From positions 124,471 to 188,470 of the forward strand of contig NZ_QGGQ01000009.1 in the NCBI RefSeq assembly GCF_003148665.1: 64,000 nucleotides of DNA, written 5' to 3'. The notes beneath the pieces are model-generated. The model saw nothing but the letters and a program-made list of their open reading frames with translations. It did not search any database and had not been told where the DNA came from. Made by a program: the position numbers and the translations under genes. Position 1 is the first letter of the stretch; the number at the start of each line of letters is the position of its first letter. Below, in pieces: positions 1 through 64,000 of the stretch. The DNA is from Maribacter polysiphoniae. Lineage in GTDB: Bacteria; Bacteroidota; Bacteroidia; Flavobacteriales; Flavobacteriaceae.

Positions 1-160
1 TGAACAATTTACAATGAACAATGAACAATTGGCAGTTGGCTTTTAGCTGTTAGCAGTAAGCGCTCTACGAAAAGCAATTTGCAATGAACAATTTACAATG
101 AACAATTTACAATGAACAGTTAGCGATAAGCTATTAGCGAAAAGCGATTAGCGATTAACC
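1..160. repeat. Intergenic short degenerate repeats, two families
   Basis: Two kinds of short imperfect repeat alternate here. Family A is built on CAATTTACAATGAA-like units (about 1-30 and 75-118). Family B is built on TTAGCGA/TTAGCTN-like units (about 38-64 and 119-156). There is no reading frame of note. The rest of the gap to the first gene (161-258) is AT-rich and holds an inverted AACGTTAA/GTTAAC pair and a TATCTTTA box that could be a weak -7 element. Function is unknown; similar low-complexity intergenic strings are, to my recollection, common in flavobacterial genomes. Confidence 0.75.
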
Positions 161-258
161 TTAACTCTTGATTCTTAAACGTTAAAAAAAGTTAACACCC
201 CTATATATTCCCATCGCTTCTTATATCTTTAATTACTTTAAATAGCTAAACCAATTTT

Positions 259-3204
259 ATGAAAATGAAACTATTGGCACTCACCCTGCTATGGTGTGGT
301 GCAACTTTATTTGCCCAAGATTACTTTCCGGACAATGAGGGAGTAAAATCAAAAAACAATAATTACACGGCTTTTACAAACGCCAAAATCTATATAACAC
401 CTACACAGGTCGTTGACCAAGGAACCCTTTTAATTCAAAATGGAAAGGTTGTCCAAGTCGGAAAATCAGTGGCAATCCCAAAAAACACAGTAACTATCGA
501 CTTATCGGGAAAATCTGTATATCCTTCCTTTATCGATGTCTTTTCCGATTTTGGGATCAGCAAACCGAAACGGGCCGAAGGTTCTGGACGTTCCCCACAA
601 TACAAACCTTCCAGGGAAGGCTTTTATTGGAACGACCATATTATGCCTGAAAGCAATGCCATAAGCACATTTAAGTTTGACGACAAGAAAGCGAAAGAAT
701 TGCGCGATGCAGGATTTGGTGTAGTCAACACCCATATTCAGGATGGTATTGCCCGTGGCACTGGTGTTCTTTTAACCTTAAACGGTGAAGGAGGTGACTC
801 CCAAAGAATCATTGATGATCGATCTGCTCAGTATTTTTCATTTTCAAAGAGTGTGGCTTCAAAACAAAGCTATCCAACCTCCTTGATGGGGGCCATGGCC
901 CTACTGCGGCAAATGTATACCGATGCCGATTGGTATGCCAAAGGGAATGTGGATACGAAAGACCGTTCCCTAGAAGCGTTGAACGCCAATATGGAATTAC
1001 CCCAGATTTTTGCCGCCGGGAACAATGGCAATGTACTAAGGGCCGACGGTATTGGTGATGCGAGGGGAATACAATATTCTATTTTAGGGGGTGGAGACGA
1101 ATATGAAATCATTGATGCTATAAAAAACACCCAAGCCAAGCTGATCATTCCTTTGGATTTTCCAGATGCTTACGATGTGAGTGACCCCAACCAGGCCTCT
1201 TATGTTTCCTTGAAAGATATGCGTTATTGGAACCAAGCCCCGGCCAATCCCAAGATCCTTGCCGAAAACGGGGTTACTTTTTCCTTTACCCTGAACGGAT
1301 TGAAATCGCCCACCAAAATGATGGAAAAATTACAAAAGGCCATTGCTTACGGACTATCAAAATCGAAGGCCTTGGAAGCACTTACCACCGTTCCCGCCCA
1401 GATCATAGGCAAAACAGATAAGGTCGGCTCATTACAACCAGGTCGTTATGCCAACTTTTTAATCACCTCTGGGGAAATTTTCGATAAAGGAACAACACTC
1501 TATGAGAACTGGGTACAAGGCAGTAAGAACGTTGTCAATACCATGGACCTTATCGATATTCGTGGTGATTACACTATGAAAACAGGGAACGAAACCTTTA
1601 CGATATCCATTACCGGAAAGCCAGGGAAACCTAGGGCGAAAGTTACCCAAGACAGTAGTACATACACTTCCAAAATAGTTTATAAAGACCAATGGATGAA
1701 TCTTTCCTTCTCAAAGGATGATGCATTGTACCGTTTGACGGGATTGGTAAAGGACAAAAGTAAACCTCTTACAGGAAAACTAGTACTTCCGAATGGAAAT
1801 GAATCCTCTTACGTAGCTATGCTGTCCAAACCATTTGATCAAAACAAAAAAGAAAATACAACATCCAAAAAGCCGGAAATAGTACCGATTACCTATCCGA
1901 ATATTGGGTATGGATATCAAAGTATACCCCAATCGGAGAATACCTTGTTCAAAAACGCTACTGTATGGACCAGTGAAGAAGCTGGAATTCTTGAGCAAAC
2001 CGATGTTTTGGTCAAAGACGGTAAAATTGCCAAAATCGGTAAAAACCTGAATGCCGGCCGGGCGAAAGTCATCGATGCGTCCGGAAAACATTTAACAGCG
2101 GGTATTATTGACGAGCATAGCCATTTGGCCGCCTTGGCTATTAACGAGGCCGGCCAGAACTCCTCTGCCGAAGTAAAAATGGAGGATGTCATAGACCCCA
2201 AGGATATCGATATTTACAGAAATTTGGCAGGAGGGGTCACCTCCTTACAATTATTGCACGGTTCAGCAAACCCTATTGGCGGACGGTCTGCCCTACTGAA
2301 ATTAAAATGGGGGGAAATTGCCCAGAACATGATTTACGACAACTCCCCGAAATTCATAAAATTTGCTTTGGGCGAAAATGTCAAACAAAGCAATTGGCAA
2401 AGCTTCAGTCGTTTTCCGCAAACACGTATGGGTGTTGAACAAGTTTACATGAATTACTTTCAACGGGCCAAGGAGTATGCGGCCAAAAAGAAAAGTGGGA
2501 AACCTTATCGCCATGATGAGGAAATGGAGACCTTGGTCGAAATCCTTAATGGGGAACGATTTATCAGTTGCCATTCCTATGTACAAAGCGAGATCAACAT
2601 GTTGATGAAAGTAGCCGATAAATTCAACTTTAAGGTAAATACCTTCACCCACATTTTGGAGGGTTACAAGGTAGCCGACAAAATGATGGAACATGGTGTC
2701 GGCGCTTCAACCTTTAGCGATTGGTGGGCTTATAAATATGAGGTAAAGGATGCCATACCTTACAATGCGGCCATAATGCAAAGCCAAGGTATTACCGTTG
2801 CCATAAACAGTGATGATGCCGAAATGTCGCGAAGGCTAAACCAAGAAGCTGCCAAAACCATGAAATACGGTGGTGTGTCCGAGTTGGAAGCTTGGAAAAT
2901 GGTCACCATCAATCCAGCCAAACTTTTGCATATAGACGATCGTGTGGGAAGTATAAAGGAAGGAAAGGATGCCGATCTGGTCTTATGGAGTGACAACCCT
3001 TTATCCATTTATGCCAAGGCAGAAAAAACATTGATCGAAGGGGCTACCTATTTCGATTTGGAAAAAGACCAACAACAACGAAAAGCAATCACCCAGGAAC
3101 GCAATAAACTTATTCGCATGATGCTAAAGGAAAAAGAGGGTGGCAACAAAACCCAAGCCCCAAAAAACAACAAAAAAGAAAAGTTTCACTGCGATAGCCT
3201 ATAA
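259..3204 (+). CDS. Secreted two-module amidohydrolase (imidazolonepropionase-like)
   Basis: A 981-residue protein with a signal peptide at about 1-20 (ending near LFAQ) and two successive amidohydrolase-type modules. The first (about 35-430) keeps the fold's sequence texture but has lost the metal-binding HxH: the equivalent stretch is YPSFIDVFSD (88-97), with Phe95 and Asp97 where the histidines should be. The second (about 560-950) has a proper HSH at 620-622 (IIDEHSH), later His-rich segments and an NSDD near 850, so it should bind metal and hydrolyse an amide or cyclic substrate. A lysine-rich tail follows. It is exported, probably periplasmic. The next gene is another amidohydrolase-fold protein 10 bp downstream, so the two are likely co-expressed. 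Substrate unknown. Confidence 0.85.
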   Translation: MKMKLLALTLLWCGATLFAQDYFPDNEGVKSKNNNYTAFTNAKIYITPTQVVDQGTLLIQNGKVVQVGKSVAIPKNTVTIDLSGKSVYPSFIDVFSDFGISKPKRAEGSGRSPQYKPSREGFYWNDHIMPESNAISTFKFDDKKAKELRDAGFGVVNTHIQDGIARGTGVLLTLNGEGGDSQRIIDDRSAQYFSFSKSVASKQSYPTSLMGAMALLRQMYTDADWYAKGNVDTKDRSLEALNANMELPQIFAAGNNGNVLRADGIGDARGIQYSILGGGDEYEIIDAIKNTQAKLIIPLDFPDAYDVSDPNQASYVSLKDMRYWNQAPANPKILAENGVTFSFTLNGLKSPTKMMEKLQKAIAYGLSKSKALEALTTVPAQIIGKTDKVGSLQPGRYANFLITSGEIFDKGTTLYENWVQGSKNVVNTMDLIDIRGDYTMKTGNETFTISITGKPGKPRAKVTQDSSTYTSKIVYKDQWMNLSFSKDDALYRLTGLVKDKSKPLTGKLVLPNGNESSYVAMLSKPFDQNKKENTTSKKPEIVPITYPNIGYGYQSIPQSENTLFKNATVWTSEEAGILEQTDVLVKDGKIAKIGKNLNAGRAKVIDASGKHLTAGIIDEHSHLAALAINEAGQNSSAEVKMEDVIDPKDIDIYRNLAGGVTSLQLLHGSANPIGGRSALLKLKWGEIAQNMIYDNSPKFIKFALGENVKQSNWQSFSRFPQTRMGVEQVYMNYFQRAKEYAAKKKSGKPYRHDEEMETLVEILNGERFISCHSYVQSEINMLMKVADKFNFKVNTFTHILEGYKVADKMMEHGVGASTFSDWWAYKYEVKDAIPYNAAIMQSQGITVAINSDDAEMSRRLNQEAAKTMKYGGVSELEAWKMVTINPAKLLHIDDRVGSIKEGKDADLVLWSDNPLSIYAKAEKTLIEGATYFDLEKDQQQRKAITQERNKLIRMMLKEKEGGNKTQAPKNNKKEKFHCDSL

Positions 3205-3214
3205 CAAAAGAATC

Positions 3215-4507
3215 ATGAAAAAATTAATATATACCATAGTATTTATCGGGTCCTTTTTCTTGGGAACGGCCCAGCAAACCCCTGCCGGACCACAACTCGA
3301 AGCCATATCCATAGATGGTGCCACCGCGCATTTGGGCAATGGAAAGGTCATTGAAAATGCCTTGATCATGTTCGAGGGAGGTAAGCTCACCTTTGTTGGG
3401 AGTGCAATGACAAAAATAGCCCGAAGGGGAACCGTCATTAAAGGTGATGGCAAACATGTGTACCCCGGATTTATCGCCCCGAACAAATCGTTGGGACTGG
3501 TTGAAGTCGATGCGGTTCGCGCCACCAATGACCAGGATGAGATTGGGGAAATGATTCCCCATGTGCGTAGTTTGATTGCTTATAATGCCGAATCACAGGT
3601 CGTGGAGAGTATGCGCCCCAATGGTGTCCTTCTAGGACAGATAACCCCAAAAGGAGGACGGATTTCAGGTACTTCATCCATTGTCCAATTTGATGCATGG
3701 AACTGGGAAGATGCCGCCATTAAAGTTGATGATGGCATCCATATGAACTGGCCCACAAACTTTCGAAAAGGTCGCTGGTGGATGGGGGAACCCAGAGGGT
3801 TTCTACCCAATAAAGAGTATGCCAAACAATTGGAAGGGGTAAAACATTTTTTTAAAAATGCCGCTGCTTACGACAATGTGGGGAATTCGGAATTGAACCC
3901 TGCCTTTGCGGCTATGCAAGGACTTTTCGACGGCTCCAAGAAGTTATTTATCAATGCCAATGATGAAAAAGAGATTATCGACGCCATAACAACGGCAAAG
4001 GAGAACGGTATCAAGGATATTGTATTGGTTGGTGGGTACCATGCGTATAAGGTTACGGATTTCCTAAAGAAAAACAATATCCCCGTATTGTTGCAGCACA
4101 CCCAAAGCTTGCCTGTATTTGATGACGAAGATTACGACCTACCCTATAAATTACCAAAGTTATTGACCGATGCCGGAATTTTGGTAGCCTTACAAAATGG
4201 GGATGCCGCCAATTTTCAAACCCGAAACTTGCCCTTTTATGCCGGACAGGTCGTCGCACAAGGTTTGGAAAAAGAGAAAGCACTACAACTCATTACAGGT
4301 AATAGTGCGAAAATATTGGGTATCGATGACGCATATGGCACACTGGAAATCGGCAAAAGCGCCACCCTGATTATATCAAAAGGAGACGCCCTCGATATGA
4401 AAGGCAACAAACTTACCCATGCCTTCATTGATGGACGAAATATTTCATTGGAAACCCATCAAACCGAATTATGGAAACGGTATATGGGTAAATACGATGG
4501 AAAATAA
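3215..4507 (+). CDS. Secreted amidohydrolase-fold protein, metal site degenerate
   Basis: A 430-residue amidohydrolase-like protein. The ATG at 3215 is chosen over an in-frame ATG at 3140 because it opens a clean signal peptide (MKKLIYTIVFIGSFFLGTAQ) and does not overlap the previous gene. The usual HxH after the first strand is absent: YPGFIAPNKS (83-92) has Asn90 and Ser92 in those places. The C-terminal composite-domain segment typical of the superfamily (GNSAKILGIDDAYGTLEIGKSATLII) is present. It sits 10 bp after the two-module amidohydrolase. It may be a non-catalytic partner or use a different site; sequence alone does not tell. Confidence 0.8.
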   Translation: MKKLIYTIVFIGSFFLGTAQQTPAGPQLEAISIDGATAHLGNGKVIENALIMFEGGKLTFVGSAMTKIARRGTVIKGDGKHVYPGFIAPNKSLGLVEVDAVRATNDQDEIGEMIPHVRSLIAYNAESQVVESMRPNGVLLGQITPKGGRISGTSSIVQFDAWNWEDAAIKVDDGIHMNWPTNFRKGRWWMGEPRGFLPNKEYAKQLEGVKHFFKNAAAYDNVGNSELNPAFAAMQGLFDGSKKLFINANDEKEIIDAITTAKENGIKDIVLVGGYHAYKVTDFLKKNNIPVLLQHTQSLPVFDDEDYDLPYKLPKLLTDAGILVALQNGDAANFQTRNLPFYAGQVVAQGLEKEKALQLITGNSAKILGIDDAYGTLEIGKSATLIISKGDALDMKGNKLTHAFIDGRNISLETHQTELWKRYMGKYDGK

Positions 4508-4534
4508 TATAAGTACAAGCGAAGCGAATAACCA

Positions 4535-6352
4535 ATGGCCACAAACTACCAAAACCATAACCCAACCCTAACCGGACTGATGGGGAAGTTATTAAAACTT
4601 ACCCCTCAACTCCCCCAAATTATAAAGAATGTCAGAAAAGCGAAGGGTATAAATCCCAACAGTTATGCTTCCATTGGTAAAATCATAGAAGCCAATGCCA
4701 CCAAACATGGCAATATAGTTGCCCTAAGGTTCGAGGAACAAAGTTATACCTATACCGAATTCAATAAAACCATAAACCTATATGCGAACTACCTTCTTAA
4801 GAAAGGGGTCCAAAATGGTGAAACGGTAATCGTTTTCTTGGAAAACAGGCCCGAACTGCTCTTTTTAATTGCCGCATGTGCAAAAATTGGAGCTATTATA
4901 TCGCTTATCAATCCCAATCAAAGGGAACAGACGCTAATACACGCCATAGAGCTGACGAAATCCAAACATCTAATTATCGGTGAAGAACTGGTTCCTTTTT
5001 TCGAAGACGTCAAAACCAGTATTACAACCTTGACCGACCCAAGCTATTATTGGGTCAGTGACCAAAGCATTTCGGGTTGCCCCAAAGACTACATTGAACT
5101 GAAAAAGGAACTATTAAAAGTTGATACGACCAACCCTAAGACAACATCGAACATAAAGGCCAGTCAAGTTTACGCCAATGTTTTTACCTCGGGAACCACG
5201 GGATTGCCCAAAGCATCAAGACAAACGAACAGAAAATGGATGGCAACATACTATTGGTTCGGAAAAGTAAACATGAACCTCAACCCCGATGATGTCATGT
5301 ATGTTCCCCTACCCTTTTACCATACCAACGCTCTTATTGTAGGTTGGCCTACAGCACTTGCGGCTTCCTGTACCATGGTAATGAGAAGAAAGTTCTCTGT
5401 CACCCATTTTTGGGAAGATGTTGCCAAATATAATGTCTCCGCTTTTATTTACATTGGGGAATTGTGCCGCTATTTACTGAATGCCCCTCCTTCAGACCTA
5501 GAGACAAAACACAGGATCAAAAAAATAATGGGTAATGGACTAAGACCCGATATTTGGCACCAATTCAAGGAACGTTTTCAAATTAAGAACATCTATGAGT
5601 TCTATGGTGCTGCCGATGGCAATACGAGTTTCACCAATACCTTGAATTTCGATTGCACTATTGGATGGTGTCCTCAAAAGTTCAAGATCATAAAATACGA
5701 TGTCGAGAACGATACCACAATGAAGGATCAAAATGGATTTTGCATTCCGGTTCGCAAAGGGGAAACCGGATTGTTGATTTCCGAAATAAGTGAAAAATCG
5801 GCTTTCGATGGTTATGTAAACAAAAAACGCAATGAAGACAAAATTCTTCGCAACGTATTAAAAACCGATGATATGTGGTTCAATAGTGGGGATCTTCTTC
5901 AGGATATCGGTTTTCGACATGCGCGTTTTGTGGATAGGATCGGCGACACTTTTCGATGGAAGGGCGAAAATGTGGCAACGGCTGAAGTTGAAGGTATTGT
6001 TGGGCAAGTCTATGGTGTTGAAATGTGTGCGGTCTATGGCGTACAGATTCCCAACAATGATGGCAGGGCCGGCATGGTCACCATTGTAAAACATGAAAGC
6101 AAAAATTTCAATCTAACATCCCTAACGGAACATTTACATAAAGAACTCCCTAGATACGCCGTGCCGATCTTCATTCGAATTAAGGATGCTATTGATTTTA
6201 CCCACACCCATAAAATGAAAAAATTCGATCTAAAAAAAGAAGGTTTCAATTGTATTGACCCCATTTATGTGCTACTACCGAAATGTGATGCCTATATTCC
6301 AATGAACAAAAACCTTTTAGATGAGATCAATGCAGGGACATACATTTTTTAA
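4535..6352 (+). CDS. Long-chain fatty acyl-CoA synthetase (AMP-binding, FATP-like)
   Basis: A 605-residue member of the ANL (acyl/aryl-CoA synthetase) superfamily. It activates a carboxylic acid as the acyl-adenylate and then transfers it to CoA. The P-loop-type signature YANVFTSGTTGLPKASRQTN lies near 210-230, the YGAADGN motif follows at about 357, and FNSGDLL plus RIGDTFRWKGENV mark the hinge region at about 450-475. The RWKGENV wording and the overall length match the FATP/FadD6-like branch (long- or very-long-chain substrates). It starts 27 bp after the amidohydrolase gene and may share its transcript. Acyl substrate not determined. Confidence 0.85.
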   Translation: MATNYQNHNPTLTGLMGKLLKLTPQLPQIIKNVRKAKGINPNSYASIGKIIEANATKHGNIVALRFEEQSYTYTEFNKTINLYANYLLKKGVQNGETVIVFLENRPELLFLIAACAKIGAIISLINPNQREQTLIHAIELTKSKHLIIGEELVPFFEDVKTSITTLTDPSYYWVSDQSISGCPKDYIELKKELLKVDTTNPKTTSNIKASQVYANVFTSGTTGLPKASRQTNRKWMATYYWFGKVNMNLNPDDVMYVPLPFYHTNALIVGWPTALAASCTMVMRRKFSVTHFWEDVAKYNVSAFIYIGELCRYLLNAPPSDLETKHRIKKIMGNGLRPDIWHQFKERFQIKNIYEFYGAADGNTSFTNTLNFDCTIGWCPQKFKIIKYDVENDTTMKDQNGFCIPVRKGETGLLISEISEKSAFDGYVNKKRNEDKILRNVLKTDDMWFNSGDLLQDIGFRHARFVDRIGDTFRWKGENVATAEVEGIVGQVYGVEMCAVYGVQIPNNDGRAGMVTIVKHESKNFNLTSLTEHLHKELPRYAVPIFIRIKDAIDFTHTHKMKKFDLKKEGFNCIDPIYVLLPKCDAYIPMNKNLLDEINAGTYIF

Positions 6353-6529
6353 TACGGTCTATGGATCCTCTTCAGTTGCCCAAGGTAATCAACCTCCATC
6401 ATTAAAGATAGTGTCAGCCACATTTGTCTGAAAGTTCTGCCGAATTGCCAAAATTATTGACGACCCAATATAAAACCCATGACTTAGGCTTACTTTTAGC
6501 CTTACACCAAGTTTTTATCCGAAAAACCA

Positions 6530-7414
6530 ATGAAAACCAAGTTACGTATATTCAAGATTGTCGCCACCCATTTAAGCTTTACCAAAGCGGCCGAGCAGTT
6601 ATTCATATCCCAACCCGCCGTATCAAAGGCAATTCGAAATTTGGAGGATGAGTATAGAACAACCTTGTTTCTACGAAAAAGAAACTCAATAGCCTTAACG
6701 AGTGAAGGCAAAGCATTTTTAGTTTACACCAACAAAATTTTGGAGATCCATGATGAAATGGAGCAGCGCTTCCTACACCAGAAAGAACAATTCCCAGACA
6801 TCATAAATTTCGGCGTTAGTACAACCCTTGCCAATTACATCATCCCTAAAGTAATCGCCAAATTCAGGGTCCAGTTCCCTAAAACAAATTTTAATATTAC
6901 CAGCGGAAATTCAGACGATATTGCCACCCTCATTTTAAACCAGGAATTGAATTTTGGAATAACGGAAGGAAAGAACACCAACCGTAAACTGCATTTTACC
7001 CAATTCATAAAGGATGAAATCGTACTCGTTACACATGCCACCAACAATGCGTTCAAAAAGGGTAGCATGAACATGGAAACATTACAGGAAATCCCAATGG
7101 TCATGCGCGAAATGGGTTCAGGTACAAGGGAAATCGTATTTGAATACTTGAGTAGGAATAACATAAAAAAATTGAATACCGTTGTAACCCTGAACAGTAC
7201 GGAAGCCATTAAGAATTACCTTTTCCATTCTGATAATTATGCTTTTATTTCCATCAACGCCATTACGGATGAGTTAATGAACAACAAGCTTAAAATTATA
7301 GATGTCAAGGATTTAACAATAGAAAGATGGTTCTATTTTGTCTCCCGAACAGGTTTTCAATCCGATTTAATACGTTTTTTCGAAAATTATATTTTGAATA
7401 CCTATAACTTTTAG
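6530..7414 (+). CDS. LysR-family transcriptional regulator
   Basis: A 294-residue LysR-type regulator. The N-terminal winged helix-turn-helix is clear (about 2-60: FTKAAEQLFISQPAVSKAIR, then LEDEYRTTLFLR), followed by the effector-binding domain (about 88-290). It lies 75 bp upstream of a YeiH-type transporter in the same direction. LysR/YeiH neighbours are a recurring pair in bacteria, so it probably controls the transporter gene; the effector is unknown. The 177 bp upstream contain no gene I can support. Confidence 0.9.
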   Translation: MKTKLRIFKIVATHLSFTKAAEQLFISQPAVSKAIRNLEDEYRTTLFLRKRNSIALTSEGKAFLVYTNKILEIHDEMEQRFLHQKEQFPDIINFGVSTTLANYIIPKVIAKFRVQFPKTNFNITSGNSDDIATLILNQELNFGITEGKNTNRKLHFTQFIKDEIVLVTHATNNAFKKGSMNMETLQEIPMVMREMGSGTREIVFEYLSRNNIKKLNTVVTLNSTEAIKNYLFHSDNYAFISINAITDELMNNKLKIIDVKDLTIERWFYFVSRTGFQSDLIRFFENYILNTYNF

Positions 7415-7436
7415 TTATCCCAGATAGCATATTAAA

Positions 7437-7469
7437 TTGCTTAATAGTTATTAAGTAGGCATAGTTTTG
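7437..7469 (+). promoter_or_regulatory. Bacteroidota-type promoter of the YeiH-like gene
   Basis: TTG at 7437-7439, a 22-nt spacer, and TAGTTTTG at 7462-7469 fit the flavobacterial TTG-N17-23-TAnnTTTG promoter. The start codon is 20 nt downstream. Confidence 0.6.
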
Positions 7470-7489
7470 TATCGATTAATTCTAGCGAT

Positions 7490-8410
7490 ATGAAAAAAAT
7501 GCCTGCAATACTCATTTATTGCCTAATTGTATTTGCCGCCTTATTTGGGATCATCAATAGTCCGACTGCTTTGGTTTTAGGATTTGCATTCTCCATATGC
7601 TTTAAGAATCCGTTCAAATTATATAGCCATAAAGCCATCAATTACCTCTTGAAGGTATCGGTAATAGGTTTGGGTTTTGGAATGTTCATTAAAGAAACCT
7701 TGGAAACCGGTAAAGCAGGGTTCAGTTTAACCTTCTTCTCCATAATCCTAACGATAAGTTTGGGACTTCTTCTTTCCAAAACAATGAAAATGGATCTTAA
7801 ATTGGGACATTTGATTACCTCAGGGACATCCATTTGTGGAGGAAGCGCCATTGCTGCAATTTCACCGGTAATCAAAGCAAACGGCAAATCAATAAGTATT
7901 GCTTTAGGCATCGTTTTTTTATTGAATTCCATTGCCTTACTCATCTTCCCTAGTATCGGCCATTTGCTCCATCTGTCCCAAGAACAATTTGGTTTGTGGT
8001 GTGCCATTGCCATACATGATACCAGCTCGGTAGTTGGTGCCGCGATGGGTTATGGGGAAGAAGCGTTGAAAATAGCCACAACCGTAAAGCTATCAAGAAC
8101 GCTATGGATAATTCCTGTTTCTCTTTTCTCCATGTTCCTTTTCAAGACCAAAGGGGAAAAAATCAAAATTCCCTATTTTATCTTGTTGTTTATCATAGCC
8201 ATTATGATAAATAGCTATCACTTATTGCCTGTTTCGATAACAAGTGTACTCGTGTCGGGTTCTAAACGACTGTTGGTATTAACCCTTTTCCTTGTAGGCT
8301 CAACCATTTCGATAACCGACTTAAAAGCAACGGGCATAAAACCGGTTTTTCTGGCTTTGATCCTATGGATATTCATTTCTGTCTTCTCATTGCTGTACAT
8401 AACGCATTAA
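7490..8410 (+). CDS. YeiH-type putative sulfate exporter, inner membrane
   Basis: A 306-residue membrane protein of the UPF0324/YeiH (putative sulfate exporter, PSE) family with roughly ten hydrophobic segments. The family hallmark GTSICGGSAIAAISPVI is at about 112-128, and AIHDTSSVVGAAMGYG at about 178-193. Members are annotated as exporters of sulfate or related anions, but direct evidence is thin and the substrate here is inferred only from the family. The LysR gene immediately upstream is the probable regulator. Confidence 0.85.
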   Translation: MKKMPAILIYCLIVFAALFGIINSPTALVLGFAFSICFKNPFKLYSHKAINYLLKVSVIGLGFGMFIKETLETGKAGFSLTFFSIILTISLGLLLSKTMKMDLKLGHLITSGTSICGGSAIAAISPVIKANGKSISIALGIVFLLNSIALLIFPSIGHLLHLSQEQFGLWCAIAIHDTSSVVGAAMGYGEEALKIATTVKLSRTLWIIPVSLFSMFLFKTKGEKIKIPYFILLFIIAIMINSYHLLPVSITSVLVSGSKRLLVLTLFLVGSTISITDLKATGIKPVFLALILWIFISVFSLLYITH

Positions 8411-8464
8411 CCATATTGGAAATACGAATTCCCATAACATAAGAAATCAACCTTTGTTTTTGAT

Positions 8465-8519
8465 TTTTGGAATTGGGTTTTGAAACTTGGAACTTGGAAC
8501 TTGGAATTTGGAATGGAAT
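8465..8519. repeat. Tandem TTGGAAC heptamer array
   Basis: A run of near-identical 7-base units (TTGGAAC, TTGGAAC, TTGGAAT, TTGGAAT) flanked by more diverged copies. It lies between two genes and encodes nothing obvious. It differs from the repeats at the start of the window. Confidence 0.75.
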
Positions 8520-8751
8520 AAAAAGCAAAACATTCTTAAAACGACCTCTAATTTTGGAATAGTTCACACATACTTTTCGTACCATCCAAAATATGAATTT
8601 AGCAATCCAACTATATTATTTACAACCCAAAATATACCTTTTCTTCCAACCTTCTTACGCCAGTTTCATTAGCATCATAAAAAAATGGGATACAGATTAA
8701 AAATCACCCAAATATTACCTGCCGAGTAAAACAGGTAAGCATACAAAACCT

Positions 8752-8759
8752 TAACTTTG
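8752..8759 (+). promoter_or_regulatory. Putative -7 element of the antiporter gene
   Basis: TAACTTTG matches TAnnTTTG and ends 30 nt before the start codon. No TTG is seen at the right distance upstream, so support is partial. Confidence 0.4.
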
Positions 8760-8789
8760 TGACACAACGTTAAGCTGAACAAAGCAAGG

Positions 8790-10262
8790 ATGAATTTAAC
8801 CATTGAAAACATATTATTGGTAGGCTCTATATTATTGCTTATTAGCATTTTTGCGGGTAAGACTTCTTATAAGTTCGGCGTCCCGACTTTATTACTCTTT
8901 TTGGCCATTGGTATGTTGGCCGGTTCCGATGGTATTGGCGGAATACATTTCAACAACCCTAAAATCACCCAATTCATCGGTGTAGTATCCCTAAATTTCA
9001 TTTTGTTTTCGGGTGGACTTGACACCAGTTGGAAGGCCATTAAGCCTATTCTTTGGGAAGGTATTGCCCTTTCGACCCTTGGGGTATTGCTTACCGCCGT
9101 TTCTTTGGGAGTTTTTGTATGGTCATTCACCGGATTAACGATTTATGAAAGTTTATTATTGGGATCTATTGTTTCCTCGACAGATGCTGCAGCGGTTTTC
9201 TCTATCCTCCGTTCCAAAAACCTTGCCCTTAGAACGAACCTTAGGCCTACTCTGGAATTGGAAAGCGGAAGTAACGACCCCATGGCCTATGTATTGACCC
9301 TTGCTTTTCTATCCTTGGTAATCAACCAAGATCTGGGCATTGTATCTATTATTCCCTTATTTCTAAAACAAATGATCATTGGGGGTATTGCCGGTTTGGC
9401 ATTTGGTCGGCTCAGTAAATATATCATCAACCGAATAAAACTCGATTTTGAAGGACTGTATCCTGTCCTGGTCATTGCGTTAATGTTCATTACTTTTTCT
9501 GCCACTGATTTTATGGGCGGCAATGGTTTCCTTGCCATTTATATATGTGCGGTTTATCTCGGAAATCAAGAGTTGATTCACAAAAAAACCATTTTAAAAA
9601 TGTACGATGGTTTGGCTTGGCTTATGCAAATCGTTTTGTTCCTTACTTTGGGCTTACTTGTTTATCCAACACAAATTGTCCCCATTATTGGTATTGGGTT
9701 GCTTATTTCCCTATTCCTCATCTTTATTGCCAGACCTGTAGGGGTGTTCATTAGTCTGTTATTCTTTAAGATGAAACTTCGAAGACGTTTTTACATTTCC
9801 TGGGTTGGTTTGCGGGGAGCGGCGCCTATCGTTTTTGCCACCTATCCCCTTCTAGCGGGAATTGATAAAGCCAATTTGATCTTCAATATCGTATTTTTCA
9901 TCTCCGTTACGTCTGTTTTGATCCAAGGTACTACCCTTTCCATTGTTGCTAAATGGCTTCGAGTGGCGCTACCCGGAGAGGCCAAGAAACCTTCACCGAC
10001 CGATTTATTGCTTGCGGAAAACCCAAAAACAGAAATGAAGGAAATTCTTATCACTCCCGATTCTTTCGCTGTAGATAAAAAAATAGTGGAGTTGGGCTTT
10101 CCTAAAAATGCCATAATCGCAATGATCAAAAGGGATGATAGTTACATAACCCCGAATGGCTCAACAAAGATCGAATCCCAAGACACCCTGATCGTTCTTG
10201 CAGAAAGACCAGAGATCATTAATGATGTCTACAATGTACTTAAGATTCCATTGCATCAATAA
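8790..10262 (+). CDS. Potassium/proton or sodium/proton antiporter (CPA1, NhaP2-like)
   Basis: A 490-residue inner-membrane cation/proton antiporter of the CPA1 type. About twelve hydrophobic segments fill residues 5-395, with the helix-6 signature SIVSSTDAAAVFSILRSK near 125-142 and ELESGSNDPMAY near 154-165. The C-terminal ~85 residues (TEMKEILITPDSFAVDKKIVE onward) form a soluble RCK_C/TrkA_C-type domain, which favours a ligand-gated NhaP2/CvrA-like K+/H+ exchanger. It should help control cytoplasmic cation content and pH. Confidence 0.85.
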   Translation: MNLTIENILLVGSILLLISIFAGKTSYKFGVPTLLLFLAIGMLAGSDGIGGIHFNNPKITQFIGVVSLNFILFSGGLDTSWKAIKPILWEGIALSTLGVLLTAVSLGVFVWSFTGLTIYESLLLGSIVSSTDAAAVFSILRSKNLALRTNLRPTLELESGSNDPMAYVLTLAFLSLVINQDLGIVSIIPLFLKQMIIGGIAGLAFGRLSKYIINRIKLDFEGLYPVLVIALMFITFSATDFMGGNGFLAIYICAVYLGNQELIHKKTILKMYDGLAWLMQIVLFLTLGLLVYPTQIVPIIGIGLLISLFLIFIARPVGVFISLLFFKMKLRRRFYISWVGLRGAAPIVFATYPLLAGIDKANLIFNIVFFISVTSVLIQGTTLSIVAKWLRVALPGEAKKPSPTDLLLAENPKTEMKEILITPDSFAVDKKIVELGFPKNAIIAMIKRDDSYITPNGSTKIESQDTLIVLAERPEIINDVYNVLKIPLHQ

Positions 10263-10306
10263 TATTGTTTTGTTGTTCTTCTTATACTTTCAAAAAAGAA
10301 TTGTTT

Positions 10307-10314
10307 TACCTTTG
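10307..10314 (+). promoter_or_regulatory. -7 element almost abutting a start codon
   Basis: TACCTTTG fits TAnnTTTG and ends only 4 nt before the ATG at 10319, so the transcript would be leaderless or nearly so. No -33 TTG is seen at standard spacing. Confidence 0.45.
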
Positions 10315-10318
10315 CCCA

Positions 10319-10690
10319 ATGAAAACTAAGGTCCGGATTTTTGGAGCAAGTATCTTAATAGCCATATACTGCTTAGCAGTAGGTGCTGTTATGCATACCT
10401 CCGTTGATCTAGATCACGTCAGTGATGATTCTACAAACCTAGTACAAAATCATCCCGTTGTCTCAAACAACTTCTTCAACCATATATCTTTCTTTGAAAG
10501 TACGGTAGATAGTCTAAACAATATTCCGCCCCCCAATTTTGAAAGTCCATTTGATAAATTATGGGCGACAACCAAGGCCACCGAACATCTGTTTAAAGCC
10601 GTATTCAAACAATACGACAACTTTATTAGAAGTTGCCCAATACAGCTAGGGGCGACTGATATCATTTTTCCCTTTCATTATTTCTGGTAA
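10319..10690 (+). CDS. Small hypothetical protein with N-terminal signal/membrane helix
   Basis: A 123-residue protein of unknown function. The ATG at 10319 is preferred over an upstream in-frame start at 10265 because it directly opens a hydrophobic segment (ILIAIYCLAVGAVMH, about 11-25) that could be a signal peptide or anchor. The rest is polar and Asn/Phe-rich and ends with an aromatic FPFHYFW tail. It has two cysteines at most (Cys17, and Cys in RSCPIQ). It follows the antiporter by 56 bp. I do not recognise a family. Confidence 0.65.
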   Translation: MKTKVRIFGASILIAIYCLAVGAVMHTSVDLDHVSDDSTNLVQNHPVVSNNFFNHISFFESTVDSLNNIPPPNFESPFDKLWATTKATEHLFKAVFKQYDNFIRSCPIQLGATDIIFPFHYFW

Positions 10691-10704
10691 TTCATTTTTA
10701 AGTC

Positions 10705-10734
10705 GTCATACCTTATCCAAGGATATGACCTTTT
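10705..10734 (+). terminator. Weak terminator-like hairpin
   Basis: GTCATACCTT (10705-10714) and AAGGATATGAC (10719-10729) can form an imperfect stem with a 4-nt loop, followed by CTTTT. Pairing is interrupted by a bulge. Confidence 0.35.
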
Positions 10735-10796
10735 ACCGCTAGGCCTTGTTTTCACATGGCCCAATCATCACTGTAAATAATTCAAAATACTTAAAA

Positions 10797-11294
10797 ATGA
10801 ACTTAGATTTAGGAAGTGTCATTGTTGGCGCTATTATTTTAATCGTATGTATCCTACCTTTTATTCTCATAGGCAGGAGCAGAAAAAAAAGAGAAAAACA
10901 TTTTTTACAATCACTCTCAAACATTGCGAACCAGCACAATTGCCAAATAAACCAACATGAGATATTCGGCACCTTCGCTATTGGAATGGACAAAGTGCAC
11001 AATGCCGTATTCTTTTGCCGACAATTCAAAGATGAAATGATTGAGCAATATGTCGACCTTACTAAAATAAAGAACTGTAAGGTTATCAATACGGGCAGAA
11101 CCTTAAAAAGTAAAGATGGACAAAAAAAGGTAACGGATAAACTGGAATTGGGATTTAGCCCCTCCGTTAAAGACAAACCCGAGGTCAAATGGGAGTTTTT
11201 CAATGCTGACATTAATTTCCAACCCAATGGGGAGCTCCTATCCATGGAGAATTGGTCAAAAACCATCAACAACCGGATAAAGCTCATTCACTAA
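10797..11294 (+). CDS. Hypothetical membrane-anchored protein
   Basis: A 165-residue protein. The ATG at 10797 is chosen over an upstream TTG at 10746. One transmembrane helix lies at about 6-25 (GSVIVGAIILIVCILPFILIG), followed at once by a basic stop-transfer stretch (RSRKKREK), so most of the protein should be cytoplasmic. The soluble part has alternating strand-like segments and no catalytic motif that I know. It is closed by a strong terminator. Function unknown. Confidence 0.7.
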   Translation: MNLDLGSVIVGAIILIVCILPFILIGRSRKKREKHFLQSLSNIANQHNCQINQHEIFGTFAIGMDKVHNAVFFCRQFKDEMIEQYVDLTKIKNCKVINTGRTLKSKDGQKKVTDKLELGFSPSVKDKPEVKWEFFNADINFQPNGELLSMENWSKTINNRIKLIH

Positions 11295-11300
11295 TAAACA

Positions 11301-11335
11301 AAAGCCCAATGGTTGCGACCATTGGGCTTTTTATT
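11301..11335 (+). terminator. Rho-independent terminator
   Basis: A perfect 13-bp stem (AAAGCCCAATGGT, loop TGCG, ACCATTGGGCTTT) followed by T-rich sequence, starting 6 nt after the stop codon of the membrane-anchored protein. Confidence 0.9.
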
Positions 11336-11380
11336 TACACCTATAGCCAACAACACGCTATCATTAAGTCCCCATATCAA

Positions 11381-11409
11381 TTGGTCATAAAGCAGAAACC
11401 TTAAATTTG
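11381..11409 (+). promoter_or_regulatory. Promoter of the GNAT-like gene
   Basis: TTG (11381-11383), an 18-nt spacer and TAAATTTG (11402-11409) fit the flavobacterial consensus well. It implies a leader of about 120 nt before the ATG at 11537. Confidence 0.65.
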
Positions 11410-11413
11410 CATA

Positions 11414-11536
11414 TTGAACAAGTTCCCTGTAAAACCACAGTACTGGCTTAACAGTGAAATCCGGATAAAACCGGAATCAAAAGGTCCTAAGCGTTAAGGG
11501 GCCAAAAAGGAAACACTAATTATTAAATAATAGGTT
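11414..11536 (+). other. Structured 5' leader, possible regulatory RNA
   Basis: The inferred leader has two clear hairpins: TCCGG/CCGGA (11460-11475), and GGTCCTAA with a GCG loop pairing to TTAAGGGGCC (11483-11503, one or two bulges). No known riboswitch was recognised, and no leader peptide was identified. Confidence 0.4.
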
Positions 11537-11824
11537 ATGACGAAAATTGAACAGGAAGACCATGAAAAAAAAGGCCGTTTTGTTATTTATGAAAACGATG
11601 TCTTTGCTGGTGAAATGACGTATACGTGGGCCGGAAAAACAAAATTCATTATCGACCATACCATGGTAGACGGGAAATTCGGAGGTAAGGGCTTCGGTAA
11701 ACTACTTGTTATGAAATCGGTGGAATTCGCGCAACAAAATGACTTGAAAATCCTACCACTTTGCCCATTTGCAAAAAAAATATTCGACAGGGACAAAGGC
11801 ATACAGCATTTACTATTCCAATAA
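11537..11824 (+). CDS. GNAT-like N-acetyltransferase, short YjdJ type
   Basis: A 95-residue protein matching the short GCN5-related acetyltransferase family (COG2388). It begins with a small antiparallel-sheet region (GRFVIYENDVFAGEMTYTWAG), then HTMVDGKFGGKGFGKLLV (about 47-64), where the GxGxG-like loop would grip acetyl-CoA, and ends with the PLCPFAKKIFDRD segment typical of this subfamily. Usual members are 90-100 residues, so it is complete. It is cytoplasmic; the target is unknown. Confidence 0.75.
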   Translation: MTKIEQEDHEKKGRFVIYENDVFAGEMTYTWAGKTKFIIDHTMVDGKFGGKGFGKLLVMKSVEFAQQNDLKILPLCPFAKKIFDRDKGIQHLLFQ

Positions 11825-12035
11825 AATTACTCTTCTGGGGCATAAAACCCTGATAAACAGCACATCGTCCCTATTTAAATAACCAAGGATGGATTCACTT
11901 TCTTCCAGTATGGATATTGGTTGTACCTTTTAAATTACGGAACACGATTCATCATGGTTCAACCACATTCTTTCCCTTGATGGTGAAAATCCAACCCAAA
12001 GATCATATCTTTAAGAAACATTGAAAATACCATCC

Positions 12036-12908
12036 ATGAAAAATCTTAAAAGTTTGATACTATTCATCGGTTGTGCCGGATTGCTTTTGCAAGGTTGCGG
12101 TCCAAACCTGAACCCGAATGCAGATAAGGAAGAATGGATTGCCTTGTTCAATGGCCAGAACCTAGAAGGTTGGACCCCCAAGATCAAAGGCTTCAAGTTG
12201 GGAAAAAACCATAATAATACCTTTAGGGTCACCAATGGTAATCTTAAGGTTTCTTATGCGGCCTATGATTCTTTCGATAGTAAATTCGGGCATCTTTTCT
12301 ATAAGACCAAATTTTCACACTATCGTTTAAAAGCCCAATATAGAATGGTAGGTGAACAGGCTAAGGGCGGACCCGGTTGGGCCTTTGCCAACAACGGTTT
12401 CATGTTGCATTGCCAAGACCCAAAAACAATGACCTTAAACCAGGATTTCCCCATGTCGACTGAATTTCAATTACTGGCAGGAAAGGATCATGATGAACGT
12501 CCAACAGGTAATTTATGTACGCCAGGGTGCCATGTACACATTAATGGTAAATTGGTTGAGGACCATTGCATTCCCCATACCAAAGGCGTTACCTATCCCC
12601 TTGAAAAATGGGTAAGCATTGAAGCAATTGTCTTGGGCGATTCGATCATACACCAAATTGTTGAAACAGATACGATAATCTCATTTACAAAACCTGTCAT
12701 CGGTGGGGTATTGGAAGGACTTGACAAAGATAAATTCAAGGAGGGCACCCCAATTACCGAAGGTTATATTGCCATACAAGGTGAAAGTCATGATACCGAA
12801 TTCCGGAATATTGAATTATTGGACCTATGTGGTTGTAAAGATAAAAAAGCCTTGAACTATAAGTCGTACTACGTAAAACACAATCCTTCGGAATGCATTT
12901 ATGACTAA
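12036..12908 (+). CDS. DUF1080 lipoprotein (3-keto-disaccharide hydrolase family)
   Basis: A 290-residue lipoprotein. The ATG at 12036 opens a type II signal peptide with lipobox LLLQGC (Cys near 21); an in-frame TTG at 12021 is less likely. The core (about 35-265) is a DUF1080/PF06439 concanavalin-like sandwich beginning EEWIALFNGQNLEGWTPK and ending EGYIAIQGESHDTEFRNIELL. An extra C-terminal tail is Cys-rich and resembles the short C-D-x-A-x-NY...C-x-Y calcium-loop-like motif seen in Bacteroidota secreted proteins. The family acts on 3-keto-sugars or is uncharacterised; this copy stands alone, away from the other DUF1080 gene at 30.3 kb. Confidence 0.8.
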   Translation: MKNLKSLILFIGCAGLLLQGCGPNLNPNADKEEWIALFNGQNLEGWTPKIKGFKLGKNHNNTFRVTNGNLKVSYAAYDSFDSKFGHLFYKTKFSHYRLKAQYRMVGEQAKGGPGWAFANNGFMLHCQDPKTMTLNQDFPMSTEFQLLAGKDHDERPTGNLCTPGCHVHINGKLVEDHCIPHTKGVTYPLEKWVSIEAIVLGDSIIHQIVETDTIISFTKPVIGGVLEGLDKDKFKEGTPITEGYIAIQGESHDTEFRNIELLDLCGCKDKKALNYKSYYVKHNPSECIYD

Positions 12909-13031
12909 TGGTCTTGCTCTATTATACAATTAATCAAACGACGATAACGTAGTAATCCCCTTAACCTGTACCACAACATTCCAGAAGGCCAATATTCAGT
13001 CAACCACTGTATATTCTATGGTGTTGCACGA

Positions 13032-14225
13032 TCAAGGGTTCGTCCGAATAAATGGCACCACCTCCCCTATTTCGTAGGCATTTCCCCGGGGATTTAAACA
13101 GACAAATCCGTTGGAGCGTACCAAACTGGTTAAATCACCTGACCCATTTTCATGTACCGGTATGGCCCAAAGATTTCCTTTTCTGTTTTCGATTTTCACT
13201 TGCATAAAGCGGGTCAATGGCGGTTTTACGGCTACGGAAGCATCCAGTAGTACTTCCTCTTGAGGGATTCCAACATCCAAAGAGCGACATAACCACGGTA
13301 AAAAGTAGATATGATAGTTCGCAAAGGTGGAAACCGGATTCCCTGGAAATGAAAAAACCACGGTTTTAAGGGCTGACTGTACCCCAAACCAAAATGGCTT
13401 TCCCGGTTTTTGGGCTACCCTATGAAATATTTTTTCCACCTCGAGATCTTCAAGGACCTCGGGAATAAAATCGAACTTACCTTTTGATACGCCCCCACTT
13501 AAGAGTAGCACATCATAGGTTTTCAAGATATGGATCAGTTCCTTTTTTATATCGGCCTTCTCATCCTTAAGATGTATCGAAGTTGCTTCTATTTTTTCCT
13601 TTTGTAAAGCCGCATACAACGATAGGACATTCGATTTACGAATTTGGTGGGGCAAGGGACTTTGGTCAACCTCAACCAACTCATTACCCGTTGATATGAC
13701 ACAAACCTTTGGTAGTTTCTTGACCCGTATTTTAGATTTTCCAACAGATGCCAACACACCAAACTCGGCAGCACCAATACGTGTATTCTCTGGCAATAGT
13801 ACCGCACCAGAAGTTAGGTCGCTACCTTTACAATGGATTTCCTGTCCTTTTTTCACCTGTTTCAACAAGGTTGCAACCCCATTTTCGATATTTAAATGCT
13901 CATACATAATAACGGTATCCGCATTTCGAGGAACAACAGCACCTGTCATTATCTCAATACAATTATTGACATCCTTTAATTTTTGCTGGGGCATCCCGGC
14001 ACTGGCAAGTCCTTCAATCCTAAAAGAATCCAACCCATTTTTGAGTGCATCGGAATGTATGGCAATACCATCTTTGGCTGCGCGGTCAAAAGGAGGAAAA
14101 TCCCTATCAGCATAAATAGTCTCCGCAAGGATCCTTCCCAAACCTTGGTTCAATGCAACCATTTCGGTTCCTAGATCCAAAGTATGTTCCAATACTTTGT
14201 CGTAAGCATCATTAAAATGTATCAT
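13032..14225 (-). CDS. moeA: Molybdopterin molybdenumtransferase MoeA
   Basis: A 397-residue MoeA. It inserts molybdate into adenylylated molybdopterin to give active cofactor. The N-terminal half shows the domain III/I hallmarks (RDFPPFDRAAKDGIAI near 39-54; EIMTGAVVPRNADTVI near 91-106). The central domain has VLLLSGGVSKGKFDF near 237-251 and FSFPGNPVSTF near 293-303, the molybdopterin/metal-binding loop. Length is normal. It is read away from the rest of the moa genes' 5' end but in the same direction, separated from them by trpB on the opposite strand, and it has its own promoter. Confidence 0.95.
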   Translation of the reverse strand: MIHFNDAYDKVLEHTLDLGTEMVALNQGLGRILAETIYADRDFPPFDRAAKDGIAIHSDALKNGLDSFRIEGLASAGMPQQKLKDVNNCIEIMTGAVVPRNADTVIMYEHLNIENGVATLLKQVKKGQEIHCKGSDLTSGAVLLPENTRIGAAEFGVLASVGKSKIRVKKLPKVCVISTGNELVEVDQSPLPHQIRKSNVLSLYAALQKEKIEATSIHLKDEKADIKKELIHILKTYDVLLLSGGVSKGKFDFIPEVLEDLEVEKIFHRVAQKPGKPFWFGVQSALKTVVFSFPGNPVSTFANYHIYFLPWLCRSLDVGIPQEEVLLDASVAVKPPLTRFMQVKIENRKGNLWAIPVHENGSGDLTSLVRSNGFVCLNPRGNAYEIGEVVPFIRTNP

Positions 14226-14255
14226 GCTTTAAAAATTTAAACAAGTGGTAAAAAC

Positions 14256-14282
14256 CAAAGATAGTAATTAGAGTTCCATCAA
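14256..14282 (-). promoter_or_regulatory. Promoter of moeA (minus strand)
   Basis: On the minus strand TTG (14282-14280), a 16-nt spacer and TATCTTTG (14263-14256) approximate the flavobacterial consensus, 30 nt upstream of the moeA ATG. The spacer is one base shorter than the usual range. Confidence 0.5.
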
Positions 14283-14413
14283 TTGAAAAAACGGTATCCA
14301 CAAGTGTACCCCGTCAAAAAAGGTACGGTATTTACTATCGATTTCACTGTCATTTTATGTATTTTTAACTAACCAATGTAAAAAATGATTGATTACTTTC
14401 AAGATAGTAAATT

Positions 14414-15616
14414 ATGAGCGAAAATTATTTTAAGACGTATCCTAATGAAGAAGGATTTTTTAATGAATATGGCGGTGCATTTATACCTCCCATGTTGGAA
14501 GAGGAGATGAAAAAAATCACTGATGCCTACTATGCCATCAGTAAATCACATAGTTTTATTTCAGAACTCCGAAGCATACGCAAGCATTACCAAGGTCGTC
14601 CTACCCCGGTATATTATTGCAATCGCCTTTCTGAAAAATATGGAGGGCGAATCTATATGAAAAGGGAGGACTTAAACCATACAGGTGCCCATAAATTGAA
14701 CCATTGCATGGGTGAGGCCCTTCTGGCAAAACATTTGGGCAAAAAGAAATTGATCGCCGAAACCGGTGCTGGCCAACATGGTGTGGCATTAGCCACGGCT
14801 GCTGCCTACTTCGGATTGGAATGTGAGATCCATATGGGCGAGGTTGATATGGCCAAAGAACGTCCCAATGTAGTACGCATGCGTATTCTTGGAGCTAAGG
14901 TCGTACCCGTTACCCACGGATTGAAAACCTTGAAAGAAGCAGTGGACTCCGCATTTGAAGCCTATATGAAAGACCCGATCAGCACTATTTATTGCATTGG
15001 TTCCGTCGTAGGTCCGCATCCTTTTCCTATGATGGTACGTGATTTTCAACGCATTGTTGGTATTGAGGCCAAGGAACAGTTCTTTGATATGACAGGGGAA
15101 TTGCCAGACAATGTTGTGGCCTGTGTTGGTGGAGGAAGTAATGCCATGGGTATTTTTTCGGCCTTTTTGGACGATAATGAATGTAGCCTCTATGGTGTAG
15201 AACCCGGTGGCCGTTCATTGGAACATGGGGAACATGCCGCTACAATGACCTTGGGTAGACCAGGTATTATCCACGGTTTTAAATGTTATACCCTGCAGGA
15301 TGAAAACGGGGAACCCAGTCCGGTTTATTCCGTAGCCAGTGGTTTGGATTATCCAGGGGTCGGTCCTGAACACAGTATGCTCAAGGATCTAAAGAAGGTA
15401 AGCTACGATGTCGTTTCGGATAAGGAGACCATAGATGCCTTTTTTGAATTGAGTCGTTTGGAAGGTATAATCCCAGCCTTGGAAAGTGCGCACGCTGTTG
15501 CCTACGCCTTTAAATTGGCCCAGGAAAATCCGCATGAATCAATTTTGGTGAATCTAAGTGGTCGGGGTGACAAGGACCTTGATTTTGTGGTCGATAATTT
15601 TGATATGCCCGAATAG
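14414..15616 (+). CDS. trpB: Stand-alone tryptophan synthase beta chain homologue
   Basis: A 400-residue PLP enzyme of the TrpB family, which condenses indole with serine. The PLP lysine is Lys94 in [10 protein letters not shown], the conserved catalytic glutamate is Glu116 in [12 protein letters not shown], and the phosphate-gripping loop is [12 protein letters not shown] (about 235-246). The wording is TrpB1-like, but no trpA, trpC or other trp gene is adjacent. It lies between moeA and tauE on the opposite strand, and its stop is 4 bp from the end of tauE. It may be a second copy, a salvage enzyme for free indole, or a paralogue with another substrate. Confidence 0.85.
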
Positions 15617-15620
15617 CGGT

Positions 15621-16394
15621 TTAGAACAACCCTAACCCATTTACAAACAATACCCGCAAACCAACGATCAAAACCAATATTGCGGTTATTCTTTTGATAC
15701 TATTGGCGGACAATTTTTTAAGGCTTAGCCTTACTCCCAGTTGTCCGCCAATCAATACCGTGACGCCCAATGCCAAAGTTTCTACCCATGGGAGTTCAAT
15801 CGTACCTGCAATCAGTAGTCCTACCAAACCGGAGATGGAATTCACCAAGATAAAAAAACTGGCCAAGGCAGCAATTTTGACCGATTTGTTCCAATTGATA
15901 TGATTTAGGATAGGGGCTAAAAAAATACCCCCGCCAATACCCACTAATCCGGACAACAACCCTATGACCGCCCCAATCACATAACTCAGCGAGCTGGGAT
16001 ACGTCTTCGTAGGCTCGTTCAATTTTATACCAGAGGTCTGCCAAAGCAATGATACCGAGGAAATGATCAAAGCAACCCCTAGGATAATAAAAAACACCTC
16101 CTCCTTCAAGCGAAAGGATGCCCCTAAAAATGCCATGGGAATACTGGTTATCACGAATGGAAGAAAGTCTTTAAGTCGGGTATGACCATGCTTTAAATAG
16201 AGGAATGTACTCCCGGAAACCACCACCAAGTTACAGACCAATGCGATGGAACGAATGGCGAAAAAATTGACAAGTACAAGGGTCAACAAAGCCAAATAAC
16301 TGGAACCTCCACCGAATCCCACAGAGGAATACAAGGTAGAAACCACAAAAAAACCTATACATAAAAGGACCAATCCCTCAATACTTAACAGCAT
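15621..16394 (-). CDS. TauE/SafE family anion exporter
   Basis: A 257-residue inner-membrane protein of the TauE/SafE (COG0730) family with about eight hydrophobic segments. The duplicated family motif is visible as SSVGFGGGSSYLALL (about 24-38) and GLVGIGGGIFLAPILNH (about 147-163). Members export sulfite, sulfoacetate or other small anions. It overlaps moeB by 17 bp and is the last gene of the molybdenum cofactor operon, so a role with sulfite (a molybdoenzyme substrate) or another oxyanion is plausible but unproven. Confidence 0.8.
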   Translation of the reverse strand: MLLSIEGLVLLCIGFFVVSTLYSSVGFGGGSSYLALLTLVLVNFFAIRSIALVCNLVVVSGSTFLYLKHGHTRLKDFLPFVITSIPMAFLGASFRLKEEVFFIILGVALIISSVSLLWQTSGIKLNEPTKTYPSSLSYVIGAVIGLLSGLVGIGGGIFLAPILNHINWNKSVKIAALASFFILVNSISGLVGLLIAGTIELPWVETLALGVTVLIGGQLGVRLSLKKLSANSIKRITAILVLIVGLRVLFVNGLGLF

Positions 16395-17451
16395 ACTTTT
16401 TCAATTGCTCAATCCCACCGTTCACATTAATGATATCGGATTCATTTTTATAGGCTACAAGTATCGCTTGGGCCTCAAGACTTCGTGAACCACTATGACA
16501 CAAAACATAAACCGGTTGATCATATCCGAGTGTATGTTTCCAATCCTCAATATCTTCCAATGGCAGATTAATAGAATTTTTAAGATGGAATTCCTCAAAT
16601 TCCCCAACCGTGCGTACATCGATAATTTGAATGTTATCGATGGACAATAGCTTTTCAAAATCTTTCGATTCTATCGTATCGGAATTGACACTACATGAAA
16701 GACCATAAGTTTCCTGAAGCGATGTAATTTTCAAGTTAGAGGGGTTCGCACCAAAGTTTATCTTTTGGAAGGTTTGCTCCAGACCATTGAACAATAGCAA
16801 TTTACCAGACAACACCTCCCCTATACCCGTAAGCACCTTAACAGCCTCCAAAGCCTGAAGGTTTCCGACTATTCCCGGAATAACACCTAGTACACCATGC
16901 GCATTACAATTTGGCACTTCTTTGGCCGAAGGCATTTTGGGAAAAAGACATCTGTATGTAGGTCCGTTTTTATAATTGAACACACTTACTTGTCCCTCAA
17001 AACTATGTAAGGCCCCATACACAAATGGCTTTTTCAGTATCACACAGGCGTCATTGATCAGATAGCGCGTCGGGAAATTATCCGTGGCATCAATTACCAG
17101 ATCATACCCCTCGATAATCGAAAGGGCATTTTCCAAAGTCAGGAATTCATAATAAGGAATTAATTGGGTATCCGGATTTTGCGCCTTTAATTTCTTGATG
17201 GCAACGTCCAATTTGGCGTGCCCAACCTCATCCGCTGAATATAATACCTGACGATGTAAATTGGAGAGTGAAACCTCATCTTCCTCAACAATGCCCAAGG
17301 TACCGACTCCCATTGCATTCAAATAAGTAAGTACGGGAACACCCAGACCACCTGCACCTACTACTAAAACCTTGGCTGCTGCCAGCTTGGCTTGGGCTTC
17401 TGGACCAAAATCCTTCAGTTGCGTTTGTCTGGAATATCGTTCACCATTCAT
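16378..17451 (-). CDS. moeB: MoeB/ThiF-type adenylyltransferase fused to rhodanese
   Basis: A 357-residue two-domain protein. Residues 1-245 are an E1-like MoeB domain with the ATP loop VLVVGAGGLGVPVLTYL (about 28-44), DEVSLSNLHRQVLY and the DATDNFPTRYLIND motif. It adenylylates the C-terminal Gly-Gly of MoaD. Residues 260-355 are a rhodanese domain with active-site Cys in LCHSGSRS (about 319-326), which could supply sulfur for the MoaD thiocarboxylate. The start is 3 bp after mobA. The fused form resembles the eukaryotic MOCS3/Uba4 layout and is common in Bacteroidota. Confidence 0.9.
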   Translation of the reverse strand: MNGERYSRQTQLKDFGPEAQAKLAAAKVLVVGAGGLGVPVLTYLNAMGVGTLGIVEEDEVSLSNLHRQVLYSADEVGHAKLDVAIKKLKAQNPDTQLIPYYEFLTLENALSIIEGYDLVIDATDNFPTRYLINDACVILKKPFVYGALHSFEGQVSVFNYKNGPTYRCLFPKMPSAKEVPNCNAHGVLGVIPGIVGNLQALEAVKVLTGIGEVLSGKLLLFNGLEQTFQKINFGANPSNLKITSLQETYGLSCSVNSDTIESKDFEKLLSIDNIQIIDVRTVGEFEEFHLKNSINLPLEDIEDWKHTLGYDQPVYVLCHSGSRSLEAQAILVAYKNESDIINVNGGIEQLKKYAVKY

Positions 17452-17453
17452 AC

Positions 17454-18047
17454 TTATGCCAATTTCGCCAATGCTTCCTGATATTCCAATTCTGAATTGG
17501 CATTCATCAGTACATTTTCGTTTTCCGGATAAACCAAATGTGTATCATTGTTGATCAGGAATTTACGCGGACAAGATCCATTACGACCAGCTTCCATATA
17601 ACTTGTCGCCATTTTTAACCCATAAGGTTCCCAAATGGCGCATAAAGGCTCTGGCAATGGATTCTCCTTCAAGGCATAACAAGTGGCATAGGCATTGCTT
17701 TTGCGGGAAGCTATTAGGTTGCGCAATGATTCCACATCGATCAAAGGCATATCGCAGGCCAATACCAACCACGCCACTTCAGGATATGCCTTGTGTGCGG
17801 ACAATATCCCGTTGAACGGCCCTTTGAAAACATCCTCATCCACAATGGTTTGAAATGTGGCACCTATTTCATTGGTTTGTTCTTTTCGAATGCTCATAAA
17901 GGTGTTATCGCACACTTCCGCTAACAAACGGTATAAGTACTCGCGTTGGGGAACACCATGATAGGCAATCAGCCCCTTGTCCTTTCCCATGCGTATGCTC
18001 TTACCTCCTGAGAGGACCAATCCATATATTTTAGCGATTGAAGTCAT
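17454..18047 (-). CDS. mobA: Molybdenum cofactor guanylyltransferase MobA
   Basis: A 197-residue MobA-type nucleotidyltransferase. The GTP-binding signature GLVLSGGKSIRMGKDKGLI spans about 10-28, and the metal-binding LACDMPLID follows near 97-105. It attaches GMP to molybdopterin to make the dinucleotide form used by DMSO-reductase-family enzymes. It overlaps moaC by 17 bp. Its presence suggests that the organism has at least one enzyme with the bis-MGD cofactor, although none is encoded here. Confidence 0.9.
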   Translation of the reverse strand: MTSIAKIYGLVLSGGKSIRMGKDKGLIAYHGVPQREYLYRLLAEVCDNTFMSIRKEQTNEIGATFQTIVDEDVFKGPFNGILSAHKAYPEVAWLVLACDMPLIDVESLRNLIASRKSNAYATCYALKENPLPEPLCAIWEPYGLKMATSYMEAGRNGSCPRKFLINNDTHLVYPENENVLMNANSELEYQEALAKLA

Positions 18048-18504
18048 GCTTACCTCCGGATTTTTGCTCTAGTTGAATATTTGAAATTGTGATGTCCTGG
18101 GACAAGGCCTTACACATATCATAAATGGTCAGGGCACTGACCGAGACCCCTGTCAAGGCCTCCATTTCTACCCCCGTACGCTCCGTGCATTTCACCTTGC
18201 AGGTTATATTCAAAGCGTTTTCCCCTGGTTGTATATCGATATGTACTTTGGATAAATTGAGTTGATGGCACAAGGGTATGAGTTCCGAAGTCTTCTTAAC
18301 ACCCTGTATACCTGCGATAATGGCCGTCTGTATGATACTACCCTTTTTGCCCAAAAAATCTTGTGCCTTCAAGGTTTCAAACACCGTATTCGGAAAACAC
18401 ACCCTCCCTGAGGCGATGGCCATTCGGGATGAAACCATTTTCTCCGATACATCTACCATTGAAGCGTTACCCGCTTCATCTATATGTGAAAGTTTCCCGT
18501 TCAT
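18031..18504 (-). CDS. moaC: Cyclic pyranopterin monophosphate synthase MoaC
   Basis: A 157-residue MoaC, which closes the pyranopterin ring after MoaA. Typical motifs are MVDVSEK near 16-22, the catalytic KTSELIPLCHQL near 73-84, and GVEMEALTGVSVSALTIYDM near 110-129. Length is that of free-standing MoaC; there is no fused MogA/MoaB domain. It is packed 1 bp from moaA and overlaps mobA. Confidence 0.95.
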   Translation of the reverse strand: MNGKLSHIDEAGNASMVDVSEKMVSSRMAIASGRVCFPNTVFETLKAQDFLGKKGSIIQTAIIAGIQGVKKTSELIPLCHQLNLSKVHIDIQPGENALNITCKVKCTERTGVEMEALTGVSVSALTIYDMCKALSQDITISNIQLEQKSGGKHDFNR

Positions 18505-18505
18505 T

Positions 18506-19489
18506 TTACCCTCCGATTGTTGTCATAGAATTCGTATACTCCCCTTTGTATTGCTTTTGCGCCTCAAAACCAGTTTTGGCCCTACTACCAATAGCCTTCA
18601 TTATTTGTTGCTTTACTTTTTCCTCGGATGATAATCCTCGTAATATATCCCTGATATTCATACAGGGCTGGGCATACAGGCAGGTGATCACATCGCCAGT
18701 TGCCGTAATCCTTAGTCTATTGCAACTACCGCAAAATGTTCGACTAAATGAGGGTATAACCCCAAAAGTTCCCTTAAAACCGGGTATTTTGTAAATCATG
18801 GAAGTAGATGTCGCTTCCGTGGGAATTTCCCCATAATCGGGATAGGCTTCCTTTATATGAGATAATATTCGTTTGTAATCCCACGCATTGGCCTCAAAAT
18901 GTCGAGACCCTCCATTAAATGGCATTTCCTCCAAATACCGCACACAAATAGCATGCTGTTTGGTCAATTCCAGCATGGGTAGGATATCTTGGGTGTTTTG
19001 TCCATGTAAAGCAATGAAATTGATCCGTACATTAAAACCTTCATCACACAAACGCATAATGTTGTTGTAAACGATATCGTATTGGTTCCTCCTTGTAATC
19101 TTTTCAAAGGTCTCCCGATCAATAGCATCCAAGCTAACGTTGATATTTTTTATGCCCAAGCTTTTGAGTTCATCAATATAGGGCCCGATCAGGGTCGCAT
19201 TGGTGGTTATTGAGATATCCTTTAACCCATCCATATGGGCGAGATTGCGAAGCAACACCATCAGATCTTTGCGTACGAAAGGCTCCCCTCCAGTTATCCT
19301 GATCTTATCAATGCCCTGGGCCACCAATATACCACTCAATCGGGATAGTTCCTCGATGGTGAAAAGGGTTTCTTTTTGGGAAAAGTCTATACCATTTTCG
19401 GGCATACAATAATTACAGCGCAGATTACAACGGTCCGTAACCGCTAAACGCAAATAATTTATTTTCCTATTATGGTTATCTATCAACAT
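18506..19489 (-). CDS. moaA: GTP 3',8-cyclase MoaA (radical SAM)
   Basis: A 327-residue radical SAM enzyme that makes 3',8-cyclo-GTP, the first step of molybdopterin synthesis. The N-terminal 4Fe-4S ligands are in DRCNLRCNYC (Cys21, Cys25, Cys28 or close), and the SAM-binding ITGGEPFVRKD follows. The second cluster's ligands are in FCGSCNRLR and the later Cys of VITCLY. The protein ends in the conserved Gly-Gly needed for activity. Confidence 0.95.
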   Translation of the reverse strand: MLIDNHNRKINYLRLAVTDRCNLRCNYCMPENGIDFSQKETLFTIEELSRLSGILVAQGIDKIRITGGEPFVRKDLMVLLRNLAHMDGLKDISITTNATLIGPYIDELKSLGIKNINVSLDAIDRETFEKITRRNQYDIVYNNIMRLCDEGFNVRINFIALHGQNTQDILPMLELTKQHAICVRYLEEMPFNGGSRHFEANAWDYKRILSHIKEAYPDYGEIPTEATSTSMIYKIPGFKGTFGVIPSFSRTFCGSCNRLRITATGDVITCLYAQPCMNIRDILRGLSSEEKVKQQIMKAIGSRAKTGFEAQKQYKGEYTNSMTTIGG

Positions 19490-19492
19490 ATA

Positions 19493-19912
19493 TTAAGGGT
19501 GGGCCGAAACCCAAACTGATTTGTTCTTGAACATTTCCTTTTTCCAAATGGGAACCGTTTCTTTTAAGGTATCGATCATATACCTACAAGCCGTGAAGCA
19601 AGCATCCCTATGTGCTGTTGAAACCCCAATAATCACCACGGGTTCCTTTACTTTTTTAAGTCCGACAGCATGGCGTATCACTACTTTGTTCAATGGCCAC
19701 TTTGCCGATGCTTGATCAACGATTTTGGCCATTTCCTTCAAAGCCATGGATTTATAGGCTTCAAACTCCAGGGATATTACGGATTCATTATCGGTAAAAT
19801 CCCGAACCGTACCAATAAACACACAAATACCCCCACTTTTGGCATCTGACAATTCATCGTATACCTGAGTCGTATCAATGGTTTCAACAATTTCTATTAT
19901 CGGTTTTTCCAT
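19493..19912 (-). CDS. moaE: Molybdopterin synthase large subunit MoaE
   Basis: A 139-residue MoaE, the catalytic subunit of molybdopterin synthase, which takes sulfur from MoaD. Family landmarks are GGICVFIGTVRD (about 27-38), LEFEAYKSMALKEM (about 48-61), and the C-terminal VPIWKKEMFKNKSVWV where Lys residues contact the MoaD tail. It overlaps moaD by one base. Confidence 0.95.
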   Translation of the reverse strand: MEKPIIEIVETIDTTQVYDELSDAKSGGICVFIGTVRDFTDNESVISLEFEAYKSMALKEMAKIVDQASAKWPLNKVVIRHAVGLKKVKEPVVIIGVSTAHRDACFTACRYMIDTLKETVPIWKKEMFKNKSVWVSAHP

Positions 19913-20154
19913 TACCCTCCGCTTACTGGTGGAATTATTGCAATTTCATCCTTCTGCCCTATTTGTGCTTCAAGGGAAGCGTACTCCCCGTTTACCGCAA
20001 CAGCTAAGGATGATAACTTATTGAAATCGGGATAAGCATCATTCAGCAGATGGATCAATTCACCTACCGAGTGGGGTTTTTCATTATAGGAAGACAAATC
20101 CAAGGATGACTTACCTACGATATCCCTTGCTATCCCAAATAAAATTATTTCCAT
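19912..20154 (-). CDS. moaD: Molybdopterin synthase small subunit MoaD
   Basis: An 80-residue ubiquitin-fold sulfur carrier. It ends in PPVSGG, the Gly-Gly tail that is adenylylated by MoeB and turned into a thiocarboxylate. As the first gene of the minus-strand operon it should lie next to the promoter in the 240-bp gap shared with the SpoU gene; no exact TAnnTTTG box was found on that strand. Confidence 0.95.
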   Translation of the reverse strand: MEIILFGIARDIVGKSSLDLSSYNEKPHSVGELIHLLNDAYPDFNKLSSLAVAVNGEYASLEAQIGQKDEIAIIPPVSGG

Positions 20155-20381
20155 ATCCCAAATTACTAAATCATTTTCATACTATGTGCCCGAAAAATAA
20201 CACTTTCAAAACCAATTCCTCTATACCTTATGGTAAAATTCATTTGGGTTCATCGTTTTAATCCCCAATTGGATTCAAATTACCAAAATAACCCTGGGAA
20301 AATTTTCATGGACAGGTATTTAACCTTCCTTTATGTTAACCACTTTGTCGTAAAAATGGAGGTGATTTTACAGCATTGCCC

Positions 20382-20389
20382 TATTTTTG
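20382..20389 (+). promoter_or_regulatory. -7 element close to the SpoU start codon
   Basis: TATTTTTG fits TAnnTTTG and ends 5 nt before the ATG at 20395, so a leaderless or near-leaderless message is expected. No well-placed TTG upstream. It supports the 20395 start over the upstream ATG at 20230. Confidence 0.5.
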
Positions 20390-20394
20390 TACCA

Positions 20395-21204
20395 ATGAAC
20401 ATATCGAAACATATAAGCAGTCCACAAAACGCAATGATAAAACAACTTGTCCTTCTTCAGGAAAAGTCCCGCGAAAGGAGAAAACAAGATGCATTCATTA
20501 TAGAAGGAAAAAGGGAGATATCCTTAGCGATCAAAGCTGACTATGAGATAAGATCATTGCTATATTCACCAGACATTATTTCAAGTGGGATGGTTTTGGA
20601 TCTGGTAAAAAATACGGGGAAACAACCAGAATTGATAGAGGTTTCCGATGCGGTATACCAAAAATTGGCCTATAGGACTTCTACAGAAGGCGTAATTGCC
20701 GTAGTAAAGACCAAAAAACATGCATTGCATGACCTTCAACTTAAAAACAAGAATGCCCTGATCCTTGTTGCCGAAGCCCCGGAAAAACCAGGGAATATCG
20801 GCGCATTATTGCGAACTGCGGATGCTGCGGCTTTGGATGCCGTTCTTATTGCCAACCCCAAAGGAGATCTATACAGTCCGAATATCATCCGCTCCAGTGT
20901 CGGTTGTCTATTCACCAATAACATCGGTATAGGGAGCACCAGTGAAATAGTGGCTTTTTTAAAGGAAAAGCACATACATATATATTGTGCAGCCTTATCG
21001 GCTTCCGAAACCTATACCAAAACAAATTTCACGGAAGCTTCCGCAATTGTTGTGGGCACAGAATCAACCGGACTTTCGGAAGCGTGGCTGAAAGCATCGA
21101 CACAAAACATCATTATTCCCATGGAAGGCCAAATAGATTCGATGAATGTATCAGTATCGGCGGCAATACTTATATTTGAGGCCAAACGGCAAAGATCACT
21201 TTAG
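20395..21204 (+). CDS. TrmH/SpoU-family RNA 2'-O-methyltransferase
   Basis: A 269-residue SpoU-class (knotted SPOUT) methyltransferase. The start at 20395 begins MNISKHISSPQNAMIKQL, the usual N-terminus of this family; an in-frame ATG at 20230 would add 55 atypical residues. An N-terminal substrate-binding segment (RRKQDAFIIEGKREI) precedes the catalytic domain, which has the three SPOUT motifs: EKPGNIGALLRTADAAALD, then VVGTESTGLSEAW, then IPMEGQIDSMNVSVSAAI (about 235-252). It methylates ribose of rRNA or tRNA; the exact site is unknown. Confidence 0.9.
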   Translation: MNISKHISSPQNAMIKQLVLLQEKSRERRKQDAFIIEGKREISLAIKADYEIRSLLYSPDIISSGMVLDLVKNTGKQPELIEVSDAVYQKLAYRTSTEGVIAVVKTKKHALHDLQLKNKNALILVAEAPEKPGNIGALLRTADAAALDAVLIANPKGDLYSPNIIRSSVGCLFTNNIGIGSTSEIVAFLKEKHIHIYCAALSASETYTKTNFTEASAIVVGTESTGLSEAWLKASTQNIIIPMEGQIDSMNVSVSAAILIFEAKRQRSL

Positions 21205-21242
21205 CATCGACCGAATTTCCGTTAAATACCAAAAACCATTTA

Positions 21243-22475
21243 ATGACACAAACAAGCTTGTTTTATATTATTATTGCCATCTTGGTGATAGAGTTCATTA
21301 TTGAAACTACACTGGACCACTTGAATTCAAAACGGTACAATGACCCCATACCGGATGATCTAAAGGATGTTTTTGATACCGAGGAATACCAAAAATCACA
21401 AGAATATAAAAAGACCAATTACAAATTCGGTCTTCTTACCTCAACCTTTTCCTTGCTTCTAACCCTAGGATTTCTTTCTTTGGGTGGGTTCGAATGGATT
21501 GACACTTTGGCACGGAGCGTATCGGACAACCCAATTATAATCGCATTGGTGTTCTTCGCTATCATCATGATCGGTAGTGATTTGATCACGACCCCTTTTG
21601 GGTACTATAAGACTTTTGTTATTGAGGAAAGATTCGGTTTTAACAAAACCTCGAAAACCACCTTTTTTACGGATAAATTAAAGGGGTATTTGATGATGGC
21701 CATTATTGGCGGTGGGCTTACAGCGCTCATCATATGGTTTTTTGAATGGGCAGGAACCAACTTTTGGATTTATGCCTGGGCAGTCGTGGCGATCTTCACC
21801 TTGTTCATGAACCTCTTCTATAGTAGGTTGATCGTGCCCCTGTTCAATAAGCAGAAACCCTTGGAGGAAGGAAGTCTTAAAAATAAGATAGAAGGGTACG
21901 CCCAAAAGGTAGGCTTCGAAATCCGTAATATATTCGTTATAGACGGTTCTAAAAGATCGACAAAGGCGAATGCCTATTTTTCTGGTTTTGGCAAAGAAAA
22001 AAGGGTAACCCTCTATGACACCCTTATCAATGATCTGGATGAAGATGAAATTGTGGCAGTTTTGGCCCATGAGGTAGGTCATTACAAACGCCATCATATT
22101 GTTTTCAATTTAATTTCCTCTATTTTGTTGACGGGATTCACACTTTTTCTTTTGTCCCTATTCATCAACAGTCCAGAGGTTTCAAGAGCCATAGGGGTTT
22201 CACAACCAAGTTTTCATGCCGCGCTGATCGGATTTGGAATTCTATACAGCCCAATTTCCGAGGTAACCGGTTTGATCATGAATTACCTATCCCGAAAATT
22301 TGAATATCAGGCCGATGATTTTGCCAAGAATACATTCGCGGCCAAACCATTGATTACATCGCTAAAGAAGTTATCCAAAAACAGCCTCAGCAACCTTACC
22401 CCCCATCCTGCCTATGTTTTTATGCATTATTCCCATCCTCCACTAATAGCACGAGTCAAGAATTTAAAGGCATAA
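21243..22475 (+). CDS. M48 family (Ste24-like) membrane metalloprotease
   Basis: A 410-residue integral-membrane zinc protease of the Ste24/CAAX-protease type. The zinc motif HEVGH is at 276-280, with the downstream Glu likely in FEYQADDFA near 350-358. Several transmembrane helices flank the catalytic region (about 5-22, 65-82, 97-115, 150-170, 175-195, 290-310). An N-terminal cytoplasmic stretch typical of Ste24 homologues is present. In bacteria the role is probably membrane protein quality control. Confidence 0.9.
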   Translation: MTQTSLFYIIIAILVIEFIIETTLDHLNSKRYNDPIPDDLKDVFDTEEYQKSQEYKKTNYKFGLLTSTFSLLLTLGFLSLGGFEWIDTLARSVSDNPIIIALVFFAIIMIGSDLITTPFGYYKTFVIEERFGFNKTSKTTFFTDKLKGYLMMAIIGGGLTALIIWFFEWAGTNFWIYAWAVVAIFTLFMNLFYSRLIVPLFNKQKPLEEGSLKNKIEGYAQKVGFEIRNIFVIDGSKRSTKANAYFSGFGKEKRVTLYDTLINDLDEDEIVAVLAHEVGHYKRHHIVFNLISSILLTGFTLFLLSLFINSPEVSRAIGVSQPSFHAALIGFGILYSPISEVTGLIMNYLSRKFEYQADDFAKNTFAAKPLITSLKKLSKNSLSNLTPHPAYVFMHYSHPPLIARVKNLKA

Positions 22476-22481
22476 TTTTTG

Positions 22482-22511
22482 TTGTGTATTAAAGGGGATT
22501 GTGTAATTTTA
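22482..22511 (+). promoter_or_regulatory. Possible promoter of the rsh gene
   Basis: TTG (22482-22484), a 19-nt spacer and TAATTTTA (22504-22511) match the consensus except for the last base of the -7 box. The start codon is 7 nt downstream. Confidence 0.35.
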
Positions 22512-22518
22512 TTAGAGT

Positions 22519-24723
22519 ATGACTCAAGCAGCTATAGAACAGGAAAACAAAAAAATTGCAAAGCAATATAAGGAATTGCTGAAGATAAGCTACCAGACCT
22601 TGTCTGATGATGATAAGGCTTTGGTTCGGCATGCCTTTGAAATCGCTGTTGATGCCCACAAGGAACAACGAAGGAAATCCGGTGAGGCTTATATTTTCCA
22701 TCCAATAGCAGTGGCCAAGATCGTCGCTTCGGAAATAGGCCTGGATGCCGTATCGATTGCATCTGCCTTATTACATGATGTCGTAGAGGATACCGATTAC
22801 ACCCTTGATGATATCGAGCGTATGTTCGGGGAAACGGTGGCCCGTATTGTTGACGGACTCACCAAGATATCCCACCTTAAAAAGGACATGAACATATCGC
22901 AGCAAGCGGAGAATTTCCGTAAAATGTTGTTGACCTTGCATGACGATGTGCGTGTCATCATCATAAAGATTGCGGATCGATACCACAATATGTTGACCTT
23001 GGATGCGATGCCAGAACACAAACAAGTGAAAATGGCATCGGAAACCTTATATATTTACGCCCCTTTGGCCCACCGAATCGGCCTATACAATATTAAGACA
23101 GAGTTAGAGGACCTCAGTTTAAAATACACGGAGCCCGAGGTGTACAAGGATATTTTGGGTAAAATCGAGGAATCCAAAGAAGAGCAACAAAAATATATTG
23201 ACGATTTTACGGGTGTCATCCGTGATTCATTGGACAAGGAATCTCTCAATTACCACATTAAAGGCCGCATGAAGTCGATCTTCTCCATTCGTAAGAAGAT
23301 GAAGGTCCAGAATGTTTCCTTTGACCAGATCTACGATAAGTTTGCTATCCGCATCATATACAAATCGGACCGGGCCAACGAAAAATTCCTGGCGTGGAAA
23401 ATATATTCAATAGTCACAGATCACTTTACACCGAACCCGGTACGTTTACGTGATTGGATATCCTCCCCAAAATCCACGGGATACGAAGCCTTGCACATTA
23501 CCGTGATGGGGCCCATGGGTAAATGGGTCGAAGTGCAAATCCGAAGTGAGCGTATGCATGAAATCGCTGAAAAAGGATATGCTGCACATTTTAAATACAA
23601 ACACGGCGACCAAAAAGAACAAGGTATAGAGGTCTGGTTGAACAAATTACAGGAGGCTTTGGAGAATTCAAATGCCAATGCTGTTGACTTTGTTGAGGAA
23701 TTCAAACTCAATCTATACTCAAAGGAAATTTTTGTGTTTACCCCTTTGGGCGAATTAAAATCGATGCCAAAAGGTGCCACACCCCTTGATTTCGCTTTCA
23801 ACATACATACCGAAGTGGGCATGCATACCCGTGGCGCCAAGGTAAATGGCAAACTTGTGCCTTTGAATACCACCCTAAAAAGTGGTGACCAGGTTGAAAT
23901 AATCACTTCCGACCAGGCTCAACCGAACCAAAACTGGCTCGATTATGCCACGACGGCAAGGGCAAGGGCAAAAATAAAATCTTCCCTACGGGAAGAAAAG
24001 AAAGCCGTTGCCAACGAGGGCAAGGAAATTTTACGAAGAAAACTTAAATCTCAAAAGATAAACCTTAACGAGGATACCATTAACAAAATGGTCACTTTCT
24101 TTAAGCTTAAGACCAGCCTGGATTTATTCTATCGCGTAGGTATAGGGGCCATAGACAATCAAAAGATAAAAGACTTTGCGTCATCGTACAGCAATGCATT
24201 CATCAGTTTTTTCAAGAGCAAGATCAGAAGGTCCCCGATTCCTGAAAACATTGACAGGGATGAGATTACGGCAAAATATGACATGCTGGTCTTTGGTAAG
24301 GAAGAGGAAAAACTCGATTATAAACTTTCGCAATGCTGCAATCCCATTCCAGGCGATGCCGTTTTTGGGTTCATAAGCGTTAACGAAGGTATAAAAGTCC
24401 ATAAGAAAAACTGCCCTAATGCTATCTCGCTGCAATCGAATTACGCTTATAGGATTATCAGTGCAAAATGGATAGATTCGTCCCAACAGGAGTTCAGATC
24501 CGAAATCCAATTAACGGGAATAGACAATTTAGGATTGATCAGTGAAATTACCTCGGTGATTTCGACCCATATGAATGTCAACATGCAAAACTTGAATTTC
24601 AGTACTGAGGGTGGCACTTTCACAGGTAGGATTACCGTCGTTGTAAAGAACAATAATATTCTAAAGAAACTGATTCAAAACCTAAAGCTTATCAATGGTA
24701 TTGATAAAGTCACCCGAGTTTAG
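22519..24723 (+). CDS. rsh: Bifunctional (p)ppGpp synthetase/hydrolase (RelA/SpoT)
   Basis: A 734-residue long RSH protein with the full domain set: HD hydrolase (about 45-200, with LLHDVVEDTDYT intact, so hydrolysis should work), synthetase (about 240-370, with KSTGYEALHITVMGP), TGS (about 400-460, FVFTPLGELKSMPKGATPLDFAF), and a C-terminal Cys-rich helical/ACT region (CCNPIPGD near 605; ACT from about 655). It makes and degrades the stringent-response alarmone. It precedes the Fur-like gene and purA, an order I recognise from other flavobacteria. Confidence 0.95.
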   Translation: MTQAAIEQENKKIAKQYKELLKISYQTLSDDDKALVRHAFEIAVDAHKEQRRKSGEAYIFHPIAVAKIVASEIGLDAVSIASALLHDVVEDTDYTLDDIERMFGETVARIVDGLTKISHLKKDMNISQQAENFRKMLLTLHDDVRVIIIKIADRYHNMLTLDAMPEHKQVKMASETLYIYAPLAHRIGLYNIKTELEDLSLKYTEPEVYKDILGKIEESKEEQQKYIDDFTGVIRDSLDKESLNYHIKGRMKSIFSIRKKMKVQNVSFDQIYDKFAIRIIYKSDRANEKFLAWKIYSIVTDHFTPNPVRLRDWISSPKSTGYEALHITVMGPMGKWVEVQIRSERMHEIAEKGYAAHFKYKHGDQKEQGIEVWLNKLQEALENSNANAVDFVEEFKLNLYSKEIFVFTPLGELKSMPKGATPLDFAFNIHTEVGMHTRGAKVNGKLVPLNTTLKSGDQVEIITSDQAQPNQNWLDYATTARARAKIKSSLREEKKAVANEGKEILRRKLKSQKINLNEDTINKMVTFFKLKTSLDLFYRVGIGAIDNQKIKDFASSYSNAFISFFKSKIRRSPIPENIDRDEITAKYDMLVFGKEEEKLDYKLSQCCNPIPGDAVFGFISVNEGIKVHKKNCPNAISLQSNYAYRIISAKWIDSSQQEFRSEIQLTGIDNLGLISEITSVISTHMNVNMQNLNFSTEGGTFTGRITVVVKNNNILKKLIQNLKLINGIDKVTRV

Positions 24724-24745
24724 AAACTTAATTAAAATTTAGCCG

Positions 24746-24753
24746 TACATTTG
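24746..24753 (+). promoter_or_regulatory. -7 element of the Fur-family gene
   Basis: TACATTTG fits TAnnTTTG, 24 nt before the ATG at 24778. Its position inside the stretch between 24751 and 24778 argues against translation from the upstream TTG. Confidence 0.5.
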
Positions 24754-24777
24754 TACATTAATGCAGTGATTATTGTT

Positions 24778-25233
24778 ATGCCTCCTAATAAAAACCAGGA
24801 AATTGTAAAAAACGTATTCACCACCTTTTTAGAAGAAAAAGGGCATAGGAAAACACCCGAGCGCTACGCTATTCTCCAAGAAATTTACGAAAGTGACGAA
24901 CATTTTGATATAGAATCGCTCTATATCAATATGAAAAACAAAAACTATAGGGTAAGCCGGGCTACACTTTACAATACCATTGAGCTTTTGTTGGAATCCA
25001 AATTGGTACGAAAACATCAGTTTGGCAAAAATCAGGCTCAGTACGAGAAATCCTATTTTGATCGTCAACATGACCATGTTATCCTAACGGATACGGGTGA
25101 GGTGATGGAATTCTGCGATCCACGTATACAATCCATCAAAAAGACCATTGAAGAGGTTTTCGATATCAAGATAACGAATCATTCATTATACTTTTACGGA
25201 ACAAAGAACAAAGAAGGTAACACAAACAACTAA
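24778..25233 (+). CDS. Fur-family transcriptional regulator without CxxC zinc motif
   Basis: A 151-residue Fur/PerR-type metalloregulator. The start is set at ATG 24778 (MPPNKNQ...); a TTG at 24751 would fall within the promoter. The N-terminal winged helix (about 10-85) has [16 protein letters not shown] and the recognition helix [16 protein letters not shown]. The metal region keeps HDH (98-100), but the structural-zinc CxxC is replaced: Leu103 and Thr106 stand where cysteines are usual. The only cysteine is Cys113. It sits 12 bp before purA and is probably co-transcribed with it. Metal specificity is open (Fe, Zn or peroxide). Confidence 0.9.
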
Positions 25234-25245
25234 CCAAACTAAATA

Positions 25246-26517
25246 ATGGCAGTAGATTTATTGTTGGGATTACAGTGGGGAGACGAAGGAAAAGGAAAAA
25301 TCGTCGATGTACTCACAAAAAACTATGATATTATAGCTCGTTTTCAAGGAGGCCCAAATGCCGGACATACTTTGGAATTTGATGGTATTAAACACGTTTT
25401 ACATACCATACCCTCAGGGATATTCCACAAGAAAGCCATCAATGTTGTCGGCAACGGTGTCGTCATTGACCCTGTCATTTTCAAAAAAGAACTTGATGCC
25501 TTGGACGTCTTTGATATCGATGTAAAATCAAAACTATTCATTAGTAGAAAGGCTCATCTAATCCTACCGACCCATCGTTTGTTGGATGCTGCTTCCGAAA
25601 CCTCCAAAGGGAAAGCGAAAATAGGCTCGACCTTAAAAGGTATTGGCCCAACCTATATGGACAAAACCGGTAGAAACGGTATGCGAATCGGGGATTTGGA
25701 GTTGTCCGATTGGAAGGAAAAATACCGTGCATTGGCAGACAAACATGAGGCCATGATCGGTTTCTACAATGTGGATATCCAATATAACCTGGAAGAATTG
25801 GAAGACGAATTCTTCAGTGCCATAAAAACACTTAAGGAACTAACCTTCATCGATAGTGAGGAATATTTATACCAAGCCCAAAAGGAGGGTAAAAAAATAC
25901 TCGCGGAAGGTGCCCAAGGATCATTATTGGATATTGACTTCGGTACATATCCCTTCGTAACCTCCAGTAACACCACCGCCGCAGGTGCCTGTACCGGATT
26001 GGGTGTGGCACCAAACCAAATCGGTGAGGTAAAAGGTATTTTCAAAGCATATACCACCCGTGTTGGTAGTGGCCCATTCCCAACAGAGTTATTTGACGAG
26101 GATGGGAAGACCATGGCCAGTGTCGGTAATGAATTTGGTGCTACCACAGGTAGGGCCAGAAGATGTGGATGGCTCGATCTTGTTGCCTTAAAATATGCCG
26201 TCAGGGTAAATGGGGTAACCGAACTTATGATGATGAAAGGTGATGTCCTTAGTGGATTCAAAAAACTTAAGGTCTGTACGGCCTATAATTACAAAGGGGA
26301 AGTCATTACGCACTTACCCTATAACATCGAAGCTGAAAATGTAACACCCATTTACACCGAGATGAAAGGGTGGTCCCAAGACCTTACCAAAATGAGTAAG
26401 GCAGAGGAACTTCCTAAAACCCTGAATGATTATATCGACTTTTTGGAAAAAGAACTTGAAGTTCCCATTAAGATCGTTTCCGTGGGACCAGACAGGACCC
26501 AGACAATTCATAGATAG
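25246..26517 (+). CDS. purA: Adenylosuccinate synthetase
   Basis: A 423-residue PurA, which joins IMP and aspartate using GTP in the first step from IMP to AMP. The GTP-binding and catalytic N-terminus LGLQWGDEGKGKIVDVL is at about 6-22, PNAGHT at 38-43, IGSTLKGIGPTYMDK near 125-139, and GATTGRARRCGWLDL near 299-313. The C-terminus (VGPDRTQTI) is complete. A strong terminator follows. Confidence 0.97.
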   Translation: MAVDLLLGLQWGDEGKGKIVDVLTKNYDIIARFQGGPNAGHTLEFDGIKHVLHTIPSGIFHKKAINVVGNGVVIDPVIFKKELDALDVFDIDVKSKLFISRKAHLILPTHRLLDAASETSKGKAKIGSTLKGIGPTYMDKTGRNGMRIGDLELSDWKEKYRALADKHEAMIGFYNVDIQYNLEELEDEFFSAIKTLKELTFIDSEEYLYQAQKEGKKILAEGAQGSLLDIDFGTYPFVTSSNTTAAGACTGLGVAPNQIGEVKGIFKAYTTRVGSGPFPTELFDEDGKTMASVGNEFGATTGRARRCGWLDLVALKYAVRVNGVTELMMMKGDVLSGFKKLKVCTAYNYKGEVITHLPYNIEAENVTPIYTEMKGWSQDLTKMSKAEELPKTLNDYIDFLEKELEVPIKIVSVGPDRTQTIHR

Positions 26518-26558
26518 GGAAACGGTAACCATACCGACTCGAAAATAAAAATCATTGG

Positions 26559-26597
26559 AGTGCCTTTAAAGTTTATTCTTTAAAGGCACTTTTCTTT
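26559..26597 (+). terminator. Rho-independent terminator after purA
   Basis: A perfect 13-bp stem (AGTGCCTTTAAAG, loop TTTATT, CTTTAAAGGCACT) followed by TTTCTTTTT. It separates the housekeeping block from the glycan cluster. Confidence 0.9.
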
Positions 26598-26813
26598 TTA
26601 CATTCCCACGAAAAACACCTACCTCTTCTTTGGTGTATTTAGGGTGTCATTTCTGTTTTTTAATTGATCGCTTTTACGTAAATTGTAGAAATATCCACCA
26701 ACTCCAAAATGAAATCCAATCATGACTTAATCGGTTCTTTCCAATTATACAGTGTATTTCGTTTTATTTCCTCACTTATAACACCTCGAAACCCTAATAT
26801 AATAACATTTTAT

Positions 26814-28823
26814 ATGAATAACACGACCAAACCTGGACCTACCATAAAATTACTTTTTGTGATAGCCCTATTGCTCTTCGGTAATTGGACCATGGCCCAA
26901 AAGAACCTTAAATTAAGCTCCCCTGACAAGCAACTCGAAGTGGTCATTGACCTCGCCGACAACATTTCGTGGAATGTAACCCTTAAAGGTTCCAATATTA
27001 TAGACAATGCGGTCATTTCCATGGACATGGGTGAAGGAAGGATCTTGGGTAACGCCCCCAAATTGCGAAACCAAAGTATGGTCAGCAAAAATGAAGTCTT
27101 TATCCCAGTGGTTGCCAATAAGGATGCTAAAATCAACAACGAATACAATCAATTGACCCTGGATTTTAAGAATAATTACCAATTGATCTTCCGAGCATAT
27201 AATGATGGTATCGCATACCGGTTTATTGATGGAAACAGAAAAACCAGGCTTGTTCTTAATGAAGAAATGACCTTGTTTTTTCCTGATGGCACCTCATCGT
27301 TCTTTCCTGAAGAGGAATCTTTTTATTCGCACAATGAGCGCGATTATTTAGTGAAAAATGTAGCGGATATGCAAAAAGGGGCCTTTTGCAGCCTACCGGT
27401 GATGTTCAATACGAAAACGGCCAAAGTGCTTTTCACTGAAGCCTCGTTGATCAATTACCCTGGAATGTTCTTGGCCAAAACCATGGACCATGCGATGACA
27501 TCCACTTTTCCCAAATATGTATTAAAAGCCATCCCTAATGAAGCGTTTAGCCCCGATCGGAACCAAATCATCGAGGAAGAGGCCGATTACATTGCGAAAA
27601 TCAATGGTAAACGAGCATATCCTTGGAGGGTATTCATTATTAGTGATGATGACAGGACCTTTGTGGAAAGCAATCTGGTCGCCTTATTGTCAGACAAATC
27701 AAAGATCACTGATACCAGTTGGATAAAACCCGGACAAGTCGCTTGGGACTGGTATAATGCCAATAACGTCTATGGTGTCGATTTTGAGGCAGGCATCAAT
27801 ATGGATACGTATAAATATTTCATCGATTTCGCCTCTAAAAATGGCATTGAATACGTGATATTGGATGAAGGCTGGACAAAATCCACCACAGAAATCATGG
27901 ATGACAATGAAAACATGGATGTCCCTGAATTGATCAAATATGCCAAATCCAAAAATGTTGGGATTATTTTATGGGTCTTATGGAAACCACTTTATGAGAA
28001 TCCTGAGGAAATACTGAAATTATACAGTAGTTGGGGTGCCGTGGGCATCAAAGTGGATTTTATGCAACGAAGTGACCAATACGTCGTTGAATCCTATGAA
28101 AAAATTGCGGAAATCGCCGCAAAATATAAAATGCTGGTCGACTATCATGGTGCTTTCAAACCTGCCGGGGTTGAGCGTATGTGGCCCAACATCATCAATT
28201 ACGAAGGAGTCCGGGGTAATGAGAATAACAAATGGACCAATGCCATAACGCCAGAACACAATGTGACATTACCATTCATTCGTATGGCCGCAGGCCCGTT
28301 GGATTTCACCCCTGGTGCCATGATCAACATGAACCAATTGGATTATGAAACCGGTGGACCCAATTACGCCCCTTTATTCACCAGGCCAATGAGCTATGGC
28401 ACAAGGGCCCACCAAGTGGCCATGTATACGATCTTTGAAGCCCCGCTTCAAATGCTATGTGAATCACCGACCATTTATTACAAAGAACAGGAAACCGTCG
28501 ATTTCATAACACAAATACCAACGGTATGGGATGAGACCGTTGTACTGGAGGGTGCCGTTTCCGATTATATTGTCCTGGCCCGTAGAAAAGGTGATAATTG
28601 GTACCTTGGTGCAATGACCGATTGGACGGCCAGGGACTTTGAAATAGACCTTTCCTTTTTGGAAAAGGGCAATTATACCCTGCAGGGCTACCAAGATGGG
28701 GTAAACGCTTCTAGGAACGCACAGGACTATAAGATCATAAAGCAAGACGTCGACCAAAACACCAAACTAAAGTTAAAATTATCCAGTGGTGGTGGGTACT
28801 CCGCCATTATCACGAAAAACTAG
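26814..28823 (+). CDS. GH97 glycoside hydrolase, probably retaining
   Basis: A 669-residue GH97 family alpha-glycosidase. The ATG at 26814 is chosen because it opens a signal peptide (MNNTTKPGPTIKLLFVIALL... ending near TMAQ); an in-frame ATG at 26709 would bury it. An N-terminal beta-sandwich (about 30-270) is followed by a TIM barrel with AWDWYNANNVYGVDF and ILDEGW, and a C-terminal small domain. Asp415 in GIKVDFM sits where the nucleophile of the retaining (alpha-galactosidase-like) GH97 branch lies, so retention is inferred. Expected location is the periplasm. It is the first gene of a tight four-gene cluster. Confidence 0.9.
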   Translation: MNNTTKPGPTIKLLFVIALLLFGNWTMAQKNLKLSSPDKQLEVVIDLADNISWNVTLKGSNIIDNAVISMDMGEGRILGNAPKLRNQSMVSKNEVFIPVVANKDAKINNEYNQLTLDFKNNYQLIFRAYNDGIAYRFIDGNRKTRLVLNEEMTLFFPDGTSSFFPEEESFYSHNERDYLVKNVADMQKGAFCSLPVMFNTKTAKVLFTEASLINYPGMFLAKTMDHAMTSTFPKYVLKAIPNEAFSPDRNQIIEEEADYIAKINGKRAYPWRVFIISDDDRTFVESNLVALLSDKSKITDTSWIKPGQVAWDWYNANNVYGVDFEAGINMDTYKYFIDFASKNGIEYVILDEGWTKSTTEIMDDNENMDVPELIKYAKSKNVGIILWVLWKPLYENPEEILKLYSSWGAVGIKVDFMQRSDQYVVESYEKIAEIAAKYKMLVDYHGAFKPAGVERMWPNIINYEGVRGNENNKWTNAITPEHNVTLPFIRMAAGPLDFTPGAMINMNQLDYETGGPNYAPLFTRPMSYGTRAHQVAMYTIFEAPLQMLCESPTIYYKEQETVDFITQIPTVWDETVVLEGAVSDYIVLARRKGDNWYLGAMTDWTARDFEIDLSFLEKGNYTLQGYQDGVNASRNAQDYKIIKQDVDQNTKLKLKLSSGGGYSAIITKN

Positions 28824-28826
28824 ATT

Positions 28827-30224
28827 ATGAAAAACATAAATAGAAGAAACTTCATTCGAAAGACATCATTGGCTGGTGCCGCATTGGCAGTAACCCCTTC
28901 GATAGTCAAAGGTGCCTATTCCAATTCTGAACGCCCTTATGGCGCTAAATACATGGGTGATTTCGCTGCCCCAAAGTTAGAGACCGTACGGGCTGCTTTC
29001 ATCGGCGTGGGTTCAAGGGGCCCTGGACACCTTAAATTCTTTGCCTCACTTCCCGGAACCGAAGTGGTTGCCGTTTGCGATTTATATCAAGATTTTACTG
29101 AAAAGTGGAGTGCGGAAGCCAAAGAAATCGGAAAGGGAAAACGACATAAGAAGATAGCCCAATATTACGGTGATGAAAATCAATGGAGGACCATGCTAAC
29201 CGAAGTTAAACCCGATGTGGTTTTTATCGCAACCAATTGGAGTAACCATGCACCCATGGCTATCGAGTCCATGAAAAAAGGGGCCCATGCCTTTGTAGAA
29301 GTGCCCATAGGAATTACACTTGAAGAAATGTGGGAACTCGTAAACACCTCGGAGCAAACCCAAAAGCACTGTATGATGATGGAAAATGTCAACTACAACA
29401 GGGATGAGCTAATGTTCCTCAATATGTGCAGGCAGGGTGTTATTGGGGATTTTTTACATGCCGAAGCTTCCTATATTCACGAACTCCGGTCCCAGATGGT
29501 AGATCAAGAACGTGGTACAGGCTCTTGGCGAACATACCATTATGCCAAACGAAATGGCAATTTATACCCAACCCACGGACTAGGTCCGGTTGCCCAATAC
29601 ATGAATTTAGGACGTAGCGAGGATAACTTTGGCAGTCTGGTTTCTTTTTCTACCCAAGCTTTGGGAAGAAAATTATATGCTGAAAAAAACTATCCGGCCG
29701 ATCATAAATGGAATAAACTGGATTATAAGGGAGGAGACTTGAATACCTCCATAATAAAAACAACTGTTGGCCGCACCATAATGGTCCAATGGGACGAAAC
29801 AAGTCCACGCCCCTACTCAAGATTGAACCTGATTCAAGGTACCAAAGGGGTTCTGGCTGGATTCCCGACAAGGATTGCCTTGGAAGGAGGTGTGGAAGGT
29901 GTAACCGACAACCATCACACATGGGCACAAGGGGAACAACTGGCCGCTATTTACGAAAAATACGACCACCCATTGTACAAAAGATTGAATGAAGCCACCA
30001 AAGACACTGGTCATGGTGGTATGGATGGTATGATGATGTATCGTATTGTCGAATGCTTGCAAAAGGGACTTCCCCTAGACCAAAACCTCTATGAAGGTTG
30101 TTTCTGGAGTGCGGTATCCCCGTTAAGTGAGCGTTCCGTAGCCAGTGGCGGCGCCCCCCAGAATTTTCCAGACTTCACAAGAGGTAACTGGAAAGACACC
30201 AAACCATTAGCCATTATTTCATAA
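28827..30224 (+). CDS. GH109-type NAD-dependent glycosidase (Gfo/Idh/MocA fold)
   Basis: A 465-residue protein with a twin-arginine-like signal (NRRNFIRKTSLAGAALAV, about 5-22), then a Rossmann domain (VRAAFIGVGSRGPGHLKFF, about 52-70) and a Gfo/Idh/MocA C-terminal domain. The wording WRTYHYAKRNGNLYPTHGLG (about 233-252), EVPIGITLEE and GHGGMD matches the GH109 alpha-N-acetylgalactosaminidases, which hydrolyse through transient C3 oxidation by bound NAD. It is 3 bp after the GH97 gene. The substrate could be GalNAc-capped or another glycan; the family match is strong, the sugar is not settled. Confidence 0.85.
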   Translation: MKNINRRNFIRKTSLAGAALAVTPSIVKGAYSNSERPYGAKYMGDFAAPKLETVRAAFIGVGSRGPGHLKFFASLPGTEVVAVCDLYQDFTEKWSAEAKEIGKGKRHKKIAQYYGDENQWRTMLTEVKPDVVFIATNWSNHAPMAIESMKKGAHAFVEVPIGITLEEMWELVNTSEQTQKHCMMMENVNYNRDELMFLNMCRQGVIGDFLHAEASYIHELRSQMVDQERGTGSWRTYHYAKRNGNLYPTHGLGPVAQYMNLGRSEDNFGSLVSFSTQALGRKLYAEKNYPADHKWNKLDYKGGDLNTSIIKTTVGRTIMVQWDETSPRPYSRLNLIQGTKGVLAGFPTRIALEGGVEGVTDNHHTWAQGEQLAAIYEKYDHPLYKRLNEATKDTGHGGMDGMMMYRIVECLQKGLPLDQNLYEGCFWSAVSPLSERSVASGGAPQNFPDFTRGNWKDTKPLAIIS

Positions 30225-30250
30225 AAACAACGTAATAAAAAAACCAACCT

Positions 30251-30931
30251 ATGTTTAAAAAATTCCATGTCCCATCCTTTTTTGTTTTCATATCAATCTT
30301 GGCCATCACCTCATGTGCATCCCATAAAAACAGTAATGACGATGGATTCAAAGCCCTTTTTAACGGTGAAAATCTAGAAGGCTGGGTAGGCAATACATCG
30401 GCTTACCGGGCCGAAAATGGTATGATTGTCGTTGACCCCAACGGAAGTGATAGCGGGGGTAACCTTTTTACCGAACGGGAGTTCAGTGATTTTATCCTAA
30501 GATTCGAATTTCAATTAACCCCAGGCAGTAACAACGGATTGGGGATTCACGCCCCCTTGGAAGGGGATGCCGCATATGTGGGCAAGGAATTACAGATTTT
30601 AGACAATACGGCCGACAAATATGCAAAACTGCACCCTTACCAATACCATGGTTCGGTCTATGGTATCATTCCGGCTAAACGAGGATTTCTAAATCCCGTT
30701 GGGGAATGGAACCATCAGGAGGTTTATGTAAAAGGCTCAAAAATAAAGGTTATTTTAAATGGCACTGTTATTCTTGATGGGGATTTCATAAAAGCAAGTA
30801 AAAATGGTACCTTAGACCATAAAGACCACCCAGGGTTGGAACGAACTAACGGACATATCGGTTTTCTGGGGCATGGGGATGTCGTCCGTTTTAAAAATAT
30901 TAGAATAAAGGATTTATCAACCAATAATTAA
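30251..30931 (+). CDS. DUF1080 lipoprotein (3-keto-disaccharide hydrolase family)
   Basis: A 226-residue lipoprotein with lipobox AITSC (Cys near 21). The rest is one DUF1080/PF06439 domain: FKALFNGENLEGWVGN at the start, LRFEFQLTPGSNNGLGIHAP (about 77-96), and a terminal HIGFLGHGDVVRFKNIRIKDL. The family is linked to cleavage of 3-keto-glycosides. It lies between the GH109 gene and a second Gfo/Idh/MocA gene, which is the expected partnership for such chemistry. Residues after the lipid Cys (ASHKNSNDD) do not form an early acidic export signal, so it is probably periplasmic. Confidence 0.85.
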   Translation: MFKKFHVPSFFVFISILAITSCASHKNSNDDGFKALFNGENLEGWVGNTSAYRAENGMIVVDPNGSDSGGNLFTEREFSDFILRFEFQLTPGSNNGLGIHAPLEGDAAYVGKELQILDNTADKYAKLHPYQYHGSVYGIIPAKRGFLNPVGEWNHQEVYVKGSKIKVILNGTVILDGDFIKASKNGTLDHKDHPGLERTNGHIGFLGHGDVVRFKNIRIKDLSTNN

Positions 30932-30938
30932 AGAATTT

Positions 30939-32387
30939 ATGTGCGCATACAATAAGGAACGCAGGGATTTTGTAAAGAAAAGTGGGTTAGGTCTATTAGG
31001 AATTGCTATTGCACCTTCACTATTAGGAAACTTAAGCCCCAATAACCGTTTGAGAACAGCCCATATTGGCGTGGGAGGAATGGGTAATGAAGACTTAAAG
31101 GCTATATCTTCCCATAAGTTGGTCGATGTTATCGCCTTGTGCGATGTGGACAGTACCAATTTGGCAGCTGCCCAAAAACTACACCCTAAGGCTAAGCTAT
31201 TTTCTGATTATCGTGTAATGCTGGCCGAACTGAAAAATGAAATTGATGCCGTAATCGTTTCAACACCAGACCATACCCATGCACCAGCTTCAATGATGGC
31301 GATGAATCTTGGCAAACCGGTGTATTGCCAAAAGCCACTTACCCACCATGTATCCGAAGCCCGGGCTATGAAAAAATTGGCCGCGGACAAAAACCTGATT
31401 ACCCAAATGGGTATTCAAGTACATTCGTTCTATGACTATAAATTGGCTACGTTGTTGATACAATCTGGAATAATAGGCAAAGTACATACGGTACGTGCAT
31501 GGTCACCAAAAAACTGGGGATATGACGGACCAAAACCACAAGGTAGCGATCCCATTCCAGAAACGTTGGATTGGAACCTATGGTTAGGAACATCGGCAGA
31601 AAGACCATACAAAAAGGATGTTTATCATCCTGGCAACTGGAGAAAATTATTGGATTTCGGTTGTGGCACACTTGGGGATATGGGGGTCCATATATTTGAC
31701 ACCCCTTATAATGCCCTCGAATTGGATGTACCAAGGACCATACGCAATGAATGTAGGGAACCAAACGGTTTTGGGTTCCCCGAAAACAACATCGTTACTT
31801 ATGAATTTCCAGGCACCAAACATACCGCAGAAAAATTGACTTGGGTTTGGTACGATGGCCCTGGGGCTCCAAAAATGCATAAAGACCTTATACTTCCTGG
31901 TGCAAAAGAAGCTACATCGGCCACAAACGTTGATAAAAAAGAAAAGTCCGTGGAAGAAAAAATGTCATTGGACACCAAGGCTACCGGAGCTGGCAAATTA
32001 CCTGAACAAGGTGCCATGTTCATCGGTGATAAGGGTCGTTTATTACTACCGCACTTTATGGAATTGCCCAAGAAGATCGTTGATGGCAAATACGTGGACA
32101 TTTCAGACGAAATTGCCCGTATAGAAAAAAAGAACAATATGGGCAAACCCATACGCAACTACAATTCCGAAGGACAAAAACACTACCATCAATTTGTAGA
32201 TGCCTGTCTGGGCCAAGCAGAATGTAGTGCCCCTTTTTCCTATGCGTCAAGGCTTACAGAAACAATTCTGTTGGGTGTCATAGCAGGCCGTTTCCCAAAC
32301 AAGACCTTACATTGGGACAACAATGAGGCCAAATTCAAGGAAGAAGAGGCCAACCAGTATTTGGAATCGGCTTATCGGGATTTCTAA
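30939..32387 (+). CDS. Gfo/Idh/MocA oxidoreductase, exported
   Basis: A 482-residue NAD(P)-dependent oxidoreductase. The N-terminus has a twin-arginine-like signal (KERRDFVKKSGLGLLGIAIA), then the dinucleotide loop AHIGVGGMGNEDL (about 44-56) and CDVDSTNLA. The family's EKP motif reads CQKPLTHH (about 130-137), i.e. Gln replaces Glu. The C-terminal domain has TLGDMGVHIFDTPYNAL. It starts 7 bp after the DUF1080 gene. By context it may oxidise a glycoside at C3 or reduce the keto product; the partner GH109-like protein is a separate subgroup. Confidence 0.85.
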   Translation: MCAYNKERRDFVKKSGLGLLGIAIAPSLLGNLSPNNRLRTAHIGVGGMGNEDLKAISSHKLVDVIALCDVDSTNLAAAQKLHPKAKLFSDYRVMLAELKNEIDAVIVSTPDHTHAPASMMAMNLGKPVYCQKPLTHHVSEARAMKKLAADKNLITQMGIQVHSFYDYKLATLLIQSGIIGKVHTVRAWSPKNWGYDGPKPQGSDPIPETLDWNLWLGTSAERPYKKDVYHPGNWRKLLDFGCGTLGDMGVHIFDTPYNALELDVPRTIRNECREPNGFGFPENNIVTYEFPGTKHTAEKLTWVWYDGPGAPKMHKDLILPGAKEATSATNVDKKEKSVEEKMSLDTKATGAGKLPEQGAMFIGDKGRLLLPHFMELPKKIVDGKYVDISDEIARIEKKNNMGKPIRNYNSEGQKHYHQFVDACLGQAECSAPFSYASRLTETILLGVIAGRFPNKTLHWDNNEAKFKEEEANQYLESAYRDF

Positions 32388-32401
32388 AGAAGACCAAACC
32401 A

Positions 32402-32473
32402 AAGACCGTCTTATAGGTTCAAGGTGGTTTTGTAGTTTAAAAAGTTACAAAACCACCTTTTCCTGACGGTCTT
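32402..32473 (+). terminator. Nested double hairpin, probable terminator
   Basis: The inner 14-bp stem AAGGTGGTTTTGTA / TACAAAACCACCTT (32421-32434 and 32446-32459, 11-nt loop) is followed by TTTC. It is embraced by an outer 9-bp stem AAGACCGTC / GACGGTCTT (32402-32410 and 32465-32473). The inner part is terminator-like; the outer arms are unusual. Confidence 0.65.
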
Positions 32474-32653
32474 CTTTACGATATGCCAACAATAGAACAA
32501 CATCGTTCATTTCGCTGTCCATGCCTCCAGTTATACGGTTCCATTTGGGCGGCCTAAAAAATGGATTCAACCACAGAAAGTGCAAAAACCCAGTATCGAA
32601 AAGTAAAAAAATATCCGCAACGTTTTATCGGTTTACTAAATCTATCCCAATCA

Positions 32654-32686
32654 TTGATTACACTCCCTCAAAAAGTCATATTTTTG
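32654..32686 (+). promoter_or_regulatory. Promoter of the OstA-like gene
   Basis: TTG (32654-32656), a 22-nt spacer and TATTTTTG (32679-32686) fit the consensus. The likely TTG start codon is 16 nt downstream. Confidence 0.6.
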
Positions 32687-32702
32687 GGCAAAATTCATAA
32701 CC

Positions 32703-34397
32703 TTGTTCAATAAAATCATTTACATACTGGTTGTATTGGCTTCACTACCCCTATTTTCCCAAGAAGCCCCCCCAAAGCAAATCAACATTGTTTATGGGGC
32801 CAACTTCACCAAGGATGAGGCGCAATATCCAGGAGCTTCCATATTCAGCAAAGACAACAGGCAAATACAATTTGAGCACGAGGGGGCCGATCTGTTTTGC
32901 GACATCGCCATCTACTATCAAAAAGAAAATAGGTTAAAGGCCATTGGCAACATTCGCTTACAACAGGGAGACTCCATTCAAATGACCAGTGGAAAGATCA
33001 ACTATGATGGTAACGAAAACATGGCAAAAGCCTGGGAGAACGTCGTATTGACAAGTAGTTCCAAAATGACCTTGAAGACCGACACCCTTCGTTTCAACCG
33101 ATTGGAACAGCAGGCTTATTATAAGGATTTCGGTACGGTGGTCGACTCTGTCAATACCCTGACCAGTGAAATAGGCCGGTATTTTTTGGAAAATAAAAAG
33201 TTACAGTTCCTAGACAGTGTCCATATTGTAAACCCGGATTACATATTGGATTCCGAACAATTGGATTATTACGAAACCTCTAAAAACGCTTACCTCTACG
33301 GCCCATCGACTATAACGGGAAAAACCTATAAAATATATTGTGAACGCGGGTTTTATGACACGAAGGTAGAAACGGGATACTTTATCAAGAACACGAGAAT
33401 CGATTACAACAATCGTATCATTAAAGGTGATAGCGTCTATTTCAACAAGGCTAGGGAATTTGCCTCGGCAACCAATAACATCAAGGTTATAGACACCGTG
33501 AATAACGGGGTAATCAAGGCCCACTATGCGGAGGTCTTTAAGGCCAAGGATTCCGTTTTTGCCACACGGCGGGCGGTATCAATATCGGTAATGGAGAAAG
33601 ACTCGTTGTACATGCATGGCGATACGTTAATGTTGACCGGCAAGCCAGAACACAGGGTTCTTAGGGCCTTTAGAAATGCTAAATTCTACAAAACCGACCT
33701 AAGCGGCAAATGCGACTCCATTCATGCTGACCAGAAAACCGGGATCACCCAACTGATAACCAATCCCATCATCTGGAATGGGCCCAACCAAATGACCGGA
33801 GACAGTATCCATTTAAAATCAGATTTAAAGACCGAAAAAATGGATTCGCTTAAAGTATTGAACAATGCATTTATCATTTCCCTGGACAGTGTTAGTATGG
33901 AAGGCTACAATCAGGCAAAAGGAAAGGACCTGTTCGGGAAATTCAAGGACAATCAACTCAAACTAATCGATTTAATCAAGAACACAGAGGTCATCTATTA
34001 TATGTACAATGATGATGATGAACTCATTGGAATCAATAAAACAATCTGCAGCGCCATTCGTATAAAAATGGCCGAAAACGATATTGAGGAACTTACTTTT
34101 TTCACCAAGCCCGACGGGGATATATTCCCTGAAACAGAACTTCCCGAGAACAGCCGGAAATTAAAAGGTTTCGTTTGGCGGGGTGATGAACGGATCATTA
34201 CAAAAGAGGATATTTTTGATGAGGATGACAACAACTTGGTTCTGCCCATTATCAGGGGTATTTCGAATCCAATCGATATTGATGCGGAAGAAGAGGAACG
34301 GAGTTCCAATGAAGGTGACCCGGTCAATAATATCCCACCAAAAAACGATAAGGCCATAAATCCCAAGAAAAATTCAAAGGAAGGAAAAGCCAATTAA
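32703..34397 (+). CDS. OstA/LptA-like outer-membrane biogenesis protein
   Basis: A 564-residue OstA-like protein, probably helping move lipopolysaccharide across the periplasm. The start is a TTG at 32703: it opens the signal peptide (LFNKIIYILVVLASLPLFSQ) at once, and no ATG is available before it. The body is a long series of LptA-type beta-jellyroll repeats (for example AIYYQKENRLKAIGNIRLQQ near 70-88 and repeated GDSIQM/GDSVYF phrases), longer than proteobacterial LptA. The C-terminal 50 residues are acidic, then Asn/Lys-rich. It lies 8 bp before an aminotransferase gene. Confidence 0.8.
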   Translation: MFNKIIYILVVLASLPLFSQEAPPKQINIVYGANFTKDEAQYPGASIFSKDNRQIQFEHEGADLFCDIAIYYQKENRLKAIGNIRLQQGDSIQMTSGKINYDGNENMAKAWENVVLTSSSKMTLKTDTLRFNRLEQQAYYKDFGTVVDSVNTLTSEIGRYFLENKKLQFLDSVHIVNPDYILDSEQLDYYETSKNAYLYGPSTITGKTYKIYCERGFYDTKVETGYFIKNTRIDYNNRIIKGDSVYFNKAREFASATNNIKVIDTVNNGVIKAHYAEVFKAKDSVFATRRAVSISVMEKDSLYMHGDTLMLTGKPEHRVLRAFRNAKFYKTDLSGKCDSIHADQKTGITQLITNPIIWNGPNQMTGDSIHLKSDLKTEKMDSLKVLNNAFIISLDSVSMEGYNQAKGKDLFGKFKDNQLKLIDLIKNTEVIYYMYNDDDELIGINKTICSAIRIKMAENDIEELTFFTKPDGDIFPETELPENSRKLKGFVWRGDERIITKEDIFDEDDNNLVLPIIRGISNPIDIDAEEEERSSNEGDPVNNIPPKNDKAINPKKNSKEGKAN

Positions 34398-34405
34398 TAG
34401 GTGTT

Positions 34406-35587
34406 ATGAAAAAGGATTTTTTAAAATTCCAAGCCCAAACATCCCCACATCCTTTAGCCATGGAAGTATCCCACGCCAAGGGGTCCTATATCCATGACAG
34501 TGAAGGGAATGCGCATTTAGACTTTGTAGCAGGGGTATCTGCCTGTAGCCTGGGGCATTGCCATCCTAAAGTGATCAAGGCCATAAAAGATCAGGTAGAT
34601 AAGTACATGCATGTCATGGTGTACGGTGAATATATCCAAGAACCGGCAGTGGCATATACCAAACTTTTGGCCTCATTGCTCCCCCCCCCTTTGGAAACCA
34701 CCTATTTGGTCAACTCAGGAACGGAAGCTATTGAAGGGGCTCTGAAGTTAGCGAGGCGATTTACCGGAAGAAGTCAGATAATCGCTGGAAAAAAGGCCTA
34801 CCATGGCAACACCATGGGGAGTTTGAGCCTAATGGGGCTCGAAGAACGGAAAGGAGCCTTTAGACCTTTGATCCCGGATATCTCCTACATTGAATTTAAT
34901 GAGCCATCGGATCTTGGGAAGATTACCCAAAAGACTGCCGCCGTCATTCTAGAAACCATACAAGGGGGCGCCGGCTTTATTGAGCCAAACAAGGGCTATC
35001 TGGCCAGCGTAAGAAAACGTTGTACTGAGGTGGGAGCCCTTTTGATTCTCGATGAGATCCAACCGGGTTTTGGTCGTACAGGAAAATTGTTCGCCTTTGA
35101 AAATTACGATTGTATTCCCGACATATTGGTCATGGGCAAAGGCATGGCCTCTGGTTTACCCGTGGGGGCCTTTACGGCTTCCCATGAGATGATGTCAACC
35201 TTACAGGACAATCCCAAAATGGGCCATATCACCACTTTTGGTGGTAATCCGGTCATTGCATCCGCCGCTTTGGCCACACTCAAATGTATTGTCGAAAGTA
35301 CCCTCATGGCTGATACCTTGGCCAAGGAAAAATACGTTCGTTCCTTGTTGAAACACCAGTTCATCAAAGAGATCAGGGGAAAAGGTCTCATGTTGGCCTT
35401 GATTATGGAAAGTGCCGAAATTGCAGATTACCTTATACTGACCGCAGCGAAGAGGCATCTCATCCTTTTTTGGCTATTGTTTGAGAAAAAAGCCGTCAGG
35501 ATAACCCCTCCCTTAACGGTTTCATTAGAGGAACTTAAGGAAGGATGCGATACCATTCTAGAAATATTGAACGATTACAGGCAATAA
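34406..35587 (+). CDS. Class III PLP-dependent aminotransferase
   Basis: A 393-residue aminotransferase of the class III (ornithine/acetylornithine-like) group. The PLP lysine is Lys245 in ILVMGKGMASGLPVGAF; LILDEIQPGFGRTGKLFAFE gives the cofactor-binding Asp, and NSGTEAIEGALKLAR (about 107-121) the phosphate site. Start is ATG 34406, 8 bp after the OstA-like gene. The donor/acceptor pair cannot be read from sequence. Confidence 0.85.
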   Translation: MKKDFLKFQAQTSPHPLAMEVSHAKGSYIHDSEGNAHLDFVAGVSACSLGHCHPKVIKAIKDQVDKYMHVMVYGEYIQEPAVAYTKLLASLLPPPLETTYLVNSGTEAIEGALKLARRFTGRSQIIAGKKAYHGNTMGSLSLMGLEERKGAFRPLIPDISYIEFNEPSDLGKITQKTAAVILETIQGGAGFIEPNKGYLASVRKRCTEVGALLILDEIQPGFGRTGKLFAFENYDCIPDILVMGKGMASGLPVGAFTASHEMMSTLQDNPKMGHITTFGGNPVIASAALATLKCIVESTLMADTLAKEKYVRSLLKHQFIKEIRGKGLMLALIMESAEIADYLILTAAKRHLILFWLLFEKKAVRITPPLTVSLEELKEGCDTILEILNDYRQ

Positions 35588-35683
35588 TTTGTTAACTAAT
35601 TTGTTAATAATATAGCCCAATTCAGGAGGAAAACGTAGTCTCAAAAGAGTACTTTTAAACCTGAGATTAACCAAAAAATCCCT

Positions 35684-37084
35684 ATGGCGTTAGAAGCCAA
35701 CGAAAGGCCAAACAAACCCATTGCCAAGTTTGAATCCATGCTGAAGACAGACGATGTCTATTTTTTCGATGCAGAGGATTTTGAGGATATCATACACCAT
35801 TACCTCAACCATGGAAAAATAGCTTTGGCAAAAAAAGCCATTAAGATTGGCTTGAGACAACACCCCGACTCCATTGCGTTGAAACTTTTGGATGTTGAGG
35901 TTCTTGTGTTCGAGAATAATCTTGATCGGGCAGAGGATCTATTGGATAAACTACAGGTTCTTGATAGTTCAAACGAAGAGATTTATATTCAAAGAGCGAA
36001 CATCTATTCAAAAAAAGACAATCACGAAGCTGCGGTCAAATTGCTTAAAAAAGCACTTAACCTTTCAGAAGAAAGTTATGATATCCATTCATTATTGGGT
36101 ATGGAATACCTCTTTATGGATGATTTTAAGTTGGCCAAGGAATGCTTCATGAGATGTGTCGATTTCGATGACCAGGATTATTCCTCTCTCTACAATGTAA
36201 TCTATTGCTTCGATTTTCTTGAGGATTTTGAAGGTGCGATTGTATACCTCAATGACTATCTGGACCGAAACCCCTATTGCGAAGTGGCCTGGCATCAATT
36301 GGGAAAACAGTATTATTCCAAACACATGTTCAAGGAAGCTTTGACCGCTTTTGATTTCGCCATCATCTCTGATGATTCGTTTATCGGGGCGTATTTCGAA
36401 AAGGCCAAAGTACTCGAAAAGTTGGGGAAATACAGTGAAGCCATAGAAAATTATGAGATCACCATTCAAATAGAAGACCCTACTTCCCATGCTTATTTAA
36501 GAATCGGAAAGTGCTATGAACGTCTTGGGAATGATGAAATGGCCAAATATTACTATTACCAAACCGTGCATGAAGATCCTTTATTGGACAAAGGCTGGTT
36601 GGCCATTACGGACTTCTATTTTTTAAAAGGTGATTTGGACAAAGCCCTGCATTATATCAACAAAGCGTTGAACATTGACGGTGAGAACCCAACATATTGG
36701 AAGAAAAGCGCCAACATCAATGCTGCCCTGGAAAATTATGACCAGGCCGATTTTTCCTTTAAACAGGCCGTTGACCTCGGTAATTACGAATTGGATACCT
36801 GGTTAAACTGGGCGAATGTCGCCAAGGAAAACCATGACTACCTCTCAGGAATCCATATTTTGGCACAAGGGCGTGAATTTTATCCGGAAAGCGCGGAGAT
36901 CCTTTACAAGACAGCAGGTCTGCACCTCTTGGCCAATGATAAAATCAACGCGCGTATCGGTCTAATAGATGCCCTGAACAAGAACTCTGAAAAATTACAC
37001 CTTTTCGAAGAAGAATTTCCCTCATACTTCAAAACAGAATGGACCCAAAACATAATATCGAATAACAAAAGAGCTTCTCGATAA
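35684..37084 (+). CDS. Tetratricopeptide-repeat protein
   Basis: A 466-residue soluble protein made of about ten TPR-like helix pairs, for example ALTAFDFAIISDDSFIGAYF (about 220-240) and DKALHYINKALNIDGENPTY (about 320-340). No signal peptide or transmembrane helix. TPR arrays mediate protein-protein contact; no catalytic motif is present. It is followed 25 bp later by the DUF368 pair but has a promoter box in between. Confidence 0.85.
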   Translation: MALEANERPNKPIAKFESMLKTDDVYFFDAEDFEDIIHHYLNHGKIALAKKAIKIGLRQHPDSIALKLLDVEVLVFENNLDRAEDLLDKLQVLDSSNEEIYIQRANIYSKKDNHEAAVKLLKKALNLSEESYDIHSLLGMEYLFMDDFKLAKECFMRCVDFDDQDYSSLYNVIYCFDFLEDFEGAIVYLNDYLDRNPYCEVAWHQLGKQYYSKHMFKEALTAFDFAIISDDSFIGAYFEKAKVLEKLGKYSEAIENYEITIQIEDPTSHAYLRIGKCYERLGNDEMAKYYYYQTVHEDPLLDKGWLAITDFYFLKGDLDKALHYINKALNIDGENPTYWKKSANINAALENYDQADFSFKQAVDLGNYELDTWLNWANVAKENHDYLSGIHILAQGREFYPESAEILYKTAGLHLLANDKINARIGLIDALNKNSEKLHLFEEEFPSYFKTEWTQNIISNNKRASR

Positions 37085-37090
37085 ATAGTC

Positions 37091-37098
37091 TATTTTTG
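37091..37098 (+). promoter_or_regulatory. -7 element upstream of the DUF368 pair
   Basis: TATTTTTG fits TAnnTTTG, 11 nt before the ATG at 37110. No clear -33 TTG. Confidence 0.45.
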
Positions 37099-37109
37099 CT
37101 TTTTTGTCT

Positions 37110-38027
37110 ATGGAAAATCGAAACTTACTCCAATATATCTTCATTACCTTAAAAGGAATTGCCATGGGGGCGGCAGATGTCGTACCTGGTGTTTCAGGAG
37201 GGACTATTGCCTTTATTTCAGGTATTTATGAAGAATTGATCACGTCAATCAACAATATTAAGCCTTCCCTGATAACAACCTGGAAAAACGAAGGGTTTAA
37301 AGCCTCTTGGCAAAAACTCAATGGTAGTTTTTTGGTTGCCCTGTTCTTAGGTATTTTCATTAGCCTTTTCTCTTTGGCTACCTTGGTAAGCTGGCTAATG
37401 GAAAATGAACCAATACTGCTTTGGTCTTTCTTTTTTGGATTGGTTGCCGCCAGTATCTTTTTCGTTGGAAAGGAAATAACGAAGTGGAATCCGGCCACCG
37501 TGATAATCTTGTTATTGGGTGCTGCCGTAGCCTATTTTGTAACTACCCTACCGGCATCAGAGCATGCAACAAGCCTCCCCTATTTATTTATGTCCGGGGC
37601 ATTGGCCGTTTGCGCCATGATACTACCGGGAATTTCAGGGGCTTTCATTTTAGTGTTATTGGGATCATATAAAACCATTTTGGACGCTGTTCATGAAAGG
37701 GATGTAAAAGTGGTCATTACCGTGGCTTTGGGTGCCATCTTTGGACTTTTGAGCTTTGCGAAACTCCTAAAATGGATGTTCAGCAACTATAAGAATTTGA
37801 CCTTGGCCCTATTGACGGGATTTATTGTGGGATCGTTAAATAAAATTTGGCCATGGAAATTGATTTTGGAAACCAAAACCATTGGCGATAAGATCATTAC
37901 CCTAAAAGAACAAAACGTATCCCCTTTCAATTTCGAAGGCGAACCAAAGTTAATGTTGGCCATTGTTGCTGTCACCATCGGTTTTTCCCTTATTTTTATA
38001 CTCGAAAAAATTGCCTCAAAAAAATAA
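37110..38027 (+). CDS. DUF368 membrane protein (PopT-like), copy 1
   Basis: A 305-residue polytopic protein of the DUF368 family; the ATG at 37110 is preferred to a TTG two codons upstream. The family signature appears twice, as an inverted-repeat fold would give: MGAADVVPGVSGGTIAFISG (about 20-39) and MILPGISGAFILVLLGSY (about 171-188). DUF368 proteins were recently shown in other bacteria to move undecaprenyl phosphate back across the membrane (PopT), recycling the lipid carrier for wall and surface glycans. A second copy follows 12 bp later. Confidence 0.85.
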   Translation: MENRNLLQYIFITLKGIAMGAADVVPGVSGGTIAFISGIYEELITSINNIKPSLITTWKNEGFKASWQKLNGSFLVALFLGIFISLFSLATLVSWLMENEPILLWSFFFGLVAASIFFVGKEITKWNPATVIILLLGAAVAYFVTTLPASEHATSLPYLFMSGALAVCAMILPGISGAFILVLLGSYKTILDAVHERDVKVVITVALGAIFGLLSFAKLLKWMFSNYKNLTLALLTGFIVGSLNKIWPWKLILETKTIGDKIITLKEQNVSPFNFEGEPKLMLAIVAVTIGFSLIFILEKIASKK

Positions 38028-38039
38028 GCGTTTTACCAT

Positions 38040-39053
38040 ATGTACGAGCCTAGAACATTTTTGGATAAATTGTTTTTGGTTATCAAGGGCCTTGCCATGG
38101 GCGCTGCCAATAAGGTGCCTGGGGTCTCTGGGGGCATTGTGGCCTTCGTTGGGGGATTCTATGAGGAATTCATCTATTCCCTTCAAAAAATAAACTTTAA
38201 AGCCGTGAAATTGCTTCTGAACGGTAGGTTCCGAAGTTTCTATCGTTACATAAACGGCCAATTTTTGACACTTCTCATTTTTGGTATGCTCGTAAGTTAT
38301 TTCAGTGTATCCAAATTGCTCGATTATTTCCTGGAAAGAAAGGAACTTTTTGTCTGGGCCACCTTTTTCGGAATGATCTTAGGATCGATCTACTATATTT
38401 CAAAGGATTTCAAACACTGGAATAAAAAAACACTGACGGCCGGCATCCTAGGACTTGTCTTCGGCATATCCATAAGTTTTTTGAGTCCCGCCAGGGAGAA
38501 TGACAATCTTTGGTTCATTTTCCTATGCGGAATGATCAGTGTATCGGGTATGACCCTGCCTGGATTATCGGGTTCTTTTATCCTTATCCTATTGGGAAAT
38601 TATGTGCTACTCTTAGTTGATTCCGTTAACGCCCTCTATGACTCCATGGCCGAAATGTTACGGGGTGATTTTAGCTTTGTAAGAAACCATGAAAGGTTGG
38701 AAACCTTGAAGATCCTTGCTGTATTCACCCTAGGGTCTGCCACAGGGTTAGTTACCCTTTCACACATACTCACCTATGTACTGAAGCACTTTAAACACAT
38801 TACTACGGCCGTTATCATTGGATTCATCACTGGATCATTGGGAGTGGTATGGCCCTGGAAGCGAACGATTTTCAAAACAGATGGGGACGGACAACTATTT
38901 TTGGATTCAAACGGCAAGGAAATAATCCTTAATTACGAAAGGTACTTACCTGATTTTACCGCGACAGAAACGTGGTGGGCCATATTCTTTGTCATCTTGG
39001 GTATATTTATTTTATTAGGTTTGGAATGGTATGGGGATTATAGAAAAAAATAA
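38040..39053 (+). CDS. DUF368 membrane protein (PopT-like), copy 2
   Basis: A 337-residue paralogue of the preceding gene with the same two signatures: MGAANKVPGVSGGIVAFVGG (about 20-39) and GMTLPGLSGSFILILLGNY (about 172-190). It is somewhat longer, with an added loop before the last transmembrane helix (FKTDGDGQLFLDSNGKEI). The C-terminal 23 bases overlap the start of aroE, so the two are translationally linked. The division of labour between the two copies is unknown. Confidence 0.85.
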   Translation: MYEPRTFLDKLFLVIKGLAMGAANKVPGVSGGIVAFVGGFYEEFIYSLQKINFKAVKLLLNGRFRSFYRYINGQFLTLLIFGMLVSYFSVSKLLDYFLERKELFVWATFFGMILGSIYYISKDFKHWNKKTLTAGILGLVFGISISFLSPARENDNLWFIFLCGMISVSGMTLPGLSGSFILILLGNYVLLLVDSVNALYDSMAEMLRGDFSFVRNHERLETLKILAVFTLGSATGLVTLSHILTYVLKHFKHITTAVIIGFITGSLGVVWPWKRTIFKTDGDGQLFLDSNGKEIILNYERYLPDFTATETWWAIFFVILGIFILLGLEWYGDYRKK

Positions 39054-39777
39054 TTACGGCTTGGTGGGTAAGAATATCTCTTACTCTTTTTCAGAAAGCT
39101 ACTTCGAGGAAAAATTCAAGAAATTGGGTCTAGAGGGATATTCCTATAGGAATTTTGACCTGTCCCAAATAGAGGAATTCACTCCATTGATACAAGAAAA
39201 CAAACACATTAAAGGACTGAATGTCACCATTCCCTATAAGGAAGCCGTGATTCCTTATTTGGACAGACTCAACAAAAAAGCTAAAAAAATAGGCGCCGTA
39301 AATACTATAAAATTTACGAAAAAGGGACTAAAAGGGTATAATACCGATATCTACGGATTCAAAAAATCAATAAAACCATTCTTGACAAAAAATCATACCA
39401 AAGCCTTGATCTTGGGTACAGGGGGTGCATCAAAAGCAGTGGCATTCGTCTTTGGTGAACTGGGCATCAAGTTTAAGTTTGTTTCAAGAAGACCCAAAAA
39501 AAACCAATTGCTGTACACTGATTTAAATGAAAAAATAATGAAGGAATACACCGTATTGGTCAACTGCACCCCTTTGGGTACCTTCCCCAATATCGAGGAA
39601 AAACCGAACATTCCATACCAATGGATCACAGATGCCCATCTACTTTTCGATTTGATCTACAACCCCGAAAAATCAGCCTTTTTACGCGAAGGTGAAAACC
39701 AAGGTGCAGCTATATGTAATGGTTTAAGAATGCTAGAGTTACAGGCAGAAAAGGCTTGGAAAATCTGGAATTCATAG
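39031..39777 (+). CDS. aroE: Shikimate dehydrogenase
   Basis: A 248-residue AroE-type enzyme, which reduces 3-dehydroshikimate with NADPH in aromatic amino acid synthesis. The substrate site starts with YGLVGKNISYSFSESYF (about 9-25), the catalytic Lys is in NVTIPYKEAV (about 65-74), and the NADPH domain has LILGTGGASKAVAFVF (about 127-142) then NCTPLGTFPN. The family is usually near 270 residues, so this one is a little short. The ATG overlaps the DUF368 gene. Confidence 0.9.
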   Translation: MGIIEKNNYGLVGKNISYSFSESYFEEKFKKLGLEGYSYRNFDLSQIEEFTPLIQENKHIKGLNVTIPYKEAVIPYLDRLNKKAKKIGAVNTIKFTKKGLKGYNTDIYGFKKSIKPFLTKNHTKALILGTGGASKAVAFVFGELGIKFKFVSRRPKKNQLLYTDLNEKIMKEYTVLVNCTPLGTFPNIEEKPNIPYQWITDAHLLFDLIYNPEKSAFLREGENQGAAICNGLRMLELQAEKAWKIWNS

Positions 39778-39872
39778 GAAGTCCCAAAAAAAGAACCTAC
39801 ATAAGCTTTGGTATTCATTCGGTTGTTAGTATATTACATTAGCATTCTTAAGCAGAACTAACACGAATTACA

Positions 39873-41975
39873 ATGCAAGAAGAAAAAGATCAAGAACTAC
39901 AGGAAACTGTAGGTGGTGAAAATAATTCAGAAACTACCGAGACGACTGGAAAGACTCCGGAGAAAAGCCCTGAAAGTACGATTGAAAACCCAAAGTCAGT
40001 CGATTCCCATGAATCAGAAAAAACCGAACCCACAGAAGAGCCTACAGACCCTGAGCCTGTTAAGGAAGAAACGGAGGGTAAGACAGACCCGAAACCAGTA
40101 AAGGAAGAAACAGCGGGTAAGGATGATGATGTCTTAAATGAGATTGATGAGTCCAATGCAGAGGATGCGGAGGACCAGGATAATCAACATAGGCATAATA
40201 TCCCTATGTTGGACTACCATGCCATGTCTATGGAGAATTTGGTGGGCGAACTACAGCGATTGGTAAAAAACGAAAAAGTCCAGGCCATCAAAAAACATGT
40301 TGATGGGATCAAATATGAATTTGACCTTAAATTCCAGGAATTCATAGAACAGAAAAAGGAGGATTTCATAAACAATGGGGGTAACGAGTTGGACTTTAGG
40401 TATAACTCGGTCTCCAAAAGACAATTCAACGAAGTCTATTCTGAATATCGCGAAAAACGCAATCAATATTACAAAAACCTTGAGAATAATTTAAAGGATA
40501 ATATGGCCAACAGATTGGCGATTATCGAAGAACTGAAAAGTTTGGTCAATGTCGAGGAAGACATCAATACCACCTACAAACAATTTAAGGAGGTACAGGA
40601 AAAATGGCGAAATGCCGGACCTGTTCCCCGTAATAATTACAATGACGTTTGGCGTACTTACCATCACCATATCGAAATTTTTTATGATTTTCTACACATA
40701 AACAGGGAATTACGTGATCTTGATTTCAAGCACAACCTCGATGAGAAAATAAAGCTGGTGGAACGTGCTGAGGCCTTGGAAAAAGAAGAGGACCTTAATA
40801 AGGCTTTTCGTGAATTACAGACCCTGCATAAAATCTGGAAAGAGGATATTGGCCCCGTTGACAAAGAGCACCGTGAAGAAATCTGGGAACGTTTTAGCAA
40901 TGCCACCAAGGTATTACACCAAAGAAGACAGGACTACTACAAAGACCTAGATAAAATACATGAACAGAATCTCGAAAAAAAGAAAGAGATCATCAATGCC
41001 ATTAAGGACATCTCTGAGAATATTGCCAGCAACCATAAGGCCCTACAACAACAAATAAAAAAGGTTGAGGAGTTGCGCGATGCCTTTTTCAAAGCAGGAA
41101 AAGTGCCCCAAAAAGTCAATGAACAGACCTGGGCCGAATTTAAGGAAGCGGTACGTGGTTTCAACAGAAATAAAAACGCCTACTATAAAAACCTAAAAAA
41201 GGACCAACAAGAAAATCTAGATAAAAAACGCGAATTATTGAACCTTGCCATTTCACTGAAGGATAGTGAGGAATGGGATATGGCCACTTCCGAAATGAAG
41301 CGCATTCAGAATGAATGGAAAAAAATAGGTCATGTTCCCCGTAAATATTCCGATAAGATCTGGAAGGAGTTCAAAGATGCCTGCAACCATTATTTTGATC
41401 GTTTACACGCTTCAAAAAATGAGTCCCATAAGGATGAGATTGAAAATTACGAAAAAAAGGATGCTTGCCTAGAACGATTGAAGTCCTTCGAATTGACGGG
41501 CCAAAGGGAAACCGATCTGGCTACGATAAAATCCTTCATTGAGGAATGGAAAACATATGGTCGGGTACCTTTTAACAAAAAGAACATCAATCAGAAATTC
41601 AATAAAATCCTAGATGCCATCTTCAAAAAACTGGATGTTGACAGACAAGAATCCGAGCTATTGAAATACGGCAATAAAATCCAACAATTGGCCAATGCAG
41701 AAAACGACAGGGCCATTGCAAATGAACGTTCGTTCATTCGTAAAAAGATTGATGAAAGCAAGAATGAAATCCGCCAACTGGAAAACAACCTTCAATTCTT
41801 TTCAAATGCCTCCGAAGACAATCCTTTGGTAAAGGATGTCATTAAAAAAGTGGAAAAACAAAAAGAGGCGTTGGAAACCTGGATGGCCAAATTGAAAAAA
41901 TTGAACATCATGCAACGCAATTTGGAAAAGGAAGGACTCGATGAGGAAACCGGGGACTCCCAAGAAGAAGAATAG
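39873..41975 (+). CDS. DUF349-repeat protein with acidic N-terminus
   Basis: A 700-residue soluble protein. Residues 1-110 are low-complexity and acidic, with repeated EPVKEET-type phrases (PEPVKEETEGKTD, PKPVKEETAGKDD). From about 125 there are at least five DUF349 units, each with a W-x5-GPVP/GKVP/GHVPRK turn followed by W-x-F or W-x-RF (near 245, 325, 410, 480, 565). The end is coiled-coil (KNEIRQLENNLQFF...). DUF349 proteins are helical and of unsettled function. Not membrane-bound. Confidence 0.85.
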   Translation: MQEEKDQELQETVGGENNSETTETTGKTPEKSPESTIENPKSVDSHESEKTEPTEEPTDPEPVKEETEGKTDPKPVKEETAGKDDDVLNEIDESNAEDAEDQDNQHRHNIPMLDYHAMSMENLVGELQRLVKNEKVQAIKKHVDGIKYEFDLKFQEFIEQKKEDFINNGGNELDFRYNSVSKRQFNEVYSEYREKRNQYYKNLENNLKDNMANRLAIIEELKSLVNVEEDINTTYKQFKEVQEKWRNAGPVPRNNYNDVWRTYHHHIEIFYDFLHINRELRDLDFKHNLDEKIKLVERAEALEKEEDLNKAFRELQTLHKIWKEDIGPVDKEHREEIWERFSNATKVLHQRRQDYYKDLDKIHEQNLEKKKEIINAIKDISENIASNHKALQQQIKKVEELRDAFFKAGKVPQKVNEQTWAEFKEAVRGFNRNKNAYYKNLKKDQQENLDKKRELLNLAISLKDSEEWDMATSEMKRIQNEWKKIGHVPRKYSDKIWKEFKDACNHYFDRLHASKNESHKDEIENYEKKDACLERLKSFELTGQRETDLATIKSFIEEWKTYGRVPFNKKNINQKFNKILDAIFKKLDVDRQESELLKYGNKIQQLANAENDRAIANERSFIRKKIDESKNEIRQLENNLQFFSNASEDNPLVKDVIKKVEKQKEALETWMAKLKKLNIMQRNLEKEGLDEETGDSQEEE

Positions 41976-42060
41976 GAAAATTTGCCCCACCTAAGTCCTT
42001 TCGATTAAAACGGACAAAGGTTTTAACAAAACAAGCTAAAATCACTGGATATTCCAAAAA

Positions 42061-42094
42061 ACAAAACATGGCCTAATGCCATGTTTTGTTTTTA
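42061..42094 (+). terminator. Rho-independent terminator after the DUF349 gene
   Basis: A perfect 12-bp stem (ACAAAACATGGC, loop CTAAT, GCCATGTTTTGT) followed by TTTTT. It lies between two converging genes and could serve the plus-strand one; read on the minus strand the A-run would also give a T-tract. Confidence 0.85.
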
Positions 42095-42136
42095 TCCAAG
42101 ATCCAATACTAAGTTTCCCCTAAACGGTACTAGGCA

Positions 42137-42562
42137 TTAATCCTCATATTGTTGCAACAAAAAGTTGATTAAGTCGGTTGTGGTAACCATCCCTACAAGC
42201 TCTCCATCATCCACAACGGGAAGGGCATGAAACTCCTTCTTAGATAGTATTTCGGCAACATCCTTTACAATGGTGTCCGAGGACACGCTCACTAAATTTT
42301 TGGCCATCACCTGTTCTAGGCTGAACATATTATAAACCATTGAATCAACTTCTTCCTCATCTTCGTAAACAGCATCCGCAAAACTGATTCTCAGTAAATC
42401 GGTGTAACTTAACATACCGATGATTTTAGATCCCGAGACTACAGGTATATGTCTAATATGATGCTTTCTAAATAAATGTTCCGCCCTTTCCAGATTATCC
42501 GAGGCTTTTAAAGTAATGACATTCTTGGTCATTATTGTCGCGATGGGAGTTCCTTTTTTCAT
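42137..42562 (-). CDS. Two-CBS-domain protein
   Basis: A 141-residue stand-alone protein made of two CBS domains (about 5-65 and 80-138), recognised from TIMTKNVITLKASDNLERAE, HHIRHIPVVSGSKIIGMLSYTDL and the parallel EFHALPVVDDGELVGMVTTTDL. CBS pairs bind adenosyl nucleotides and sense energy state. No fused effector. It is transcribed divergently from the PUL regulator. Confidence 0.9.
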   Translation of the reverse strand: MKKGTPIATIMTKNVITLKASDNLERAEHLFRKHHIRHIPVVSGSKIIGMLSYTDLLRISFADAVYEDEEEVDSMVYNMFSLEQVMAKNLVSVSSDTIVKDVAEILSKKEFHALPVVDDGELVGMVTTTDLINFLLQQYED

Positions 42563-42823
42563 AATCTTGGGTTTAAATTACATTACTAAAAATAATCAGT
42601 AATAGTCCCGTAAAGTATGATAAAAATCATGTAGGCCTTACTTTTATAAAATCAATAATACCAATTGAACGGGACCTATATTAGATAATAATGAAAATTC
42701 CCACAACATTGTCCACTTATCAATAACAGCACCAATCCTTTCCCCTGCTTAATAAATAAATTACTTTTAGGTATCTTTACGGGTCTCTTTTTACCCCTAA
42801 CCTAGGAAGCTATTCACAACCCT

Positions 42824-45634
42824 ATGAACCTGAAAGTACTTTTGATTATTTTCCTCTTCAATGGCATTCATGCAATCGCCCAGGAATTGCCTCCTATCAC
42901 CACCTACCCTCCCGAGCAATACCAAGCCGACAATCAGAATTGGATGATATCCCAAAGCTCCGATAAAAAAATCTATATCGCGAATAATTCAGGCCTATTG
43001 GAGTTTGATGGTGCCCGTTTCAAACTATACAATTCCCCCAATAGCTCCGTAATACGTTCCGTAAAGGTCATAGGAGATTTGGTATACACGGGTTGTTATA
43101 TGGAATTTGGTTATTGGCAAAAAAATGGGTTGGGTAGTCTCGTTTATCATTCCTTGATTCCCAAACTTAACGAACCTTTGATCGATGATGAACAATTCTG
43201 GAATATCCTTAAAGTTGGTGATTGGGTCTTGTTTCAATCACTCGACCGTATCTACAGCTACAACACCTTGGATGGATCCTTTCGTATAATAGATTCTGAA
43301 ACTACGAGGGCCCAGATTTTCAATGTAGACAATGAAGTGTACTTTCAAAAACCCAATGAAGGTATTTTTAAGATTGAAAATGGAAGCCCTGTGTTGGTCT
43401 CCAAGGATTCCATCTTTGCGGATCGCATTGTCCTCGCTATTTGCAAGGTAGATAAGAAGCTCCTGTTTATTTTCGAAAAAGAAGGATTCTATTTTTTGGA
43501 GGAAGACGGACCTAAAAAATGGCATATTCAGGCTGACAAGGAATTGGCTTCAGTAAACCTATTCAGCAGTATTCAGTTGAGCGATGGTAGTTTTGCGTTG
43601 GGTACCATATCCAACGGCGTATATCACATCGGCCGCGACGGGTCGGTAATAAACAAAATCAATAAGGAAAAAGGGCTCCACAATAATACCATATTGTCTT
43701 TATTCGAAGATACAGACCACAACCTTTGGCTCGGTTTGGATAATGGACTGAGTGTTATAAACTACAACTCCCAATTCAAGGAGTTCAATGATTTAAAAGG
43801 GGAAGTGGGAAACGTATATGCCGCTAAGATTTTTAATGGACTTTTTTACATAGGGACCAATCAGGGACTTTTTTATAAAGAGCCTAACGGCCAGGATTCC
43901 TTTACTTTAATCGATGGTACCCAAGGCCAGGTATGGTGTCTTGTTGAACAGGAAAATACTTTGTTCTGTGGGCATAATAGAGGCACCTTTTTGGTGAAAA
44001 ATAAGACTGCGGAATTAATTTCGGATTTCCCAGGAACTTGGGACATTAAAAAAATCAAGGGAAACAAAACTTTATTATTACAAGGTAACTATGAAGGGTT
44101 GAGTATGCTCGAAAAGATCAATGGCCAATGGTCTTTTCGAAACAAAATAAAAGGGTTTGATTTTTCCAGTCGTTTTTTCGAGTTTACCGATGACCTTGAA
44201 ATAATCGTAAACAATGAATATAAGGGAATATATAAAATAACCGTTGACCCTACCTTCAATACCGTCATTAATGCAAACAATGAACCTGCCAATGGTTTTG
44301 GGTCGAGTTTGGTTGCCTATGACGATAAGCTACTTTATTCCCAAAATTCGAACCAACATATCTTAATATACACTAAGGATCAACATAATTTCGTCGTCGA
44401 TTCGGTCCTTACGAACATATTTTATGGCAAGGATGACAACCTTCAAGGTATATTGATACCCGATTATGACACAAATAAACTTTGGGGATTCAGCGATAAT
44501 AATATCATATATACCACCCCTGGTAAATTCAGTGACACCCCGGAAACCATAAAAATTTCAATTCCAAGGAATTTCAGAAGGAGTATGGGTAATTCCGGTT
44601 TTGAATATATAACCCATTTAAAGGACAACACCTATCTTATAGGGGGTTCTGACGGATACACGACACTCAATTTGGACAAAATAAAATCCCGGACCCATAC
44701 CATCCAAATTACCGAGGCCTATAATGAATTTCGGAATGCACCCAAAGTGGGGATTGCATTGGATAGGGAAGCCGAGCTTCATTCGAAGGAAAACAACATT
44801 GGCTTCTCGTTCAGTGTTCCCAATTACGATAAATATGCCGAAGTAATTTATCAGTACAAACTTGATGGATTGGATACGGGATGGAGCGATTGGTTTTCCA
44901 CTCCGAACATTTCCTTTGAAAATTTAAGTTTTGGAGAATACACCTTTAAGGTCAAGGCTAAAATCGGCGATCAGGAATCACGGAATACGGCAAGTTTCAA
45001 ATTTATCATCAATAGGCCTTGGTACTATTCCAATATCGCCATCGCATCCTACATTCTTATAATAGCCCTAATTTCCTTTATCATACATAAACTATACAAG
45101 TCGTACTACAGGAGACAACATAAAAGGTTATTAAAGGAGAACACCAAAAAATTAAAGCGTAAAAAATTAAAGGCCCAAAGAAAGATCGTTGAAATAAAGA
45201 ATGAACAACTACGTCAGGATATTGCCAATAAAAACCGGGAACTGGCCATTTCAACCATGAGTATCATCAAAAAGAATGAGTTCTTAAGTGCCATACGAGA
45301 TCAGTTAAAGGAAAATGCGGACAACCCAAAAATAAAATCGGTCATTAGAACCATAAACCAGAATATCAATAATGTTGATGATTGGACCTTTTTCGAAGAA
45401 GCCTTCAATAATGCGGACAAGGATTTTTTAAAAAGGATAAAAAAATTACATCCAGACCTTACCCCCAACGACTTGAAGCTTTGTGCTTATTTAAGGCTAA
45501 ATCTGTCTTCAAAGGAAATAGCCCCATTACTCAATATTTCGGTTCGAAGTGTAGAAGTCAAGCGCTACAGACTTCGGAAAAAGATGCAACTTCAGCACGA
45601 ATCCGGTCTAACGGACTACATCCTAAATCTATAA
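42824..45634 (+). CDS. Membrane-spanning Reg_prop/Y_Y_Y regulator with LuxR-type HTH
   Basis: A 936-residue one-component sensor-regulator. Signal peptide (1-20, ending IAQ), then a beta-propeller of Reg_prop repeats (about 25-640, e.g. NTILSLFEDTDHNLWLGLDN), a Y_Y_Y domain (about 660-735, ending SFKFIINRPWYY), one transmembrane helix (about 740-760, ending in HKLYKSYYRRQHKR), a basic coiled coil (about 765-830), and a LuxR/GerE-like HTH at the end (about 865-936, LNLSSKEIAPLLNISVRSVE). There is no histidine kinase or receiver domain. It should sense a periplasmic oligosaccharide and act on the susC promoter next door. Confidence 0.85.
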   Translation: MNLKVLLIIFLFNGIHAIAQELPPITTYPPEQYQADNQNWMISQSSDKKIYIANNSGLLEFDGARFKLYNSPNSSVIRSVKVIGDLVYTGCYMEFGYWQKNGLGSLVYHSLIPKLNEPLIDDEQFWNILKVGDWVLFQSLDRIYSYNTLDGSFRIIDSETTRAQIFNVDNEVYFQKPNEGIFKIENGSPVLVSKDSIFADRIVLAICKVDKKLLFIFEKEGFYFLEEDGPKKWHIQADKELASVNLFSSIQLSDGSFALGTISNGVYHIGRDGSVINKINKEKGLHNNTILSLFEDTDHNLWLGLDNGLSVINYNSQFKEFNDLKGEVGNVYAAKIFNGLFYIGTNQGLFYKEPNGQDSFTLIDGTQGQVWCLVEQENTLFCGHNRGTFLVKNKTAELISDFPGTWDIKKIKGNKTLLLQGNYEGLSMLEKINGQWSFRNKIKGFDFSSRFFEFTDDLEIIVNNEYKGIYKITVDPTFNTVINANNEPANGFGSSLVAYDDKLLYSQNSNQHILIYTKDQHNFVVDSVLTNIFYGKDDNLQGILIPDYDTNKLWGFSDNNIIYTTPGKFSDTPETIKISIPRNFRRSMGNSGFEYITHLKDNTYLIGGSDGYTTLNLDKIKSRTHTIQITEAYNEFRNAPKVGIALDREAELHSKENNIGFSFSVPNYDKYAEVIYQYKLDGLDTGWSDWFSTPNISFENLSFGEYTFKVKAKIGDQESRNTASFKFIINRPWYYSNIAIASYILIIALISFIIHKLYKSYYRRQHKRLLKENTKKLKRKKLKAQRKIVEIKNEQLRQDIANKNRELAISTMSIIKKNEFLSAIRDQLKENADNPKIKSVIRTINQNINNVDDWTFFEEAFNNADKDFLKRIKKLHPDLTPNDLKLCAYLRLNLSSKEIAPLLNISVRSVEVKRYRLRKKMQLQHESGLTDYILNL

Positions 45635-45819
45635 ACCACACAGGAGGGTACTTCATCACCTCAACATTACCTATACAAAAACGATTTCGTAGCGCAATCA
45701 GCGCTATTTCAACAACTTCCAATTCCTTGCAAACCCATATAACCTACAAGGCAAACAACTGCGAATAATCTATTTTATGTCCTTTTTTTTGAGATGTATG
45801 TTTTTTGTTGTGGTGTTTT

Positions 45820-45834
45820 TTAAGGAATCCTTAA
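45820..45834. promoter_or_regulatory. Candidate operator: perfect 7-1-7 palindrome
   Basis: TTAAGGAATCCTTAA is symmetric around one central base, so it cannot form a useful RNA hairpin and looks like a binding site for a dimeric regulator. It lies 132 nt before the susC start codon. The neighbouring LuxR-type regulator is the natural candidate to bind it (inference). Confidence 0.45.
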
Positions 45835-45874
45835 CCTTCCCTGTTAAATTTACCTTAACGAAAAGTAATCAAAA

Positions 45875-45934
45875 ATGAAATGCGCATAACGACGATCCCA
45901 TGGCAAAAGGAAACCTTGTTTATGCGAATTCCAT
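45875..45934 (+). promoter_or_regulatory. Imperfect inverted repeat in susC leader
   Basis: Arms ATGAAATGCGCATAA (45875-45889) and TTATGCGAATTCCAT (45920-45934) pair at 13 of 15 positions across a 30-nt spacer. It ends 32 nt before the susC ATG and could be an operator or an mRNA leader hairpin that limits susC translation. Confidence 0.45.
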
Positions 45935-45966
45935 CTGAAAAATTAAAAACTAACTAAAATTAACAG

Positions 45967-48900
45967 ATGAAGTCAAAAATTTTATTTCTCACATTGTTCT
46001 TGATAACATCGTTTACATTCGGTCAAACGACCAATGTATCCGGTACCGTTTCAGATTCGGGCAATATGCCTATTCCGGGCGTAAATGTTATCGTGAAAAA
46101 CACGACAAAGGGAACAGCAACGGATTTTGATGGTATTTTCACCTTAAATGACGTTCCCATCAATTCGACCTTGGTTTTTTCCTATTTAGGATTCCAATCA
46201 CAGGAAATTGTAGTGACCCAAAGTAACCAAAACTTCAATGTTATAATGAATGAAGACACTGAAGCTTTGGAAGAAGTCGTTGTTATCGGTTATGGTACAC
46301 AAAAGGTGACCAAAGTATCCGGTGCCATTTCCACCGTAAAGTCAGAATCGATTGAAAGACTGAAACCGTTACGTGTTGAGGAAGCCCTTCAAGGTAGCGC
46401 CTCTGGGGTATCGGTTATCCAAAGTGGTTCCCCAGGAAGCAAACCTACCGTATTGGTTCGAGGTATTCCTTCATTTACAGGAACAGACCCCGTTGTTATT
46501 ATCGATGGTGTACCCCAGAGTTTGGACGATTTAAATTCCATCAACTCTGCCGACATCCAATCACTGAACATTCTAAAGGATGCCGCATCAACAGCGATTT
46601 ACGGTGTTAAGGGGGGTAATGGTGTAATTGTGGTAACTACTAAAAACGGTAGAAAGAATGAGAAAGCGGAATTCAGTTTCAACACCTATACCGGTTTTCA
46701 ATCCGTAATCAAAAAGATAGGTGTCTTAAATGCATCGGAATATGCCGGTATGATCAATGAAGGTAGTGTAACCGCCGGAGGGGACCTTATTTTTTCTGAT
46801 ATCTCCGATTTAGGACAAGGTACTGATTGGCAAGACGAAGTCTTTGAAGATGCCTCCGTAACCTCCTATTCCCTTTCTGCCAGAGGTGGTTCGGAAAGTA
46901 TAGGCTATTTCTTGTCCACTGGTTACCTAAGCCAAGGTGGTATTGTAGGTGGAAATGATAAATCCAATTTCAATAGATTGAATTTCACGGCAAACGTGGA
47001 TGTTCAATTGACGCCAAAATTGAAATTCATTCTTAATTCCAGTTATGCCAATATCAAAAGTCAAACTGTAGCTGAGAACTCTTTCAACTCCATTATTGGT
47101 AACGCATTGAACTTCGACCCTACAGTATCTGTTTACAATACCGATCCCAACGACTATGCCACTTATGGGTATAGCAATCTATTGCTATCGGAAATATTCA
47201 ATCCAGTACAAAGATTGGAAGACACCCATAATGAAAGTAATGGGGATAAATTATACGGTAAATTCGAGTTGCAATATGACATCCTGGATAACCTTAAGAT
47301 AACATCCCGTTTTGGTTATACCAAATGGGACCAGGTTAGTAAAAGTTTCACCCCTTTGGCCTATTATGGGCCGAACAACGTATCTAGTGATTACTACGCA
47401 GACGGTACGGTAAAAACGCAGGAAGTGGACAATGGTGATGGTACAACCTCAACCATTCCTTCCTTTCACAACAGTGTTACGGAAAGTACCGTATCCAACT
47501 TCAGTTACACCTTTGAGACCTATGCGAGCTATAACTTCACCTTAAATGAAAAGCACAATTTTGATGCTGTATTGGGTATTTCCAGAAGTAAATCAACAGG
47601 ATATGGCTTTGGTACCACAAGACAGGATGTTAGGGACAACGCTTGGGAATGGGCAGACATAAGTGCTGCTACCGGAGTAAATACCGAGTTGAATACCGAT
47701 GCTTACACGGGTTATAGTTATCAAGACCTTGAACGCAGGAATGTATCTTACTTCAGTAGGATCAACTACGATTATCAAGGCAAATATTTAGCATCATTCT
47801 CTGCCCGTCGCGATGGTTCCATTGCTTTTGGTGACGACAACAAATTCGCGAATTTCTACGCGGGTTCTTTGGGTTGGGTCGTAACCAATGAGAACTTCTT
47901 CAATTCCGAAGCCATTGATTTCTTGAAAATCAGGGGAAGTTACGGTACCGTAGGTAACGAAAACGTAGACCCTCAATATGTTAAAATCACTATTGGAGGT
48001 CCAAGTTATAATTCCACAGCGAATAGCAATGGATATACCTTCGGAACGGAATTCGTTTCCGGTGCCACGGTAAACTCTTTTGAAAACCCCACCTTAAGTT
48101 GGGAAGAACAGACCCAATACAACATTGGTTTCGATGCTACCTTGTTCAAGGATATTTCCATAACCGCGGATTACTTCAATAAATCCGTAGACGGATTATT
48201 GTTCACAGATGCGCCCCCATTATATGCCGGTACATCAGAACCGGTAACCTCCAATATAGGTAGTACCGAAAGTAAGGGTATCGACTTTACCGTGGGATAT
48301 AGCAACAACGGGGCTCAAGATTTTAAATTCAATACCTCCCTGACTTTTACAACTTCCAAGAACGAAGTTACCGAGACCAATAGCGACGGAACGGCTTTTG
48401 TATCTGGAGGTTCCTATTTCAATGGACAAAGTCACAATATAACACGTTTTGAAAAAGGCTATACCCCTGGATATTTTTATGGGTATAAAACCGATGGGTT
48501 ATTCCAAAATCAAGCCGAAATCGATGCCCATGCCACACAAGACGGTGCGCAACCCGGGGATATTCGTTTTGTCGACTACAATAACGATGGAATCATTGAT
48601 GATGATGACAAAACAAAAATCGGTGATCCATTCCCTGAATTCACTTTAGGTTGGAATGTAGGTTTCAACTATAAAAACTTCGATTTAAGTATGTTCACCT
48701 ATGCCTCTGTCGGAAATGATATATATAGGGCTTACGAACGTAATGCACAATATTCGAACAAATTCAGGAATATATTGGATCGATGGACCGGTGAAGGCAC
48801 TACCAACGATGCAACTACCCCAAGGTATACATTTGCCGACACCAACAGTAACATCAGGCCTTCCGATAGATATGTTGAGGATGGAAGTTTCATCAAAATA

Positions 48901-49113
48901 AAGAGTTTGATTTTGGGATATACCCTACCGGAATCATCAAATAACTTTTTTAGCAAGATACGGATCTATGCACAAGCCAAGAACCTCTTGACCTTGACTG
49001 ATTATACAGGTTATGATCCCGAAATATCCGGTGGAATATTAGACACTGGGGTTGACAGAGGTGCTTACCCACAAGCTAGAACAATCTTACTCGGTTTGGA
49101 TCTTAAATTTTAA
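45967..49113 (+). CDS. susC: SusC/RagA TonB-dependent outer-membrane transporter
   Basis: A 1048-residue SusC-type receptor that imports oligosaccharides across the outer membrane with energy from TonB. Signal peptide 1-19 (ending TFGQ), a carboxypeptidase-regulatory-like domain (about 22-95, VSGTVSDSGNMPIPGVNVIV), a TonB box near 103-110 (EEVVVIGYG), the plug (about 115-225, with VLVRGIPSFTGTDPVVIIDG), then a large beta barrel ending in LLGLDLKF. Length is standard. It starts the sus-like operon, 18 bp before susD. Substrate is inferred as beta-1,3-glucan oligosaccharides from the GH16 and phosphorylase neighbours. Confidence 0.95.
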   Translation: MKSKILFLTLFLITSFTFGQTTNVSGTVSDSGNMPIPGVNVIVKNTTKGTATDFDGIFTLNDVPINSTLVFSYLGFQSQEIVVTQSNQNFNVIMNEDTEALEEVVVIGYGTQKVTKVSGAISTVKSESIERLKPLRVEEALQGSASGVSVIQSGSPGSKPTVLVRGIPSFTGTDPVVIIDGVPQSLDDLNSINSADIQSLNILKDAASTAIYGVKGGNGVIVVTTKNGRKNEKAEFSFNTYTGFQSVIKKIGVLNASEYAGMINEGSVTAGGDLIFSDISDLGQGTDWQDEVFEDASVTSYSLSARGGSESIGYFLSTGYLSQGGIVGGNDKSNFNRLNFTANVDVQLTPKLKFILNSSYANIKSQTVAENSFNSIIGNALNFDPTVSVYNTDPNDYATYGYSNLLLSEIFNPVQRLEDTHNESNGDKLYGKFELQYDILDNLKITSRFGYTKWDQVSKSFTPLAYYGPNNVSSDYYADGTVKTQEVDNGDGTTSTIPSFHNSVTESTVSNFSYTFETYASYNFTLNEKHNFDAVLGISRSKSTGYGFGTTRQDVRDNAWEWADISAATGVNTELNTDAYTGYSYQDLERRNVSYFSRINYDYQGKYLASFSARRDGSIAFGDDNKFANFYAGSLGWVVTNENFFNSEAIDFLKIRGSYGTVGNENVDPQYVKITIGGPSYNSTANSNGYTFGTEFVSGATVNSFENPTLSWEEQTQYNIGFDATLFKDISITADYFNKSVDGLLFTDAPPLYAGTSEPVTSNIGSTESKGIDFTVGYSNNGAQDFKFNTSLTFTTSKNEVTETNSDGTAFVSGGSYFNGQSHNITRFEKGYTPGYFYGYKTDGLFQNQAEIDAHATQDGAQPGDIRFVDYNNDGIIDDDDKTKIGDPFPEFTLGWNVGFNYKNFDLSMFTYASVGNDIYRAYERNAQYSNKFRNILDRWTGEGTTNDATTPRYTFADTNSNIRPSDRYVEDGSFIKIKSLILGYTLPESSNNFFSKIRIYAQAKNLLTLTDYTGYDPEISGGILDTGVDRGAYPQARTILLGLDLKF

Positions 49114-49131
49114 CATCGAAATAATATCAGT

Positions 49132-50628
49132 ATGAAAAATATAAAAAACAGTATAAGCCTAATCATCATACTTACAACCTTGGTTGGTTGTTCAGACGTG
49201 GTTGAATTTGACCCGCATGATGAATACGAAGTAACTGAGGTGGACTATCTACAGACACAATCAGATTATGAAACCATGGCCGTCAGTTGCTATACACCCA
49301 CACAATGGCTCAACCAATTGGTGGTTATTGGTGATATCGCATCGGACAATGCCGTGGCCGGTGGTGAAAATGCATCCGATGTTGTTGCCTTACAGCAAAT
49401 AGATGACCATGCCATATTAACCAATAACAGCACCCTTGAGGATTTATGGAAATCAGCTTACGAGGGCGTTAACAGAACCAATTACCTTATCAGCTATAAA
49501 GATGTTAACCTACTAGGCGAAACCGTTGAATTCGATGGAAAGGAAGCACTGTATGGCGAAGTTTATTTCTTAAGGGCCTATTACTATTTCAACTTGGTGA
49601 AAATGTTCGGAGACGTGGTGCTCTTTACCGACCATAAGCTGGGCCTATCGGATTTTGGTACTTTACAAAGGTCCCCCAAGGAGGATGTTTACGCACAAAT
49701 CGAAATAGACCTACTTGACGCTATCAGTGTTTTACCAACAACACAATCGCAACAAGGAAGGATTACGAAATATGCGGCCCAAGCTTTGTTGGGTAAAGTA
49801 TATTTATATCAAGAAAAATTCTCAGAGGCAGCCGCAATGCTAGAGAATGTGGTAAACGGCCCCTTTAGCTTAGTGTCCAATTTTGATGACATCTTTTTAT
49901 TGGAAGGTGAAAACGGACCGGAATCGGTATACGAAGTACAATATTCCAACGGACAACCTTATTACAACTGGAGTGGCCAAACAAGAGGTCAAGGTAATTA
50001 TGCCGTACAACAATGTGGTGTAAGAGGTTTGAACGGAACAGCAGAGATGCCCTACAACTCGGGCTGGAGCACGAATCTGCCAACCCAAGACCTTGCTGCT
50101 GCTTATGAAAATGGGGACCAAAGAAAAAATGCTACGGTTTTCGATGTGGAAGCATATGCCAATGACAATCCTGGTTTAAACGTAACCTATCAGGTGGCAC
50201 CCTATAAAAATACTGATTTGTACAACAAAAAGTATTTACCTCGAAAAGGACAAACAAGCGGACAGGTAGAGTTGAATTACGAAAACAACCACCGCATAAT
50301 TCGCTATTCCGAAGTTTTATTAATGGCTGCAGAAGCCAATTTGAGATCGGCCACACCTAATGTGCCTAAAGCACAAGGTTATTTAGACCAAGTACGCGAT
50401 AGGGCCTTTGGCGATACAGACCATAGGGTTACTGCCACAGTTGATGCGATTTGGAACGAAAGACGTTTGGAGTTGGCTATGGAAGGGGATCGATTTTTTG
50501 ATCTAGTAAGAACGGGACAAGCTGCTTCGGTCTTAGGAAGTGGATATAATTCAGCCACCAACGGACTTTTCCCCATTCCACAGAATGAAATTGAAATTTC
50601 CAACCTCACCCAAAACGATGGTTACTAA
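49132..50628 (+). CDS. susD: SusD/RagB surface glycan-binding lipoprotein
   Basis: A 498-residue SusD-like lipoprotein that forms the lid of the SusC transporter and binds the glycan. Lipobox LVGCSD (Cys near 20), followed by acidic residues (SDVVEFDPHDEY) as expected for surface export. TPR-like helices include LYGEVYFLRAYYYFNLVKMFGDV (about 143-165, written in part) and ALLGKVYLYQEKFSEAAAML. The C-terminal RagB domain has IWNERRLELAMEGDRFFDLVR (about 441 onward). It is 18 bp from susC. Confidence 0.95.
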   Translation: MKNIKNSISLIIILTTLVGCSDVVEFDPHDEYEVTEVDYLQTQSDYETMAVSCYTPTQWLNQLVVIGDIASDNAVAGGENASDVVALQQIDDHAILTNNSTLEDLWKSAYEGVNRTNYLISYKDVNLLGETVEFDGKEALYGEVYFLRAYYYFNLVKMFGDVVLFTDHKLGLSDFGTLQRSPKEDVYAQIEIDLLDAISVLPTTQSQQGRITKYAAQALLGKVYLYQEKFSEAAAMLENVVNGPFSLVSNFDDIFLLEGENGPESVYEVQYSNGQPYYNWSGQTRGQGNYAVQQCGVRGLNGTAEMPYNSGWSTNLPTQDLAAAYENGDQRKNATVFDVEAYANDNPGLNVTYQVAPYKNTDLYNKKYLPRKGQTSGQVELNYENNHRIIRYSEVLLMAAEANLRSATPNVPKAQGYLDQVRDRAFGDTDHRVTATVDAIWNERRLELAMEGDRFFDLVRTGQAASVLGSGYNSATNGLFPIPQNEIEISNLTQNDGY

Positions 50629-50646
50629 TAACAAAAAGACTTTAAA

Positions 50647-52692
50647 ATGAAAACATTAAAATATATTTTAAGTGCTATTGTCCTTTTGACCACCTTTTGG
50701 GGTTGCGAGGAGGATAACTTTGACAACCTCGATTTTGTTGGATCGGCGGCTGCCCCCACCAATGTTTCTGCATTATTCGGTGTTACCCAAGACAATACGG
50801 GACTCGTAACGATAACCCCGAATGGTGAAGGCGCGGTTTCCTATACCATTTATTATGGCGATGACACCCCAGAGGCCGAGACGGTTTCACAAGGGGAAAG
50901 TACAGCCCATACATATGCCGAAGGTTCTTATACTGTAAAGATTATTGCTTATGGTATCACAGGCAAATCTTCAGAAACCACCTTGCCTTTAGAAGTATCG
51001 TTCAAGGCCCCTGAAAATTTAGAGGTCACCATTGCCAATGATGAAGCGATATCTAAACAAGTGAACGTTACTGCAAATGCCGATTATGCCATTTCCTTTG
51101 ATGTCTATTTTGGGGAAGAAGGTAATGACGATCCTGTTTCCGGCAATATAGGTGAAACGGTTTCTTATGTATATGCCGAACCTGGAACCTACACCATAAG
51201 GGTGGTTGCAAAAGGCGGTGCTATTGAAACTACCGATTATACACAGGAATTTGAAGCCGTGGCCATAGTACAACCCATAGCATCGGCCGCTACGCCACCA
51301 ACAAGAAGTGAGGATGATGTGATATCCATTTATTCCTCAAAATACACCAACATCCTTGATGTGAATTACAATCCCGATTGGGGACAATCAGGTCAAGGAA
51401 GTGGTTATGCGGAGTTCGACCTGAATGGAGATACCATGTTACAATACATTAACCTGAGCTATCAGGGCATTCAATTTTCAGCAGCAGAGGACCTTACCTC
51501 CATGGAATACTTACATATGGATGTTTGGACAGCAGATGCTGAAACCTTGGAAACCTCGTTGATCAGCTTAACCAATGGTGAAAAACCAGTGGTTTCAGAA
51601 TTGACCACTGATCAATGGACAAGTATCGATATTCCTATGTCCGCTTTTACAGACCAAGGTTTAACCGTGGCCGATATTCATCAACTTAAATTTGTAGGCA
51701 CCCCTTGGGCTGGAGGAACAGTCTTTATCGACAACCTATATTTTTATAGGGCATCGACTGCTCAGATAGATGGGTCACTTCCTATAAATTTTGAATCCGA
51801 CTATTTACTGAGCTCTTTCGACGGAGGCATTATTTCGACAGTCGAAAATCCAGATACTTCTGGAAACCCATCCGCTACGGTTTTGGAATTGGTCAAAGGT
51901 GACGGTCAAACTTGGGCAGGATCTAAAATAACCGTAGAAGATCCATACGATGTATCTGAGAACACTGTAGTTACTATGAAAGTATGGTCTCCTAGGGAAG
52001 GATTGAATGTATTGATGAAATTCGAGGATGATGCTGTTTGGCCCGATACTTCCGCCACAAGTGAAATAACGGCAACCACTACCGTTGCCAATGCTTGGGA
52101 AGAACTATCGTTTACCGTTACAGGAGTTGATTCCAGTCTTGATTATTATAATTTGGTATTGATCATGGATAATGGAACCGTAGGTGATGGTTCAAGTGAT
52201 TATACAATCTATGTTGATGACATTTCAATCGCCTCATTCTTGGATTTTGAAGAAGATTATTCCATGAGTTCTTTTGATGGTGGATCTATGGCTACAGTTG
52301 AAAACCCAGATACCTCTGGCAATTCTTCCGCTACGGTAGCACAGTTGGTCAAAGGTGCTGGTCAAACTTGGGCAGGATCTAAAATAACCGCAGAGGAGCC
52401 TTTCGATATTGAAGAAGGCACCACGATCAAGATCAAGGTATGGTCACCACGGGAAGGATTGAATTTATTGATGAAATTCGAGGATGCTGCTGCTTGGCCA
52501 GACACTTCGGCTACAGATGAAATTACCGTCGCTACCACAGTTGCCAATACTTGGGAAGAACTAACGTATACCATTACAGGTGTTGATTCCAGTCTAGAAT
52601 ATTACAATTTGGTATTGATCATGGATAATGGAACAGTTGGTGATGGATCAAGCGATTATACCATCTACGTTGATGATATTTCACAAAACTAA
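50647..52692 (+). CDS. Surface glycan-binding lipoprotein with duplicated CBM-like modules
   Basis: A 681-residue SusE-position lipoprotein. Lipobox FWGCEEDN: Cys at about 20 followed by acidic residues, as in surface-exported lipoproteins. Domains in order: two PKD-like modules (about 35-115, ending TLPLEVSF; and 117-200), a beta-sandwich resembling a carbohydrate-binding module (about 215-370, with VDVW-like and WTSIDIPMSAF), then two near-identical 149-residue sandwich modules (about 380-528 and 532-680), each with DTSGNxSATV, TWAGSKIT and KVWSPREGLN. No catalytic residues were recognised. It should capture the glucan at the cell surface for SusCD. Confidence 0.85.
   Translation: MKTLKYILSAIVLLTTFWGCEEDNFDNLDFVGSAAAPTNVSALFGVTQDNTGLVTITPNGEGAVSYTIYYGDDTPEAETVSQGESTAHTYAEGSYTVKIIAYGITGKSSETTLPLEVSFKAPENLEVTIANDEAISKQVNVTANADYAISFDVYFGEEGNDDPVSGNIGETVSYVYAEPGTYTIRVVAKGGAIETTDYTQEFEAVAIVQPIASAATPPTRSEDDVISIYSSKYTNILDVNYNPDWGQSGQGSGYAEFDLNGDTMLQYINLSYQGIQFSAAEDLTSMEYLHMDVWTADAETLETSLISLTNGEKPVVSELTTDQWTSIDIPMSAFTDQGLTVADIHQLKFVGTPWAGGTVFIDNLYFYRASTAQIDGSLPINFESDYLLSSFDGGIISTVENPDTSGNPSATVLELVKGDGQTWAGSKITVEDPYDVSENTVVTMKVWSPREGLNVLMKFEDDAVWPDTSATSEITATTTVANAWEELSFTVTGVDSSLDYYNLVLIMDNGTVGDGSSDYTIYVDDISIASFLDFEEDYSMSSFDGGSMATVENPDTSGNSSATVAQLVKGAGQTWAGSKITAEEPFDIEEGTTIKIKVWSPREGLNLLMKFEDAAAWPDTSATDEITVATTVANTWEELTYTITGVDSSLEYYNLVLIMDNGTVGDGSSDYTIYVDDISQN
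51784..52230 (+). repeat. Internal tandem module, copy 1
   Basis: First copy of a 149-residue module inside the surface glycan-binding protein (residues 380-528). It matches copy 2 at 52240-52686 without gaps; by eye roughly three quarters of residues are identical, and the last 30 or so are almost fully identical. Confidence 0.85.
52240..52686 (+). repeat. Internal tandem module, copy 2
   Basis: Second copy of the module (residues 532-680). Period to copy 1 is 456 bp. DNA similarity is highest at the 3' end, including a shared TTGGTATTGATCATGGATAA stretch. Confidence 0.85.
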
Positions 52693-52717
52693 TAAGTCTA
52701 AATAATTAAATGAACTT

Positions 52718-54343
52718 ATGAAAAATTCTAAAATATTATTTAAAACCATCTTCTTGGTACTGACGACCCTCTTGGTTTCGTGCGAAGAAAAAGAGTATGA
52801 ATTCGGGGACATTATCGCGCCATCGAATTTGGACATCAATTCTGTAATTGTAGGTCAGGATACGGAAAACCCTTATGGGGATGGTTCTGGTGCCGTAAAT
52901 TTTACAGCATCGGCATCGGACGCCCTTACCTATAAATATATTTATAATGGCAAGGAAGAAATGGCACCTACGGGGGAATTGACCATTAACTTCTCAACTA
53001 CAGGGATAAATAATTACAATGTTACCGTACAAGCCTTCGGCAAAGCAGGTGTTAGTACTACGGAAACCATCGAAGTGGAAGTATTAGCCCTTTATTCCGC
53101 TCCCGATGATCTATTGGAAATGCTTTATGGTGACGGAGAAAAGACTTGGAGGGTTAAAGCTGAGTCCGTAGGTCATTTCGGCGTAGGTCCCGCAGACGGT
53201 ACCTCACCTGACTGGTGGGCTGCTCCAGCTTATGATAAATCTGGCCTCGGGGCATATGACGACAGAATTACGTTTAAGTCCGATGGTACCGTTACGTATA
53301 CTACCAATGGAACCATTTACGGTCAGGCCTCTGCTTTGGATGCGGATTACGGAATTTCATGGGAAGCCAATTCAAATAGCGAATATGAAAATTATCCCGT
53401 TGATGAATTTTCGGACACTTGGTCGTTGACTGCTCCCGAGGGTCAAGAAACCTTGAATTTTGATGGCAATGGTTTCCATGGCTTCTATGTGGGTGGCGAT
53501 CATAGCTACGCCATTCTTGAACGTACGGATACTGAAATGACGATAAAAACTATTGGCGCAGATGGCCTTGGTTGGTTTGGTATATTGACTTCCGAAGAGG
53601 AACCTACAGACGAAGAAGCGACCGTTGATGTCACGTATTCCAATTTAATTTGGTCCGATGAGTTCGATACCGATGGGGCACCGGATACTGCCAAATGGAC
53701 CTATGATATTGGAATAGGTTCCAATGGATGGGGCAATAATGAATCCCAATATTACACCAATAGAGCCGATAACGTAACCATATCCGAAGGTACGTTAAAG
53801 ATTACGGCCAAAAAGGAAAGTTACGAAGGGTCTGAATATACCTCTGCTAGAATGAAAACCCAAGACTTGTTTGAGTTTACCCATGGTAGGGTCGATGTTC
53901 GAGCAAAATTACCAGCAGGGGGCGGAACATGGCCTGCCCTTTGGATGTTGGGAGCGAATTTTGAAACAGTAAGCTGGCCTGCTTGTGGGGAGATAGATAT
54001 TATGGAGCATGTGGGTAACGACGAAGGTACCGTACATGGTTCCATTCACAATACCTCAAGTTCTGGTGCAACTATAAATACCGGTGAAACAACAGTAAGC
54101 GATGCTACTTCCGAATTTCATGTGTATTCGGTAAACTGGTCAGAAGATGAGATTTCATTCTTAGTAGATGATGAAATTTTCTATACCTACAGCCCAGACC
54201 CAAAAGATGGGGATACTTGGCCATTTGACGCCGATCAGTTCATTATCATGAATGTTGCCATGGGTGGCAACTTCGGAGGGGCTATAGATACCTCTTTTAC
54301 AGAAGCAACGATGGAGGTTGATTACGTTAGGGTTTATCAATAA
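52718..54343 (+). CDS. GH16 endo-beta-1,3-glucanase (laminarinase-type) lipoprotein
   Basis: A 541-residue lipoprotein. Lipobox LVSCEE with acidic residues after the Cys (EEKEYEF) suggests surface display. A PKD-like module (about 30-118) and an unrecognised module (about 128-290, Trp/Gly-rich, DWWAAPAYDKSGLGAYDD) precede a C-terminal GH16 domain (about 308-541). The catalytic motif is GEIDIMEHVG: Glu425 nucleophile, Asp427, Glu430 acid/base, in the laminarinase-like EIDxxE form with the extra Met. It should cut internal beta-1,3 links outside the cell. A strong terminator follows, so the sus-like unit ends here. Confidence 0.9.
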   Translation: MKNSKILFKTIFLVLTTLLVSCEEKEYEFGDIIAPSNLDINSVIVGQDTENPYGDGSGAVNFTASASDALTYKYIYNGKEEMAPTGELTINFSTTGINNYNVTVQAFGKAGVSTTETIEVEVLALYSAPDDLLEMLYGDGEKTWRVKAESVGHFGVGPADGTSPDWWAAPAYDKSGLGAYDDRITFKSDGTVTYTTNGTIYGQASALDADYGISWEANSNSEYENYPVDEFSDTWSLTAPEGQETLNFDGNGFHGFYVGGDHSYAILERTDTEMTIKTIGADGLGWFGILTSEEEPTDEEATVDVTYSNLIWSDEFDTDGAPDTAKWTYDIGIGSNGWGNNESQYYTNRADNVTISEGTLKITAKKESYEGSEYTSARMKTQDLFEFTHGRVDVRAKLPAGGGTWPALWMLGANFETVSWPACGEIDIMEHVGNDEGTVHGSIHNTSSSGATINTGETTVSDATSEFHVYSVNWSEDEISFLVDDEIFYTYSPDPKDGDTWPFDADQFIIMNVAMGGNFGGAIDTSFTEATMEVDYVRVYQ

Positions 54344-54371
54344 TAGTTAGATTGAGTTTTGTTTGAGTTTT

Positions 54372-54403
54372 AAAAAAGGTTAGCGTAATACCTAACCTTT
54401 TTT
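54372..54403 (+). terminator. Rho-independent terminator after the GH16 gene
   Basis: A 12-bp stem (AAAAAAGGTTAG / CTAACCTTTTTT, loop of 8 nt), 28 nt after the stop. It divides the susCD-binding protein-GH16 unit from the GH30 unit. Confidence 0.85.
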
Positions 54404-54525
54404 ATCTTAAACCGTTTCATAATCCATACCCAATCAAACGGAATAAAAACATGGGAATCCGTAACGTCATCCACTGGAATTCCATAGATATGATTTTACA
54501 GCAATAAATTCCAACCATCAATACA

Positions 54526-56046
54526 ATGAGAAGTTTAAACAGAAGTGGTTTTTTATTCAGCGTAACGGCATTCTTCCTATTGCCACTGTTATTGACAAAC
54601 TGTACACCCAAAAATAAAAAAATCGAGGAAAGCTCCACCGGGAAACCTTCCATCGAAATAAATGGGATTTCGGTCCATACAATGAAAGGTAATATCTATA
54701 CCACCGCCCATAAGACCGATTTAAAACTTACCAAAACAGGGACGGTATCATTCGGTGACACCGAACAGCCCCTAGAAACTGAAATAGATATTTATGTAAA
54801 TCCGAACAAACAATTTCAATCACTAGTGGGCATAGGCGCAGCCTTGACCGATGCCGCTGCCGAGACTTTTTATAAACTTTCGAAAGATAACCAAGAAAAA
54901 TTCCTGGAAGCCTATTTCGATAAGGACAAAGGCATCGGCTATTCCTTAGGCCGTACCATTATCCATAGCTGTGACTTTTCATCGGGTAGCTATACCTATG
55001 TTGATGAAGGTGATGCCGAACTAAAAACGTTCAATATAGCCCACGATCGTAAATATCGCTTGCCTTTTACTAAAAAGGCTATCGCCGCTACAGGGGGTAA
55101 ATTAACCATGTATGCAAGTCCATGGAGTCCACCCGCATTTATGAAAACCAATAACAACATGTTGCAGGGCGGTAAACTGAAACCGGAATTTTATCAATCT
55201 TGGGCCAATTATTATGTGAAGTTCATCGAGGCATACGAGGCGGAAGGTATTCCTATCTGGGGGTTGACCATCCAAAATGAGCCCATGGCCGTACAGCGAT
55301 GGGAATCATGTATATACACCGCTGAAGAAGAACGCGATTTTCTCAAGAATCACCTGGGACCAACTTTGGAAAAAGCAGGTATGTCAAATAAAAATGTTAT
55401 TGTTTGGGACCACAATAGGGATTTACTCTTTCAAAGGGCAAGTATTATCTTGGACGATCCTGATGCTGCAAAATATGTATGGGGTACCGGTTTTCATTGG
55501 TATGAGGATTGGAAAGACGGTATACCCATGTTTGATCATGTTCAAAGGGTACATGAGGCGTATCCCGATAAAAATCTAATATTCACTGAAGGGTGTAACG
55601 AAGGCTATGACATTGACCAAATAGATGAACCTAGGCTTGCCGAACGCTACGGAAGGTCTATGATCAATGATTTCAACAATGGCACAGTGGCATGGACCGA
55701 TTGGAACATCCTACTGGATGAAACCGGGGGACCAAACCATGTGGGCAATCTATGTTTCGCACCTGTTCACGGGAATACGAAAACCGGTGAACTTATGTTC
55801 ACGAATTCCTATTACTATATTGGTCATTTCTCCAAGTTCATCCGGCCCGGCGCAAAAAGAATCAGTAGTGTTTCCTCCTCAAACAGCTTACTGTCCACCG
55901 CATTCATCAATGAGGACGGCAGCATTGCCATAATTACCATGAATCAGAGTGATAAGACATTGCAATATAGTATAACCATCGCTGAAAACAAGGCAGATAT
56001 CGACCTTCCAGCCCATGGCATTCAGACCATCCTATTATCCGAATAA
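54526..56046 (+). CDS. GH30 family beta-glucosidase/beta-1,6-glucanase, lipoprotein
   Basis: A 506-residue GH30 enzyme. Lipobox LLTNCT (Cys near 26) without acidic residues next to it, so a periplasmic location is more likely than the surface. The TIM barrel holds the acid/base Glu252 in LTIQNEPMAVQRWESC and the nucleophile Glu355 in LIFTEGCNEGYD; a C-terminal beta-sandwich follows. In laminarin loci GH30 enzymes remove beta-1,6-linked side glucoses; specificity here is inferred from context. It begins its own unit after the terminator at 54.4 kb. Confidence 0.9.
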   Translation: MRSLNRSGFLFSVTAFFLLPLLLTNCTPKNKKIEESSTGKPSIEINGISVHTMKGNIYTTAHKTDLKLTKTGTVSFGDTEQPLETEIDIYVNPNKQFQSLVGIGAALTDAAAETFYKLSKDNQEKFLEAYFDKDKGIGYSLGRTIIHSCDFSSGSYTYVDEGDAELKTFNIAHDRKYRLPFTKKAIAATGGKLTMYASPWSPPAFMKTNNNMLQGGKLKPEFYQSWANYYVKFIEAYEAEGIPIWGLTIQNEPMAVQRWESCIYTAEEERDFLKNHLGPTLEKAGMSNKNVIVWDHNRDLLFQRASIILDDPDAAKYVWGTGFHWYEDWKDGIPMFDHVQRVHEAYPDKNLIFTEGCNEGYDIDQIDEPRLAERYGRSMINDFNNGTVAWTDWNILLDETGGPNHVGNLCFAPVHGNTKTGELMFTNSYYYIGHFSKFIRPGAKRISSVSSSNSLLSTAFINEDGSIAIITMNQSDKTLQYSITIAENKADIDLPAHGIQTILLSE

Positions 56047-56111
56047 AAGACTTAAATTAGAGAAGAAAAGAGATTGTAACCAGAATCAATTAACCACTAA
56101 ATACCATAACC

Positions 56112-57653
56112 ATGCAAAAAGCCGATACCGTTGTAAAAATGAATAATACTTATACCATTCTTATAAGTCTCATTGTGGCCTTAGGGGGTTTTTTATTGGG
56201 TTTTGACAGCGCCGTTATCTCGGGTGCTGTAAAGGGAATAACGGTTTATTTTGAGATGACCGAATTGATGTTGGGTTTTGCAGTAGGCTGTGTGGTTTTT
56301 GGTGCAATGGCCGGAAACATCGTGGCAGGCCCTATGGCCGATAAATTCGGCAGAAAAAAAGTACTCATTGTCGTTGCCGCTCTTTTTACCATCTCGGCAA
56401 CATGGTCGGCCATGGCCACTGGCTATACCGAATTCATTATTGCCCGGATCATCGGTGGCATCGGTATTGGAGGTGCCATTTTGATCGCCCCGATTTATAT
56501 TGCTGAAATTGCCCCACCCAAATTAAGGGGCAGTTTGGTATCCTTCAATCAATTGAATATTGTAATTGGGATATCAGTGGCCTATTTCTCCAATTATTTT
56601 TTGGTGAATCTGGAAGGGGAAAGTTGGAAATGGATGTTAGGGGTCGAAGCCATTCCCGCACTTATTTACTTTCTTGCATTATGGACCGTACCCCGTAGTC
56701 CAAGATGGTTGATCCTAAAATTGAACAAAGTGGAATTGGCGCAAAAAACATTACAAAAAATCGGTGGTGATGCCTATGCCGAAGTAACCATTGCCGAAAT
56801 TCAACGGGGCATTGACAAAAAAGAGGAAAAAGGCAAGCTTTCGGATATTTTCAAAAGTAAGTATGCAACCATAATGATCATTGCCTTGGGTATTGCGTTC
56901 TTTCAACAAATAACCGGAATCAATGCCGTATTTTATTATGCGCCAACCATCTTTGAACAAGCAGGTGGCAGTACCGATTCATCCTTTCTGCAGGCTATTG
57001 TAGTCGGACTTACCAATTTGGTTTTTACGTTGGTGGCGATATGGTTGATTGACAGGCTAGGGAGAAAACCCTTATTGTTGATAGGAACAACATTTATGAC
57101 CATCGCGCTTTTAATGGCAGCTATGGCCTTCAATAATGCCACTTACGATTTTAATGAAACCACATTGTCTAAAATCGGGGATCCCGAGATAAAAAATGCA
57201 TTGATTGATTTGGAAGGAAAATCCTTTGACAGTCAGGCTGCACTTTTCGCGGAAATCGAACCTAAATTAAAACAAGAACAGTTCTTGGACTTCAAGCGAA
57301 ACCAGATTACCAATTTTATCCAAATCAATGCGACCTTGGTATTAATTGCCATTCTCCTTTATGTGGCCTCATTCGCTATTTCACTTGGCCCTGTTATGTG
57401 GACATTGCTTTCTGAGATATTCCCGAATAAAATAAAGGGCATTGCCATATCCGTTGTTGGCTTTTTCAATTCATTGGTCAGTTTTTCGGTCACCCAGGTA
57501 TTTCCATGGGAACTTTCATCCCTAGGGCCCACAGCCACATTCGGTATTTATGCGCTCTTATCGTTCTGCGCCATCCTCTTTGTGTACAAATTTGTCATAG
57601 AAACCAAAGGGAAAACCCTAGAAGAAGTAGAAGAATTATTAATTAGAAAATAA
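56112..57653 (+). CDS. MFS sugar porter (sugar/H+ symporter)
   Basis: A 513-residue major facilitator protein of the sugar porter family (XylE/GLUT-like) with twelve transmembrane segments. Family motifs: LLGFDSAVISGAVKGI (about 25-40), DKFGRKKVLI (about 76-85), PRSPRWLI (about 195-202), FQQITGINAVFYYAPTIFEQ (about 263-282), DRLGRKPLLLIG (about 315-326) and VIETKGKTLEEVEE at the C-terminus. It also has an unusual inserted loop after helix 9-10 (about 360-400). It should carry glucose or short beta-gluco-oligosaccharides across the inner membrane. It lies between GH30 and a GH-A enzyme. Confidence 0.9.
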   Translation: MQKADTVVKMNNTYTILISLIVALGGFLLGFDSAVISGAVKGITVYFEMTELMLGFAVGCVVFGAMAGNIVAGPMADKFGRKKVLIVVAALFTISATWSAMATGYTEFIIARIIGGIGIGGAILIAPIYIAEIAPPKLRGSLVSFNQLNIVIGISVAYFSNYFLVNLEGESWKWMLGVEAIPALIYFLALWTVPRSPRWLILKLNKVELAQKTLQKIGGDAYAEVTIAEIQRGIDKKEEKGKLSDIFKSKYATIMIIALGIAFFQQITGINAVFYYAPTIFEQAGGSTDSSFLQAIVVGLTNLVFTLVAIWLIDRLGRKPLLLIGTTFMTIALLMAAMAFNNATYDFNETTLSKIGDPEIKNALIDLEGKSFDSQAALFAEIEPKLKQEQFLDFKRNQITNFIQINATLVLIAILLYVASFAISLGPVMWTLLSEIFPNKIKGIAISVVGFFNSLVSFSVTQVFPWELSSLGPTATFGIYALLSFCAILFVYKFVIETKGKTLEEVEELLIRK

Positions 57654-57660
57654 ACATAAA

Positions 57661-58980
57661 ATGAAGCATATATTGATCCTATTCTCCTTTTTGGTGCTTT
57701 TCTCCTGCAAAGAGAATACGGCCAACAAGCAAGCAAAAAGCGAGTCCGAAAAACCAAATGGTCCCGCAAAAGTAGAAATACAGAACAAGGACGGTAAATA
57801 CAGATTACTGGTCAATAACAAGGAATTCTATATTAAAGGTGCAGGATTGGAATTTGGCAATATCGAATCCTTGGCCCAACACAACGGAAATTCTTTCAGG
57901 ACATGGCGTACCGAGAACGGTAAAAGACCGGCCTTGGAAGTATTGGATGAAGCCCATACGAATGGCCTCATGGTCACTATGGGTATTGAAGTTGCCAGGG
58001 AACGACATGGTTTTGATTACAATGATTCGATTGCTGTGAAAAATCAGTTTGAGGATATCAAAAAACAAGTACTTGCATTAAAGGACCATCCTGCACTGAT
58101 GATCTGGGGTATAGGTAATGAATTGAATCTCCATTACACCAATCCGAAAGTATGGGATGCCGTGAACGACATTTCCAAAATGATCCATGAAGTGGATCCC
58201 AACCATTTGACCACCACAAGTTTGGCCGGTATTTCCCAAAAGGAAGTCACTTTGATAAAAGAGAAATGTTCCGATCTTGATATCCTTTCGGTTCAGATGT
58301 ATGGTGATCTTCCCGATCTACCGAATTTGGTAAAGAAATTCGGTTGGACAGGTCCTTATATGGTAACGGAATGGGGAGCCACCGGTCATTGGGAAGTACC
58401 CACAACAAAATGGGGAGCCCCTATCGAGGACAACAGCACGGTAAAAGCAGCGAATTACCTAAAACGTTACAAAGGGGGCATCGAAGCCGATTCCCTACAA
58501 TGCATCGGATCTTATGTGTTCTTATGGGGCAACAAACAAGAACGTACCCCTACTTGGTATGGTATTTTTCTTGAGGATGGAAAGGAAACCGAATCTGTTG
58601 ACGTAATGCATTATATCTGGAATGGCACTTGGCCAGACAACAGAACCCCGCAAATAGTGTCCTATACCCTAAATGGCAAAACCGCCTTGGAAAGCGTTGT
58701 TCTAAAAGCAAATGAGGTCGCCAATGCCAAGGTCGAGATCAAGGATTTCGAAAATGACGCGATTACCTATAAATGGGAGATTTTACCAGAGAGCACCGAC
58801 CTCAAAGACGGAGGCGATTATGAAGAACGTCCTAAGGCCGTCACTTTGGATAGTATCAAAAATAGCCCAGGAAAACTTTCCTTCAAAGCTCCGGAAAAAG
58901 GACATTATAGGCTATTTATTTATGCCAATGATGGGCAAAACCATTCGGCTACCGCCAATATCCCTTTTATGGTAGACTAA
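57661..58980 (+). CDS. Clan GH-A glycoside hydrolase lipoprotein, GH158-like
   Basis: A 439-residue lipoprotein: lipobox LFSCKE (Cys near 16). A TIM barrel (about 50-320) carries the clan GH-A catalytic pair, with acid/base Glu154 in IWGIGNELN and nucleophile Glu237 in VTEWGATGHW. A C-terminal Ig-like domain (about 330-438) follows. GH2 enzymes share these motifs, but the lack of GH2 N-terminal domains, the size, and the barrel-plus-Ig layout fit GH158 (endo-beta-1,3-glucanase) better. It starts 7 bp after the MFS gene. Family assignment is moderate; a beta-1,3-glucan role is inferred from context. Confidence 0.7.
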   Translation: MKHILILFSFLVLFSCKENTANKQAKSESEKPNGPAKVEIQNKDGKYRLLVNNKEFYIKGAGLEFGNIESLAQHNGNSFRTWRTENGKRPALEVLDEAHTNGLMVTMGIEVARERHGFDYNDSIAVKNQFEDIKKQVLALKDHPALMIWGIGNELNLHYTNPKVWDAVNDISKMIHEVDPNHLTTTSLAGISQKEVTLIKEKCSDLDILSVQMYGDLPDLPNLVKKFGWTGPYMVTEWGATGHWEVPTTKWGAPIEDNSTVKAANYLKRYKGGIEADSLQCIGSYVFLWGNKQERTPTWYGIFLEDGKETESVDVMHYIWNGTWPDNRTPQIVSYTLNGKTALESVVLKANEVANAKVEIKDFENDAITYKWEILPESTDLKDGGDYEERPKAVTLDSIKNSPGKLSFKAPEKGHYRLFIYANDGQNHSATANIPFMVD

Positions 58981-59000
58981 CAAACACAATCTTTTGAATA

Positions 59001-59048
59001 GGGAAACCACAGTAAAGAATAACACCTTCTATCGGGGTTTCCCCTTTT
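59001..59048 (+). terminator. Weak hairpin before the phosphorylase gene
   Basis: GGGAAACC (59001-59008) can pair with GGTTTCCC (59036-59043) across a 27-nt loop, followed by CTTTT. It could attenuate read-through into the phosphorylase gene, or be chance. Confidence 0.35.
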
Positions 59049-59073
59049 ATCAAATCAAAACGCAACCCATACC

Positions 59074-62000
59074 ATGACCATCGATCATTTATACATTGGC
59101 AACAGCATATCCGCTATAAAGGAATTGAACGTAAAAGGTGAATTCGTCCAAATCGATAATGAAAGCTTTTATAAAATATCGAATAGCAATGCTATGAGAC
59201 CTTTTTTCATGAGTATCGTTAGCGATTCCAACCATTGGATGTTTTTATCGAGCAATGGGGGGTTGACCGCTGGTCGTAAGAACAGCGATTATGCACTTTT
59301 CCCTTACTATACCGATGATAAGATTACTGAGTTTGCAGAATCAACAGGTAGCAAGACCATCCTTCTCGTAAAATCAAAGGGGAAGACCTTTCTCTGGGAG
59401 CCCTTCTCCGAGAGATATTCCAACATTTATGATATCACTCGAAACCTCTACAAAAACAGTTATGGCAACAAGGTGATTTTTGAGGAAACCAATAATGACC
59501 TTGGTCTTACTTTTCAATACCAATGGAACTCGAGCAACGAATTCGGTTTTGTAAAAAAATCGAGAATCATTAACCAAACAGACCATAAGGTTGAAGTTTC
59601 CGTACTGGATGGCATTCAGAATATCATGCCATACGGCGTCCCCGAGGACATGCAAAACACACGTAGCAATTTGGTCGATGCCTATAAGAAAAGTGAACTG
59701 GAAACCGATACGGGTTTGGGTATATACGCCTTGAGTGCTATAATCGTTGATAAGGCCGAACCTAGTGAAGCGTTAAAATCGAACATCGCTTGGTCCCTCG
59801 GAATCGATGTTGACACCTATTTACTATCCTCCAAACAACTGGAAGCCTTTAGACGCGGAAAAAACATAACATCCGAAATCAATATCCGGGCAGAGAAAGG
59901 AGCCTATTTCATTAAATCAGACATCTCCCTGAATTCAAAATCGGAAAAAAGTTGGATGATCATTGCCGATGTAAACCAAACCATTTCCGCGATAAACCTA
60001 TTATCGGAAAGGATTCTTAAAGAAGGAGATCTTATTGAATCCATTGAAAAGGATATCAGCAATGGAACAAGGCAATTGATTGATCTTACCATAGCTGCCG
60101 ATGGTTTGCAACTCACAGCGGACAGATTGATCAACACAAGGCATTTTGCCAATACCCTTTTCAATATTATGCGTGGTGGGATTTTTGACCATAATTACCA
60201 AATTGAAAAGTCGGATTTTATCCCATACATTGAAAAAGCCAACAGGCAGGTAGCTAAAGAACAGAAAGAATTACTTGATGATTTACCAGGTATTTTTTCT
60301 TTATCCACCGTAAAGGAAATGGCAGCACAAAGTGATGATAGCGACTTTAAAAGACTTTGTTTTGAGTACCTACCCCTAAAATTCAGTAGAAGACATGGTG
60401 ACCCGAGTCGCCCTTGGAACAAATTTTCAATCAACACCAAAAGTGAATTGGACGGCTCCAAGATCCTGGATTACCAAGGTAATTGGAGGGATATTTTTCA
60501 AAATTGGGAGGCATTGGCCCACTCCTATCCTGAGTTTATGGAGCATATGATCCATAAATTCCTTAACGCCACCACCTTTGAAGGGTACAACCCCTATCGT
60601 GTAACAAAAGACGGATTTGATTGGGAGGTCATAGAAGAAAACGACCCTTGGTCCTTTATAGGGTACTGGGGCGATCATCAGATCATTTACCTTCTAAAGT
60701 TTTTGGAATTTATAGAAAACCACAACCCGAATAAACTTGCGAGTTATTTTAATCAGGAATTATTCGTTTACGCCAATGTTCCTTATAAAATAAAGAGCTA
60801 TCCCGATACGCTCAAGAATCCCAAAGACACTATTGGGTTCGATGCCCCTTTGGATTTCGAATTGGCAGAAAGAAAAAACAAGTTGGGTGCCGATGGCGCC
60901 TTACTGACTATCGATGATGAAGGTATTTATCATGTGAATCTGATTGAAAAACTACTGGCCACTGTCCTGTCCAAAGTGTCGAATTTCATTCCCGAAGGCG
61001 GAATTTGGTTAAATACACAACGCCCCGAATGGAATGATGCCAATAATGCCCTTGTCGGAAATGGCGTGTCAATGGTCACGCTCTATTATCTAAGGCGTTT
61101 CGTCAAATTCTTCGGAAAGCTGATTGAGGCCTTGCCAGAAGGCGCCCCAATCTCCAAAGAACTCAAATTGTTTTTTGACCAAGTGGTCACAACCCTGGAA
61201 ACCCACAAGCATATTCTAGATGGTAAAATTACCGATAGGGACAGAAAACTTGTTCTGGATGGTTTGGGCAATGCAGGTAGCACCTATAGATCTTCGATTT
61301 ATGCTAAAGGTTTTTCGAACCAAAAAGAGATGGTTTCCAAAACTGAATTAGCATCTTTCTTGGCGATTGCGGAAAAATTCTTCGACCATACGATTGATGC
61401 GAATCAAAGAGTGGATAAATTATACCATTCATATAATTTAATGACGGTTGTGGATGACAGCGAAATCTCAATTTCCTATTTGAATGAAATGCTCGAAGGG
61501 CAGGTTGCCGTTTTAAGTTCAGGTAAACTAAGTCCAAAAGCGGCCTTGGAACTATTGGATGCGTTAAAGCAGAGTGCTTTATACCGGGCAGACCAGAACA
61601 GTTACATACTCTACCCCAATAAGGAATTAAAACGATTTAAGGACAAAAACAACATCCCCAAGGATTTTATTGCCAAATCACAACTTGCACAGCAGCTTTT
61701 AAAGGACGGCAACACCCAAATCATTGAAAAGGATATCTTGGGGCACTATCATTTCAATGGTAATTTCAATAATGCCAATAGTCTTGAAAAAGCCTTGTCC
61801 CAGTTAACGATTGACGCCTATGGATCGCTTGTGGAAAAGGATACGGATTTGCTTTTAGAGGCTTTTGAGAATGTCTTTGACCATAAATCGTTCACAGGAA
61901 GATCTGGAACATTTTTTGGCTACGAAGGTTTAGGTTCTATATATTGGCATATGGTTTCCAAGCTGTTGTTGGCGGTCCAGGAAAATTGTCTTACCGCCAT

Positions 62001-62535
62001 CAATACCAATGAAAGCGATAATGTCATTCTTCGATTGAAAGCGCACTATCAAGAAATTTTCGAAGGTATCGGAGTACACAAATCCCCGGAATTGTACGGG
62101 GCATTCCCCACAGACCCCTACTCCCACACCCCTGCAGGCAAAGGTGCCCAACAACCTGGAATGACTGGACAGGTCAAAGAGGATATTTTAAGTAGGTTTG
62201 GTGAACTGGGTGTTTTTGTTGTAAAAGGGAAGCTACAGTTTAATCCAAAACTATTGCGAAAAGAAGAATTTCTAAACACCGACGAGGTTTTCAGGTATGT
62301 TACCGTTGATGGCGAACCCAAGGAAATATCCTTAACAGCCAATTCATTGTGCTTTAGCTATTGCCAAATACCAATTGTATATAAACGTATGGACAAGAAA
62401 GGATTGGTCGTTTTATTTAAGGATGGGACTTCGAAAAATTACAATGACCTGTATTTGGATAAGGATTTAAGTCGCAAGGTTTTTAAACGGGAGGGTACGA
62501 TTGAACAAATCATCGTGCATATTCCAAAGGAATGA
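59074..62535 (+). CDS. Putative beta-1,3-glucan phosphorylase (GH149/GH161-like)
   Basis: An 1153-residue cytoplasmic protein (no signal peptide). It looks like a large inverting glycan phosphorylase related to GH94. The N-terminal beta-sandwich is about 1-320. The barrel has YQGNWRDIFQNWEAL (about 469-483), then PWSFIGYWGDHQIIY, and the motif RPEWNDANNALVGNG (650-664) matching the GH94 D-W-N-D catalytic segment, so Asp655 is the likely general acid. A phosphate-site-like HTPAGKGAQQPGMTGQVKED segment starts at His1018. The length fits the beta-1,3-glucan phosphorylase families GH149 and GH161 (about 1100-1200 residues) rather than shorter GH94. It should turn imported beta-1,3-glucan oligomers into glucose-1-phosphate. 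Which of the two families applies is not decided. Confidence 0.7.
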   Translation: MTIDHLYIGNSISAIKELNVKGEFVQIDNESFYKISNSNAMRPFFMSIVSDSNHWMFLSSNGGLTAGRKNSDYALFPYYTDDKITEFAESTGSKTILLVKSKGKTFLWEPFSERYSNIYDITRNLYKNSYGNKVIFEETNNDLGLTFQYQWNSSNEFGFVKKSRIINQTDHKVEVSVLDGIQNIMPYGVPEDMQNTRSNLVDAYKKSELETDTGLGIYALSAIIVDKAEPSEALKSNIAWSLGIDVDTYLLSSKQLEAFRRGKNITSEINIRAEKGAYFIKSDISLNSKSEKSWMIIADVNQTISAINLLSERILKEGDLIESIEKDISNGTRQLIDLTIAADGLQLTADRLINTRHFANTLFNIMRGGIFDHNYQIEKSDFIPYIEKANRQVAKEQKELLDDLPGIFSLSTVKEMAAQSDDSDFKRLCFEYLPLKFSRRHGDPSRPWNKFSINTKSELDGSKILDYQGNWRDIFQNWEALAHSYPEFMEHMIHKFLNATTFEGYNPYRVTKDGFDWEVIEENDPWSFIGYWGDHQIIYLLKFLEFIENHNPNKLASYFNQELFVYANVPYKIKSYPDTLKNPKDTIGFDAPLDFELAERKNKLGADGALLTIDDEGIYHVNLIEKLLATVLSKVSNFIPEGGIWLNTQRPEWNDANNALVGNGVSMVTLYYLRRFVKFFGKLIEALPEGAPISKELKLFFDQVVTTLETHKHILDGKITDRDRKLVLDGLGNAGSTYRSSIYAKGFSNQKEMVSKTELASFLAIAEKFFDHTIDANQRVDKLYHSYNLMTVVDDSEISISYLNEMLEGQVAVLSSGKLSPKAALELLDALKQSALYRADQNSYILYPNKELKRFKDKNNIPKDFIAKSQLAQQLLKDGNTQIIEKDILGHYHFNGNFNNANSLEKALSQLTIDAYGSLVEKDTDLLLEAFENVFDHKSFTGRSGTFFGYEGLGSIYWHMVSKLLLAVQENCLTAINTNESDNVILRLKAHYQEIFEGIGVHKSPELYGAFPTDPYSHTPAGKGAQQPGMTGQVKEDILSRFGELGVFVVKGKLQFNPKLLRKEEFLNTDEVFRYVTVDGEPKEISLTANSLCFSYCQIPIVYKRMDKKGLVVLFKDGTSKNYNDLYLDKDLSRKVFKREGTIEQIIVHIPKE

Positions 62536-62540
62536 GCATA

Positions 62541-64000
62541 TCATTTCCCTTCTTTCTGATAATCCTTATTGAAATACCCGCCCCTATTTTCTTTTTGTTC
62601 GAGGGATTGACTGATGATCACATGGGCAACGTTAACCATATTCCTTAGTTCACAAAGCGTTGTGGTGATTTTGGATTCCTTATACAATTCCTCTACTTCC
62701 CGATATATCAAATCCAAACGGGCAATGGCCTTATGCAATCTTTTATTGCTACGTACAATTCCGACATAGTTACGCATTAATGCCTGCAATTCCTTCAAAT
62801 TGTGTTGGATCAAAACATGCTCCTTGGGTATGCTCGTTCCCTCATCATTCCAATCGGGAATATTCAAGGGTCTTGAATCCAAGGTATCCACACTTAGATA
62901 TTTAAAAATGTTATGGGCATAGACCAAGGCTTCCAAAAGCGAATTGGATGCCAATCTATTGGCCCCATGCAATCCGGTTCTTGAACATTCCCCACAAGCG
63001 AATAAATTATCTATGGATGTCTTTCCTTGTTTATCAACTACAATTCCGCCACACAGGTAATGGGAAGCCGGAACGACCGGAATCCAATCCTTCTCGACAT
63101 CAATATGGTATTCCAGACATTTATCATAGATATTGGGGAAATGCTTTTTGAATGCGACCATGTCTAGATGGGTACAATCAAGAAAAACGTGTGTATCCCC
63201 ACTTTTCTTCAATTCATTATCGATACATTGGGAAACAATATCCCTTGAAGCCAACTCTGCCCTATCATCATAATCAGGCATAAACCGATATCCGGCCTTA
63301 TTACGCAGGTAAGCCCCAAATCCCCGAACAGCCTCAGAAATCAAAAAATAAGACCCTCCTTCCGGGTTATATAATGCCGTAGGGTGAAATTGAATGAATT
63401 CCATATCCTTTATCAAGGCTTTTGCCCTATAGGCCATGGCAATACCGTCACCTGTTGCAATGATAGGATTGGTCGTATGCCCATACACCCGGCCAATACC
63501 TCCAGAGGCCAATAAGGTATGGTCTGCCTTTATCGTAAGTATTTCCCCGTTTTTTTGGTTCAACACATAAGCCCCATAACAAGAAATACCATTGGCACTT
63601 TGTCTTTCCAACTGGTGATCGGTAATTAGATTAATGGCGAAATGGTGCGCCAAAAGTTCAATATTCGGTAATTGATGTACGCGTTGTAAAAGGGCCCGTT
63701 CAACTTCGTAACCCGTAACATCCTTATGATGTACAACCCGATATTCTGAATGTCCACCTTCCTTGCCCAAATCAAAATCACCTTCCGAATTCAAGTCAAA
63801 ATTGGCTTCCCATGCAATCAGTTCCTTAAGTCGTTTTGGTCCTTCCTTAACGACCATTTCCACCACATCCTTATCGCAAAGTCCATCACCCGCAACCAAG
63901 GTGTCGTGAATATGTTTTTGAAAGGAATCCTCTTCCATATCCAATACCACGGCAATCCCACCCTGGGCGTACTTGGTGTTCGATTCATCCTCATCGCCCT
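62541..64000 (-). CDS. nadB: L-aspartate oxidase NadB, N-terminus beyond the window
   Basis: Partial gene: 62541-64000 is the C-terminal ~486 residues, and the reading frame runs off the window end with SNTKYAQGGIAVVL, so the N-terminal FAD loop is missing. NadB oxidises aspartate to iminoaspartate for NAD synthesis. Recognisable parts: LLASGGIGRVYGHTTNP, FIQFHPTALYNPEGG, AVRGFGAYLRNKAGYRFM, and the substrate-site segment VPASHYLCGGIVVDKQGKTS followed by LFACGECSRTGLHGANRLAS. The C-terminus is the usual helical bundle. It converges with the phosphorylase gene, 5 bp apart. Confidence 0.95.
   Translation of the reverse strand, partial: GDEDESNTKYAQGGIAVVLDMEEDSFQKHIHDTLVAGDGLCDKDVVEMVVKEGPKRLKELIAWEANFDLNSEGDFDLGKEGGHSEYRVVHHKDVTGYEVERALLQRVHQLPNIELLAHHFAINLITDHQLERQSANGISCYGAYVLNQKNGEILTIKADHTLLASGGIGRVYGHTTNPIIATGDGIAMAYRAKALIKDMEFIQFHPTALYNPEGGSYFLISEAVRGFGAYLRNKAGYRFMPDYDDRAELASRDIVSQCIDNELKKSGDTHVFLDCTHLDMVAFKKHFPNIYDKCLEYHIDVEKDWIPVVPASHYLCGGIVVDKQGKTSIDNLFACGECSRTGLHGANRLASNSLLEALVYAHNIFKYLSVDTLDSRPLNIPDWNDEGTSIPKEHVLIQHNLKELQALMRNYVGIVRSNKRLHKAIARLDLIYREVEELYKESKITTTLCELRNMVNVAHVIISQSLEQKENRGGYFNKDYQKEGK

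Follow-up and report, generated by a model that had tools for sequence, protein, structure and literature searches.

The window analyzed here is a stretch of 64,000 nucleotides from Maribacter polysiphoniae (contig NZ_QGGQ01000009.1). Positions 42824–62535 hold nine genes on the same (+) strand, with 7–332 bases between neighbors, in the order regulator, SusC, SusD, PKD-domain protein, GH16, GH30, MFS, GH158, and GH149. These genes and those on either side are as follows.

39873–41975: DUF349 gene, preceding the regulator
42824–45634, + strand: putative locus regulator with Y_Y_Y and LuxR-type (GerE) helix-turn-helix domains (Pfam PF07495, 39 bits, cut-off 26.6)
45967–49113, + strand: SusC-type TonB-dependent outer-membrane transporter (TIGR04056, 819 bits, cut-off 368)
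49132–50628, + strand: SusD-type surface glycan-binding lipoprotein (PF07980, PF14322; lipobox LVGC)
50647–52692, + strand: probable surface glycan-binding protein with PKD domains and a duplicated C-terminal domain (PF18911, PF00801)
52718–54343, + strand: GH16 laminarinase-like lipoprotein (endo-β-1,3-glucanase; PF00722, 5.3e-27; lipobox LVSC)
54526–56046, + strand: GH30 lipoprotein, probable β-1,6-glucosidase (PF02055, 3e-73; lipobox LTNC)
56112–57653, + strand: sugar-porter MFS of the XylE/GLUT type, predicted H+ symporter, 513 aa (PF00083, 2.2e-111)
57661–58980, + strand: GH158 endo-β-1,3-glucanase, probable lipoprotein (matches to 9oro and 6pal; LFSC)
59074–62535, + strand: GH149 β-1,3-glucan phosphorylase, predicted cytoplasmic, 1153 aa (NF058639, 6hq6)
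62541–63998, opposite strand: FAD-binding protein, directly 3' of the locus

The helix-turn-helix of the regulator (Pfam PF00196) scores 22.4 bits, just below the cut-off of 23.5. Lipoboxes were recognized by pattern in the SusD, GH16, and GH30 proteins; those of the PKD protein (FWGC) and GH158, missed by the pattern, were identified by eye. The coordinates in an earlier note on this DNA (56112–62535) are exact, and the MFS and 1153-aa ORFs lie on the same strand. The note had described the second as following the first; both are present, but the GH158 ORF, which it did not name, stands between them. Its statement that GH3 and GH17 are absent holds for all nine proteins, none of which matches either family in Pfam or NCBIfam (for the MFS protein, among the best 25 of 45 NCBIfam families). 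The same locus is carried by Maribacter aquimaris (L105), with 93% identity over 16.3 kb, the downstream gene included. In the PKD-domain binding protein, a C-terminal domain of ~147 residues is duplicated (51788–52683), and the DNA repeat copies (51788–52227 and 52244–52683) cross-match the L105 copies at ~80–82%. Elsewhere in the window, two adjoining VCA0040-like genes of the undecaprenyl phosphate translocase family (PF04018) lie at 37104–39053, and GH97, GH109-type, and Gfo/Idh/MocA oxidoreductase genes are clustered at 26709–32387.

The 1153-residue protein, proposed in the earlier note to be a phosphorylase of GH149 or GH161, is placed by profile search in GH149, inside the β-1,3-glucan phosphorylase family. 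It matches the NCBIfam GH149 model NF058639 over residues 18–1150 with 1794 bits (cut-off 1150) and is collinear with the solved GH149 enzyme Pro_7066 (6hq6) at 1588 bits. GH161 and GH94 were rejected as families, a GH161 chain and a chain named cellobiose phosphorylase reaching only 62 and 61 bits, respectively. No GH94 model is found among the Pfam and NCBIfam matches, and the single Pfam match, PF04275 with 15.1 of 33.8 bits, is below the cut-off and meaningless. The label "GH94-like" is right at the clan level only, GH149 and GH94 both being assigned to clan GH-Q in PMC6771811, and is wrong as a family name. Both motifs noted earlier, RPEWNDANN with Asp655 and GMTGQVKED (residues 1029–1037), are present and identical in Pro_7066. 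We take the latter to have a phosphate-related role, as in GH94 enzymes. Residues R470, D471, W651, N652, D653, E951, and H959 of Pro_7066 correspond to R472, D473, W653, N654, D655, E951, and H959, all identical. The WND motif, the RD motif, and the His and Glu of the sugar-phosphate site are thus kept, and the roles of these residues are given in section 3.2 of PMC6771811. All 92 distinct GH149 rows, that of the window among them, share nine catalytic or phosphate-side positions, including T1031 and G1032, without change. A crude hydrophobicity score, used instead of SignalP, recognizes no N-terminal signal in this protein, nor in 129 GH149 ORFs of more than 1100 residues from the fetched loci (duplicates included); this agrees with the cytoplasmic location given earlier, which is itself a prediction. 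The release of glucose-1-phosphate and the saving of ATP by this enzyme would follow from the established reaction of the family. Two loci (L111 and L123) each have two adjoining GH149 ORFs, resembling a split or a duplication.

Although the window enzyme matches Pro_7066 (PDB 6hq6, 6hq8) over its whole length and keeps all seven catalytic-site residues, it differs in the surface oligosaccharide site. Both stacking tyrosines (Y841 and Y993), E838, and E990 are replaced; K831, E994, and R1062 are kept, and E982 is D (Pro_7066 numbering). Judged by these residues, the site is eroded relative to that of Pro_7066. Among the 92 distinct GH149 rows (window included, His counted as aromatic), the window and L155 are alone in lacking an aromatic residue at both tyrosine positions; the sister locus retains Y at the 993 position. 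Leaving aside a single row that has neither transporter, 10 of 21 rows with a porter but lacking MFS_2 have lost one or both aromatics, compared with 4 of 70 rows with MFS_2 (plain Fisher test, 3e-5). On a FastTree tree, the sign test over 7 independent pairs on starred branches was not significant (median p 0.625). A tie between surface-site loss and transporter type was thus not upheld once kinship was considered, and it is kept as a lead only.

ORF 57661–58980 matches the solved GH158 chains 9oro (1.3e-90) and 6pal (2.3e-72), the latter of which we take to be BuGH158. It carries N153, the acid/base E154, and the nucleophile E237 at the positions of N136, E137, and E220 of BuGH158, which are reported in PMC7157763. 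Since GH158 is an endo-β-1,3-glucanase family (PMC7157763), the locus has a second endo-enzyme despite the missing GH17, whose absence would be partly offset in this way. The GH16 ORF matches the solved laminarinase 3iln with 222 bits. The GH30 ORF matches 2wnw with 297 bits and stays below the cut-off of the endo-1,6-glucanase model NF053856 (273 of 700 bits); by analogy with FbGH30 (PMC6246565), it probably strips the β-1,6 side chains of laminarin. Canonical loci (L048, L052, L054, L057, L060, and others) contain an ORF of ~332–351 residues between GH17 and GH30. With GH158 scores of 21–38 bits, these ORFs were not counted as GH158, and they may correspond to the gene that published laminarin loci list as unclassified or GH2-like.

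The MFS protein is a member of the sugar porters (PF00083, 373 bits, cut-off 22; TIGR00879, 365 bits, cut-off 238), and its nearest solved chains by sequence are XylE and GlcP. Its AlphaFold model (mean pLDDT 87.4) is closest to XylE (4gby), and the nearest solved folds are XylE and GLUT3, including one maltose-bound GLUT3. The porter resembles XylE, GlcP, and GLUT in fold, in the positions of XylE D27 and R133, and in most hexose-site residues. Indeed, D27, R133, Q168, Q288, Q289, N294, Y298, N325, F383, G388, and W392 of XylE are all kept, and the changes are F24 to L, Q175 to I, L297 to F, Q415 to N, and W416 to S. Most of these positions presumably bind sugar. XylE with the double change Q175I/L297F is reported to transport glucose at roughly 10% of its rate for xylose (PMC8784342). 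The porter of the locus is predicted to be an H+ symporter.

Distinctively, the porter differs from XylE, GlcP, and GLUT in having L, N, and S at XylE F24, Q415, and W416 and in an insert of ~61 residues: 67 residues lie between XylE columns 362 and 368, where XylE has 6. The insert, at about residues 342–403, falls in the helix 9–helix 10 loop, which faces the periplasm in the usual topology; the model gives it a small helical element and short strands (block-mean pLDDT 81–90). Of 71 distinct porter ORFs from GH149/GH158 loci, 67 have at least 50 residues between these columns, against 3 of 17 others. The comparison is biased, as the linked set was collected through GH149/GH158 or beside the window's kin and the 17 others were short loci from one 12-genome search; several rows are truncated copies of a single gene, and a 136-residue porter fragment in L053 was left out of the counts. 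The insert is not confined to GH149/GH158 loci, because three porters outside them (L204, L205, and L216) carry it; the linked porters without it are those of L143, L152, and L156 and the second porter of L119. In most insert-bearing porters, XylE Q415 and W416 are replaced by N and S, which could make the site wider.

Of 199 sampled genomes of the family, 71 carry GH149 (own genome included; 70 above the cut-off); the 14 controls gave none. In the genus, 8 of 12 genomes carry it (own included), seven above the cut-off and one as a weak fragment with stops. From 73 GH149 places, 60 neighborhoods were fetched; that of the window was omitted, as were 12 others that lie close to the end of a contig or on a contig taken as short (length known for two). 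The fetched stretches span ~20 kb, and the whole locus is not visible in every genome. These 60 neighborhoods contain MFS_2 in 55 cases, GH17 in 53, GH16 in 53, GH30 in 48, a sugar porter in 16, GH3 in 12, and a full GH158 in 8. A sugar porter without MFS_2, as in the window, is present in five (L062, L080, L085, L099, and L100); L080 has a weak GH17-like ORF below the Pfam cut-off, and the porter, GH158, and GH30 of L100 lie on the opposite strand from GH149. Within the genus, G200, G201, and G202 have a porter adjoining GH149 together with GH17 and MFS_2, and the window, G199, and G032 have GH158 without GH17 or MFS_2 in the fetched stretch.

A second set comprised GH158 loci, of which 82 were found and 80 kept. 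A sugar porter lies directly upstream of GH158 in 39 of them and GH149 directly downstream in 27 (any upstream ORF is present in 76 and any downstream ORF in 78); anywhere in the stretch, GH149 occurs in 35, GH17 in 14, and MFS_2 in 18. GH149 was not matched in 14 of 18 tested genomes with GH158, 17 of which had been chosen for the absence of GH149 from the stretch and for none of which is completeness given. Since insert-bearing porters sit in the GH158 stretch of 10 of these 14 genomes, the porter is not tied to GH149, and it seems to work in some places without it. In Gammaproteobacteria (L148, L151, L153, L154, L157, and L184), an insert-bearing porter is located between GH3 and GH158, and five of these six genomes gave no GH149 match.

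The own genome as a whole contains 11 GH3 matches, none inside the window, and one GH158 plus one weak match. Four strong MFS_2-type genes lie outside the locus and are 23–29% identical to locus-linked MFS_2 proteins, which are 37–95% identical to one another; other sugar porters are also present. SusC/SusD together with GH16, GH30, and GH149, as in variant-1 laminarin PULs, are all in the locus. GH17, which in variant-1 PULs, as we read PMC10108472, is often fused to an MFS protein, was found neither in the locus (Pfam) nor in the own genome by Pfam or by a one-GH17-protein query, searches that a more distant GH17 could escape: the Pfam search matched no control genome and so is not informative by itself, and the one-protein query matched G175, G200, and G202 strongly and G201 and G056 weakly. 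Because this GH17 feature is missing, we name the locus a laminarin locus of a variant kind and not variant-1. The best reading is a variant of the known laminarin locus with a less usual layout.

The locus shares SusC/SusD, GH16, GH30, MFS, and GH149 with the variant-1 loci of marine Flavobacteriia and the Formosa loci (PMC10108472, PMC6246565), but it lacks their GH17, MFS_2, and MFS_2-GH17 fusion and has a sugar-porter MFS and GH158. With the GH149 clusters of Kuhaudomlarp et al. 2018 (PMC5827456), it shares GH149, TonB-dependent transport, GH16, and MFS, although the MFS of their type II clusters is pfam13347 (MFS_2) and that of the window is PF00083. The Bacteroides 1,3-glucan loci with BuGH158 likewise have SusC/SusD and the endo-glucanases GH16 and GH158; as described in PMC7157763, they finish with a predicted periplasmic GH3, whereas the window has no GH3 but GH30, the porter, and GH149. 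The compact laminarin-type locus of the M. aquimaris clade contrasts with five other Maribacter strains, whose laminarin genes are, in the account of Kalenborn et al. (PMC11345257), scattered and not co-localized, with no GH17 or GH30.

The earlier note had seen here the best candidate for an under-described pathway, a view that does not stand. The GH149 family was established in 2018, and the same work placed it next to sugar transporters in β-1,3-glucan loci of Bacteroidetes, most of its Bacteroidetes genes lying in predicted loci with GH3 and/or GH30_1, GH17 and/or GH16 (PMC5827456), and 71 of the 199 family genomes carry it. The Formosa loci, studied on laminarin in the same year, contain a GH149 member (PMC6246565), and GH149 loci were described again in 2023 (PMC10108472) and 2026 (PMC13188888), the latter reporting GH149 in many Muricauda loci. 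Among genomes active in a North Sea bloom, 11 of 15 from Bacteroidetes and 7 of 18 from Gammaproteobacteria expressed variant-1 loci, with GH158 in some of the gammaproteobacterial cases (PMC10108472). The phosphorylase route is already known; it is the layout that is less usual. The open literature searched gave no account of the porter-GH158-GH149 layout or the porter insert; subscription papers and supplements lay outside this scope, and both features may be in print.

We consider it highly probable that 42824–62535, of which 56112–62535 is the inner half, serves laminarin utilization by import and cytoplasmic GH149 phosphorolysis. The locus shows family membership, conserved catalytic residues, gene order, and signals called by eye and by the crude score, and from the families we infer activities, locations, the order of steps, and laminarin as the substrate. 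SusC/SusD and the binding protein would capture the glucan, the lipoproteins GH16 and GH158 would cleave the β-1,3 backbone, and GH30 would remove β-1,6 side chains. The proton-coupled sugar porter would then move products across the inner membrane, and cytoplasmic GH149 would convert β-1,3-oligoglucosides with phosphate to glucose-1-phosphate and a shorter chain, down to glucose; GH149 substrates are β-1,3-oligoglucosides of DP 2 or more (PMC6484121). Being predicted cytoplasmic, GH149 would need oligosaccharide via some inner-membrane route, for which the window porter is a plausible candidate. The porter may carry glucose, short laminari-oligosaccharides, or both, and its residues point both ways.

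That the porter carries only periplasmic glucose, freed by GH30 and other exo-hydrolases, with another inner-membrane transporter feeding GH149, has a little less than an even chance. The largely kept XylE hexose site, with I/F at 175/297, is the reason to think that glucose may be its only cargo, and XylE and GLUT3 as nearest folds, the insert-bearing porters in the GH158 loci of 10 of the 14 genomes that gave no GH149 match, and the adjoining GH3 proteins with a secreted-like hydrophobic N-terminus in L148, L151, and L157 agree with this. The own genome also has other sugar porters and MFS_2-type genes, and the latter could serve GH149 instead. In contrast, 13 of 60 neighborhoods have the porter immediately upstream of GH149 or of a GH158-GH149 pair, and G104, which has GH149 with the porter module, gave no MFS_2 match in its genome (G056, G109, and G181 gave MFS_2 matches of <66 bits only); both observations support the porter as the importer for GH149, as does the maltose-bound GLUT3 among the nearest solved structures, which shows that such a fold can take a disaccharide. 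Moreover, N and S in place of Q415 and W416 could widen the site, and the GH3 proteins without a hydrophobic N-terminus near porters in genomes without a GH149 match (L153, L184, both in L146, and one of two in L144; start codons as given) would fit oligosaccharide import.

A porter remade for short laminari-oligosaccharides is a more tentative proposal. The folded insert of ~61 residues, placed at the periplasmic opening, and the Ser at the Trp416 position would admit laminaribiose or laminaritriose, which GH149 would split; the porter would replace the GPH-type importer and GH17, and GH149, seeing short chains only, would be losing its long-chain surface site. It is very improbable that GH149 runs in the synthetic direction, making β-1,3-glucan from glucose-1-phosphate: the reaction is reversible and Pro_7066 takes glucose as an acceptor (PMC6484121), but the gene belongs to a degradative locus, which also encodes import proteins and endo-glucanases, and published loci are read as degradative (PMC5827456, PMC10108472).

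Among these readings, laminarin utilization by import and cytoplasmic phosphorolysis is retained, and interest centers on the cargo of the insert-bearing sugar porter. Laminarin is a main carbon store of marine algae. If the porter carries laminari-oligosaccharides, the locus would hold an inner-membrane step of laminarin use distinct from the GPH-type MFS of 55 of the 60 GH149 neighborhoods, and this would aid the annotation of porter-GH158 clusters in Bacteroidota and Gammaproteobacteria.
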